Shown: positions 1-64,000 of the stretch, one piece after another
Layout: the number at the start of each line of letters is the position of its first letter
Position numbering within the stretch: the stretch's first letter is position 1
Source of the DNA: Phellopilus nigrolimitatus
Lineage: Eukaryota > Basidiomycota > Agaricomycetes > Hymenochaetales > Hymenochaetaceae
Reading direction: 5' to 3'
Length of the DNA: 64,000 nucleotides
NCBI GenBank assembly: GCA_021029095.1
Contig: JAJOHG010000043.1
Span: 1 to 64,000, forward strand
Notes under the pieces: generated by a model
Database searches by the model: none
The model's input: only the letters and a program-made list of their open reading frames with translations
Told to the model about the DNA's origin: nothing
Program-made: the position numbers and the translations under genes

Positions 1-1428
1 TCGGTTGGGACAAGGAGAAAAAGAGATAGAGGACAAGGATGTGACGCGACACGAACCTTCAAACTCAATCGACACCTCAGCATAGCCTCTCGTCCACAAC
101 CCGAACAGCCCAACAATGCACTCGAACACAACATGGATGCCTAAAAGACGAATTGGCGTTCAGTATCATAGCTGAGATGAAGATATAGATGACGAAATGA
201 GGAGGGCGCATCATGGGTAACTATGACATGTAAAAAAATCATCGTGCAGAGCACTCCGATGTTTTGGGAATGACTAAAGTATCATCTTTGCAGACAACGA
301 TGGAAGATACGAAGAATGGAAAACTCACGTGAATGGTCAACAATGGCGTCGAAGGCGGTAGTGACAACGGCAGTGAGAAAAAGATGGTGAAGACATCAGC
401 GGCGAGCTCGGACGGACGCGTTGTCGAAAAGTTTTAAGGCCTCTGTTGAGGGCCGGTTTGTAGTTTCCGGGCCGGTCGGGTAACATCTAGCGAGAATCGG
501 ACTTGGAAGACCGCGTACTTACGCGCTGCCGCGCAATACAGAGAGAAAGAGCCTTAGATCTCGGACGCAACGACGAACTCGGCAGCCTTATCGAGTCCAA
601 CAAGCGCTAGCATCCCTTGCTACGCATGCATCGACCGATTCTAAGAAAAAACGTCCGGCTAAAAAACGGAATTCCGCTCTTCTACCGTGCTGGTTTATTT
701 TATGTGAGCTGGACTCTCTCGGTCAGCATATCCGAGGTTTGGGCTTGATCTACCGTAATGGTGCAAGGTTTTAGATGAGCACTGCAAAGACTCATTATGA
801 ACTGGAATTCTTGATTTAAAAAAGCAATTATCATTGCTTCTTCTGCAGAGCACAGTGTCTGTTTGATATGGTCGTATACGAGGACTTGCGACATCTTCAT
901 CTTCCTTGGATGACCTCTAATACATTCGTGATGGACAAGCACACACAAGTAAGCAAGGACCGGGCCGCTTTGACGCAGTGACATTGAGCTTTGGCAACAA
1001 AGACTTCCAGTTAACCTTTCCAGGTATTCTTAGTTTCTGCCACGTGTAGCGCTTCCGCTCAATACCAACTTTCAGGTTTCTGAATCAGTCAGCATCCGCA
1101 ACCTGATATACGATCTGGCAAAAAATATCAACGCTGCCGGTCGGCAGACTTTTTTTCTTTTGAAAAACATGGTAACAGTGAACACGGTGCAGTGATCTAC
1201 TCTTCGACACGGATTCCGAGATTTCCGCCTATTGCCGACATTGACTGGTTTTTTCCCCCTTTATTCATCACAGATCTCCGAGTCGGTTTGATCAGTCATC
1301 TATTTCATGACCGATCTACGACCTTCTGGAGGGCCACATTGACAAGTTTGTGCAGATTTTCTCTCCCATTCAATTGATTTGCACATAAAATCTGTGGATT
1401 AGCTTTCTTTCATTTCAGAAGAAATACA
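1..1428. other. Intergenic, no supported gene
   Basis: I see no exon series with splice signals and no recognisable protein motif here. One 94-codon open frame lies on the minus strand at 700-984, but it has no family resemblance and no flanking exons, so I do not call it. The last 200 bases are the 5' flank of the NmrA-like gene and contain T-rich tracts. Confidence 0.5.
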
Positions 1429-2758
1429 ATGTCGAACCCTACGCATAAGCCCCTTATTGCAGTCACTGGCGCAACTGGCGCCCAAGGTGGCAGCGTTGTA
1501 AAATATCTCCTGGAAGACCCAAACAGAATGTTCCGCGTGCGAGCACTGACAAGGAACGTCGACTCACTGAAAGCTAAAGGTGCGCCACCATCTCATTCAT
1601 GCGCAGAAATCCTACAAATTCATGTGATCCATGTGCTTTCAGAACTCGCCGCGCGCGGCGTCGAAGTCGTCAGAGCCGATATAGACGACGAAAAAAGCGT
1701 GAAGGCGGCTTTCCAGGGCGCACATGGCGTGTTTGGACTCACCAATTGTACGTATCCCGTTCGTATTCACTTATTTTTACATTCTATCGCTGACCATTTT
1801 TCTGAATCTTGAAAGACTGGGAAACCATGTCTACAGAAAAAGAGATAATCCAGGGAAGGACACTTGTCAACGCCGCCCTCGCGGCAGGGGTGAAGCATTT
1901 CGTATGGTCGACACTTGATCATACAAAAAACCCGGAGGTCGTATACTGGAACTCCAAAGCGGCCGTCGATGATTATCTCAAGGAGAGTCGTCTTTCGCGA
2001 ACCTCGTAAGCGCTCCTTTACAGTTTCTCACAATTTCCCACGTATATGCTGGCCATCCAATTCCTGCTTGCCTCCTTCGATAAATGCACGAGGCTAACTA
2101 TTAACGACCACTCAAACAGGCTTTATACCTCATTTTACTTTGAGAACTTCCTGACCTTCCCTTTGCTCATGTTCAAGAAGTCAGAAGATGGTACAGTTGT
2201 CGCAGACTGGCCGGATATTTTAACGGACGGGCCTATCGGCGGGTACTGTGTCTCTGAGACAGGTGCATATGTGCTCGAGGCGTTCAAAAACCCCGGAGAA
2301 TGGATCGGTACGTCTGATTTTTTATCGCTAAGTCACGCTTAGGACATATATACTCGATACGAAATCAGGAAAAGACATACGTATCCTGTCGGAAATCTTC
2401 ACCCCACGATCATTTGTGCAGACTGTAAGCGAGGTAACTGGACGCAAAATTGAGCTGCGGGAGACAGTCAAGGAGGGTTTCGACCCCGAGAAGAAGCAGG
2501 TCAAGTAAGTAGTCTCCGCATGCAGCATTATTTGATGATACTAACTGTTTTGCTTGGGCGATATAGTATGGGTGAGTCGCTAGGCTTCTGTTCTTACTCT
2601 TTGCTGAATTCACTTTCAACACCGAAGGCTGGTTTTACAAGCATGATGGAAACCCGGATCGAGACCCTGTCCTCACGGAGAGGATCAATCCGTCTCGCAA
2701 GGGCATGCGCGCATTTGTGGAGGCTAACAGGGCGGCATTCCTTAGCTCATTTGATTGA
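1429..2758 (+). CDS. NmrA-like family NAD(P)-binding protein
   Basis: This is an atypical short-chain dehydrogenase of the NmrA/HSCARG type, a family of NAD(P)-binding redox sensors that mostly lack the SDR catalytic tyrosine. Seven exons join in frame to 301 codons: 1429-1579, 1643-1747, 1816-2005, 2120-2307, 2369-2504, 2567-2571 and 2628-2758. The N-terminus has the Rossmann glycine motif (AVTGATGAQGGSV, about residues 11-23). Typical NmrA segments follow: GVEVVRADIDD, then TNYWET, GVKHFVWSTLDH, SFYFENFL and SETGAYVLEAFKNP. The length fits the family. The sixth exon is only 5 nt (TATGG) and is needed to restore the frame to NMGWFYKHDG. The first intron is 63 nt and has no in-frame stop, but removing it gives the better family match. 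Substrate and partners are unknown. Two remnants of a related gene lie at 51.7-52.2 and 57.3-57.7 kb. Confidence 0.85.
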
Positions 2759-3015
2759 CATGCTCTACACACAAATATATCTCCCCAATTATAGTTGTAT
2801 GCATATCTTCAGTTCGTTGAAAATCATCAGCTGAAGTTGGAGAACGTTTTCCTGCGCTCAATTCGAGCTTAAATAGAATGCCTGAGACTACGATTATGGC
2901 GTGCTTATCGGGAGCTTCTTGTTACGCCAGGGTACATGAGTCACAGTGCGAGCTCTGGCCATGAGCTCTAGTGAAATTGTACCTCTATACCTATGAATCA
3001 TAAGCATTCAGAAGG

Positions 3016-4703
3016 CTAATCATAATACTGAATTAAAAGGGTCCGTTCGTCCTTCGATGCAAACACCAACGCGCCACTATATCTCTCCATATACACTTTC
3101 CCAGGTGCGACGCGCTCGCGCCCGAATACTATAGGGCCGAGTACCTCTTTGGGCGCAGCCTCGCCGTCAAGGAGCGTGTCCATCGAGAATGCGTAGTATC
3201 GCACGGCTTTGTGCAGTATATTCGCGCTCGCCAGGACACCACGTCCAGCGTGCGACAACAGATGTACGTCATCGGCGCAGTACGGATGTGAGCGCGGGAG
3301 TGCGACAGGACCGCTGGTGTGTACGAGAGTAATATTGGGCGTTGGCGATGAAAGTAGCCCGAGGTCAGGCGCCCTGCGCGAAGAAGCCCCGAGTAGAAAC
3401 TTTAACGTAATAAAGCGCGTAGCTTCCTGCAGTCCGTGGTTATGCTTGTCGCACATCTTAGCGATCACGTAGATCGAGGTGGATGTGTCGTGACGCCAGG
3501 TTGGCGTGCAGATCGATAAGTGAATGGAGGAAAGATTCTCTCCGTCTATCGTGATTTGGGCCGTCGCGACAAAGTCAGACAAGTCCGACAAGGTGAAAGT
3601 GGGCGCCCCCGATGTACTCGGAAATTTGGGAGCACGGCGATGGGTAAAAATGCTCTGCGCATCTACGATAAAAAGCTTGGGAACGCCGGTGATTGTCTCA
3701 TTTCCTGCGAAAACAACTCTACCCTCCGTGACCGATATGGTTTCGCGTTTAATATCGACATTGGACTGAAAAAGGTCAGTCAGAAAACAGCGAGAATCAT
3801 TTAGGACTTACTAAAAGAAAGAATCGTTCTAGTTTTATCTCCATGAACATGTTAAGAGCTCCGCAGAAAAGAATAACATTTCCACAGAATCTTGCGAGAA
3901 AAGGAGCCGGACCAAACAGAGATCGACCTCTTGATTTTATGACTCTTTTGGTTCTGAGATCGAAGTGAATAAGCTTTATAAAACTGAAATATCAATTAAC
4001 GATCAGTGATAATCAAGATGTCGTCAAATAACCACAAACCATGGCTCGTCGTTGTTTGAAGGCTCGAGAAAATATCCAGATAAAATAAAAATCATTTGAT
4101 CGTTGCGTGCGTCGTACTCTGCGTCAAACGCGACGACTTTAATATCTGCAAACCCTCCGAGTTGTGGGTATGTCCAGATGCACTCGTTTTTCTCGGAATT
4201 CCAGCATTGTATGTATCCTTCTGACCAGAGCAAGATCACGAATCTAGATCCCGGGAGGATCTTCACGATTTCGCGCAGTTGTAGAGAGTTTTGCTTTATA
4301 TGTCCGAGTAGTCCACCCTTGTTACGGAGGTCTATCACTCTTCTTCGAGTAACTCGAGGACCGGAGAGCGAGCGCCAGTTTTTGTTTCCTTTGATTGCTC
4401 GAGATACCAATTGCTTGAGATCGTGCGAAGACAAGGATTCCACTGGCACATAAAAAGGGAGATCTGGAGCGTGAGATTCGTCTAGTTCTTCAAGAAATGA
4501 TAACCACAGCGGTTTTAGAGGCTCGGAGAGGAGAGTCTTCAGAGACTTGCATGTCTACGAGATTTGTAAGACGCGATTGTTTTCGATTTTAGAAATGCAA
4601 CTTTACGAACCCGCTCCAGCGAAAGGACATCTTCGGCAGAACATTCATGTATAATCTTCAATAAGACATCGTCTACGAGATCTGTAATCCTAGGCGCATC
4701 CAT
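3016..4703 (-). CDS. F-box-type protein
   Basis: The start at 4703 gives MDAPRITDLVDDVLLKII followed, after an intron (4610-4555), by TCKSLKTLLSEPLKPLW. This is the layout of an Agaricomycete F-box: a helix with DLPxDVLxxI, then LSLERTCKSL. Such proteins recruit substrates to SCF ubiquitin ligases through Skp1, and these fungi carry hundreds of them. The body continues in the exon 4554 to about 4030, an exon of about 57 codons around 3970-3800, and the last exon from 3769 to the stop at 3016. The C-terminal part contains repeated W and G residues that could form a propeller-like binding domain (for example SRFVILLWSEGYIQCWNSEK), but this is inference. The join between exons 2 and 3 is uncertain. 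The gene is convergent with the NmrA-like gene, with 257 bases between the stops. Confidence 0.65.
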
Positions 4704-5823
4704 GATGCTGGAACTCGAACGACTTGTGAGCTGCCACCGAATGTACGATGACGCATAGCATCACGTGACTGATGAACCTAATCAGCGCTTAGCTAAGTTT
4801 CAGCCTAAGCTTCGGATGTCTTATTGCAAATCTAATTTCTCCAAGTCGCTACATTGCTCAGCGCAAAACGAAGCGGTTCAAAGGACGGTATAAATGTAAT
4901 TAATCGAGATTATTCCCTCAGCGAAAGTGTGGAAACGATCGCAAACGAAAAAGGACTTGTCAAAGAGGTTACATAAATACTAGGTCCTCCAGTGACTGGT
5001 CGCCTGCCTCTTCTTTTCCACACTCAGCGTTGCAAAAAATCCGAAAAGTAGATATTAAGTCAATATGGCGTAGCCCGTCTCTTCGCGTTCATGAAGCTAT
5101 TTCAATTATTCCCTCCGAATTTGTTTCCTTTCCATAAATGCCCATTCTTGTGTGCATACTTTGCAACGGCATTGGGCTCGAAGTAAAGCGATTCACCAGT
5201 ATTTTTTTTTTCTCTCCGAGGACTTCCTGGTACCATTATACGTTTTAATAGCTTCCGAAATCTTGGTGTAAGTAATCTGACGCGCTTATATTTATGTCAA
5301 AACAAGGCGTCTTGCGTCCTGCGTCTGTGTCGCTCCCCCCCTTCTGCCACTGATCTGTTCTCAAAAGCAGTCTGAATGGCGCAGGATCCGTGCGTTCTCA
5401 GATTTTCTGCGAGAAGTACAGGCAATAATAAAACGACATGAATACTCAGCCCACAGGAGTCGTGTTTACAGGTTCAGATGATTATGCGCCAGCTTTTTTA
5501 ATATAATTTCAAGGCACACCCTGCCTCGGCAATATATCTGACACACATGGTTCTTGAGCGACCCTTCTCGGTTTTGAATTTTTGAATTTAACGAAGACCA
5601 GCAACATTTTGAGCGGATCATCGGCTATCACACGGACCATGCGCTAATTGATCGGGATAGATCTTCCCTGATCTGCAGCACGCCGTCTCGTTTCTATCTG
5701 CGCCTTCTAGCAACTTTTCAAGGGTCGTATGGCTTTGCTCCTCGCCCAGGCGCCTCGCCGCCGTCGGGAAGTCGCTTGACCTCACTCCACCCACCCCTCG
5801 TCTCCCGGCAGACGTCGACGGCG
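4704..5823. other. Divergent intergenic region, F-box gene / GMC oxidoreductase
   Basis: This 1.1 kb lies between two divergently transcribed genes and should hold both promoters. I see no ORF with family resemblance. A pyrimidine-rich stretch with a run of C lies near 5328-5345. No other structure stands out. Confidence 0.5.
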
Positions 5824-8167
5824 ATGCTCTCCCTAGTCCTCTTCACGCTCGCCAGTTTTGCGGCCGCCGCGACGACCATCACGACCGATAGCTCGGCTGT
5901 TGTGGACAAGACCTTCGATTATATAGTCGTTGGCGCTGGGCTGACAGGGATCACAGTGGCCAACAAGGTGCGCGTGCAGCTCGTGTTCTCGGCCTCTGAT
6001 GATAGCACTGAATATGATTCGTGATGTGCAGCTCAGCGGTGCAGGCCACTCAGTGCTCATCATCGAAGCCGGTCCCGACGCGCGAGACGTCCCCGCGGTG
6101 TACGATGCCGAGCGCCGAGGCGAGCTCGATGGCTACTGCAACTGGCAATATCCTGCGTATGACGAGAATGGCACCGCGTTGTCGTGGGCCGTCGACAGCG
6201 GCGCCTGCATCGGGGGCGGGACTTCAAGTGAGTGCAGTGTCTCTAGAGCTTGCGAAAGTTCGGAGGGCTGACGTATCTTCAATTTATGCTCGGGTAGTCA
6301 ATGGTATGGTACGCTTATACTCTCTTCCTACTCTTAGACCCACCTCATGTGGTTGCTGCAGGTGTGGGACCGACCGGCACCAGCGGAAATCAACATGATT
6401 GAGCAGCTCGGAAACCCTGGATGGAGCTGGAATACGCTCGAGCCGTACATGGAAGCAATCGAGCGCAACCATCCGCCAACCCTATCTCAGATCGTGGATG
6501 GTGCCGCGTTTGACCCAGCCGTCCACGGCTACACCGGTTCGCTCAATGTGTCCTTCCCAGTACGTATCCGTGCGCCAGTCGGGATCGGCAGCTCATCAGT
6601 TTCTAGGACCCGATGCGCATCCCGGAGGCCCAGAGACTGTATAAGGAGGCGCTGCCGCAGGTGTTCGAAGGTCTCGTGGTTGGGGACGACCTAAGTGCAC
6701 GAATAAGCGTCGTCTCCGCGTCGACGTCGTGGACGATCTGGAATGACGAGTCCGCGGGCATCCGCCGACGCAGCTCCGCGGCGTACGCTTTACTATATGC
6801 CCAGGATCAGCAGCGCGATGGCCTGTCCGTGCTTGCGGAGCACAAGGTCGCGAAGGTGCTTTTGAATAGCAGCACAGATTTCACCGCACACGGTGTGCAG
6901 TTCGGAAACGCGAGCCACCGGACGCTGCACAGCGTGTACGCGAGGAGGGAAGTCATCCTCGCGGCAGGCTCGTTGGCGAGTCCGCCGATCCTCGAGCGCT
7001 CTGGCGTCGGGGATACAAAGTGAGTGTGATTCGTGTTCGTCGTTGTCTAGTGATTGATGTTGTTTCTCAGTGTGCTGAAGAAAGTCGGTATCACTTCGCT
7101 TGTCGATCTTCCCGGCGTTGGCGTAAACTTGGTTGTGAGTCCTGCTTCATCTGGTTTCTAGCCCGTCGATTACTATACTGACTACCTGCAGGACCAACCT
7201 GGTACCGCCTCGTCTGCGCTCGTCTCTTCAGCATACACAAATGACACCGCACTGATCGATGGGCGCAACCTCTTCGCGCCCATCATCTCTCTGGTGAACA
7301 TCGATGAGATCTTCGCTACCAGTGAGTCACAAGTCAACATACGCGTTGAGCTAGTCCATTGACATGTTTGCGCAGATGCCACCTCGATCGCCAGCGAACT
7401 CGTTTCTGGCTTGCATTCCCGCGCACAAAAACTCGTCTCTGCTGGCGCCTCGAGCTCATTACAGAGCGCGCTCGCCGTGCTCGGCGCAGTAACTAATCTC
7501 ACAGTCGAGGCCCGAAGTATGTCCACAAACAATGCCCTTCTTCTACAACACCGTCCGCTGACTGTCAAACATTTTTTACAGTGCCGGTCGCGGAGTTCAT
7601 CTGCGAGACCTACCCGTCCGTGCTGACGGCCGCCTTCTGGCCGCTGACGCCGCTTTCGCGCGGCTGGGTGCACGCCGCTTCTCCCGACCCGTTCGCAGAC
7701 CCACACATCGTGCCACGCATGCTGACGGACGAGTTCGACCTCAATGTCGCTGTCGCCATTGCGCACCGGAGCAGGTCTCTGTTCCAAAGCGCACCGTTTA
7801 CGAGCGTCGTCGCCGACGCGTACGCAGACCCGAGCTCGCTCAACGCGGACGCGACAGATGCGGAGTACGCGGCGTGGTTCCGCGCGACGTCTTATGGCGC
7901 GAGCCACTGGGTCGGGAGCACGGCGATGCTGCCTCGCACGCTCGGCGGTGTTGTTAACCCGCAGCTCAAGTGAGTTCTCTTCTTCATATTCGCCATCGCT
8001 GTTCTACTTTGATTGCTGACGCGGGCTCGATGCGCAGGGTATACGGCACGAGGAACTTGCGCGTCGTCGATGCGGGTATTCTGCCCTTCCAGCTCACCTC
8101 GCACACCATGTCCGCCGCGTACGCGATCGCACAGAAAGCGGCCGAACTCATCCTTGCTGATGCCTAA
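5824..8167 (+). CDS. Secreted GMC oxidoreductase (AA3_2, glucose oxidase/dehydrogenase-like)
   Basis: This is an FAD-dependent oxidase or dehydrogenase acting on sugars or alcohols outside the cell, part of the lignocellulose-decay toolkit. I chose the start at 5824 over an in-frame ATG at 5776 because it gives a clean signal peptide (MLSLVLFTLASFAAA). Visible motifs in order are the FAD-binding DYIVVGAGLTGITVANK, GGTSINGMVWDRP, the second GMC signature region GSLASPPILERSGVGD, then SHWVGSTAMLPRTLGG with the first catalytic histidine and LTSHTMSAAYAIAQKA with the second. Both catalytic histidines are present. There are at least eight introns. Exons 5824-5967, 6032-6227, 6298-6308 and 6362 onward join in phase, and the third of these is only 11 nt. 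The C-terminal layout (VVDAGILPFQ) is closest to the glucose oxidase/dehydrogenase clade, but substrate cannot be told from sequence alone. No inactivating change was seen. Confidence 0.88.
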
Positions 8168-8826
8168 CCGGGTCTGTCTGGATCCTCCCCAACCCGTCTG
8201 ACACACCTCTCTTCGTCTGCGTCACAAAAACTCCACGCGAACGCAGTGGAGAAGAAGGCCGTACATATACGCTATTGATTGGACGGACCGTTGGCACTCA
8301 TATGGTGCCATCCCTTCGTTTTTTCCCTTGTCGCTCTACTGTCCTTTCTGGATCTGTCGCTTTGCTTTTACTCTCTTTCAGTCTGTTTCTTCGTGGATGG
8401 GTTCTTCTGCTTCTTTATTACGTCTTTATTCGTGTTGGACTAGGAGGACGCAATGTTTTATTTGTATGTACACTTACATAGTCCATATTTCATCGTAGTC
8501 CTGGTTCAATTCGGTCTGTCGCCTTCTATTTCTTTACTGTCCTATCCGCGGCGTCCGAACGAATTTGGCTTCGTTCAATGGAATCCCTATTATGAAATCT
8601 ACGGTGTAAGCCGCGTTCGCGCACTTACGGCCAGAACTCAAACTTGATTACATTCATGTCGTTGATGTATCCGCGAGTAAGATTTCCATCTGTATGACAT
8701 ATTTGGTTGCCTCGTTTCTGTATTCACTAGCACCACGAAGATGAAGACACGAATTCAGCAACTAACGAAACGTTTGTGAAAGCTCCAAGAAAATTGTCTA
8801 CTCTAAAACCGCATGTAGCACCAGAA
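8168..8826. other. Convergent intergenic region
   Basis: This is the 3' region between the convergent GMC oxidoreductase and dynamin-like genes. It contains T-rich tracts near 8330-8530 that are probably 3' UTR. No further gene is supported. Confidence 0.5.
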
Positions 8827-11815
8827 CTACGTTAGCCAAGTGCGGAGTTCCGCCTGGATCTTTTCCAACCTCTCTATCTTCGCAGTCAATTCCCTACGCC
8901 TTCGGGCGATGTCCGGGTCTTCTGCTAATAGGTCCTTAAGCCTCCTCGTCGCATCTGGAGCACCAAGATCGAGTTTCTGCAGGAGCGACTTCTTCATGCA
9001 GTCTGCAAGACCTTGATTTAGCATGTGCTCGATCGTGAGTGGCACGCTATCGATAATTCGCTGATGGAAATTTGTTTTAGTGGCTACGAGCTTACTCAAA
9101 ATGACATGAATGGCTAACCTTGTAAGCCACGAAAAAGTACGCTCTGACATCTGCCATTACGATCAATTCCTCATTAAACTCGTCCAGAACTCGCATGCGA
9201 AGACGGATGTAGATCTCCGACAGGCCAGGGTAGCCCATTTCTGCGAGAGCACGAATAGCGCGAACGGAAGGCGGATCGATTCTAGGCATTTCGTATACGC
9301 CCATCACTGGCGAAGCAGCTGTGGAATAATGCGTCTCTGAGAGTGCTAAAGTCTAACTCAGTCTATGCCGTATGCCCCCTTTGTAAGGAAAGCGCTTACC
9401 ACCGCACGTTTTAAGGTACTTGGTTTGATTTCTACGGATTTCCGAGTATTCGGCAAGCCATTTGTCTTGGAGACGAGAAAGGTAGTGCTCGTTCTGAGTG
9501 AATAGAGGGTTCTTCTCAAGATTCAAAGCACTGTCTATAGCACTACGAGCAATTTTCTTCTGTACCGAGAACAGATCCTTGACAAAAGTTCTTTAAACTA
9601 TCAAATATGTGCTCAGTAAATATTCACAGACACAAAGACATACCCTATGTGATTCTTTAGTCTCGAGAACCGCTCGAAATGGCGGCGTAAAATGTCATCG
9701 AGACAACTGGAAAGATGCGTTGACACATCTTCGAAACATTTTAAAGCCGGTCCGTCCCATTCGCAAACAAACTCTTCGATAAGTCTACGCTTCGCATCGA
9801 AAGGGACATTATTCGGAAGTTCCCACGCTATAGATCTATGTATTGAATGCGTGGTCAACGTCATACATTTGTTATAATAGAGAAACTGACTCTTTTATAA
9901 CCTTCCTGACGTAGAGAAGATCGCGCGGGCCGTTCCCTTGGCCCTCGTGTGAGGAGCTCCCATCGAGGTCGGCGAAAGAGGGCTTGGTGTAATCTTGATG
10001 ATTCTCGAATGGACGAAAGTCAGGCGCCGTGTGCCTGATTTGGGATCTGAAGCCTTTATACATCGCTCGATTGCTCTGGATAAAAGACTTGTTACTGCTG
10101 ATATTAGGTCCCGCGTGCTGTACCCCAAGTATATATTCATAACCATATACCGTCGCAGTCAGCTCCTGGCAGAAATTGGTGACGCGCTCTAATACTTCGC
10201 TTGATACATCTCCATGCAAGAGTTCAGGGAGTTGCGCGAGAGAGTCGCGACACGATTTGAGTTGCTCTCGTGCTTGTTCTCCTAGGCGCGGAAGGCTTCA
10301 GGAGTTTTATCGCTGAGCAAGCTACTCGCCTCGATGGACAAAATAGGCGAAGAACGTACATTGATTCAAGTATTTCCGTCAGATATCTGCTCAAATCATT
10401 AACCAGGTTCGAAACGCCGAAGAGTTTGCGATCCGGAATAGTGCTCCAAGGAAGCGTTGTCGAGAAGAACATTGTCTCGCTCGCATTGCGCTCCTCTCGT
10501 GACGGATTCGTAGCACGCTCGGCATCGTCTGCAAGCTTAACGCAATAGTATCCTAACTTTAGAGCGTGCGGCTCAATAGACTTGTCGTTCCCGGCCATGA
10601 GGTCTTTCCATTTCTTACGAGCGTTGAGCGCACCGGCGGTAAGTGTATCTGGCTTTGTGAGAACACCTATTGCGAAGAGGATGAGGATCACTAAGATGAT
10701 AATCAGAACGAACAGCACACCGATAGTCCTTGTTTTTTCGGTGTCCACCTCGAGAGCAATGCGCATCGCTCGCTGATTTTCAATATCATCTGGATGCGTT
10801 AAGATAATCTCAATAAGACAATAAAGGTAGAGCTCACCGCTCATGGGAATGGTGACAAGGATTAGACAATTCCCTTCAATATTGCTTCTTACGAGATCTT
10901 CAACTAGTTGCACCGTTGATTGCTCGTCGTTTTGAATAAGGCCTAAATACTTATCTAAGTTACTCCAACGTGCACAACGGATATTATGCACTTACCAGGT
11001 AAATCAACAAACGACAGGTTAGCACACTTCTCATCAAATATGTCGACAACGACCGTGTTTTTAGAGAATTTCAGAGTGCCGCTGTCGAAGGCCTCGTAAG
11101 TGCGATAGTACTCAAGCTCATCCCTTGACTTCAGGATGAAAAATTCGGTATTCATTTTCGGATGGTTAAGAACGGCGGTCTGAGCGCGTCGGAGTGCGAG
11201 CTCAACATCGTCCCGGGAGGCGAAAGGTAAGCCGAACGGGACACTCTGCACTTCCGTCAGTGGAATGCCCGAAGAATCGTACTCGAATCGGAGAGTGATG
11301 CGGCAAGACCACTGGCCGGGAGTGTTAATCAAGTTGATTTCCATCGGGCATCTAATTCAATGTGTCAGATAAAAAAATAAATGAAGGTTTTCGACACAAA
11401 ACATTATGGAGACGAACCTTGTACATGTACCGCTATCCCTTGGTACTCGGATCTAAGGAAGATAAAACGGTACATTTAGCCAAGTTTGGGACGATAATAG
11501 AGATTTCAGTGCCTAGAGCTTACCCCGCTTACAGCTTCGACCAAAGAGCTAAAGTAAATTTAAAAAAAAAATCAGAGACATAATTCAACATATTTCCGTG
11601 GGTATAGACCTTTTCCCAGCCGATTGCCCGCCAATGACAGCGATCCTTGGGATATCAACGAATGCTTGAGCGCTAAAAAAGTAGATCTCAGCCAGGAATA
11701 ATCAGGGATGGAATACAAATTTTTCGTATTACCCGATATCTCGCAGCTTCTGCGCAGCTCCCATTAGCGCCCTCGCTCTTTCAGCATATTTTGTGGTCGT
11801 TATGTCGGTGACCAT
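8827..11815 (-). CDS. Dynamin-family large GTPase (Mx/Vps1-like)
   Basis: This is a membrane-remodelling GTPase. Starting at 11815, small exons give the G1 P-loop GGQSAGKSS (residues 42-50), then G2 in RDSGTCTRCPMEI (near 62-74), the G3 motif SFVDLPG at the end of the exon near 10995, and the G4 motif VLTKPDTL near 10655. The stalk region continues to 9.4 kb. The last two exons (9307 to about 9125 and about 9080 to 8827) resemble a GTPase effector domain, with AVRALAEMGYPGLSEIY-like sequence and a charged C-terminal helix. I see no pleckstrin-homology or proline-rich domain, so it fits the Mx/Vps1-like fungal dynamins, not classical dynamin. Many short introns split the gene, and two long hydrophobic runs near 10700 and 10800 are translated introns. 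Upstream non-coding exons toward 12.2 kb are possible but were not resolved. Confidence 0.8.
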
Positions 11816-13155
11816 GGCTTGCTGTTTCCTGTAAGCTTGCTTCTGAAAGGACGGAATCAGAGTGGCTCGAGAGATTAACACGAGAAGAGGGGTGACTCAC
11901 AGTGCCCGTTGGTCGCAAAGTTAAAGATAATATGTGTTCGAACGCGGTGCGTGGTCATTTCATACTCGTAAAACATAAGGCCTTATCTCGAGGCGAGTCG
12001 CCTCGCGTTGATAGATTCCCAGCCATCAATCATGTGTCTTTGGTACGTATCTGTGAACTTCATAAGGGTTTGTCTTTCGAGCCTCGAGTTGCTCTTTGAA
12101 TGCTTCAGGCATTGCTCATTTGCAGCAGAAGACTGCAGGACGTATTTAAGTTCAAAGCGTGTTGCAAACGATGTAATACATCGGATGGATTTCAAGAATA
12201 TCGCTTGCTATAACGGCCGCAAATTTCATCATTTCTGGAATTAATGGTCCCAAAGCAAAAGTAAAAGTAGAAGGTTTAGCGAGATATCGCTCAGAAGCGG
12301 ATGGATAAAGAACGAGAAGCTTTCTCGGTGAAGCAATTACTCACCAACAGGCTTTTAGAGGGAAATAGAAGCACAACCACGCAGTGAAAAACGGAAACTG
12401 GCTGAGCATCTCAATATAGCGCCGTTCAGGTCTTCAATGAAAGCTATAAGGTCATTAAATACCCATAATTTCTAGACATGTGACGTACCTAAATCGATGA
12501 TTTTGCTACTCTATTCACTTCGTCGAAACAATTGTCAGAATCGGCTGCTGGAGAGAAATATTATACATAATTAAAGTCGGTTGGTAACAGAGCTAACTGT
12601 CATACTGAACGTAGAGGAAATACTTCAATACTGAATACATATAATAATGCACAAGAGGACATGGCCTTCATACCTGACAACGAAGTCTACTGACCGTTTG
12701 TACGTTCGTTATAATTGCCCAAGGACCTGACAAAATAGTCTTCTGTGTATCAGTGTTGTCTCCGCACCAAGAGTCACGATGTATCAACTGAAGAGACGGA
12801 GCGCGTCTAGGACGTGCGGGAAGATTGCGCACCTTTTGCAGAATGAGCGGGCAGAATCGAAGGTGAAGAACCATAGCTCTGCACTGCAAGGATGTAGTCG
12901 CAAGAAGACGCGCTGCGCCGGTGTCGTATACGCGGAGCTCCGGACCTCGCGGTGAACAAAACGGATATGCCACGCCTCGCAGCAAGAACAAGTAGGTCAA
13001 AGGTCAAAGGCCTATCACCCGGTCAAAAATGGCCTGCTGGGGCGCTGAGTTGACAGGAAAAGATCTGCGCGCAAGGATCGATTAGCCGTGACTCGTAAGC
13101 GGTATGCATCCGTATACAGAGAAAAACAAAATCACGCAATCGCAACATAACTTCC
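11816..13155. other. Intergenic, no supported gene
   Basis: The part next to the dynamin gene may hold its 5' leader: a GT-AG intron (about 11900 to 11852 on the minus strand) can be read just before the start. Further right, 12.25-12.65 kb is AT-rich, and I see no family resemblance in the short frames at 12.67-13.0 kb. Confidence 0.4.
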
Positions 13156-13257
13156 TGCCTACTACCTGAGTTGAACAAGTGACCTTTTCATGACTTTCTA
13201 CCAAGCGCTTCGTAGGAAAGTACAAGTGAAACGCTCTAACCACTGAGCCAAGCAGGC
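13156..13257 (-). tRNA. tRNA-Thr(UGU) with a 29-nt intron
   Basis: Read on the minus strand, this folds as a full cloverleaf. The acceptor stem GCCTGCT pairs with AGTAGGC (one G-U) and is followed by discriminator A. Positions 8-9 are TG, the D stem is GCTC/GAGC around loop AGTGGTTA, the anticodon stem is TTTCA/TGAAA, the variable loop is AGGTC, and the T stem ACTTG/CAGGT encloses the loop TTCAACT. The anticodon loop reads C-T-TGT-A and is interrupted after position 37, the standard site for eukaryotic nuclear tRNA introns. The intron is 29 nt, so 73 mature bases plus 29 equals the 102-base gene. CCA is not encoded, as expected. Confidence 0.93.
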
Positions 13258-13330
13258 ATCACGTGCAAACTCCCTAATTTCTGGGCAATTGTTCAGGATG
13301 GATATTTCGCCTCGAGTATTTGCCTTCTCT

Positions 13331-13536
13331 GAACATTAACTGCGGTGGTTGACATTGCAGTTGGAAATAAATCGGACTCGGATTCCATTTGAGGTGCTTC
13401 TCTTTCTACCCCCCACGACCTTCGAAGTGTGTGATATCCCGACAATATAGAAAATGCTGCGCCAGCTCGGCGTCGGAGCTCAGCGTCGTTCTCCAGGATT
13501 TCTTCGGTAGCTCGATAGCAATTGCTTCTTCACGTG
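13331..13536. repeat. Diverged tandem duplication, copy 1
   Basis: This block matches 13590-13805 at many positions when read side by side, with shared runs such as TTCCATTTGAGGTGCTTC and GACAATATAGAAA. The period is about 260 bases. The copies differ by substitutions and a small insertion, so the duplication is old. No coding content is conserved between them. Confidence 0.75.
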
Positions 13537-13589
13537 CAGACGTCTTAATTCTTGATGAATATTTAAGGTTGGACGTATGTGGGTCTTTG

Positions 13590-13805
13590 CCATTACCTGC
13601 GGCGGTTAATGTCGCAGTTTGAGATAAGTCGAATTCGGGTTCCATTTGAGGTGCTTCCCTTTCTAGAGGGTAGGTAGCTCACCAGTCCCCACGCCCTTTG
13701 AAGTGTGGTATCCTGACAATATAGAAATTGCTGTGTCCGCGTCGGATCTCTGCGCCGTTCTTCGGGCTTTCTTCGTGGTACTCGAAAGCATCTGCTTCGG
13801 AGATG
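13590..13805. repeat. Diverged tandem duplication, copy 2
   Basis: This is the second copy of the 13331-13536 block, with an extra GA-rich insertion near 13665. A 237-codon open frame on the minus strand covers this copy and its right flank (13593-14306), but it lacks any domain I know. Confidence 0.75.
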
Positions 13806-15892
13806 ACCACGCAAGGCTGCGTTCTTCGTGAAAGCCTGCTCGTCTGACTGGTTCGACGAAGCCCCGGCACCCCGGGAAGCTGTGATCACTACGAAGCACA
13901 TAGCGTGGCACGCGCGCAGCGCAAGCCGGTCCGCATCCGTGTATGTATCCTGATACACAGCACCATCTGCCCGAAGTTTTTCCCGAGCGCAGAGACTGCG
14001 CGAAGAACATCCTCGAGAAGCGCATATCGATCTGAAGGTATGTGAGAAGCGAGACGAGTGAAGAAATCGAAGTACTGCGAGCGGCGCTTTGCACGTCACT
14101 GCATGCTGGGATACAATACGCGCTGCGTTCCTGATAGAGCCTTTAGGGATTGAATACTGCGCTGACGGACTGCGCGCGAGTCTGGGCGCCCATGCCGCTG
14201 GCTCAGACGTCGATATGTTGAGTTTCACGAACCACGATCTCTCTTCTGCAAAAGGTAAATGAAGGTCGGTCTTCAAAACGAGGTTGAGAAAAACAGTGCG
14301 GCGCACTGCGCGGCCGGACGAATCTGCCGTGTTCTATGGTATCGCGTAAGGATCCGCAGCGCCTTCGCGGTTCTGAAATTGGCAGGTATCAAGTAAATCC
14401 TGCGATGGGGGCCAGTGATTAGGGAATGTACACATATGATGCGGTAATGGGGTCGTGGAGCGTCCAAATATACTGCCTTGACGAAGTCGTGCCCTGTGCG
14501 TGATCAAGCGCCTCGACGTATTTCCGTAGGCTTAAAAGGGACGTTTAGAAGTCTGTATGATCGCTATTCAGAGTGAACGATCATTGGGCGGATTGCGGGT
14601 CGTCTCCGCTGATGATTTCTGCAAGGAAATTATGATGCTCGTGAGGAGAAAGAAACAGATAGCGACTCGAAGGATGCGCACCGCATGAGATGTCGTGCCG
14701 GAATGCATGTCTATCGAAGCTGCGCTTGTGTAAAGCAAAAGAAGGGGGGCGACCGCCGCACATGGCCCATTGGCTACCGTTCCCTACGTCCCCTGCAAAT
14801 AACCAAATAGGATGAGCCCTTTTTTTTATCGCTATCAGGCACGGAATTTGCGTGCCTCACTTGGGAACGTCCCATTGCTTCGGATGCTTCACACTGAGAA
14901 GAAACGAGGCACTTGTGAGGAGTGAGTTATTCTTTTGAAGCAGCCGGCTCGTTCAGTAGATGAAGGCAGTCCGTGTGCTGGGGCCATACCACCCGAAGAA
15001 TAAATAATTTTGGACAACGACATGAGGAGCGGCGAGAGTGTTTAGGCAAGAAAAGCGCTCATCACTCGAAAATACTCATGGGAGTCTAGTAGACACACGC
15101 AGCTGAAAATAGCCACGACAGGAACGATCCTTTGGGTGGGGAGCAAATCGTATTCAATGCCGGACCGACAAAATACCTCATTAAGGCTTGAGTTAAAATA
15201 AAACTCGGGTCGGATACCGAATGTGGATTGAAGCCGCCGAAATATAGCTAAATAAAGAAATGCCGTCAGCGTTATCCCGACTGTATGTGCTCGCTGTATC
15301 GCGCTATCCTTTGCCTTCGCCTACGCTCCTGCTCCCGCTGCCACTCGACGCTGTCCCTCGCCGCCGATGCAGCGCGTGTGGTCAACATACCTCGGGTCCA
15401 ACACCAGTCCCGACCGCAATGCCGCCGTTACCGCCGGGGGAACGAACCGTCGGCTGGTAAGTATTTCGCTTTCCTCATTTTATTAGGTAACTGCCAAGCC
15501 TGATATTATCCTGTCTGCATCGCCGTCGCTGCACTGCGCTCTCCATTCTCGACCACTTTCCTGCCTCCGTCGACGGCGGCGTCCTCCAAAAAGATGGTGC
15601 TGTGAGTGTTGTGGCCAGTTGAGCTCCGGCGTCGGTGTTGCTGCGGGAAGGCTGCTTGCCAAACCGAACGAGCAGCTGCGTGCCTTGACGTGATGGAGTG
15701 AAGAACGAATAACGAGTTCCTTGGCGAGCCCCTTGCAGTCAACGCCGATGCTGCCGCCGTCCTGTCCCCAACCATAACCTTCAATATTGCTCACATTATC
15801 CCGACAGACATCGGCGCGTATCGTCCAACCTGTCCCGCTCCAACTCCTTCGCGTCCTCGCAGCGACACATCCTCCCCGACCACGACACTACC
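13806..15892. other. Intergenic region upstream of the tetraspanin gene
   Basis: No gene is supported. The last 600 bases are rich in CT and CG and form the promoter and 5' leader of the tetraspanin gene. Open frames at 15260-15794 are short and unrelated to any family I recognise. A T-rich run lies near 14820. Confidence 0.45.
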
Positions 15893-17259
15893 ATGACGCT
15901 CGAGCCCCCCTCCGCCCCTTTCGCCGGTTTCACCGCGCCCGCCTCGCCAAAGGGCACCCTCCGTTCGGTCAACCTACCCTCCGACGTGTCCACCAACTCT
16001 CTTTCCGTCAACTTCCTGCCGTCAAAATTTTCGGGGCCGCTGTCGCCGGGCCTCTACAAGCGGAAGGGGAAGGATGGGAAGGGCGGCGCGAACGTTCCGA
16101 AGCAGGGTGGTGGTCGCGAGGCGTTCCGCAGCGGCGAGGCCCGTATGCCGGGCGAGCACGACGACGACTACGATGGTGTCGATGTCACCCGCAGCGCGTG
16201 GAAGCCGAAGCTGCGATGGAACAGGTTCAAGTGGATTCTCTTCATGACAAATTTCGTCGTGAGTTCGAACCCCATCTCCTTATGTTTCTCCGCCGCGTCG
16301 CTGATCGCCGTCCCAGGTGATGGTCTATTCGCTGGTCGCACTCATCTTCTGCCTGCTCACATGGTTCAACGTCTGGAAGCACGCCGACATCGTCCGCGTC
16401 GGGAACCGAACCGAGCTCGTTCTGTCGACGCTCGCGTCCGTCGTGGGCATCATCACCTCGCTCGTCGGCTGGGGCGGCATCCTGCTCAACAACCGCAGCT
16501 TCCTCGCGGTGTACACGCTCATGCTCTGGGGCATGTTCGCGCTCGTCTGCGCGCCGGGGTACATCACGTACAAGCAGCGCACGTTCAACCTCGAGGGCAA
16601 GGTGAACGCGCAGTGGTCGCGCGTGCTCGGCATCGACGGGCGCCTGCGCATCCAGAACCAGCTCGGCTGCTGCGGCTACTACTCGCCGTTCGTCGAGGCG
16701 ACCGCGAGCCAGACGTGCTACGCGCGCAGCATCCTCCCCGGCTGCAAGAGCCCCTACCTCAAGTTCGAGCGCAACGCGCTCGAGCGCTGGTATTCCGTCG
16801 CGTTCGGCATCGTGCCCTTCCAGATCCTCGCCATCCTCGCCGCGCTGCTCTGCTCGAACCACGTCACGTACCGCTTTGGGAAGGGCATGATGCCGAAGGC
16901 GTACCGCCTCAGCATGAACTCCATGGCCGTCATCATGGACAACTACGCCAAGTGCGTCTCGCCTTTCTTCTTTTCTCCTCTTTGTTTCCCCATTTCAAAT
17001 TGAAACTGACGCCGGCTTGCGTTGCAGCCAACTCGCGGAGCAGTACGGCACGGACGTCGCCTCGGAACTCGTCTCGCGCTCGCGCTCGAACGCGCAGTTC
17101 GACAGCGTGCCGTCGCTCCACTATACCGGCAGCGACTCGGGCACCCCGCCCGCCGTCCCCGGATACCAACCCCCGCTAGGCGGCGCCAGCGGCGGGCTCC
17201 ACGCGCAGTACGCCTCGCTCGGCGGCTCGATCACAGACGACTACGGCAAGCGGCTGTAA
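15893..17259 (+). CDS. Tetraspanin (basidiomycete Tsp2-like)
   Basis: This is an integral membrane organiser protein with four helices. Three exons (15893-16258, 16317-16951 and 17028-17259) join to 410 codons. The N-terminus (about 110 residues) is cytosolic, low-complexity and S/P/G-rich with an acidic patch (GEHDDDYDGVD). TM1 lies near residues 113-138, TM2 near 160-178, TM3 near 185-205 and TM4 near 300-320. The large extracellular loop carries the defining CCG motif (QLGCCGYYSP) and further cysteines (SQTCYARS, LPGCKSP). The C-terminal tail is G/P/S-rich. In basidiomycetes Tsp2-type proteins are linked to hyphal growth and plant or wood penetration; that role is from the family and is not shown here. 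Confidence 0.88.
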
Positions 17260-19265
17260 GATATAATTGTAACTGCGCATGACGACGACCCTTCTTGAAA
17301 CTGTACGCATGCATGTTGTTGTTGGACAGTAACTTCCCGGACTGTTTTTTTTTTCTTTCCGTGCCTTCTCGGTTCCTTTTATTATTTCTTTCTTGGTGGT
17401 TTTCGTCTTCCGACCTTCCCTTCTTCCGCTCCGCGCTGAAGCGCGAGACGTTCCTGCATTGCCGGCTGCGCCTGCGCACCGAAGCCGCCCATTCTTTCTT
17501 GCGAGAAGAACAAAATATGTTTATTGTGCCTTTCAAATTCTCCTTCTCCCCCAGACTGTATTTTTTGACGAATCTGCCCCTGAGCAGCGACGATTCCTTT
17601 CTTTTCCGTCCTCCAACATTTGTCCGACTCCCTGTTGTCTCTCCTATCTTGCCATTGCCATTCTGTTCCACCGCACCACTACCATCGCAGACACTGCGCC
17701 GATATCAGCACCACTACATAGCTTATGTTATATTATCATTATACCCTCGAGGTCGACCTACAATACATACGTACATGTATATATATATGTACTCGAGAAG
17801 ACACGCGTGAGACCGGCTGATGTCGATTATCGATACGATCGCGAGTGCGTCGTCCTCTCCTCTCTCATACACCCATCGCACATGCTGCCTGGCTCCACGA
17901 ACCCGGCCGTTGTGCTCACACTCTCCCGTCATCGCTGACGTTCCGTAAAAACGGAAACCTGCTGTTGGCGGGGGTGGGGGAAATCGACATCCGCCAGTTC
18001 GTGCTCGCTGGGAGCGTGCGCGGTGGGCCTTCGCGCCGTCTCATCCTTGAAACAACAAAGGCATGCGTCTCCTTCCTCCATTCGCTTTCTCTGAGATACT
18101 TACTTGGGATGTTGGTGTTAGGGCTCTGCGCAAGTATGCTCTCTTTCTCTTGGCTGCTGTTCGATAGGACCTTTCGCGGTTGGGATATGCTCTCACTGCA
18201 TGATTGGATGTTTGACTGCATTCTGCTCTAACGACTGAAGTTCCTGTTTTGACGTTCTCTGGGCCCGAGATGGCCTGTACCTCGAGGTGCTCGAGGTGCT
18301 GAGCATCTGCTTGCTCTGTTCCTTTTCGCGCAATCGCACTCGCTTCTCCGGGTCGGCTTCCCCCACTCTAACTTGTTCGTTATTCGGGTGACCTTTTTTT
18401 CATATTTTAAATTAGGTGGGAAGTCTCGGCTACCAATACCTTCTTTTCGTCTGGCTATTTCGAGGCATCGCGCGGCTGATACACCCCAGCTTACGAATAA
18501 TGTGGCGAATAAATGTAATGTTGTCGATGAAGCCCAGACGGGTATTTCGCTAAGGCGCAGGACTAGAGAAGTTTATTGCGGCATACATGTACTTATAAAT
18601 TTGGGTAGGTGAACGTAGAACAGGAGAATATTATATTACTTAATCTTGTATCTCCGAATATCTGACTGTTACTGTGACTGTGACAAGAAAACGGTGCATC
18701 TAGTTTTACATAATCAGATCGCAGTTTATTTTTTTGCTCGTCACTTTTGTCACGTTGATCAGTAACGGCTTTCCCTGCTCTTCGGCTTCCTCACACGAGA
18801 GCCCAGGCTGCTCAATTACATTCCTTATCTTGTTCTCAGCCCCAAGGCAGGTCCAGTTTCGGATTGTCCTTGGCTATGACGATGTCCTTCTTTAAGTTCT
18901 CTTCGGAATTGTCGGTGTCGAAGTATCCGTGATCTTTTTAGGAAATTTTGCATTTGATACTTTTACGCCACGAAAAATGGAGTACTGTCGAGTCCTGTCC
19001 AACGCCACAATCCGTTACTAATTCCGAGCTCATCTTGCCCTGCAGGCATTGGCTAATTCGTACCACCAAGTGGCGTAATCGCGTCAGCTCAGATTCCGCC
19101 TTGATCCTTAATTGCTTCTCTGACTATGCCACACCTCAACAGACGCGACTGCAAGGCTGAGGGACCTCGTCAGGGAGAAGACAGCAACAACTTTCTCAGG
19201 TCGGATGTGCACGCCAAGAGGGTTCGGATGTTTCTCAAATAATTATAACTTTAAGACGTTGGCTG
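17260..19265. other. Intergenic, no supported gene
   Basis: The first 600 bases are T- and C-rich and probably form the tetraspanin 3' UTR, followed by a TA dinucleotide run near 17775-17790. A short imperfect repeat of CTCGAGGTGCT lies near 18281-18301. Two copies of the palindrome TACATGTA occur (17772 and 18584). No exon series was found. Confidence 0.45.
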
Positions 19266-21372
19266 ATGTTTTCTACAATACAGGCTATTTCCCTCGCAAA
19301 AAAGGGTTCTGCTGACGAATTGCTGGTGCTTTCAAGTAACATCGACATCATCCCGAAGCAGCTTGTCCAAGATGCCCTATCCGTTCTGTTCAAGTCTCTG
19401 GAGAGCCGACGTCCGGACTCTGGAGCCACGGCTGTGGGCATTCCTCACTCTCGCTGGCTGGCGCACTCTGAAAATGCTGAAATAGCTAAATCTATCATGA
19501 GCGGCATCCAACGTATCCGGCCTTGTTTCAATAAATCTTCTCTACAGCCGATAGTAGAACGTCACTGGCCAGCCCTGCTCGCATGGCTCTTGCTTTTTTA
19601 TACCGAGCTTAGCAATGTCTACGAGGACTCCGGCCGCCTCGACAAAAAGCAGCTATCCTTTATCATTGATACGTTCCATACTGTCGCATTCTGCGGGGAT
19701 GGTGTATATGCCTCTCTCAAAGACCCGTCTGCTATCGAGCTAGCGACAAAACTTTGGTACTTGGCCGACTCTAGCTCTGCTTTCTTCGCCTCTCAGATTT
19801 TGCTGTGGATGCTGAAACAAGCAGGCTTATGCGAACTTACGTGTCGCCTTCTCCTAAAGGCCGCGCACTACGATCACAATGCGATAGCTCAGCTTGCGTT
19901 GCGCCGATTACGCCGCTCTCTTAGACAAGATTCGTTTGACAGCAGGAGTGCTATAGCATATGTATGTGTGGTGTTAGAATTGGCTTCGAACGAACAAAGC
20001 AAGTTCCGCCAAGAGCTGCTTGAGAATCGCGCTATCACGTTCTCTACGAAGGTTATGCTTCTGGCCATGAAGAGTGTTTCTACCTCTGACTTTCTCCCGG
20101 AAAGAGTCCTACTGTTATTTCTCGAAGATCTATCAAAAATCGTGGTTGACGAGGCCACTGTTCTCCATTACATCACTGAAGCTGTCCGAGCAGGGTTGCT
20201 GGAAATTATCCTTATATCCATTCCATATGCTGCTCCGACTAATCCATTGATCGTTATGAGGCTCCAAGATTTTATCGAGACAATCATCCCGGAACACATG
20301 AAAATGCACTCTTTCCTCGGGGCTGTCATTAGCTCTCTACAAGCTCTGCCTCTCGACCTACTCAATACTCCCGCAAAATTGAAAAGGTGTGTCATTCGTG
20401 AATCTTGGATCTCTTTCGAGAATCTCGCGTTGTCCTATGCTGTTCTGAAGAGAAAATATGACCGGTGGAGATTCCGACGTGAAATAGCGTGTAGTTATGT
20501 ATGTCTCCTTATTTAAACGATGTTCTCCAGCGAAGCTTATGGAGTTTCAGTGCAAGGACGTTAAGCTCAGAACAGAACTTTGGAAATGCGAAGGCTGTGA
20601 GAAGTCATACTATTGTACTAGAGACTGCCAAGTGAACGATTGGAGAATGAAGCATAGACGAATCTGTAAACAACTTCAACACCAAGTCCAAATGGGTATG
20701 TATTAATACTCCCTCCCATATGATTTGATCACAATAGGAATCTATACAGAAAGCCTCTCTCCAAGATTTCATGACCGCGAATTTATCAAAAGAGTTGCTT
20801 CGATAGATGTTCGGCGTCATTTCTCTGCGCTTTTATCCACGGCATCGTCCGAACTTCCGGGACTTCCTAAGGATCTCATCTCGTTCGGAGTCGACTATAG
20901 GCATTCAATTCCTCGATTTACAGTCAGGAGCCTACCGGAAGAATACCGCAGGGCAAAGAAATGCAAGGAAGCATGGTTTTCCTACATAGGGGGCCTCGTG
21001 GCAGATGTTACAGAAACTTCGCTCAACAGAAAGTCGGCCTTCCGAGGCTACAACAATTCGATGCTCATTGTCATCGACTATTTCCTACTCGAATCAAGTC
21101 AGAAAGAAGTGCAGACGCTGAGTAGGGCTATTTTTGATGATGAGACAAATTGCCTCCCACCCCGCCTGCGGCCTGGAGCTCTCACAGGCCCTAAACGGCC
21201 CTCAGGACAGTATTACGAAGATGATCTGGAGGCTTGCTATGATGAAGTCGATGAAGCGATTCGAAGGTTGAAAGAAGGAACGAAGCTATTTTCTACGAGT
21301 GTCTGGAACAGAATCGATGAAGTCTTAAACTCGATGGACAAACACAATAAAAACTGGCCTTTCGAGTGTTAA
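19266..21372 (+). CDS. MYND zinc-finger protein
   Basis: A long first exon from 19266 to about 20490 encodes a leucine-rich, mostly helical domain of about 410 residues that I do not recognise; it is typical of Agaricomycete MYND proteins. After an intron near 20490-20535 comes the MYND finger: FQCKDVKL, then KCEGCEKSYYCTRDC, then a tail with W, H and C. The zinc ligands C-x2-C, YC-x3-C and H-x3-C are visible; the first cysteine pair depends on the exact splice. A second intron (about 20694-20741) leads into the last exon, which ends at 21372. MYND domains bind proline-rich peptides, so a scaffold or regulator role is likely. The exon joint near 20490 has more than one possible donor. Confidence 0.75.
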
Positions 21373-22692
21373 CAGACGCTAACACGTTTTGAATAGTAAC
21401 ATTTGAAATATGCATGTGCAACAAAGTAACCTCTAAGATATTAGCTTAGTAATGAATCCTTGTATACATGTGATCTGCGATTCTAAGGGAAACATATGCA
21501 CCGACCAGCTCTGACTTTGCGGGCGAAATATAATATTTCTGCAAACACCCGGTCCATTTCACTCTCAATGATTGTTTGGATCAAGCCTGCATAAAGAAAA
21601 CGACATATGCCCATAATATGAAGGGGACGCAGTCTCCGTAGGTCTAGTTCAGGATGGATTTTCTCTTGTAGAACTGGTCCAGAAATGAATGAGGTTAAGG
21701 ACCATGTCTGCGGATCAAGGATCCGAGCGCTCGAACCTCGTCAAGCCGAGAGACGCCAAACGGAGTAGCCGTCGCACTGACATCTTACAGTTGCACAGCG
21801 AGGAGCGAGGGGTGGGATACGAAGCACAACCTGTAAGTTGATAGGAAGACTACTATCACAAGCGTTGAGATAGTCTGGACTGTGCAAAAAGTTCAAGGGG
21901 AGATGTCGTTGCGCAAGGAAGGAGAGTTTGGTACGAAAACTGTACTTGATATTCAGATGTACAGCGCTGCGCTATCTGTGCAGTTCATCTTTGAGGCGGT
22001 TTCCGAGTACTTATTTAGTACGTAAAGTAAGAAGGACAAGAAGAAGTGCAATCGCAAACCAGGTAATGGAATCTCGGGAAATATCCGACATGATTTCTCT
22101 CGATTAGACGGATCTGACCCTCTGAGCCCCAAAGAAAGGCGAGCCTTCCGCTGAGCAATCAGTCCGTCGTCAATTGACGCAGTTTAGGGCCGGTATCTTC
22201 GTGTTTAGCGAGTCACGCGCCGTCGTCGCCTATTACACGCGTGGCGTTTGTAATTTTCGACACTTCAAACCAAAACAGCTTCTCCCTTTCCTTGTCTCGA
22301 CGACTCCAGCAGAGGTCTCCATTCAAATCAGCTTCGACTCAAACTATGACTGCGATCTGAAGGAACCTGGGTCGTGGACAAATCTACATTACAGGCCCGC
22401 CTCAAATGACACGACGATGCCTCGTGGAAGACGTGCAGATGCCGTACGTGCGGACCTTGAATCTCTGGGGGCATATCAGACTGAGAAGTAAAGCATGAGG
22501 CCTTGAGGTTCATGCGCAGTCTGATATAACCAGCTTCCCAACTTGCTTGTCTTCTTTGTATCTTCATACAGTACTTCGAGCTCCTTCGCGAGCGCTTAGT
22601 TGTATAAGGTTTCGAACGTACAATGAACACATGTCCGTAATCATTCTATTGCTGCGATCCAACTACGCGAAAGAACAAGGGCAGGCATCGAG
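21373..22692. other. Intergenic region; right part duplicated upstream of the second Argonaute
   Basis: The left 800 bases hold nothing I can support. From about 22180 on, the sequence shares segments with 36715-36830 upstream of the second Argonaute gene, for example TTTAGGGCCGGTAT at about 22185 and 36718. The duplication that made the two Argonautes therefore included part of their upstream regions. Confidence 0.5.
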
Positions 22693-22700
22693 TATTTAAG
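22693..22700 (+). promoter_or_regulatory. TATA-like element of the first Argonaute gene
   Basis: TATTTAAG lies 82 bases before the start codon and is followed by GACGACCCGTACGTC. The second Argonaute gene has TACTTAAG followed by GCGACGCGTACGTC at the matching place (37263). The conservation of this block supports a core-promoter role. Confidence 0.5.
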
Positions 22701-22774
22701 ACGACCCGTACGTCCCTTGCTACTCCATCGTCTCCACTTCAGACAGCAGTAACTCGCAGCTCATACAGAATACT

Positions 22775-25700
22775 ATGGACGATTCAAGAGGACGTGGTCG
22801 AGGTCGAGGTGAACGCGGTCAGCGTGGTCGGGGCGTGTCACCTGGCCAGCGAGGTGGCTCTCCTATGTATCGTGGAGGCCGTGGAGAGTCTCCTTCCGGA
22901 TCGAGCGGACGCGGATCTCCAGCCGGCTTTCGCGGCGGCGGCGGCGGCGGAGGAGGAGGAAAAGGTCGAGGTCGAGGCGGACCTGTCCAGATATTCTCAC
23001 CAAATGCGCCAGCGCAAACCGACGCGCGGCTATCGGACAAGGAGCAAAACGCGCTCATTGCTGGCTTCAAGTCACTGTCGACGTCTGTCCCTGATCGTGT
23101 TGTGCGTCCGGGCTTTGGGAAGCGCGGTGCCGCTATCACCCTTCGTGCGAACTTCTTCGCACTCAAGTATCCGAAAAACGCTGTTCTCTATGATTACGCC
23201 ATCGAGATCAAACCCGCCGTGAAAACGGAAGAGAAGCGTCTTCGCAAACGCTTATTCGAGCTGTTGGAGTCCACGGAGGAGGTAGCGCCATATCTTCATG
23301 AGATCTGTCACGACAGGGCGCAGAGGCTGATTTCGAAGAGGCCGCTTCCGGCAAATTTCTCTGCGACAGTCCCGTTCTACGAGGCCGGCGAAACGGGGCC
23401 TCGTCCCGGGGGGAAGGTCTACACAATCAAGGTACTCGAGCCGAAGGAACTCAAGTCGGCTGACTTGGACCGGTAAGCCGATCTCCTATCCATAACATAA
23501 GTGGAGCTGACCAATCTTTTCAAGACACTTACAGGGCGCTGATGTGAATTACGACCCACTGCCAATTATTTCTGCGTTTAATCTAATCGCGACCGCGCCC
23601 GCCTCTCGCGATGGCATACTTGTCGGTAAAAATCGCTATTTCTTCCCGCCCTCTGCTCTGGGCGAGTCTCCGCTCGTTCTGAGTGCGGGCCTTGAAGCTT
23701 GGAAAGGCTTCTTCGCCAGCGTGCGACCGGTTTACAAAAACCTGATGGTGAACGTCAACGTCTGCATGAGCGCGTTCTACATCCCGAATGCGCGCCTCAG
23801 TGATGCGATGATCAAATATCAGCAGATGTCGTACGGGGCGAGCAACCCGCAGAGGTTCTATAAACGCGTGCGGGTCACGACAAAGCACTTAGGATTTCGC
23901 AAGAAGAGCGGCATCAAGGGTTTCGAAAGAGACACGGCAAGGAAGACTACTTTCCAGTGCGACGAACTGGGCGGGAAAGTCAGCGTGGAGCAGTACTTCC
24001 AGCGGAGTAAGTTCATTCTCATATGGCTGACTATATACTAAAAGCAATTACTCTGTAGAGTACAGTATTCGCCTCCAACACGCGGACGACTTGCCTGTCA
24101 TTAATCTTGGGAACAAGACCAAGGACATATTTGTCCCCGCGGAGCTCTGCGAGATCGAGCCGGGCCAATCGTACGGGGGTACGCTCTCCGAACGCGAGAC
24201 GGCGGAGATGATTACTTACGCGTGCAACCCTCCATTCGTCAACGCTCAGTCAATCACTGGCCAGGGCCTGGGCATACTCGGGCTGAGGCAGCGCGCGTCG
24301 CCGATGCAAGGTTTCGGCATCGAGGTCTCCGCCGACATGACGGTCGTCCCCGCCCGTGTCCTTATCCCTCCAAAAGTAGTCTACTCGTCCGGTTCACCAA
24401 ATGTCGCTAACGGATCATGGAATATTCTCAATGTGCGCTTCCACCGGCCCGCGCAACTTACTCGCTCTGCCATTCTCGTTCTCGCGGATGGCGGGCGCGA
24501 TGACTTTAGAGACAACTCGGACCCAGCTCTGCGTGGCATCGTGACAGGATTCCTGGCGAAATGTCGCGCGAGCGGAATGCAGGTCGATTCCGCTGTTCCG
24601 CCACTACTTTTCCTGCGGCTCCCGAAACCACAGAAACGCGACCCGCTGCGCTCCGCGGCGATTGATGCGATCGAGAATGAACTTAAATCGCTTCCTGGAC
24701 GCCCGACAATTGTCCTCGTTTTCATGTCGGGTCGTGACTCAAATATATACCCAGGGCTGAAGAAACTCTGCGACTCTAAGCTTGGAATTGCGACCGTATG
24801 CATGTTGATGCCAAAAGTCAGGAAGGAAAAAGGTCAAGATCAGTACTTTTCAAACATCGCCTTGAAGGTCAACACAAAGCTTGGCGGCGTAAACCACCAG
24901 CTTGACGCAAGTTCCATGCGTTGGCTTAAGAACTCGATGATCGTCGGGATGGATGTGACGCACCCTGGCTTAGGATGTGTTAAGGGGACGCCATCGATCG
25001 CCGCTGTCGTGGCAAGCTGCGATACAGAGTTCATGTTGTACCCTGCGAGCTTGAGGCTTCAAGAATACAGGAAAGAGGTGAGTTTCGAATCTCTGTTGTT
25101 GTTTTGCTCGCTGAAGTTCCCATTACCAGATGATCACGGACGTCAAGATCATGATGACCGAGCGCGTTAATGAATATTTGAAACGCATGAAATCGCTCCC
25201 AGAGCGCGTCGTCGTGTTCCGCGATGGCGTCTCCGAAGGCCAGTTCGACCAGGTACTCATTCATGAGCTCCCGGAGATACGAGCCGCTCTCCGCTCTTTC
25301 AAGGGCAAGACACCCAAGCTCACAATTGCCATCTGCGGGAAGCGTCACCACACACGCTTTTACCCGACGAAGCCCGAGCAGGCTGACAAGACATCAAACA
25401 CGAAGGCTGGAACGCTCGTCGACCAAGGCGTCACCGCGGTTTACAACTTCGATTTCTACTTGCAGGCGCATGCGGGCTTGCAAGGCACCGTGCGCCCGAC
25501 GCATTACACTGTGATCTTTGACGAGAGCCGTTTTCCCGCGGACGAAATCCAGCAGGGCGCGAACGACGTCAGCTACTTGTGGGCGCGAGCGACGAAGAGC
25601 GTGAGCCTGATCCCACCGGCGTATTGGGCGGACACCGCATGCGAACGCGGTCGACTCTACTTGCATGCCATCCTGCCTCCGCTTCCAGACAGTATCGAGA

Positions 25701-25795
25701 GCGAAATGACTGAAGATCAGATCATGCGCAGGGCTAGAGAGCTGTGGGGCAACGGCGTTCATGAAAACCTTAGGGGTTCGATGTTTTACTCCTAA
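22775..25795 (+). CDS. Argonaute, catalytic DEDD type (copy 1)
   Basis: This is a eukaryotic Argonaute, the small-RNA-guided effector of RNA interference. Four exons (22775-23472, 23525-24006, 24059-25077 and 25130-25795) join to 954 codons. Residues 1-70 are an RG/RGG-rich tail with a poly-glycine run. The N domain follows, then the linker and PAZ region (LMVNVNVCMSAFYIP, FQCDELGG, ADDLPVINLG), the MID domain (LGIATVCMLMPK, KLGGVNHQL) and PIWI. The slicer tetrad is complete: Asp692 in GMDVTHP, Glu733 (last codon of exon 3), Asp765 in FRDGVSEGQ and Asp901 in YWADTACERGR. The spacings (41, 32 and 136 residues) match those of known eukaryotic Argonautes. An aspartate at the fourth position, in place of histidine, is usual in fungi. 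The C-terminus GSMFYS is also canonical. It should therefore cleave targets. Its paralogue is at 37361-40273 and its presumed partner gene is convergent, 622 bases downstream. Confidence 0.95.
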
Positions 25796-26417
25796 GTTGT
25801 GACTGACAACGGAATGAATTGAAATTTCGCTTTTGTGTTTGCTCTTCTGTAAAATGTAACATGAGATTGTCTTCACTGTACTTTTAGTCTGTGCAAATTA
25901 GAATTTGAGTCCAGATCCATCTGATAGTTCTATCCATTAAAAAATGACGCATTAAGTCGATGCAACGCCAGAACTCCAGTGTTTACAAGACAGCTATTTG
26001 CTCACAAAATGTGTATAGTAGAACGAAAATATGGATAGCAGTACGAACTGACTGTGAAGTGGACTCGAAGGATGTCATGCTTCGAAAAGACCCTGCGCAG
26101 GACATTTGTACCCAACGCTAAATAAGCTCCAGAGTAATGAGCAAGTCTTAAATAAAATATTTAACAAGCTCCTGGGATCGAAGCACCCCGTCTTCGATAC
26201 ACGCCGATTTCGCTGGGCTAAGCTGTCCTCTTACGTCTTCCGAATCATCCTTGCTATCTCACTTCTGTTTTCAAAAAAAATTTCATCGTCCACATTCTGG
26301 AGTTCTAATATACTATCTCAAAAGAAACCATAGTAGATACCTATCTCGTAGTGAGAGGCGGATACAAAGAGTCGTTGCACCGCGCAAAGTCCAGAAGTAA
26401 TCATCCCACTAGGCCAT
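25796..26417. other. Convergent region between Argonaute 1 and small protein 1
   Basis: The two genes face each other tail to tail across this AT-rich stretch. It contains no supported gene. A 75-codon open frame at 26106-26333 is low-complexity. Overlapping 3' ends of the two transcripts are possible at this spacing. Confidence 0.45.
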
Positions 26418-26939
26418 TTACAGGATCTTCTGCACTTCTCTCTCCATCTCCGAAAGTTTTATGATCTTATGTCCGTATTCCTTTCCAATCCCGAAGTATT
26501 CCAACCTGCCGACGACTGCCGCGTTCTTGTCTACTTTACTATAGGCCGGGCGGGCTCGATCGCCGACGCGCGCAAATATCGAGTCGAACGACCTCTGCAC
26601 AACGTACGACAGCCAATGCTTGCGGTCCTTCCACGCCTTCGTAGTACTGAATAGCTGCTGCAGCGCGTCATACCAGGCCGTATTCTCGTAATTCTTGTGG
26701 ATTTGGACGGCAGTCTCGAGCCCGTAACGGTCTACCAGCTGCTTCGGGCCGACATTCGGCTTGAACGCCGTGCGGGATCCCGTTGCGGGATTGAAGACGA
26801 ACGGTGCGAGTTCGCCAGTCTGGCCATCCTTCGACCAGTAAAAGCCATAGGTCTGGTCTTTGCCTTTGCCGAGGTAGACGATATAGAGTGACCTGGCCTC
26901 GAAGGAGCCTGAGAAGCCGGTGAGTTGTACTTGCGACAT
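26418..26939 (-). CDS. Small protein of unknown family (Argonaute-linked, copy 1)
   Basis: This single-exon frame encodes 173 residues. I do not recognise the family. A second member at 45089-45697 aligns along most of its length and starts with the same MSQVQL. Shared blocks are GKxQTxGFYWSxxGxTGEL, the motif NTAWYxALQQLFxTTK and a stretch ending in DxNAAVVxxLExFG. There is no signal peptide, transmembrane segment or obvious catalytic motif. The composition is that of a compact soluble protein with aromatic residues, and the middle and C-terminal parts look helical. Conservation of two coding copies, each in an Argonaute-containing neighbourhood, supports a real gene and suggests a functional link. 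That link is inference from position and duplication only. Confidence 0.75.
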   Translation of the reverse strand: MSQVQLTGFSGSFEARSLYIVYLGKGKDQTYGFYWSKDGQTGELAPFVFNPATGSRTAFKPNVGPKQLVDRYGLETAVQIHKNYENTAWYDALQQLFSTTKAWKDRKHWLSYVVQRSFDSIFARVGDRARPAYSKVDKNAAVVGRLEYFGIGKEYGHKIIKLSEMEREVQKIL

Positions 26940-27063
26940 TATTGTTTATAGATCAAAAGTTGCTGTCAAGAGTTGTTGTATAAGAAGCTTGGATATGTGC
27001 GTGTCTGAACAGTGAGATTTGGATGCAGTTGTGTTGGAGAATTTTGAAGGGAGGCGGCTTGGT

Positions 27064-27070
27064 ATTTATC
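27064..27070 (-). promoter_or_regulatory. TATA box of small protein 1
   Basis: On the minus strand GATAAATACCAAGC lies about 125 bases before the start codon. The paralogous gene at 45089 has TATAAATACCAAGC about 93 bases before its start. The shared 13 bases in two otherwise diverged upstream regions mark this as a core promoter element. Confidence 0.6.
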
Positions 27071-27478
27071 CCCCCCGGGCCACCCCGGCCTCGGCCATGA
27101 ATGGCGAGTAGGTGCAAGTCACCACAGTAGTAGTGTGGGAAAATCTGAACTTCGGATTCCAATGTTTACATTGCCTACAAAGTTTCAGAGTCAATTGAAG
27201 CAAACGCCACACACGTGCAAGACAACTTGCCTTCGAAACGGACGTGCTGTCGCGCATTTCTTGATCCATTTCGTGTTTCGCCATGCCACGTCGAACAGAT
27301 TTGCTCTTGCCTGTGCTCGCATCCGCGTTTCGACTTGTCGCAATCGGCGTGAAACGAGATTGCCATTTAGTAGATGCCCGTTAGCTGTGGCAATCTCTTT
27401 CCCCAACAATTTTAGAGTCTTTGCTCTCCGTTTCTTGCTCGAGGGAGAGGCAGGACCTACGCGAAGTTTGCGAGGAAG
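27071..27478. other. Upstream flank of small protein 1
   Basis: A C-rich run (27070-27077) sits beside the TATA box. Overlapping short frames on both strands at 27.13-27.6 kb have no family resemblance and I do not call them. Confidence 0.4.
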
Positions 27479-28140
27479 TTACATGGCGACGAAAATCGCG
27501 ATTGGTACTCTGCGCGGCCCAGTACGGGGCAAAGCAAATGGCCAAGCGGGTTTACCAGGAGAATCAGTGGGTGATGGTGTAAAGGACCATTGAACACAAT
27601 TCATTGAAACAAGTAGTCGGAGATGGCCTAGGGTAACAAATCCTCGTTCTGCCCTTTCAACGGCGAGCCAGCTTGTTGATCTAGAAAGATCCCAGAAGAA
27701 CGATCGAACTGCCCATGCATTCAATCGGTCAGGCGACAGCTGGCTCGCAGTAGCTGCCAGTGACTCCAGTATATGAACGAGTTTCTCAACTCGAGTCTCA
27801 GAGGCATGAAGTAACGGAAAGTGCATGCGCAGAAGTCCAAGTACCAAAATTCGAAGCTCGTATTGTAGATGGTAAATCTGTACGACGGAGGTGAGCCTCA
27901 AATTGATAATTGGTACTGAATGACGAGAAGATAACACACTCACGAATGTAATCCAACTCAACTTCTGACAATCAAGCATAACTTGGTACCAACCCGAATT
28001 CAGACCAGAAGGCGTCTCGAACTCGCGCGTATATTGAAACAAAGATAAATTTATGCATCGACGTACAGCGTACAGAAAGAATTCCAATAAAATCGATAGC
28101 AGATACATTTTTTCTTGTTGTTATGCCTTGAGCGCCGCGC
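27479..28140 (-). CDS. Hypothetical protein, structure uncertain
   Basis: An open frame of 209 codons runs from 28108 to 27479. It contains at least one region that looks like an intron (GTGAGTG near 27944, AG near 27900 or 27875), so the true protein is probably spliced and shorter. The part at 27870-27490 reads as a plausible helical domain with W and L residues (AWAVRSFFWDLSRSTSWL). I do not recognise it, and there is no second copy in the window to test it. It lies between the small protein gene and the YVH1 gene. Treat it as tentative. Confidence 0.3.
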
Positions 28141-28251
28141 GTGTGTGTACGTACGCACATGTACATGTAAGATTGAACGCGGTCGATGTAATCCCGTCAA
28201 CAGGGACCCGAGGCGAAAGTAAGATCAGACACCAAAACCAAAACCTGCAAT

Positions 28252-30174
28252 TTATACGACGACTTCGTCTACCTTCGATCTATGGATGCAGAATCCCTGC
28301 AACCGCAAAAAAAGGCAACAACTCAGCCTCCAACATAGCAGAAAGTCTGCGAAGAAAGAAGCGCACCGGTGTGACCCACTGCCGACAGCTGCAGCACACG
28401 CCCGCCCAGTCGTAGTTCCCCAGCTTCGCACCACATTTCGCGTTCGGGCACACGATCTTCCCCGCGAGCTCACCCGCCTCCAGCGCGGGTTCCATCCACT
28501 TCATCTGTGGCGCGCTTGTTGGTCAGCCTTGCAGGAGACAGAGAATAGAAAGCAAGAGGACGTACGGGTTCGACGAAGTACCCCGAGCATGCTGGATTCG
28601 TGATCAGCGGCGGGACGCGCGCCGCCGCCGACAGGTGCCGTGCGAGTGTCCCGCCTCCACTACCGTTACTGCTTCCACCGCTCGCACTGTTAGGGCCATT
28701 GAGCGGCGACATCGGCTGTAGGCCCCCGAGCCCGCCGGATGGCGAGCGCAGCGCCGCAAGCTTCGGGTGTGCGTTCAGTTGCGCGGCGAGGTCCATCGGG
28801 CTCAGGTACGACGGCGTACGCGCAGCATGCTTCCCCTGTGCACCTTTTCCCTCCTCCTCTCCCTTTTCGTCCGCATCGTCATCCTCGTCGTCGTCTGCCA
28901 GTGCGCTCGAATCCAAGTGCTCGCCCTCCGGGATCGCCCGCGTGCTCGGCGCGAGCTGGCTCGGGCGGCGCGGCCTGGTCCCGGCTGACTCGCGGCGCGA
29001 GCCCGTACCCGACCCTGGGCCGAGCCCCGAGCCCGACGGACGGCGTAGTAATACAGGCTCGCCGTTCAGCGTCGCCTGCGCACCGGCGGAGCCGCGGCGC
29101 GGCGACATCGCAAGCCCTGGCCACGGCCGCTCGAGCGTGGAGGGGCGCCGCGAGGCTGCGGGGGAGCACGCGAGTGCGGACGCGGGTGTGTCGGGCCCGA
29201 CCTGCCCGTGGTCGAGCATGTGCTCGCGCGCGGCGAGCTCTGTGCGGCACAGCTTGCAGCGGATGCGGCGGCGCGGGCCCGTAGTGGAGGTGGAGGCGGA
29301 GGGGTGGGCGGAGGCTGAGGAGGGCGTGGGCGGCACGGAGTCGGACGGTGAGCGCGGGAAGTTGGCGAACATCTTCGTCGAGGGGAGCGTCCCGTCGCCG
29401 TCTGCGTCGCGCGCGGGTCAAATCAGTAAGGAGAATGCATAGTGGGGATCGCACGTACTCATAACTTCATCGAGCGCGCGCTCGAGATAGTACATGCGCA
29501 TGGCCTTGTTCTTGCGCTCGACTTTGTACGCTGCTTGGTAAAACACATCGAGCTGCGCGAGGAAGCCGTCGTTCGGCCTGCGCCGTCCCAGTTTCAGATT
29601 TCAGCCATCTAGGAGGGCGATAAAGTGGGTACGCACTGTGTGCACGGGCGCGCGCGAACGACCATGTCGAGCGCCGCCTGGGCGTCGAGCTGCTGCGCGT
29701 ACATGAGGTACGCGGCGACAATCGTTGCACTGCGGCCTGCCACCGTCGGCATCGTCAGCGAATTCAGTCTCCGGTGCATCGTGCACGCTGAGACGCACTC
29801 ATTCCGGCCTGGCAGTGCACGAGCACGCCGCGCTCCTGTGCGAGTTCGTGCTCGACGAAGCTGATACACTGCGGGAAGAACGCGAGTGCGTCCGCGTCTG
29901 TGGTGTCGTCGAGCTGGATCTGGAAGTGCGTGAACGTCTTCATCCGCACACGCAGACAGCGCTTTTATCAGCAGGTTGCTAAGAGAGCCAAACGGGAAAG
30001 GCGACGCACTTCGTGGATGGAGAGCTTCCCGCGCATGGCGGAGAGCACGCTGTGGATGTTGTGCGCGCGCAGGGCGGCGGCGTCGGTCGCAGCGAGGAGG
30101 CTTCCGATCCAGAGCCCCGGGATGACCTCGTCCATGTTGTGGCCTGCTGAGTCGGTCTGGGTCTGAAGCGCCAT
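28252..30174 (-). CDS. yvh1: YVH1/DUSP12-type dual-specificity phosphatase
   Basis: This enzyme is a dual-specificity protein phosphatase with a C-terminal zinc-binding domain. In yeast and human it also helps release Mrt4 during 60S ribosome maturation. The start at 30174 gives a short leader, then DEVIPGLWIGSLLAA. The catalytic loop is assembled across an intron: VLVHCQAGM from one exon and SRSATIVAAYLMY from the next give HCQAGMSRSATI, with the catalytic Cys and Arg. After the phosphatase domain there is a low-complexity S/P/G/A-rich linker longer than in yeast. Cysteines for zinc follow: IRCKLCRTELA, PACSGYFVEP, KIVCPNAKCGAKLGNYDW and VCCSCRQWVTP. The last short exon encodes GFCIHRSKVDEVVV. 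The C-terminal block is very close to known YVH1 proteins. Nothing suggests a link to the Argonaute genes beside it. Confidence 0.9.
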
Positions 30175-30825
30175 TGGCGAAACTACATGTACATGTGCGC
30201 GGGGCGGGCGATGAGGAGAGAGATGTAAGCGATGGGCTCGGCAGTCGGGACGACGCCACCCGCTTTCTTTATTACGTAACATTCATTAAATAAAACTTTT
30301 TCGTATGTAATGTTTTCCTTTGAAAAACCGCTGGATATGACTCTGACAGCAGCAACTCAAGATGTGCTCTGATCAAATGGCGCTCTACTACCGTCACGTA
30401 CGTGTATTTTACTTTGCACCAGCCCGACATACACGACGTATATCAATTATGAAGCGGTCAACAGCTAGTCCGGCACGCCAACGGACGCGCCATATTCCGG
30501 AGAGCGAGCGCGCGGATTGTCGTCCGATCGTGATCCGAGACGGACCTGGAAAGTGCTTGATCGTCTGAGAAACAGAAGAAAGAAGAGATGGAGATGACCG
30601 AACCGCTGGACTTTCTCGGCACTCTTTCGCGCTGCACCTCCGGCGCCAGCTTTAGTCTTGACTCGCCAACCTCTCGATTTGTTCTTTTCTAGTTCAAGCA
30701 GGACCACCCTCGAAGCACACATGCATGTGTCGTCGCTGAGATGAAATATACGTACAAGGCTGAATACCCTATACCGTTATCTCCTCCTCCCAGTCGACGG
30801 CTGGAGATATACGTAGCACTCGCTT
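30175..30825. other. Intergenic, left of repeat unit 1
   Basis: No gene is supported. The palindrome TACATGTA occurs near the YVH1 start (30184). The array of repeated units begins within the next few hundred bases. Confidence 0.4.
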
Positions 30826-31987
30826 CTATGCCACATTTGGAACTCTTTGGTTCGAAAGACAATCAAGCCGCAGCTTCGTTTCCAGCCTCCGCTCTCGTGC
30901 CACACTTTGAGTTCCCAATTTTCGATTTCGTATCTTAAACTCGCTCTGAAAATAAAGATCGCACTTGTGGTCAGAAGGGCACCGAAATTCCCGGCGCATT
31001 TGATTATCGCCTAGAACCGCTTAGAACGCCAGGGTACGAAGTCGATGACGCTGTGCGCTCATAACCCAGCGCTCCGAGTCGGTGCCTTCGCAAACTCTGC
31101 TCGTGGGCACTGCGTCGACGAGAAGCTCTGGCGAGTTTCCAACAGAACCTAAAGGTATTCCTCTGAAAGGGATTTTCATTCTCACTGATACTTCTACGCG
31201 TCGGATTATTTGATGCGCATCCGGCACGGCGAGTTTTCCTGCTCTCTTACATGACCCTAACCTCTTCTTACCCTATGCATATGCTACTTGCAATATCGTC
31301 AACCTTACCATGGTAGGACGACGCTTCTTGAAGCTTTAAAGTTCCAACATGTGTTGGTGGTATCAGCTAGAAGAGACGGTTCGACTTGTAAGTCCGGTAC
31401 TTCTGTTTCTTCGAGTCACTGCTAGGGAAATGCAGAATTTTTGCAGAACATCATGTTCTTTTAGTTTTATCAGCATCAATAACGCGTATTTCGCAATTCC
31501 TATGCAACAATGTTCGGATTCATCATTTGGATTTCGGAAGTATTCGCATATCTTTTCCCATTGTAAGGGCTACTGTCTCTTAGCCGAAGACAAATGACAG
31601 AGACAGACGCAATAGGCTGTTTTGAGATCAGAATCACTATTAGGTGGACATATACGGCATTCCGAGCCGCACGACAACGAATAGATGACCAGTGCACTAC
31701 TACAGCGCATTTTTGGCTTTCTTCAAGAGCTCCCGTTACTTGTTGAAGATGTGCAAGACGTGCCATCAATGTTATGAGATGCTTCTTTGCAGATTTAGAT
31801 GTTGCGCAGGTGACTCCCGAAGCATCTCGGGCGCATCACGATGTCTTCGCGACAGCCTTGAAAACTATTATAGCCGACGCTTGCCATTGCAGACTTTGAT
31901 CGACTGGTACAACGTATCCCCTGAGTCTTCAGGCAGCAAATTTGCCACTGCATCGTATCGACCTGCCTTATCTGACCGGCTCGTCAC

Positions 31988-31994
31988 TATAAAA
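31988..31994 (+). promoter_or_regulatory. TATA box, DUF6533 copy A
   Basis: TATAAAA lies 97 bases before the start codon. The same position relative to the start holds TATAAAA in copies B and C (42192, 48473) and TATAAGA in copy D (54515), so the element is conserved across the array. Confidence 0.65.
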
Positions 31995-32084
31995 CGTCAA
32001 CAAGGACGACAGGCTAGTCCAGCCTGCTCCCACGAGCTGACCTTCCTAAGCTTTGTCGACGGCTTGACGTGCGGGCACTTCAAG

Positions 32085-33728
32085 ATGCATTCAACACGAT
32101 CTGACGTTGAGCCTGTCGATTCAAGCCTAGTTCCGCTTATCACTTCGGAGATACATACTTGGACGTACGCCGTAGTGTCCGTGTTGACTATCTTGGTCTA
32201 CGACACCAGTAAGTCTGACGTTTTGGCCAGATACGAATTCCGCTGACAAATTGACCGCCCAGTTATCACATTGGACAAGGAGGTACGCAAATCTTGGCAA
32301 TAGAACCTCTATGTCTAGACTGATCATCGTAACGGTATCTCTAAGATCAGATACTTTTGGGTATGTCACTTTCGTAATATCAACACCAGGAATAGTATGC
32401 TTACTAATGCGGCGAAAAGAGCGCTCCCTGCAGGATTGTCAGCCTAATTTACTTTGCGGTAAAGAGCATCTCACAGCTTATTCTAAAAAAGTAAGCTGAT
32501 CAACAACTCTAACGAATTGTCGTAGAATCGCTATGTTGGAATCATTGGAGCCATTTCCGGTTTACTCGGTAAGCTGTACACAAACCTTACGTGAAAATGC
32601 ATTTTAGACAAGTCCGTCCACTGACATTGCCTTCTACAGTTCAGTCTTTTCATGCAAATGAAACGTTGTGAGTAATCCCTGATTAAAATACTACGTCTCA
32701 CTTTAACTAATTCTAACTGACTCTAAATCTCACTCGTAGGTGTAAGCATTCAGATGCTATATTTGGTCTCTACTGACGATATCGAAAAGGTCTCGGCGCT
32801 GTTTGGATTGAGAACCTTACAAGTGAGTTCTTTAATATTGCATAAATCAATATTTTGCTCATTCCGAGGAAGATTGGATGACTACGTTGTTGATGAACTG
32901 TAATAACACCGCCCTCCTTACAATAGACAAAGTATTCATCGAGCTCTAATTGTTTCGTAGACATCCTTTTGATGAGGGTCCTAGCGCTTTATTTTCAAGG
33001 TGAGCAATCCTGATATTGCGGAATACTTCTTATGTTTATATTATGCAGACAAGAGATTAGCTGTATACCTAAGGACTATATTTAGCCTCGGGGCATCGGT
33101 GGGGATAGGATTTCTGATCTTTGGCAACATATACGCAGAGAGTAAGCAGAGCTTGTCGATGTTGATTGCATAGCTCACTAAATAAATGTTACAGTTTCCA
33201 TAGAGAGTCTCGCAGAAGGCGTAACAGTATGTGCTGAAAATAGAAGCCCTCCAAGATTTTGGCGTGCAGTATCTTGGTGAGTATTGACATTTCCGGTCAA
33301 AATCTATTACTTATCTGGAACAGGGCTGCGCCATTGCTGTATGGAATCATCTTAATGGTCCTAGCGCTACATAAAGCTGCACAGCACTGGAGGGAATCGA
33401 ATGGCTTCGGTCATTCCAACCTTGTTAAGGTGCTCATCCAAGATCAGGCCATCTATTTCGTTTTGTATGTTTTTCTTTCATGCATGACCAGTGTCGACAA
33501 GCTGACTAGCCTGACAGGGTCGTATTTTTCAGTGTTATGAAAGTTGTAGCAGGTCATTTGCGCATCCCCAATTTGCTTCTGGCTAATCTCCTGGCGGTTT
33601 TGGGAGGCCCCAGCATTCTCTCTGTCCTTGGGAGTCACCTGTTGGTTAATATGAAGGAAGCTGGAGAGAGGGGAGCCAATGGGGGGCCCATCGGAATGGG
33701 TACCGTGAGCAGCATGGGATTTTCCTGA
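32085..33728 (+). CDS. DUF6533 multi-pass membrane protein, copy A
   Basis: This is a basidiomycete seven-helix membrane protein with an N-terminal DUF6533 domain; the function is unknown and a receptor-like role has been guessed for the family. It is split into about ten short exons. The domain can be read across exons 32085-32208 (MHSTRSD to LVYDT), 32263-32282 (ITLDKE), 32346-32360 (IRYFW), one ending near 32456 (SAPCRIVSLIYFA) and one from 32524 (NRYVGIIGAIS). Later blocks are DILLMRVLALY near 32980, RLAVYLRTIFSLGASVGIGF near 33060, AAQHWRESNGFG near 33380 and a last exon 33533-33728 ending in SMGFS. Joins in the middle, at 32640-32960, are not resolved; each simple reading meets a stop, so a hidden splice or a lesion is possible. 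The end exons are open. Confidence 0.55.
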
Positions 33729-36700
33729 TTTTGCGAAGGGAAATCCAAGGTGACTGCATCTGCTTTGACCTTCCCAGGCTGCTGCGCGGGACTGACTGAT
33801 CATTTAGCAGTCGTATAAGACATGTATACTTCTGCACACCCATCCGATCTTTTATGTACATGTACTCTTGCCCTTACTTCTTGTGCCTATTCTAACTGTC
33901 GGGTTCTCGCTGGGCGAAGAAATACGAGTTCTGTTCAGTTTCAGCACAACTATCGATTGCATGCATATTCTCGTACAGCTCAAAATGAGATAAGATAGTA
34001 CAGTGAGAACACGTCATGATCGCTCAGCCACCCTGCGTTCCATCACGTACTTGCGGCACGATGAGCGCGAGTGGCGACGTGCCTTACTGATTCGCCTGCA
34101 CGACTGAAATAGTTCGCTAGCGTCAGTGACGGAGACAAACGGTAATGGGAAAGACGAAGAGAAAGCGCGCCAACTTACATGTGTGCCTCCAGGTGCTAGG
34201 TAAGCGTGTTCCAGGACCAACGCGCCCTCGGGCACGAGTCCACACGCTGAGGAAAGTGGCACGCCTGTCCGAGGATCGCGAGAGAGCGCAGTGCCCAGTT
34301 CCCACACCGTCTCTTTGCGTTTGCTTTCGAGCCCTAGAGTATGGCCGTGAGCGTTTTGCGCTGTCTGAACATGAGAGACAACATGTCGCGTCGTAAAACT
34401 TGAAGTCTTGAGACGGTCATGTGGAGAGACGGTCGGGACAAACGCATGTGCGTCAAGCGCTCCGTTCAGTAGGATTTTCTCATGTAATAGACGCACCGGT
34501 CTTCTTAAGGACTATGTACATAGGACTATGTGCATAACAGACTGCTTTGGCAATGCAACCTGATAATGAATGAAGCCACGCTGGATACCTAACAGCGCGC
34601 ACACTGGATGAAACCAGATTATGGGCGGAATATTCTCGCACAGTGCCTTAATGGTGCTGCCTCCTCCCGTCCGGCGGTCGACACGAGGCGCCCATCTCGT
34701 CTGCTGCATCAACAGCGCAGATCGCATCGGAAGCAAACTCGTTCAGCTTTGAGATCGAAGGACGTTAAGAGAGACGTACGCTATTCGTTAACAAGACCCA
34801 GCATTCCCGCCGCGCGCTTCCAAGCAAACCGAGAAGGACCCTCGGCCGTCCTGTCTCTTACTGTCTTGCTCTCTCAATCCGTTCTATCGCCTGGCGCACG
34901 GTGCGGTACCACTTCTGCTCGCATCCGCGCCCTCAGCCAGATATCTGCGCACTCCTCCCTCTGCGAAGCCGCGAGCCCCAAGGTCAGAAATGGACGAAGG
35001 GAGAGAGAATCGGAGGCGCACCGTTGTAGCCATACGCGCACAGAGTCCGGAAACAGCGCGCTAGCGGCTAGAGTCCGTTATCGTTTCGCAGGTGAAACAG
35101 GGGTAGATTTGAGCTGTACATGTACCTTGCTCCTTCCTGCGTCTGCTTGCGCATGATATTTAGAAAGTGAAACTTTTTGCAGGGACGAGAAGCGAAAGTA
35201 TTCTGTCGTCGAGGAATGATGCATGATGTTTTACTGGTGATTGTGTATGTCGACGTACCGGAGAACCAGGTAGCAAATGCGAGATCGAGAAACATGTGCG
35301 CAAGAAACGCACAAATATACACAGTCGCGCCCATCTTCCATCTTTATTCTTCCATCTTCGCATCTCTAGGACCCCCGCGTCGTGCTTTCCCCCGCGTCTG
35401 ACGACGTCGAGCACGAGAGAGCCATGGGCGCAACCGAGGCAGACGGTGCCGGGCCGCCGGCACTGCCGGCGACTTGAAGTTGAAGCTTGAAGTTGAAGGC
35501 CGGCTACTAACGCCGCTCGTCGTCTGGCCTGAACGCCTCGATGCACTTTGTGCGCGCAAAGACCTATAGCTAACGAAGCGAGCAAGCGCCTCTGCTTTCT
35601 GTGATATTGTTTGTTCCCATACATCTCCAGCGACATGCGCCGGTGGCGAAAAACGACTCGACGGGCTCCAGTTCGTCCAACTCGATCGCGGCCGCAAACG
35701 AGACATCGCGTGCCCGATGGCTCTCCTCCAACGTCGGACAGCTGCAGTGCCGAACGATTATAAAAGCAGTTTCATTTGTTCGTTCTCCAACTACATTCTC
35801 GCGTGGCTTCTGGGTTGAACGCAGTTCTCTCGCTCTCTCTTTTCCTGAAGGGGCGAAACTTTCGCACCTTCAGGAAATGACGTGCTAAGAATACATAGCT
35901 GGTTTCACGCTCTCTGGATCCATCGCCCTGCAACTTGTTGAATGAATGCTGGAGAAAGGGACTGTCATCGGCATGACAGCCTTGAAGAAGACAAAAATTG
36001 GGCCGCGTGCCGACTGAAACTGTACGGCTAGTGAGTGGATTGTTGTCAATACTGCATGGAATTTCGTATGTGCAAATAAAAACATGAATGCCTGTATTTA
36101 GATTCCAAATGCTCTCCCAATAGTTACGCTTTTCTCCTTGCGAAGAAGCGACAGACAATATTGGAAGACAAGGACAGTCACTAGAAGACGAACCTGGACT
36201 TTGAACCTGAACTGCTGCGAGCCCTACTATCGCGATTGCTAACTTGGAGTGAATCGAAGGAGCGCTATTTTCCGCGAACTAAACCCGCAACAGGCCGCGA
36301 GAGCGCGAGCGGAACAGCGTCACAATGGCTGCGGTACTGCCCAAAGTTAATTCCGGACTTGAGCTGCGCGGATGAGAAGCATTGAGAACCACTGGAAGTA
36401 CGTACAGGTGGCTGCGAGAGATGAATGGATAGAATGCGAGTCTAGAGTACAAAAGCAATGCGCAACTAGTACCGCAGAGACTGTGCACTGTGTCTTCGAG
36501 ACAACGGCTTCACAGTCTTGATTAGCTCCATCATTTGAGTTCAACAGTAGAAGAAGACTTGAACTTCAAACGATGAAACCCGGAATGCTTGACTCAATGA
36601 GAGTAACCACCCTTGTTTTTCGCATTTATAGCAATGCCACTTTTTGATAAATTGACCGTACAGTACGTACATAGAAGAGAGCCGGACAGCGAAGAACATC

Positions 36701-37262
36701 GGACAGCGAAGAACATCTTTAGGGCCGGTATTCTCGTGACAGCAGAATCACGTGCTCTCGCATATCCTGCACTTCATTTTCAACTTCAAGTCTCGACAGC
36801 TCACGACTTCTGAAACTCTCGTCGGTTTGCGACCGTGCACGACGGTCTCCGTATACCGCACTAACTGCGATGTAATCGTGTGGTCAAAAGGCTGGTGGCA
36901 TAGATTCAATATACGCAGTTCTTGCTGTTGGCGCAGGCATATCTTGCAACAATGGTGAACAACACGCTGCGTTCACAACACCCGACTTGTTCTGCAGCGA
37001 GTGACAACCGTAATACACTCGTGCATCGATAGGCGCAGGTAGCTGCGAGTTAAGAGTGAGTTCTCAATCTGATGTGATTAACGAAGAGTAGGGTCTTAAC
37101 CGCATTTTTAGTGCTCGCACTGACTCGGAGTGAGCTCTTCTTCGCAGCATCCGAAGCACGCCGCGTCTTCTTCTGTATTTGCGTTCGACTGCGAATGGAG
37201 CTCCTAAAAATGTCTATAGCTGCGATCAAAATCTTCATGAGACGGCAAGTGCTGGTTTTCGG
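33729..37262. other. Non-coding tail of unit 1 and Argonaute 2 upstream region
   Basis: No gene is supported. The part to about 35.6 kb consists of blocks repeated in units 2 to 4. In units 2, 3 and 4 the matching interval carries extra genes or gene remnants that are absent here. From about 36.6 kb the sequence shares blocks with the region upstream of Argonaute 1. Frames of 60 to 180 codons exist on both strands but carry no family motif. Confidence 0.45.
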
Positions 37263-37270
37263 TACTTAAG
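37263..37270 (+). promoter_or_regulatory. TATA-like element of the second Argonaute gene
   Basis: TACTTAAG with the following GCGACGCGTACGTC corresponds to the element at 22693 in the first Argonaute promoter. It lies 98 bases before the start. The shared GTACGTC block suggests that the second copy kept a working promoter. Confidence 0.45.
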
Positions 37271-37360
37271 GCGACGCGTACGTCTCATGTTGCCTCATCC
37301 TATCCGTCCTATCCACTTCAGACACTGCTCAATCTCACTCATATACAACAAAGGACTATC

Positions 37361-40273
37361 ATGGACAACTCCAGAGGACACGGTGTAGGACGAGGTGATC
37401 GCGGCCAGCGCGGCAGAGGCATGTCTCCCAGCCATCGAGGGGGCCCTCCTATGGCTCGTGGGACACACATCGACTCGTCTTCGAGGTCCGCTGGAGCTGT
37501 ACAGGTGTATGCTCCCAACTCTCCCGCGCAGTCCGACGCGCGGCTCACGGACAGAGAGCAGGATGCGCTTGTCTCCCGCTTCCAGGCACTGTCGGCCGCA
37601 GACCCCGACCGCGTCGTGCGTCCGGGATTTGGGAAGCGCGGTGCAGCGATCGCAGTTCGCGCGAACTTCTTCGCGCTCAAGTATCCGAAGGATGTCGTCT
37701 TGTATGACTACCCAGTCGTGATCACTCCCGAAGTGGACTCTAAGCCCCTTCGTAAGCGCTTATTCGAGCTTTTGGAATCCACGCAGGAGGTCGTGCCCTA
37801 CCTTCACGAGATCGCGCACGACTGGTCTCAGAGGCTGATTTCGAGAAGCCGTCTTCCTGTAGACTTTTTGGCGACGGTCTCGGAAGGACCTGAGAGGGTT
37901 TACACTATCAGTGTTCTCGAGCCGAAGGTACTGAGGTCTACAGACTTGGATCGGTAAGTATTGATATTCTCAATTAGACATGCGACTGACCCTATTCGAA
38001 AACAAAATGTTTCTAGTTACCTGCAAGGCGAGAATGCAAGCTATAATCCTCTCCCGCTCATCTCGGCCTTCAACCTCATCACGACCGCGCACGCCTCGCA
38101 CACGGGCGTGTCCGATAGGAAAGGTTACATGTTTCCTCCTTCTGCTTTGGGAGAATCTCCGCTCGCTCTCAGTGCGGGTCTCGAGGCCTGGAAGGGGTTC
38201 TTCGCGACCGTGCGTCCTGCATGCGGGAAACTGATGGTCAACGTAAACGTCTGCATGGGCGCGTTCTACGTCCCGAATGCGCGCCTCAGTGATGCGATGG
38301 TCAAATATCAGCAGACGTCGTACGGGGCAAGCAACCCTCAGCGCTTCTATAGGCGCGTGAAGGTCACCACGAAGCACCTAGGCTACCGCAAGCAGGTCGG
38401 GATTAAAGCTTTCGGAACTCAGTCGGCAAAGAAGACGGTCTTCCAGTGCGACGAACTGGGCGGGATGGTCAGTGTCGAACAGTATTTTCAACGAAGTAAG
38501 CACAATGGCATGTGTAACTACTTAGATCTTAGACACTCACCACAATATACAGAATTCAACATTCGCCTCCAACACGCCGACGATTTGCCTGTCATCAATG
38601 TTGGAAGTAGGACGAAGGACGTTTTCGTTCCCGCAGAGCTTTGCGAGATTGAGCCGGGCCAGACTTTCGTGGGCGTGCTCTCTGGGAGCGAGGCTGCGGA
38701 GATGACGAAGTACTCGACCAACCCTCCATATGTCGATGCTAAGGCGATCACAGAGCAGGGCCTAGAAGTACTGGGTTTGCGTCAGGGTGCGCCGCCCATA
38801 CAGGGCTTCGGGATCGAATTGTCCAGAGACATGGCCGTCGTCCCCGCTCGTCTGCTGAGCCCGCCCAAAGTCATTTACTCGTCCGGCTCTCTCACCGTCG
38901 CCAACGGGTCCTGGAACACGCGCGACGTCCGCTTCCACAGACCTGCGCAGCTCACTCGCGCCGCCATTCTCGTCCTCGCAGATGGCGGGCGCGATGACTT
39001 CAGGGATTCCTCGGACCCGGTACTGCGCGGCGTCGTGACGCGGTTCCTGGCGACGTGTCGGACGGGCGGGATGCAGGTCGACGACGCGCTCCCGCCGCTT
39101 CTTTTCGTGCGGCTCCTGCAAGCGAACCCACGCGACCCACTGCGTGCTGCGGCGATCGACGCGATCGAGAACGAGATTAAGACGCTCCCTGGTCGCCCGA
39201 ACATCATGCTCGTTTTCGTATCCAACGGTGGGATCTACCCGGGTTTGAAGAAGCTGTGCGACTGCAAGCTTGGAATTGCGACCGTCTGCATGTTGATGCC
39301 GAAAGTCAAGAAGGAAACGGGTCAAGACCGGTACTTCTCAAACATCGCGCTAAAGGTCAACGTGAAGCTTGGTGGCGTCAATCACCAGCTCGATGCAAGC
39401 TCTATGCGCTGGTTGAAGAACACAATGCTCGTCGGCATGCGTGTGACGCACCCTGGTGTTGAGACACCGTCTATCGCTGCTGTCGTGGCAAGCTGCGATG
39501 AAGAGTTCATGCACTATCCGGCGAGTCTTCGCCTCCAGGAACACGGGAAAAAGGTGAGTGATGACCTCTGAACTTCCTATAATTCTAAACTGACAGCTTC
39601 ATCCGAACAGATGATTACCGATGTCAAGGAAATGATGATCGAGCGTCTCAACGAATATACAAAACGGATGAAGACTCTTCCCGAGCGCGTCGTCGTGTTT
39701 CGCGCCGGCGTCTCTGATGGCCAGTTCAAGCACGTACTCACCCACGAGCTCCCGGCGATCAAGGCCGCGTTTCTCTCTTTCAAGGGCAAGAGCCCTAAGC
39801 TTACTATTGCGGTCTGTGGGAAGCGGCACCGCACGCGCTTCTACCCAACGAGGTCCGAGCAGGCCGACAAATCGTCGAACACGAAGGCCGGGACGCTCGT
39901 CGATCAAGGCATCACTGCCGTCTATGACTTTGACTTCTACTTGCAGGCGCACGCGGGGCAGCAGGGCACGGTGCGCGCGACGCATTACACCGTGATATTC
40001 GATGGAAACCGTCTTTCCGCGGACGAGATCCAACAGGGTGCACACGACGCGAGCTACCTATGGGCGCCCGCGACGAAGAGTGTTCGGCTGGTCCCACCGG
40101 CGTACGCGGCGGAACGGGCGTGCCAGCGCGCGCGGCTCTACCTGATTGGGATCATCCCTCCTCCGATAAGCAAGGAGAGTACCATTGATCATGCGCTGAT
40201 CATGCGCAGGGCAAAAGAGCTATGGGGCACGGGCGTCCATGAGAATCTTCGGGGCTCCATGTTCTACTTGTGA
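37361..40273 (+). CDS. Argonaute paralogue with all four catalytic residues replaced (copy 2)
   Basis: Exons 37361-37953, 38017-38495, 38553-39553 and 39611-40273 join to 911 codons, with introns at the same places as in copy 1. The domain order N, PAZ, MID and PIWI is intact and most structural motifs match copy 1 (LMVNVNVCMGAFYVP, LGIATVCMLMPK, KLGGVNHQL, GSMFYL). The RG-rich tail is shorter and has no poly-glycine run. The slicer tetrad is gone: Arg654 in GMRVTHP for Asp, Lys691 for the glutamate finger, Ala723 in FRAGVSDGQ for Asp, and Glu859 in YAAERACQRAR for Asp. Spacings still match copy 1, apart from a 4-residue deletion after GMRVTHP. With no stop or frameshift in 2.7 kb of coding sequence, it looks like a maintained, non-cleaving Argonaute. 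It could bind guides as a decoy, silencer or inhibitor. Confidence 0.93.
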
Positions 40274-40919
40274 TTTGCGACAAAACGGGAGAGATAATAA
40301 GAATTTGAACAAGTATGTGAATACGTGTTACTGTGTATATCGAAATCTGCTAGCGTGTTACATGCGACCGTCTGTCATTGTGTACAATTAGTTTTAGTGA
40401 ATTAGAAATTGAAGATTGCTGTCAGTGTTTCAAGACATAGAAAGGGAACTAATTATGTAATATTAGTATCTCTTACATCAGCTCAAAGTACGTAACTCTA
40501 GAACATCTCTTGCTTAGTCGACACACCGTGTCTCCCCACAGTGCATCGTCTTCATCGAGCGCGGCGCGGCGTGCGCATACATACCGGGACGGCCTCGGGT
40601 TTCTTAAGGCCATCTTCGTCTGGAGCGCTGCGTCTGCGCGGGGCAGGTGAGCGTACATATGGCACTGATGACAGCGGACGGTCCAAGCTCCGACACGGGT
40701 ACACCGACCTCATTTTCCCCTGCGTCCATCTACGACTGTCTGATCAAGAGGGTGCCCTGCTACAGCGGCGCGGGGTATTGTTTTGTTCGGGGATGCAGAC
40801 GGCTCTGGAGGCAGGTAATGGCGGATGTGCTAGCGGAAACACCATCCAAGTTGGCGAGGCATGCGCGATCTTGCGGGCAAGGATTGCCAGCGAGAACAGG
40901 TCGTGGCAGTGATGAAAGC
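40274..40919. other. Argonaute 2 downstream flank
   Basis: The first 200 bases are AT-rich and likely 3' UTR. A frame starting at 40647 (about 90 codons before it enters the repeat unit) has no recognisable motif; I do not call it a gene. Confidence 0.4.
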
Positions 40920-42191
40920 AGAGCGTACGCGCTGGTACGGGCCATTGCTCTCTCTTCCGTGCTGCTTTTCGTTCAGGCCGTCGACGCCAATTTCAGTCTC
41001 GTACTACTCATTGGTATCTCGTTGTTTCTTCTTTATTCAAATAGGACTACTCTCTCAAGTACCTCCACGTGTGGCACGTTTGAACTCTTCGACGTGAAAT
41101 CCCGTCAAGCTCTCACCTCCGCGTTCGTAGACTTAGCCAATCGACGCGACCAGACATTGAGCTCTCAGTTCTCAACGCTCGGATTACGAAACCGCTCTGA
41201 AAGAAAACTCTCATCGTTCTCTTATGTTGCAGTTGCCGCCTGAAGCGCACTGAAAAGCTCTGTGTCCTTTGGATCGTCCACGCTCGGCGATTTCGTGGAT
41301 GATACTGAAGGCGCGTCACGTCGAGCACTCTGGCGAGCGCGGAACAGATGCGGGTCTTACGCCGAAGGGTACTTCTGCTCACGCAATGATATATCAACTA
41401 CGCTTCAGTCACACACGCGCTCTATCCTGCTCTTTGACCTAGCACCAAGCTCTTCACTTAGTGCGCCGTCCTCGTGCTGCTGTGTTGTCGCCGACCTCGC
41501 CATGGATATCTGGCAGGATGACTCTTTTTGAACCTTAAACATCCGTAGATACGCTAGCGACATCAAATAGGAGGCCCTGTAAGTCCGGTCTTTCTGTTTC
41601 CTCGGGTCATGGCTAAGGAAATGCTCCTGTCCGGAAAAGAAAAGTGGACTGCGATGCACAGACACGAACGACGCGTTTCTTCAACTGTATTAGTGTCAAT
41701 CACGTTTCAGTAGGCGGAAGATCCAGGCGTGTTTATTTGATGATGCGATGTGTCAATGTTTTCATATTCGGTAATCTCTCATCCTGAACCTTTTAGAACT
41801 TCCTTACATTTGTTTTGAATCACACAGCCCAAAAATTACGTATATGTATATATGTACTTCGGAATTCCTGCGCTCGATTTGATCCTCTGGATTCCGGCGG
41901 TATTCGTACCGTTTCTCCCGTTGAAAAGGCTTGTTGACTGCTCTTTATAACGCAAACTAGATGGGGAAGCTATACGCAACAGTCAGATTTACAGATCCCA
42001 TTCGCTAATGCGTGGTCATCGGGCGTTCTTGAGCCAGTTTTTAGTATTGCCGATGTCGAATGCGTGTTGACCTCGAAAGCAGGCCTCTCCTCACAGACTT
42101 GTATCAGCCGAAATAGCGTATTGCCTGAACCTTCGAGCAGCAAATGTGCCATTGACTCGTATCGGTCTGTCTTATCGTACCGGCTCGCCGT

Positions 42192-42198
42192 TATAAAA
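42192..42198 (+). promoter_or_regulatory. TATA box, DUF6533 copy B
   Basis: TATAAAA lies 98 bases before the start codon, in the same sequence context as in copies A, C and D. Confidence 0.6.
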
Positions 42199-42289
42199 TG
42201 CCTACAAGGATGTTCGGCTAGCCCAGCTTACGCCCCCGAATAGCCCATTCTAAGCTTCATTGAAACTTGACGACTGCAGACGCCTCACT

Positions 42290-43928
42290 ATGCATTCAAC
42301 ACAATCTGACATTGAATCTATTGATCCAAGTCTCGTGCCACTTCTCGTCTCAGGGAGTATGTACGGCCTAGTGGCATTGTTAACTCTCTTGGTCTACGAC
42401 ACCAGTAAGTTTTGCATCTCAATGGGTGTGCCAGGTAGCTGCGATGACATTAATTGTTCAGTTATCACAATGGACAAGGAGGTAAGCGAAACTTGACATT
42501 TATATCTCGATGTCTAGACTAATTGCAGTATCTATTAGATAAAATACTTCTGGGTATGTCTTTTCCACAACAATAACGTGGGGAATAGTGTATCTACTCA
42601 TGTGGCATGAAGAGCTCTCCTTGCAAATTTGTCAGCTTGATTTACTTTGCGGTAAGTAAGATTGTACAACTTATTATAAAGGAAATAGCTGATCATCTCC
42701 TCTAATGAATGGTTATAGAGTCGATATCTTGGAGTACTTGGAGCCATTTCTGGTATAGTAGGTAAGCTGTACTCAATTCTTTAATAGGAGTGCATTAAAA
42801 ACAAGATTGTCCACTAATACTGTTTTTATACTCAGTTGTTACTCTTCAAGCAAATAAAACACTGCAAGTAATCTCTTATCATTGCATTATAACTCATTGA
42901 AGCTAAATCTAAATGTGGACTCATTTATAGGCGTAAGTTTCCAGATACTCTTTTTTTTTTTTTCTTTACTAATGATAGTGAAAAGGCCTTGGTTTTATTT
43001 GGACTCAATATCTGTCCTGTGGGTTATCAATTGTTCCATAAAACAAAATTCTACTCATTCAAGCAAAGATTGGACGGCTGTCCTTTTAATTGACTGTAGT
43101 GACATCTCCTTACTACATATAGTATGCAAAATATTCATCTGCCACTAATCATTTATGCAGATATTCTTCTGATGCGGATTTTGGCTCTCTACCACCAGGG
43201 TAAGGCACTCCTGGTACCACCAATGCACAAGTGATGTTTGAATCCGGCAGACACAAAACTGACTGCATGTTTGAGGATTCTATTTGGCCTGGAGGCAGCT
43301 TTTGGGCTGGGTGTTCTAATATACATCATCATATATTCAAAGAGTAAGCAAAATTATTTATTGTAGAGTGTACAATTCACTAAACAATTGTTCCAGTTTC
43401 TGTACAGAGACTTACAGAGGGTGTAACAGTATGTTTTCTTCATAGAAGGCCAAAAGTCTGGGGAGCATTAATATGGTTAGTACTGATGTCCTTGAGTGAA
43501 TATTTGTATTGATTTAAAACAGGGCTGTTGCAATGCTCTATGCAATCATTCTAATGGTTCTAGCTCTCCACAAGGCTGCACAACACTGGAGGGAGTCAGC
43601 TGGTTTCGGTCAGTTTAGCCTTCTTAAGGTGCTCATCCAAGATCAAGCCATCTACTTTATTTTGTATGCTTCTTGATGTATAGCCAGTGGTATATGAGCT
43701 GACTAGTCTGACAGGGTCATATTCTGCAGTGTTATGGGGATAATTTCATATCAATTTAATGTCCAAGATTCTTTTCCTGAACTTCTCCTAGCCGTTTTGG
43801 GAACTCCCAGTATTCTCTGTGTTATTGGGAGTCACCTGTTGATCCATCTGAAGGAAACTGGAGAGAAACGAGGTGGTGGAGGGACCAGCTACAGGATGAG
43901 GACCATGAGCAGTATGAGGTTCACCTGA
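42290..43928 (+). CDS. DUF6533 multi-pass membrane protein, copy B (integrity uncertain)
   Basis: The exon blocks of copy A recur in order: MHSTQSD to LVYDT from 42290, ITMDKE, IKYFW, the block PCKFVSLIYFA ending near 42650, DILLMRILALYHQ near 43165, TKLTACLRILFGLEAAFGLGVL near 43265, VRPK-like sequence near 43450, AAQHWRESAGFGQFSLLKVLIQDQ near 43580, and the final exon ending in MRFT. Relative to copy D a few residues are missing after VPLLVS. A long T run (near 42950) falls in the least conserved middle exon and could shift the frame. The donor after the exon near 42868 reads GCAAGT, a possible GC-AG intron. The final exons are open, so it could be functional, but I cannot show a complete frame. 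Confidence 0.45.
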
Positions 43929-44995
43929 ACTTGCAAAGAAAATTCCAAGGTGATTGCATCTCTTTCCTGCCGGAATCTGAGTGACCATTCACAAGTCGTG
44001 TAGAACATCCAAATACTCCTGCACTCCTGTCCGGTCTTTTATTTACTCTTACCGCTTATTCTTTTAAATGTCCTACATTGTCGAATTTTCACTGGACGAG
44101 GAAATACCAGTTTGTTTGCGCGTACACGAGCTCACTGTTCTTGTTCTGCTCAGATTTGTCACAACCATCGACTGCATGCAGATGTTCGCGCAGCTTAGAG
44201 AAATAAGATGATACAGCAGCAGTGCGCAATGATCGCTCAATCGCCTTGCGCTCTATCGTATGTTTGAGCAGCGAGTTCTTCACAACCCGCTTAGTGCATT
44301 GGCATGAGAGACCGAGAGAAGAGAAAAGACAAAGGCGAGGAGAGGTCTCGAGGTGCTCGGTGTCCGGGTTCAAAAATGACAAATCTCGGGCACGACTCCG
44401 CACGCTGCCGGAGTGGCATGCCTTTCCAGCCCCGCGCCGTGTTCTTATGCTTAGTTCTGGAAGCCCTACTAAGAGAATGACCATGCGTTCTTCGCGCTGA
44501 AATTCTGTGTAGAATAGGGACATTTGCGTACGTACGAGACTCGTCGTTGAGGTTTCCGTCTCCATCTTCAACTACATGCTCTAAACTGCCGGTGCTTTCC
44601 GGAAACACTGGCCACATCGCATGGACTGGCACAATAACGTCTGAATGCGTAGCTTGCGCTTTGCTCCCCTAGGTAGTGCCGTGGCGGTGCCGACCGTAAT
44701 TTGAAAGTCGTGTCGACCATGCGGTCGCGACAAGGCGAACCAGGGATGTGAAAGCAGCCAAGGAAAATAAAAGGCCAGTTGCCCGCAGGTCATGCAAACG
44801 CCGGAGGACCGGCAGATGTACGTCTGCGATATTCGGCCTGGTGGGTGGCGGCGCCTCCGGGCTGTCGCTCCTGAAACGTTTCGAACAATGCAGGACATGC
44901 ATCCTGACGGCCAGACACGCTCTCCCTAGTCTCCTATGGCAGCCCGTACCTGCAGAATGCTCCAGCGCGCGCACTGGCCGATCGCAATAGGGGTG

Positions 44996-45003
44996 TATAA
45001 ATA
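44996..45003 (+). promoter_or_regulatory. TATA box of small protein 2
   Basis: TATAAATA followed by CCAAGC matches the promoter of the paralogue at 26418-26939 and lies 93 bases before the start codon. Confidence 0.65.
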
Positions 45004-45088
45004 CCAAGCAACCTCTCCGAAAAGCATCAACACAACCGCACCAAACCTCACTGCACCGACGCACCTCTAACTCCCGATCTTACTAGTA

Positions 45089-45697
45089 ATGTCCCAAGTG
45101 CAACTCCCCGGCTACACAGGCGCGTTCGAGGCCAACTCGCTCTACGTCGTCTCCTTCGGCACAGGGAAGGAGCAGACCTGCGGCTTCTACTGGTCCAGGA
45201 ACGGCAAGACCGGCGAGCTCGTCTGGTATGAGTTCGACAAGACAGGCGCAGACCGCAACGGCACCGCCCACGGTTTCAGCCCGCGTCTCACCCCAGGACA
45301 GCTGGTATCTAAGAAGCTCGAGGTCGCCGTCCAGTTCCACAAGGACATGCCGAACACGGCCTGGTACGAAGCACTGCAGCAGCTCTTCGGCACGACCAAG
45401 GTGTACAGGAACCGCAGGCAGTGGCTCCAGCTCGTCATGCGGCAGGTCTTCAACTCCATATATGGGCGCGTCGCCCCGAAAGACCGCCCCGGCTACACGA
45501 AGGAAGATCAGAACGCTGCCGTTGTCAACGCATTGGAACACTTTGGGTCTAACTCGGCCTGCAAAGCACAACATCGCAAACCTCACGACGATGACAAACA
45601 AGGTGGCGGGAAATCACTGAGGAGCGCATGCTGCGTGCGTAGCTATGCGAGGCGGGCACGTATGAAGTCGGCAGTCGGTGAAGTGGTAGTATCGTAG
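45089..45697 (+). CDS. Small protein of unknown family (copy 2, altered C-terminus)
   Basis: This single-exon frame of 202 codons is paralogous to 26418-26939. The match runs from MSQVQL through GFYWSRNGKTGEL, NTAWYEALQQLFGTTK and DQNAAVVNALEHFG. After that point the frame used here gives a basic tail unlike copy 1. The +1 frame from about 45543 reads GLTRPAKHNIANLTTM and stops at 45620; this aligns with the copy 1 ending (GHKIIKLSEME), with His, Ile, Leu, Met and Val in register. The ancestral C-terminus is therefore in the other frame, and a single-base change near 45543-45552 has switched it. It could be a real lesion or a sequencing error. The gene lies 4.8 kb downstream of Argonaute 2 with DUF6533 copy B between. 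The function is unknown. Confidence 0.7.
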   Translation: MSQVQLPGYTGAFEANSLYVVSFGTGKEQTCGFYWSRNGKTGELVWYEFDKTGADRNGTAHGFSPRLTPGQLVSKKLEVAVQFHKDMPNTAWYEALQQLFGTTKVYRNRRQWLQLVMRQVFNSIYGRVAPKDRPGYTKEDQNAAVVNALEHFGSNSACKAQHRKPHDDDKQGGGKSLRSACCVRSYARRARMKSAVGEVVVS

Positions 45698-48472
45698 ATT
45701 GTCACTGTACTTCTGTTTAGCAGTATTTAAACCCCGCTTTGTTCGCGTAGCTGCAATAAATTCTCCTTCGACTAGCTATGATATTGCAATGAAGCATCTG
45801 CGAGTCTAGTCGGCGATTCGGATGAAGAGCGATCCTGAAAGTGTGCGTCGGTTTGGACATTTTAGATAGAGTTTATCGGCCTGTCAACTCCTCACAATCC
45901 CTTGCGAGGAAGTAAGTGAAAGTATCTCTCGATAGTCGAAGTTGATGCATAACTGCGAGGGAGTGACTTGGAGTCGGATTTAGAATATGTGCGAACGCTG
46001 TGCGGAAAACAGAGTATCGGAGGTGCACTTACTTGGCGGTCCTGTATCTAATTGTGTCGCCGCTGGTCCTTCACGACATGGGTGAACTACCGTCGTACAG
46101 AGGCATTTCTCCCTGCCGTCAAGCGGCTCGACATGACACGTCCATCTCGTCTGCGCTTTTCCGAACCTCCAGTGTGCAGAAGACCACTGCACCTTCGGTG
46201 ACTGCAGCAGCAGCATAAATCAGATCGAGAGCAAACGCTTAGCAGCTGCCCTCCGAGTTCGGGTGACATGAAGAGGGACGTACGCTATTCGTGGACACGA
46301 CACAGCATACCCGCCGCTTGTTCTGGGCCTTCGTGAGAGGGACGCCACGACGCCGACGCGCTGCCCATCGCCGTATCAGGAAGACTCTCCTCTTCCTCCT
46401 CCTGCTGATCCGCTCCTCGGCCCGCTCCTCTGTTTTACGCGTAGTGCAGTGCCCCCTTCTTCCCGAGCATCCGGGCCTTGCGCATCACTGCGCATGTGCA
46501 CGCTCCCCTGCAGAATTGCACGGTCAGAATGGGACGAAGACAAATAGAATCGTAGACGCGCCATTACAGCCATACGCTCGCAGAGTCCGTGGACGGCGCG
46601 CCCGCGGCGCGGAAGATATCGTTTCGCGGGCGAAACATGGACTGTAGTACGGGTAGGTTACGTGTCCGCGTGCCTTGCTGCGTCTCCTCGCGCGGAAGAT
46701 CTTTAGCACGCGAAGGTCATGTATGGACAAGACGCAACCACATCTTGTACTAAGTTGTAGTCAAAGAATGATGTATGGATATCGGCACGCTGGAGAACGA
46801 GACACCGAGCACGAGATCGAGGATGCGAAAGAGAACGCTGAAGGTGACGGTGACTTTTGAAAGTGGAAGCCGGCTACTAAAACCGTGTCAAGTTCGTCGA
46901 GCCGATGCAGGCTGCGCGCACGAAGGCCTAGCGCTTCTTACATCTGTATTGCTCGTCGCGCTCGTCGCTCTTGGCTATGCCTGTCCAGCGCCCCGAAACA
47001 GCTTCTGTTTGTCGATGGAGCCGATCCAGAGCCCCCAGGAGCGCGCGGGAGGCCGTCGGGCTCTGTCAGCGTGCGCGTCCGTCTGCGCCTGTCTGCAGTC
47101 GCCAGCGTCGTCGCAGAAGGTGCTCAAGAGGAAGAAACGTTGCCGGCATGGAATACCCAATCGCACAGGATGATTTTTATTATTTACGTATTTTGGCAGC
47201 CCCGACTCCGTCGGGAGGAAAACAGACGGCCGTGGTACATGTACGTGTGGCAGTACAGACGAACTGCTTCCGTTGCAGCCAACCTTAGCCTCGATAGGCT
47301 ACTCGTCTGTCTTCTCGTTGTTTCTCAATTTAAACATGACTACTCTCTCAAACACCTCTACCTGTTCCGCATTTCGAACTCTCCTACATGAAAGCCCGTC
47401 AAGTCGCAGATTCACTTCACGTATCCGTGCTCGCAGAATCGACGTGACCAGAAATCATCAATAAGCTCTCAATTGTCAACGCTCAGATTGCAAAACCGTT
47501 TTGAAAGAAAACCTGTCCTTCTCATATTTCTCTCGAGTTGCATTTGCCGCCTGAAGCGCACTAAAAGGCTCCGTGTCCTTAGGGTCGCCCACGCTCGACG
47601 AATTCGCGAACAATATAATAGGTGCACCATCGTCGAGCAGCTCGGGCAAACTTCCGGACAGGCGGAACGGACGCGGGTCTTACGCCACACAATGATATAC
47701 CAATCATGCTTCACACCTCATCATTGGGGACGCGCTCGACGGCGTTTTCTCCTGCTCTCTTACCTATCACCAATCTCTTCTCACCCAATGCGCCGTCCTT
47801 GTGCTATCGCGTTATAATCGCCTCGCCATTTAAGGACGACACTTTTTAAAGCTTAAAACATCCGTATAAACGTTGGCAGCATCAACTAGGAGGTCTTGTA
47901 AGTCTAGTCTCCTGTTTCCTCGAGTCACAGCTAATAGAATGCGCCTGTCTGAAAGCCAAAATTGGACTGCAATGCACAGACGCGAACATCGCGGTTCTTC
48001 GGTTGTATCAACATCAATTATGCTTCATCACGACAGCTGGTCTAAGTATACGTATAAGCTAGTACAAATGTTCCATTTTCTTTCACATCCGGTAATCTCT
48101 CCTCGTGCATTTGTCTGAAACCAACTTACATTTGTTTTGAATCACGCAACTGGGGAAGCATACTCTTGTATGCCACAATGCCCGATTTGATCGTCTGAAT
48201 TCTGGCGGTATTCGTACACCTTCTCCCATTGAAAAAGCACGTTAGCTGCTCTTTATAGCACAAGCTAAATCATGAAGCTATGCGCAACAGTCTGATTTAC
48301 AGTTCTCACTCGCTAGTGCGTGGACATCAGGAGTTCTTGAGCCTATTTTTTAGGATCACCGACGTCGAACGTCGCAGACTTTGATCAGCCGAAATAATGT
48401 ATTGCCTGAATCTTCGAGCAGAAAATGTGCCATTGACTCGTATCGGCCTGCCTTACTTTACCGGCTCGCCAC

Positions 48473-48479
48473 TATAAAA
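48473..48479 (+). promoter_or_regulatory. TATA box, DUF6533 copy C
   Basis: TATAAAA lies 91 bases before the start codon, in the same context as the other three copies. Confidence 0.6.
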
Positions 48480-48563
48480 TGTCCACGAGGATAGGCCAAC
48501 TTACGCCCCCGAACAAACCTTTCTAAGCTTTATTGGAAACTTGACGTCTGCAGACGCCTCACC

Positions 48564-50690
48564 ATGCATTCAACACGCTCTGACATCGGGTCTCTTGATC
48601 CAGACCTAGTGCCACTTCTCGTCTCAAAGACAGATACCACTATGTATGGCCAAGTGGCAATTTTAACTTTCTTGGTCTACGACACCAGTAAGTTTTGCAT
48701 CTTGATGGGTGCGCTAGGTACCTGAGATGACATTGATCGTGCAGTTATCACGATGGACAAGGAGGTAAGCAAAGTTTGACATTTATATCTCGATGTCTAG
48801 ACTAATCATAGTATCTATAAGATAAAATACTTTTGGGTACACTACTTTTCTAACATGTACACCATGCATAGCATATTTACTTATGTGGCACGAAGAGCTC
48901 TCCTTGTAAATTTGTCAGCTTGATCTACTTTGCGGTAAGTAAGATTTTACAGATTATAAGTTAGATAGCTGATCAACTCTTGTAATGAATGGTTGTAGAA
49001 TCGCTATGTTGGAATTCTCGGAGCCGTTTCTGGTATAATAGGTAAGCCGTACTCATATCTTTAAAAGGAGCGCATTTAAAACAATAATGTCCACTAACAC
49101 TGTCTTTCATACTCAGTCGTTGCTCTTCCAGCAAATGAGCCACTGTAAGTAATCTCTGATTATTGCTTGAAACTAACTCTAAAATGCGGACTCGTTTATA
49201 GGTGTAAGTGTCTAGATACTATATTGTTTCTTTACTGATATTAGTGAAAAGGCCTTGGCTTTAGTTGGATTATAGGTCTATCATGTGAGTTATCAATTAT
49301 CCCATAAAACAGCATTTTACTCATTCAGGCAAAGATTGGATGACTGGCCTTTTAATCGACTGTATAACATCTCCTTGCGTACAATTGACCTGCCACTAAT
49401 CATTTGTGCAGATATTCTTCTGATGCGGGTCCTGGCACTCTACCACCAGGGTAAGGCACTCCTGATATCACCAAAACACCAATGATGTTTTAAACCCGGC
49501 AGACAAGAAACTGACTGCATGCCTGAGGACTCTATTTGTCCTGGAGGCAGCTTTTGGGCTGGGTGTTCTGATATACACCATCATACATGAAAGGAGTAAG
49601 CAGAACTGATTATTGTAGAGTGCACAGCTCATTGAACAGTTGCTCCAGTTTCTGTAGGGAGACTTGCAGAAGGTGTAACAGTATGTTTACTTAATGGAAG
49701 CCCAAAGGTTTCAGGTGCATTAGCTTGGTTAGTACCGACATCCTTGGGTAAAGGTTTAGACTGATTTAAAGCAGGATTGAGACATTGCTGTATGCCATTA
49801 TCCTAATGGTTCTAGCTCTCTTCAAGGCTGCACAACACTGGAGGGAGTTAGGTGGTTTCAGTCAGTTTAGCCTTCTTAAGGTGCTCATCCAAGATCAGGC
49901 CATCTACTTTGTTTTTGTTAGAACTTACCTTGCTTACCTCACGACCCCCTTACATCATTCCTTCCTCGCTTAGTCAGGCCTTTCACCTTTCCATTATCTT
50001 TCCCTTAGTTCATGGCCTGACCCCTTCCTCATTGTACGCGCCCCTCCTGGGCGTACCCCGCTCCACGCTCCACTGCCTCATTCCATGCTCCACTGTACAT
50101 GCCCCTTCCGGGCCTTTCCCTCACGCTCCCCTCATGTCATGCTACGCATGACTCCACAGCTCCGCTGACATCATAGTCAGCCTCATAGTATATATAGGTA
50201 CATCGCTGGGACCTTAAGCCCCAGCTTGACCTCCTTGTTCAGTAGCTAGCATAGTCTTGCTATTCATCGCCTTTGCTCTTCATAGTCTTGCGCCCAGCGC
50301 TTCACAGTCTTGCCATAGTCATTGTCGCCTTGTCACAGTCAAGCCTCACGTCACTCGTCACATCACTGTCCACAGTCACGCTCCTCGTTCCATTAGGCAA
50401 GACCCTGTTACTCCGTAACAGTTTTGTATGCATCCTTAATGTAAAACCAGTGGTAAATGAGCTGACTGTCCGACAGTGTCATACTCTGCAATGTTATGGG
50501 GATAGTATCATTTCAGTTTAACACCCAAAATTTGCCTCTGGCTAGTCTCCTGTCTGTTTTGGGTTACCCCAGACTTCTCTCTGTCCTTGGGAGTCACCTG
50601 CTAGTTCATCTTAAGGAAGCTGGTGAGAGGCAAGCCAATGGAGGAACCAGCTACAGGATGAGGACCATGAGCAGTATGCGGTTCTCCTGA
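48564..50690 (+). pseudogene. DUF6533 membrane protein, copy C, split by a solo LTR
   Basis: The exon blocks match copies A, B and D: MHSTRSD from 48564, ITMDKE, IKYFW, KSSPCKFVSLIYFA, NRYVGILGAVSGII, DLPLIICADILLMRVLALYHQ near 49390-49450, FKAAQHWRELGGFSQFSLLKVL near 49825-49885, and the last exon ending in MRFS at 50690. The exon that ends in IYFVF runs straight into a 505-bp LTR at 49916. The original splice donor is left on the far side of the insert, so the exon reads into the LTR and stops near 49971. Further stops in the middle exon (near 49215 and 49249) suggest that decay had begun elsewhere too. A protein truncated before the last helix is the most that could be made. Confidence 0.7.
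49916..50420. mobile_element. Solo LTR of an LTR retrotransposon, 505 bp
   Basis: The element starts with TGTTA and ends with TAACA, the usual TG...CA inverted ends of an LTR. It is flanked by a perfect 5-bp target-site duplication, GTTTT (49911-49915 and 50421-50425). It is absent at the same place in copies A, B and D, which gives a clean empty-site comparison. Inside there is a TATA-like element (TATATATAG near 50190) followed by GCTGGGACCTTAAGCCCCAG. There are no coding regions, so it is a solo LTR left by recombination between the two LTRs of a full element. Ty3 or Copia type cannot be told. Confidence 0.88.
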
Positions 50691-51711
50691 ATTTGAGGAG
50701 AGAATTTACAAAGTGAGTGCACCTGTCTTGGCCTTTTTTGGATTCTTCCCGAGACTGATTGTTCATTTAGTAGACATGTAGACATCCAGATACTTCCACA
50801 CTCTTGTCCGATTTTTATTTATTTATGCTTGCCTTTCTGCATATGGGGTATCCAGATACCTTTGCACTCTTGTTTAGTCTTTTATTTGTCTTTGCTCTCT
50901 CTTCTTGCACATATTCAGTATCTCATAGAATGTAAAATCTTCACTAGGCGAAGAAATACCAAATTATCTGCCTGTACATGAGTCCACTGCCCACATTCTG
51001 CTCAGATTCAGCGGAATTATCGATTGCATTTCATGAAGCTCAAAGTGAGCCAACACGACACGGTAGCCGCGCGCACCGATCGCGCGGAGGCTTAGTACTT
51101 CGTTGTATACTTGAGTAGTGGGGTCGATATGGCACAGCTTAGCTTATTAGCGTGAAAGATCGAGAGAAGAGCAATGGCGAATGCGGAGAGGGGTGCTTCA
51201 AGTGCGCGCTCGGCTGCCACATGTGCGCCCCCCGCTTACGCAACCCCGCCTCCATCCGTTCAGCCTGTCGCTCCGCACTAAAGCTTCCGCCCTGCGTCCT
51301 CCTCCGTGTCGGAGGACGCGGCTGCGGGCTCGAGCGCTGCGGAAAGCAGCGCGTCCGTATGTGTGTGCATCCACGCGCGTATGGGGAGGTGCCCCGGGCA
51401 GAACGCGCGCGCCTGTGCGTCTCTCTCTTTCTCCTTCTATTTCGCATTCTCCTTTTCCGTGTCTGTGTCAGTGGTTAACGAGGGAGAGACGAAGAAGCGC
51501 AGGTCGCCCGCGGTCGTGTAAATGTTGGCTGTTCGTTCGTTCGTCCGTTTGGTTTGGGCGGAGGTCAGGGGCATGTGGGCATGCGAGCGGTGTGTGCGAA
51601 CGTACCCATGCTTTTTTTGTCGGTGGTTTGGTTTGAGGATATGAGAATAGGACATGAGGGGGCGGGTTGTCAGTTACGGGAGGAGACTGGGCGGAAGAAG
51701 AAAAGAGAAAG

Positions 51712-52150
51712 AGAGGGCGCGGAACGCACTTGCACCAGAGTTCTTCGCTGAGCGGGCGCGCGGACGCGAAGGCCGCGGCGTCGACTTCACGGAGGGTGAC
51801 CTCCTTTACCTCCGCCGCATTCCCTTCGTCTCCGGCGGAAGCGTGCAGCGCGCCGTTGAGCGAGGTGACGAGCACGCGCGCGGTGAAGACCTCAGGGGTG
51901 ACGTGCATGTCCGCGCCTGCCGGGCGTCCGTCAGCACACCCAACACAAACGAAGCGTAGAAAAGAGAGACGCGGCGCGCACCAAGCCGCCGCGAGAGCGT
52001 ACGCGCCGGTGTCTGCCGCAATGTACGCGCCGGGAGGCCCGTGGGAGTGGAGGAGCGGCCAGGCTGCCGCGTAGAGCGTCGGGGTGAGGCTGCTTGAGCT
52101 TGAAGGCGTCGAAGCGCAGGAAGTTCTCGGGGTAAAAGGTCGTATACAGC
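51712..52150 (-). pseudogene. NmrA-like gene remnant in unit 3
   Basis: On the minus strand an intron acceptor (CCGCAG) at 52151 is followed by LYTTFYPENFLRFDAFKL, the counterpart of the LYTSFYFENFL exon of the gene at 1429-2758, with the intron at the same codon phase. Further on GAYIAADTGAYALAAAW matches SETGAYVLEAF, but a frame change is needed between the two. A second block from about 51918 to 51712 encodes ADMHVTPEVFTARVLVTSL and continues open to LSEELWCK. The N-terminal nucleotide-binding exons are missing. It is a 5'-truncated, frameshifted remnant of an NmrA-like gene different from the one at the left of the window. Confidence 0.65.
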
Positions 52151-54514
52151 CTGCGGAGCGGTGATTAGGAAAACGGAAAGAAGAGAAGGAGGGCGCGACT
52201 TGAAGTCGGATTCAGAAGACGTGAGCATGCTAGCATCCGGCGAGAAAGATAACGCACAAAAGGGAAATAAATGAGGAACGTGCTCCTCCTTAGCAGTCGT
52301 GTGTCTCAGTGCGTCGCTGTCGCACAGCGCCTTGGAGGCCCTATTCCCATCCGGTTGACCAAAGTGCCCATCTCGTCCGCGCTTTCCCGGTGCGCGGAAG
52401 TTTACCGCACCTTCGGTGACTGCAACAACAGCATAGATCAGATCGAGAGCAAACTCACAGCAGCAGTCCTCCGAGTTCGGCGGATTTGAAGAGAAACGCA
52501 CGCTATTCATGGACACAACCCAGCATTTCCGCCGTGTGTTCTGGCTTTCGTGGGAGGGACTCCGCGACGCCGACACGCCGTCCGTTGCCCGCCGTATCGA
52601 GAAGAAGCAGCCGCCCTCCTAATCTCTTCGGGACGGGTTTGAGGCGTTCGCGTTCCTCGCTGGGCTTGCTCGCGCGGAAGATCTTTAGCACGCGAAAGTC
52701 TTGTATGGACAAGACGCGGTCGCCTTCTGTCGTCGAAAAATGATGTATGGATGTCGGCACGCTGCAGAACGAGACAGCGAGCACGAGATCAGAGAGCGCT
52801 GACCGTGACGGTGACTTGAAGTTCGGATCCGACTAAACTGTATCGAGCTCGTCGTCCTCTTATATCTATCTGTATTGCTCGTCGCGCTCGTCGTTCTTGA
52901 CTATGTCTGTGCAGCGTCTCCGGACAATCCCTGTTTGTTCATGAGCCGATTCAGAGCCCCCCGGGAGGCGCTTTCGACCGTCGAGCTCTGTCTGCCTGCG
53001 CCCTTCTCCTGCACCAACGTCCATCTCCGGCTGTCTGCAATGACCAGCGTCGAAGGAGAAGGCGCTCAAGACGGGTAACCATCCCCGACAGGGAATGCAG
53101 GATGATGCTTTATCTTGGCAACCTCGACCGCATTTCGCGCGCGAGGCGCCGCTGGGGAGGAAAACAGGCGGCCCTGCCGTGCCCACGTGGAGTCCTGCGG
53201 CGCGTGCAGCAATACAGGCGAGCTGCTTTTCTTTCAGGCCGTCGACACCAACCTCATCCTCGATCTGCCTCTCATTGTTTCTTCTCAATTTAAACAGGAC
53301 TGCTCTCTCGAGCATCTGTACATGTATCGTCGCTAAAATTTGGAATATACAAATTTAATTACCTCGGTATCATGCCGTACGCCTTGGTGCGGGCCATTGC
53401 TCTCTTCCGCGCTGCTTTTCGTTCAGGTCACCGATGCTGAGCTTAGCCTCGACGGGCTACTCGTTGGTCTTCTCGTTATTTCTTCTCAATCTAAATATGA
53501 CTACTCTCTCAAGCACCTCTACCTGTGCCGCATCTTGAACTCCCCAACATAAAAACCCATCAAGTCGCAGATTCACTCCACGCATCAGTGCTCGCAGACT
53601 TATCCAATCGACACGACCAGACATTAAACTCCCAATTATCAACGCTCGGATTGCAAAACCATTCTGAAAGAAAACCCGACATTCTCACGACATTCTTACC
53701 TTTCTTTTGAGTTGCGCCGAAAGGCTCTGTGTCCTTTGGAATGTCCACGCTCGGCCATTTCGTGAACGATATTGAAGACACGTCATCGTCGAGCAGTTCT
53801 GGCGAGCTTCCGGACAGACGGAGAGTACGCGGGCCTTACGCCACACAGGAATCTACCAATCATGATCATTGGGTACGCGCTCGATAGTACCCTCTCCTGC
53901 CCTCTTACCTGGCACCAATCTCTTCTCACTTTGCCGTCCACATGCTACCGTGTTAACGCCGACCTCGCCATCGATGTCTGGCAGGATGACACTTTCTGAA
54001 GCTTCAAACACCCGCAGGCATGCTAGCGGCATCAACTAGGTCTTGTAAGTTCTGTCTTCCTGTTTCTTCGAGTCACGGCTAAAAAAGTGCGCCTGTCTGG
54101 AATACAATCTTGGACTGTGGGGCACAGACACGAACGAAGCGTTTCTTCAATCGTATCAGTTTCAATCACGCTTCATCGCGATAAGTGGTCTTAGTATACG
54201 TATAAACTAGTACGATAAGGATCCCGGCGTGGTTGTTTGATGGTGCGATGTTCTTTTTCTCATAATCGGTAATCTCTAATCCTGAACCTGTCGAAAACTA
54301 CCCTACACTAACAAAAGGTAAATGATGAAGCTATGCGAAACAGACTGATTTACAGTTCCCATTCCTTGGTGCGTGGACATCGGACATTCTTGAGCCAGTT
54401 TTTTTAGGATCGCCGACGTTCAACGTCGTAGAATTTGATCGGCTGGTATAATGTACCACCTGAATCTTCGAGCAGCAATGTGCCATCGGACTGTCTTATC
54501 GTACCGGTCGCCGT

Positions 54515-54521
54515 TATAAGA
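54515..54521 (+). promoter_or_regulatory. TATA box, DUF6533 copy D
   Basis: TATAAGA lies 99 bases before the start codon and takes the place of TATAAAA in the other copies. Confidence 0.55.
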
Positions 54522-54613
54522 TGCCTGCGAGGACGTTCGAATAGCCCAATATATGCCCCCGAACCGACCTTTCAAAGCTTCGTTGAAGACTTCACGACTG
54601 CAGACGCCTCACT

Positions 54614-56241
54614 ATGCATTCAACACGCTCTGACATCAAGCCTCTTGATCCAAATCTAGTGCCACTTCTCGTGTCAGAGATGGATACCACTACGTATGGC
54701 TTAGTTGCAATGTTGACTCTCTTGGTCTACGACACCAGTACGTTTTGCGTCTCGATGGGTGTGCCAGGTACTGCACTGACATTAATCAATCAGGTATCAC
54801 AATGGACAAGGAGGTAAGCAAAGCTTCGCACTGTTATCTCTATGTCAGGACTAATTATAATAAATACCAGATAAAATACTTTTGGGTGTGCTGCGACCAA
54901 CCTTAATGCCATCCATGGCATATTTACTCATATGATATGAAGAGATCTCCTTGGAAATTTGTCAGCTTGATTTACTTTGCGGTAAAAGAATTTTGCAGCT
55001 TATTATAAGGGAGTAAGCTGATAACTTCTCTAATGAATGGTTATAGAATCGCTATCTTGGACTTCTCGGAGTTGTTTCTGGTATAGTAGGTGAGCCGTAC
55101 ATAAATCTTTGATAAAAGCAATAATGTCCACTAATACTGTCTTTCATACTCAGTCATTGCTCTTCCAGCAAATGAGCCACTGCAAGTAATCTTTGATTAT
55201 TGCATTATAAATCTTTGAAACTAACTCTACATGTGGAATCTTCTATAGGTGTAAGTGTCCAGACACTTTTTTTAAATCTCTGCTGATGATAGTGAAAAGG
55301 CCTTGGCTTGAGTTGGGTTTCAAGTCTATCCAGTAGGTTATTGAATATTCTATAAAGCGGCATTTTACTCAATCTAGAAAAGATTACATGACTATCCTTT
55401 TAATTGATTGTAGTAACATCTCCCTATTACATTTAATATGCAAAACATTCATTTGCCACTAATTACATGTAGATATTCTTCTGATGCGGGTCCTGGCACT
55501 CTACAACCAAGGTAAGGCACTCTTGGTACCATCAAAATACTGCTGATGTTAAAATTTAACAGAAAAGAGAATGACTGTGTGGCTGAGGACTCTGTTTGGT
55601 TTGGAGGCATTTTGGGGGCTAGGTCTTCTGGTATATGGTGTTATATATGCAGAGAGTAAGCAAAATGATGTATTGAAGAATGTACAGTTCACTGAAAAAA
55701 CGTTCCAGTTTCTGTAGGGAGTCTTGCAGAGGGTGTCACAATATGTTTGACCAATAGAAGCCCAAAACTTTGGGGTAGATTATCTTGGTTAGTGCTGATA
55801 TTCCTGAGCAAAGATTTGGACTAATTTGAAACAGGGTTATTCCAATGCTATATGCAATCATCCTAATGGTTCTAGCTCTCCGCAAGGCTGCACAGCACTG
55901 GAGGGAGTTCGCTGGTTTCAGTGAATTTAGCCTTTTTAAGGTACTCATCCAAGATCAGGCCATCTACTTTATTCTGTATGCTTCCTTAATGTACAACCAG
56001 TGGTATATGAGCTGACTGGTCTGATAGGGTCATATTCTGCAATGTTATGGGAATACTAGCAGACAAGCTTTTCAACCCAAACTCACTTCTGGCTAATCTC
56101 CTGTCCATTTTGGCATACCCCAGAGTTCTCTGTGTCCTTGGGAGTCACCTTCTGGTTCATCTGAAGGAAGCTGGAGAGAGGGGAGCCAATGAAGGGACCA
56201 GCTACAGTATGAGGACCACAGACAGCATCGGGTTTTCCTGA
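54614..56241 (+). CDS. DUF6533 multi-pass membrane protein, copy D (integrity uncertain)
   Basis: All main blocks are present: MHSTRSD and VPLLVSEMDTTTYGL from 54614, then ITMDKE, IKYFW, RSPWKFVSLIYFA ending near 54980, NRYLGLLGVVSGIV from 55046, DILLMRVLALYNQ near 55472, RMTVWLRTLFGLEAFWGLGLL near 55570, RKAAQHWREFAGFSEFSLFKVLIQDQ near 55880, and a last exon from about 56041 ending in SIGFS. Copy D has the most regular first exon of the four. The middle exon has a T run and needs either an unusual splice or a lesion, as in copy B. The donor near 55183 reads GCAAGT where copies A and C have GT, which would be a GC-AG intron. The final exons are open. Confidence 0.45.
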
Positions 56242-57279
56242 GTTTGTGGAAGGAAAGCCAAGGTGATTGCACCTGTTTCGGCTTTTCTTGGATTCTGCCC
56301 GAGACTGATTGATCATTCAGCAGATGTGCAGAACATCCATGTAGTTCTGCATCCCTGTCTGATCCTCTATTCATGCTTGCTTTTTCTTCGTGTAAGACAT
56401 CCAGATATCTTCACACTCTTGTCCAATCTTTTATTTGTCTTCGCCTTCTCTTCTTGCACTTATTCAGAATGTGAAATCTTCGTTGGGAGAAGAAATACTA
56501 ATTTGTCTGCGCGCACATGGGTTCACTGTCCAAAATCAGCTCAGATTCAGCAGCTTTATCGATTGCCTTCCGTAAAGCTCGGAGTAAGATAGCGCGGTAC
56601 AGTAGCCGCACAATGACCGCTCGGCCGCTTTGTACTTCGCCGTATACTTGAGTAATGAGTTCAGTGGCTTAGCTCAGATTATTAGCGCGAGCGATGGAGA
56701 AGAGCAATGGCGCAGGCGGAGAGAAGACACTCCAAGTGTTCGCACGGCCGCCACATGTGCGCCCCCTGCTTACGCAGCCCTACCTCCCCTCACTCAGCCC
56801 GTCGCTCCACACTCAGGCCCCCGCCCCGCGCTCTCCGTGTCCTCGGCCGCGGCCGCGGGCTCGAGCGCTGCGGCAAGCAGCGCGAGCGCATGTGAGCTCA
56901 CCCACGCGTGCATGGGGCGGCGCCACGGGCAGCGCGCGCGCCTGTGCGTCTCTCTCTTTTTCCTTGTCCTTCTCCTTTGCATTCGCATTCTCCGCGTTTG
57001 TGTTAATGGTTGACGAGGCGAAGGCGGCGGGCGGAGAGGCGAAGAAGCGCGCGGCCGTGTAAAATTTCGTTGTTCGTTTGTCCATCCGTTCGTTCGTTCG
57101 TTTGGTGCAGAGGTCAGGGGCGTGCAGGCGTGCGGGCGGCGTGCACGGACGAACATAATCCATGCTTTTTGGATTTTTTCGACGGTTTGGTTTGAGGATT
57201 TGCGGATCTGACATGCGGGGGAGGGTGTCAGTCCCAGGAGACGAAGCAAAAGAAGAGATGAAGGGAGAGAAGGGGGGTG

Positions 57280-57681
57280 CGCACGCACTTGCATCAGAGC
57301 TCTTCGCTGAGCAGGCCCACAGCCTCGAAGGCGGCGGCGTCGACCTCGCAGAGGGCCACTTCTTCTACCTCCGTCGCATCCTTTCCGTTTCCCCCATCGC
57401 GGCGCGCATGGCGTGACGACTTCGGGGGGACGTGCATGACCATACCTGCCGGCCGTGCGTCACTCAGAACAGAACAGAACAGAACAAGAGTCGGGGAGGA
57501 CGGGTACGGGGACGCACCGAGTCACATACGCGGGTCGCTGAACGCCGCGAGGGCGTACGCGCCCGTGTCCGCCACGCTATACACGCCGAGCAGCACGTCG
57601 GCGTAGCGCGTCGGGTTGATCCGCGTGAGCTTGAAGGCGTCGACGCGCAGGAAGTTCTTGATGTAGAAGGTCGTGTACAAC
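57280..57681 (-). pseudogene. NmrA-like gene remnant in unit 4
   Basis: From the acceptor at 57682 the minus strand reads LYTTFYIKNFLRVDAFKL, then GVYSVADTGAYALAAFSDP, and meets a GTATGT donor at 57529. This is an intact copy of one NmrA-like exon (57681-57530). The following block (57440-57290) has lost the frame at its start; its end reads EVDAAAFEAVGLLSEEL and then TGA, where the unit 3 copy has a tryptophan codon. The N-terminal exons are absent. It is therefore a pseudogene related to the remnant at 51712-52150. A pentanucleotide repeat interrupts the intron. Confidence 0.7.
57466..57485. repeat. AGAAC microsatellite
   Basis: Four perfect tandem copies of AGAAC lie inside the NmrA-like remnant of unit 4. 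They are absent from the matching place in unit 3. Confidence 0.9.
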
Positions 57682-58278
57682 CTGCGGAGCGGGTAGTTAG
57701 GAAAACGGAAGGAGGGCGTGACTTGGAGTCGGATTCAGAAGGTGCGAGCACCCTGGCATCCGGCGATCCATCTAGAAGTATAACGCACAGTAGGAAAAAC
57801 AAAATGCAGAAGACAGAGGACCGGCCGTGCTCGTATTTAGTGGTCGTATGTCTCATTGCGTCGCCGCTAGTCCTTCGCGGCATGGGTAAATTACCGTCAC
57901 GCAACACCTTATAGGCCATCCGGTTGACCACGGTGGCCATCTCGTCAGCGCTCGCGCGGAAGGTCTTTAGCACGCAAAAGTCTTGTATGGACAAGACGCG
58001 ATCGCATTCTATCGTCGAAGAATGAGATGTATGGACGTTGGCACGCTGGAGAACGAGACAACGAGCACGTGACCAGAGAGCGCTGACCGTGACTTGCCGA
58101 CTAAAGTCTAAAACCGTATCGAGCTCGTACGATGCAGTCTGTACCTACGAAAGGCCTAGCATTTCTTATACCTGTATTGCTCGCTGTGCTCGTCATTCTT
58201 GACTATATCTGTCCAGCGCCCCGGGACAGACTCAGTTCGTCCATGGGGTGTGCGCTGCCGCTTCTCTTTTCAAGCCCA

Positions 58279-58317
58279 TCTTAGGTCTGCGTCCTTCTGG
58301 AACGCCGTGGCGATAGA
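58279..58317 (+). repeat. 39-bp direct repeat, copy 1
   Basis: This is identical over 39 bases to 59232-59270, 953 bases away. The flanks match less well over a further 60 to 80 bases on the left. It marks a recent duplication inside the tail of unit 4. Confidence 0.85.
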
Positions 58318-59231
58318 TGGCTTGGACGAATCCGCAAGAGTATGGAGAAACGGGCCTGTGGGAGCGACGCCGCGACGCCGACGCCCTGCCCGATTCCCGC
58401 CGTATCAAGAAGCGGCCATCCTGGATGGACCATGGGTGAGAAGCAATAGTATTCTGTCGTCGAACGGATGCGTACATATGTCGATGTACTGGAGAACGAG
58501 GATGATGCGGCACAGCGCAGACGGACGATGCCGGTGTCCGAGCCGGCCCGGCGACTTGAAGTTGACAACCGGCTACTAAAGCCGTGTCGAGCTCGTCGTC
58601 TCAGCGCCCCGATGCATTCTGCTCGCGCGAAGAAAGCGCCTTTGATATTTGCATTGCTGTCTGTTTTCTTACTTCTCCAGTGACACTAGATGTCCGACGG
58701 TCTCTTGCGCTCTCGACACCGCGTGGCGCGCATCCTCTTACGCATTCCGGACTGCCGCAGGGCCTTGAATGCATCTGTTTAGAGCGACGGCGCCAGCCAT
58801 TCCCTCGAGCGCGTTGGGCTACACGATGCCCCATCCAGACGGGTCTTTCCGATTCTGGTGCGCGCGCGGACGTGTCCAGCCAGGTCTCACGCGTGCGCGA
58901 GCGCCGCTGAGGCGAAAACAGCGAGGGGTACGCACTTCAGCGCGAGCGCGGGCCAGCGGCAGCTAGCGGGGAGCACGGCTTCGACCCGACGTTGATGATT
59001 TCTCGACGCGACTGAGGCGTTTATTTTCGGGGACGAGGACAACGCGCGCCCGGACCGGGTTATTAAGTGAGTGTCAAGTTTCTGAGTGCGCACTGCGGAT
59101 ATAACCCTCCTTCTGGCGTGGTCGTCGCGTTTTCCCGCCCGAGACGGCATCCTCGTCGTTCGTCGTTCTTGACGATGTCCGTCCAGCGCCATCGGGTTCA
59201 GTTCGTCCATACCGCTTCTCCCTTTACGCCC

Positions 59232-59270
59232 GTCTTAGGTCTGCGTCCTTCTGGAACGCCGTGGCGATAG
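59232..59270 (+). repeat. 39-bp direct repeat, copy 2
   Basis: This is the second copy of the 58279-58317 block. The perfect match contrasts with the strong divergence between the array units, so this copy is younger than the array. Confidence 0.85.
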
Positions 59271-59599
59271 AAAACTCGGATCAACGGCGGGAAAGATGCT
59301 CGATTCAGAAGCCGATCCCAGGCCAAAGCCTCGGGGAACCCGCTCTCGGGAATTGGGCTCTGTCTGCGTGCGCCCTCCTCCTGCACCGGCGTCCGTCTGT
59401 GCCTGCTTGCAGTGACCAGCGTCGTCTCGGCGGGCGTCAAAGGGGAGAACCGTTACCGACAGGGAACGCGAAACCGCGCAGGTTGATTTTATATTTATAA
59501 TTGCAGCTTCGATCCCGTTGCGCGCGCGAGGCGTCGCATAGGGAGAAAAACAGGCAACCCTGTCGTGCGCGCGCGGAGTCCTGAACCGTATAGCAGTAC

Positions 59600-61657
59600 G
59601 GGCGGGCTCGGATGGCAAGAAGGGATCAGTGTGCCCGTGGTTTCCGTCCCTTCAATGTTAAGACGCGCAGTCTTTCTATGGTCTCCGGCCCCGTGCGACT
59701 CAGGGCATTGGCACTCTCAACGAAGCCGCCCCCATTTCCTCGAATGCACGTGTCACTGGCCTCACCCCACGTGAGCTCGTCGATGAGTCGCGTAAGGCGA
59801 ACAAGCTTAGTGCCTGTAGGGCCGCCCCTACCTTTGCACCAGTAACAACAACAACTGCACCATCAGCAGCAGCAGCAACAACAGCGGCACACGCACACAG
59901 ACAGCCCAACGCTCGACACGTCCCCTTGACAAAATCGAGATGGCCCCTCCAAGTCCTCCAAGTCCACTGAGTCCATCTCCTCTCATCTTGCGCTCTTCGT
60001 GCAGCCGGGCAACTGCCTGCTCGGCTACAAGTCTGCACGCGCGCTCCTCGTGCACACGGCTGGCGTGCCCCATCGCGGACAAGACGGGCGACATGCTCGC
60101 CACGCTCAGCCTGCTTGCTGTATGGTTCCGGTTCTGGATCTGGTTTTGCGTCCGCGCACGGGTGCGCCGGGGAGGACGGCGAGCTGCGCCGCGCCGCACG
60201 CAGGTCATCGCACTCGTGAAGAGCTTTGCGTTGCTGTACACGCGCCGTGCAGCAGCGCGAGCTCGCCGGGCACGCTGCGCAGCGTGTTCCCCAAGGGGCC
60301 CGGCGTGCAGCTGGTGCTGTATGCTGTATTCTCAGCTCACTTCCGCGCTGCCGTACTCGCGTGCATCGTAGTTTAGCGAGCTCGTCTCTCCGGGCATGGG
60401 GATGGAGTACTTCGGCGGATCGGGTGGCGGCACGGGGTTCGCGGGCAGGGTTGCGGGAGGCGGAGGCGAGGACATCACAATGTGGGGTGCGCCGGTGGGC
60501 TTCGGGAAGGGTGAGTCGGTGCGCTTCCTTGATGTCATGCAGCGCACGGAGGCGTTGGGGCTCACGAGTGCATAATAGGCATTCTTTTCTAGTTTCTTTT
60601 TTCTCATTTTTTCGCTTTCACCTTTGCCTTACACCTTTTTGTGAGACGAAGTCGGGTATTTTATTATTGCACGCCTATTATCCGGGAGTCTTCGCTCGAC
60701 TCGTCTTGGTGCATTAGCTGGACCTGTCCTCATCTCTGGCAACAGCCCGCCGCTCCGCAAGTATGCTCTTGAGTACTACGCCATGCTCTCAAAAACGACC
60801 GTGTGCCGCTAACACGCAGCCGCTCGCAGCCAACCCAACGAAGAGTACATCTGGCTCTGCATCCGCGCAGAGTCTGTTCATGCAAATCGAGCACAGTCAA
60901 TGCAAGTGATTTCAAGAGCCGCAGCAGGCTTGCATCCCTCGGCGCCACCGTCGACTCGCACTTGCAGGTATCCACAGCAATTAATTTTCTACTCAATATT
61001 ACGATTCCTGCAAAGGATCGTCTCTTTCCACTTCCTCGTTTTCGATTGCAGTGGCTGTGCATTTTGTCACGGTCACTATTACAAAAGAGTGTACAAAAGT
61101 GTACAAAATATTTTCTTACTATCGACTCTCGACATCGCCACATGGCACCGCCACATGTCACACTCATCCTCACGAGCCTTCTGCTTCGTATTTTCACTCG
61201 TTTTCTTTTCCTGTTGCTCATGTTGAGATTTTTTCTGCTCTGCTGGGATGGCCTATGTCCAGGCTACGTTTGTATATAATTTTTTTGTGCTTATGTTGTA
61301 GCTAGACTTCATGAAAAATCGTTCCGTTGATCGCTTCCTGCGTGACGCTTGTTTCCACCCACGCAAACACAGGTTTGAATCCTTTCCCCTATTCTAGTCG
61401 CGTGCTGGTTTTGGTTGCGCGCATCATTTCTATCTTATTTGTATCGATTTTTCAAATTGCTATTGTTTTATGTAAACCGGTTTGATCTTGACGTTTCTCA
61501 TTTTGCCGTAAGTAATTCTACGGTTTTGCATATTAGTAGTATAGATGGTGCACACCGCGAAGGGCATCTGATCATTATTTTGTACAGTACGATAGTCCAC
61601 AGCGTAGACGATACACGATGTCATAAATAAAGTCGTATATACCAAACATTGTTAATA
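59600..61657. other. Right flank of the array; possible unresolved gene
   Basis: Two stretches read like exons on the plus strand, but I cannot join them. One near 59697-59815 encodes GTLNEAAPISSNARVTGL and ends in a Q/T/A-rich run. The other, 60396-60575, encodes 59 residues from MGMEYFGGSGGGTGF to EALGLTSA before a stop. The minus strand over the second stretch is also open and proline-rich, so strand is uncertain. From 60.6 to 61.6 kb the sequence is T-rich and holds nothing I can support. Confidence 0.25.
59844..59885. repeat. CAA/CAG trinucleotide run
   Basis: An imperfect run of AAC and CAG triplets lies here. In the plus frame it gives a T/A-rich or Q-rich tract depending on the phase, as is common in fungal regulators. 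Confidence 0.7.
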
Positions 61658-64000
61658 TCAATGGTCGAACCAGGTCTCGATGAAGCGTTCCGCGAGGGAC
61701 CGGTTACACTGTACGAGGTCCTTCGTTCGGCCGTCATACTTCACGGATTTCTTCCAAGGTTTCGTAGCCTTTGCGCGCTCTGTCGCTTGCTCTGTGCCGT
61801 TGCGAAGTCGAGTCAACCGCCTTAAGAACCACTTCTCCGCCGTAGGCGTCCAATATCCGAGGTTCAGACCGCTCGTTTCCCAAACGTTGGCTTTGGGCCA
61901 CCAGGATATGGTCGCATGTTGCTCCCCGTAGCCTAAATTTTGTTCATTTACTTTTCTAAGCATCCCTCTTGATGTACTTACCTGTATATATTTTATACGT
62001 GCCGCATATGAGATCCATCTCCTTGTTAGTGAGGCTGTCATCCCACCAAGCAAATCTTTCCGGCGCATTGTCGGATGTGGTCTTACCCCTGCACGTTGAG
62101 AATATACTTTGCGAGACGCGGTCCGATGGCCCTTCCAGTACGCTTTTGAGTCCGTCTTCTCGAATGAATTCCATAGCGAGTCTCCAGACTATGCCTCCTT
62201 TCATGAGCGCCGCCCTCGCTCGACTACTGTCCATAAGGAAGTCTCGAATTTTGTTTTCATAGACTAGGTAGTCTAGGCCGTCAGGCTTGTAGCCCTTCGG
62301 ACGCCAGCCCAGTCCGTCCGCGTTGTCGTCAGTTGTCGTCGCTTTCTCAACCAGTAGTTCCTTTTCGTTCCACGGCGTATTCGCAGTTACGGTGTTGAAG
62401 CGGGCCCCCTTCTTGACGAGCATTTCGCACATGCTTTCCGTGTCGGTTACGTCTCTGCGTCTGAGACATTCCAGGGCTGTAGTCGCATCCGTAAGGGCGA
62501 GGAACCAGTTGCGTTGCTCGGTGACAGGTTTGTCGCCTTGCGTGGCGGGCATGAACACGTACACTGCGAAGCTAGACTTCGCGAGCTTAGTGTGGTCCGG
62601 GTCCCAGTCGTATTCTTCGTGCTGGTGTAGTTCGATGGTAAAGTTCGTATTCGTGTTCGCGCGCAGAGGGTTGTGGTTGTCATCATTCAGGTCCCATATT
62701 TGAGCTGGTATGACCGCCTCATTCCCTTGACAAGAATACAAAGCGAGGATGAGACGATCCATCTGTCTCATCTCCTCGTCCGTCGCATTCACTTCAGAGT
62801 CCGCGTGTCCCATGCCCCTCTTATTGAGAGTCCAATTTTCCCTCCACTGGGTTTCGTACTCGTCGTTGTGGAGAGGAATTTGATGCGCGAGGGTGTACGG
62901 GACGTTGTTCCAGCTGAATCCGTACCTATGCTGCATGACCTGTACGAGGGATTCGTTGGCAAGCAGTTCCGACGCGACGGATTGCGTGACGTTCTCGAGC
63001 TTGCGTCTGACGTCTTCTTCGAAATCCGGGACCGCGTTTCCTTCCACGACATCGACAGAGGTACGAGTAGCGTGTTCAGGTATCTCCCGTGCGTCCGGTG
63101 GGACGACGTCTTCGACGTACGGCGTATCGTCGTCCTTCTCCTGTTCAAAGTCTTCGTCTTCCGAGTCGGAGCTGCACTTTGCGTCCTCTTGCACGCCCGG
63201 TTCGTAGTCGTCTTTGTCGCGTGGCGCGTTCGGGGCGAATTGGCGACAGAGGTCCCACTCATTCCTGAAGGAGTCGAAGCGTCTTTGTTGATACCGATAT
63301 CTTTCCCATATGTCGTCTACCTGCTTCTTCGGTACCCTTTTCCTCAGCATGTATTTTCCCGCCTTTAGCCACCGAAAGACGTCGCCTCCTTTTTTACCTG
63401 GCGCAGCGCCCTTCGACGCTTCGCGTTCGCGGTTAACGCGCCTCTCTCGATCGAGAGGCGTCTCCCTCGCGAGGCGCTCGGCGTTTTTGAGCTCTCGTCG
63501 GCGCATAAAGTCCTCCCAGCTTTCGCCCACCGCTTGCCTGCTGCGGGCTTCTGGCATGGGAGGTTCTCTGGCTTTCCTCGGAGTCCGTGTCGGTTGGTCC
63601 AGCTCGCGCTGGTCGACCTCTTGGTCGACCTCCATCTCGTTCGACTGTGCCTCGTCCATCACGTCCACGTGGTCTTTGCGGCTGTTCGTAAGCGCGTATT
63701 CGAGCTCCTGGAATCCACTGCGTTGCGCGCTTTCGTCCCGGGTGACCATATGTTGCGCGCCTTCGACATGTAGGCCCATATTTCGCGCGCTTCGGTCCTG
63801 CGACCGATCGACAGTTAGAGGGGCGTCGCGGATCAGAGCGAGTCTCCAAGGGTAAGTTTGGCGAAGATTTTCGTGGGCCTCCATTATCTCTGTGTTCGTA
63901 GGACGGTAACGCGGGGCGTGGACTACGTCGTATTCGAGGTACGATGCCTCACCCTTACTGAAATAGATCCACACCGGTAAGCCGATTCTTACGAAGAGGT
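61658..64000 (-). CDS. Large hypothetical protein, partial at the right edge
   Basis: The frame is open from the window edge (64000) to 61982. After a 49-base GT-AG intron (61981-61933) it continues from 61932 to the stop at 61658. About 765 residues are visible and the N-terminus lies beyond the edge; the GTG codon at 63974 is not a credible start because the frame is open upstream of it. The start region (VWIYFSKGEASYLEYDVVH) and the end (SWWPKANVWETSGLNLGYW, then EKWFLRRL) resemble a lineage-specific Agaricomycete hypothetical family. The middle is charged and low-complexity, rich in D, E, R and K (two acidic runs near residues 260-300), then a more globular part with W and Y residues. I see no catalytic motif. 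Such genes are often multi-copy in these fungi. The function is unknown. Confidence 0.7.

Follow-up and report, generated by a model that had tools for sequence, protein, structure and literature searches.

An intact Argonaute paralogue of Phellopilus nigrolimitatus with a replaced slicer tetrad and signs of selective maintenance

The window analysed here, the first 64 kb (64,000 nucleotides) of contig JAJOHG010000043.1 (C368) in the 56.4 Mb assembly of Phellopilus nigrolimitatus, a saprophytic polypore with a genome of 56.7 Mb according to a table in PMC10410303, carries two Argonaute genes on the forward strand, 14.6 kb apart. Copy 1 (22775..25795, + strand) is the paralogue with the complete DEDD tetrad, and its spliced model joins four exons (22775-23472, 23525-24006, 24059-25077, 25130-25795) into a protein of 954 aa. 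Copy 2 (37361..40273, + strand) is a degenerate-tetrad gene whose four exons (37361-37953, 38017-38495, 38553-39553, 39611-40273) encode 911 aa in the spliced model. The initial annotation described copy 2 as full-length, with introns and an intact 911-codon frame, and this is what we find: the frame runs from ATG to TGA with 0 internal stops, all three introns are bounded by GT..AG, and the protein is letter-identical to P0001, a database Piwi protein of P. nigrolimitatus. The two copies share ~74% aa identity over 881 codons and have three introns each at matching positions, which rules out an origin of copy 2 as a retrocopy.

Since both genes recur on contig C4 in the same order and at nearly equal spacing, we read C4 as the other haplotype of this region. 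The C4 allele of copy 2 (L022) is identical at 5413 of 5497 aligned bases and its frame is intact; copy 2 is free of stops and frameshifts in both haplotypes. A stop in L022 and frameshifts in the C390/C27 pair of relatives (L026/L028) were rejected as artefacts of admitting GT donors only, which reads through a 57-base intron, and these frames are intact once GC donors are allowed. In all three loci the donor of intron 3 is GC, not GT, and this intron starts directly after the second tetrad codon. Contig C4 also holds, on its minus strand, an extra copy of copy 1 (L023, C4:80500-87500), which is 98.3% identical to window positions 23527-27289 and has a broken start region.

Upstream of copy 2, the flank at 36208..37360 (+ strand) matches the flanks of the intact relatives L026, L028 and L030 by blastn at ~72% identity, with matches that begin at 36208 or 36316 and continue into exon 1. 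A block repeated within the window at 68-78% identity (41017-44116, 47313-49915, 53376-56388 and 31870-33935) lies also beside eight degenerate-Argonaute regions (L024, L025, L026, L028, L030, L031, L039 and L040), so that Argonaute and neighbouring block seem to have been duplicated together; judged by eye, the block holds a multi-exon gene for a putative membrane-type protein. Comparison of 30 open frames of neighbouring genes with Pfam gave two weak matches below the curated cut-off (Dynamin_M and DSPc), none of them linked to RNAi, and the only Rfam match above the gathering score is a tRNA gene at 13156-13257 on the minus strand. That other RNAi components exist in the genome is indicated by matches to RdRP (23) and Dicer_dimer (8). 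On contig C625 an RdRP-like fragment (C625:80852-81040) and an Argonaute fragment (C625:78460-78990) are found within 2.4 kb of each other.

Where slicing Argonautes carry DEDD or DEDH, copy 2 carries RKAE in both haplotypes. Alignment of its sequence with hAgo2 puts R654 (CGT, 39440..39442) in place of the catalytic D at hAgo2 D597, K691 (AAG, 39551..39553, the last codon of exon 3) in place of the catalytic E at E637, A723 (GCC, 39704..39706) in place of the catalytic D at D669, and E859 (GAA, 40112..40114) in place of the catalytic D at the position of H807, all on the + strand; the tetrad of copy 1, D692/E733/D765/D901 (GAT/GAG/GAT/GAC), is complete. These residue numbers had been given in the initial annotation and are correct in the spliced models, as are the CGT-for-GAT and AAG-for-GAG codons to which it drew attention. 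Since the intact C4 allele has the same four codons (CGT/AAG/GCC/GAA), RKAE is unlikely to stem from a base-calling error on a single contig, and with a database protein that is identical as well, an assembly or gene-model error was rejected. Argonautes deprived of their metal-binding acids do not slice. In hAgo2 one Mg2+ is bound by D597 and H807 and the other by D669 and E637 (PMC11893014), and copy 2, in which R, K and A occupy three of these Mg2+-binding places, is not expected to slice. The clearly destructive changes are R654, K691 and A723, the change from D to E at site 4 being the weaker one: Glu is an accepted motif variant at the fourth place according to PMC4290597, so that slicing could have survived D901E by itself, and we do not count it as an inactivating change.

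In the search for relatives, scoring covered the 7992 candidates with the most shared words; 207 exceeded the cut-off and the best 120 of these 207 were used. DEDD is present in 113 of the 120 listed; the others are five Phellopilus proteins (P0001, P0002, P0011, P0013 and P0091), P0055, which has a gap at Glu, and P0085 from Mycena, which has DEGD. The column test was based on 113 fungal reference rows of at least 840 residues (111 of them DEDD), which give 157 columns conserved at 97% or above. The tetrad changes in copy 2 are more than chance, with 4/4 tetrad columns altered against 12/153 other conserved columns (Fisher p = 7.5e-5). The corresponding figures are 0/4 and 3/153 for copy 1, 2/4 and 17/153 for C90 (p = 0.07), and 3/4 and 16/153 for C27 (p = 0.006). 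The control P0008, a DEDD paralogue, is altered in 0/4 and 13/153 columns, and copy 2 is therefore not unusually loose outside the tetrad.

A search of the same genome, in which 50 of 251 candidates were scored, gave at least 95 exon-level matches; all 37 places shown, two in the window and 35 fetched, were modelled, with both haplotypes counted. Of these 37 Argonaute regions, again counting both haplotypes, 31 fall into one degenerate clade, which among the 120 listed proteins was found only in Phellopilus. The node has a support of 100 for the 31 regions in the whole-gene tree, which has 36 rows and omits the distant L032. Support is also 100 in the protein tree, there for the intact members, and 100 for the clade in the N-to-PAZ tree, but only 53 in the PIWI-only tree. 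Intact, full-length genes make up five of the 31: RKAE is carried by copy 2 and its allele, DEGE by C90 and GEGE by the C390/C27 pair. Another four (L024, L045, L050 and L052) are defect-free fragments, and 22 carry stops or frameshifts, including L051, which is counted as defective on two frameshifts that sit in a poorly aligned tail. In the decayed copies L054 and L055 the aligner found no intron, and these are possibly retrocopies. The DEDD-like L027/L029, which have defects, are the sister of the degenerate clade in the protein tree (support 75), and a sister relation between copy 1 and copy 2 is consequently not established. The view first taken, of a dead copy next to an active one, is too narrow, since copy 2 is one branch of a clade of 31 regions.

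Common to the intact members of the clade are D901E, E769D, S892R and R886P, the last of which is also found in L027/L029, where DEDD is retained. In the intact relatives of copy 2, site 4 is Glu and site 3 is Gly; C390/C27 carry Gly at site 1 as well. At site 3 the Gly of most other clade members (GGC) and the Ala of copy 2 (GCC) are one base apart, while Asp is read in the decayed L054 and L055 and in L041 (a poor model); site 1 is Asp (GAC/GAT), Gly (GGT/GGC) or Arg (CGT), and decayed loci also show Asn, Thr and Ala there. Judging from these codons, Arg654 can be reached from Asp via Gly in two single-base steps, and Lys691 from Glu in one. Since tetrad loss is spread over the clade, and sites 3 and 4 are replaced in the intact relatives as well, the charge reversals may have arisen late, by drift at a site that was already dead. 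The reversals, which had been presented as something other than simple loss, are real, but they are poor evidence of designed change. Copy 2 is the first branch of the degenerate clade in the whole-gene tree (node 100), and the PIWI-only tree, where branching has supports of 47-53, does not fix the order of loss. Between L030 and L028 dS is uneven, at 0.04 in L2, 0.18 in the N-terminal region and 0.65 in PIWI, which suggests recombination or gene conversion between these paralogues, and for this reason the codon test was redone by domain and with the clade left unresolved, which did not change its outcome.

The codon model covered nine sequences and 881 codons, with the defective L027/L029 as outgroup and stops masked, and returned a common omega of 0.148. 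The copy 2 branch has an omega of 0.147, indistinguishable from the common value (LRT 0.001), and omega = 1 on this branch is rejected (LRT 54.0). With the clade left unresolved the value for copy 2 is 0.132 (LRT 229), for PIWI alone 0.108 (LRT 43.2) and without PIWI 0.147 (LRT 172); constraint in PAZ, MID and PIWI is as strong as elsewhere in the protein. Relaxed selection across the whole degenerate clade was not seen (0.131 vs 0.161, LRT 2.99). Between the copy 2 alleles there are 15 synonymous codon changes and 8 that alter the amino acid, and their omega of 0.168, from only 23 codon differences, stands beside one of 0.167 for the copy 1 alleles. In neutral simulations from the C90 sequence (300 runs each), the fitted branch length produced 4-22 stops and half that length 1-16, against 0 in copy 2. 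Within the same genome, decayed paralogue pairs have an omega of 0.49-0.79 in 10 of 11 cases and of 0.27 in one, intact pairs have 0.12-0.15 (5/5), and C90 compared with seven decayed loci has 0.23-0.29; since the decayed pairs give high values, the method is able to pick up decay in this family, and it finds none in copy 2. The stops, frameshifts and omega near 1 of a pseudogene are absent from copy 2, which combines a lost tetrad with purifying selection on the rest of the protein. The initial annotation had argued against random decay and had named dN/dS on this branch as the means of checking it; the value obtained, together with two haplotypes free of stops and frameshifts, bears the argument out. 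An intact, selectively maintained Argonaute lacking a usable slicer tetrad is the description that the sequence evolution of copy 2 supports.

Pfam matches above cut-off in copy 2 are ArgoN, ArgoL1, PAZ, ArgoL2 and Piwi. ArgoMid was not listed by Pfam (E 0.001), yet the MID region can be aligned with that of relatives, the predicted model matches human AGOs over residues 80-911, and the domain order is that of the eukaryotic AGO clade (N, L1, PAZ, L2, MID, PIWI). An Argonaute fold is predicted for copy 2 (pLDDT 83.5), and the best matches of the predicted structure are guide-bound human Argonautes. Of the hAgo2 residues that we take to form the guide 5'-phosphate pocket (Y529, K533, Q545, K566, K570 and R812), copy 2 keeps those aligned with Y529, K533, K566, K570 and R812, while the Q545 position is V, as it is in copy 1 and in 76/113 relatives; by alignment, the pocket appears to be preserved. 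At two further positions, hAgo2 R792 and S798, which are presumably guide-backbone contacts, copy 2 has P844, where R is kept in 111/113 relatives, and R850, where S is kept in 113/113, and guide binding may be altered as a result. The N-terminal RG tail has 7 RG pairs in copy 2 vs 14 in copy 1, and 7 or fewer are found in 14/113 references.

We suggest, with a probability of about 0.6, that copy 2 is a maintained pseudo-slicer, that is, a guide-binding, non-slicing effector. The suggestion builds on the intact frame, RKAE in both haplotypes, purifying selection that includes PIWI, the retained pocket residues and the predicted fold. From these we infer that copy 2 would be expressed and would load a small-RNA guide, that the loaded protein would pair with targets that it cannot cut, and that it would act by occupancy and by recruiting a silencing complex or RdRP as partners, alongside copy 1, which is of the slicing type. 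That PIWI is constrained no less than the rest of the protein points to a cleft that still accommodates guide and target; P844/R850, the shorter RG tail and the decay-prone clade (22/31 regions) speak against such an effector. Its main rival, appreciably less probable, is a guide sink or competitor, in which copy 2 takes up the small RNAs and targets of copy 1 without cutting and so damps slicing by copy 1. The closeness of the paralogues and the kept 5'-phosphate pocket agree with this, and the non-slicing properties just listed apply to it equally, but two guide-backbone positions and the RG tail are unlike those of copy 1, which could equally mean different guides or partners; we infer that a non-slicing effector is more likely than a guide sink.

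Loss of the tetrad together with two presumed guide-backbone contacts, in a protein otherwise constrained, would fit a copy 2 that is kept for protein contacts and is no longer a guided binder, but such an RNA-independent or structural role is improbable given the invariant 5'-phosphate pocket residues and a constraint in PAZ, MID and PIWI equal to that elsewhere. Still less probable is early decay, with selection just lifted and the frame open by chance: stops or frameshifts in 22/31 regions of the same clade, and an allelic omega drawn from only 23 codon differences, leave some room for it, against which stand a branch omega that matches the background and for which a value of 1 is rejected, a PIWI value of 0.108 and two intact haplotypes. 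That copy 2 still cuts by way of a rearranged active site is scarcely credible; E859 is acidic, and of a kind accepted as a variant in PMC4290597, but the other three tetrad positions are R, K and A, and mutation of D669 renders hAgo2 catalytically dead (PMC11893014). It is conceivable, although we think it doubtful, that R654 and K691 are not the product of drift and that their cations replace the two Mg2+ and grip the scissile phosphate of the paired target, so that a slicer has become a metal-independent clamp. If so, the full pairing that usually leads to cutting would instead signal long-lived binding and recruitment.

The basidiomycete AGO clade, represented by copy 1 and by relatives from Phellinidium, Sanghuangporus, Coniferiporia and Fomitiporia (61-67% identical to copy 2), has the same domain order and the same 5'-phosphate pocket residues as copy 2, whose introns are common to copy 1; copy 2 differs from it in RKAE instead of DEDD, in P844 for R and R850 for S, and in an RG tail shorter than that of copy 1. 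Human AGO1 and AGO4 and the C. elegans WAGOs depend on binding and recruitment rather than on strong slicing. Copy 2 probably has an origin independent of these animal proteins, as it lies inside the Phellopilus/Hymenochaetales AGOs, in a tree built without animal sequence. The AGO family of Phytophthora offers a parallel, being an expansion in one lineage with several substituted tetrads (such as C-D-D-R or N-D-G-K) and some pseudogenes (PMC6284064), but it is an oomycete family of separate origin, and the available part of that paper leaves functional copy versus pseudogene open and contains no selection test that we could see. Likewise, Glomeromycotina and rusts have expansions of many AGO-like genes, some without canonical features (PMC6399891; PMC7082362; PMC12210899), in phyla or subphyla other than that of copy 2: Rhizophagus has 40 AGO-like proteins (PMC6399891), and Gigaspora copies are described as lacking PIWI catalytic residues and rust AGO1-like copies as mostly pseudogenes (PMC12210899), while PMC7082362 reports missing domains for Gigaspora, the words residues, tetrad and slicer being absent from its text. 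In a mushroom study the VvAgo1 subfamily has a complete tetrad (PMC7522536). A literature search of open-licence PMC texts found no paper on copy 2.

Degenerate Argonaute expansions are thus already known elsewhere, and copy 2 is a well-supported further case. What is new is that a basidiomycete Argonaute has its whole tetrad replaced, with the replacement fixed in both haplotypes of one assembly, and is kept under purifying selection, with decayed sisters as control. As far as their available text goes, the papers on oomycete and fungal AGO expansions leave the choice between function and pseudogene open; the sequence evolution of copy 2 favours function. One genome here holds a natural series, from DEDD through intact DEGE and GEGE to intact RKAE, with many decayed copies as an internal control, and this series makes a selected non-slicing function of a fungal Argonaute directly testable.
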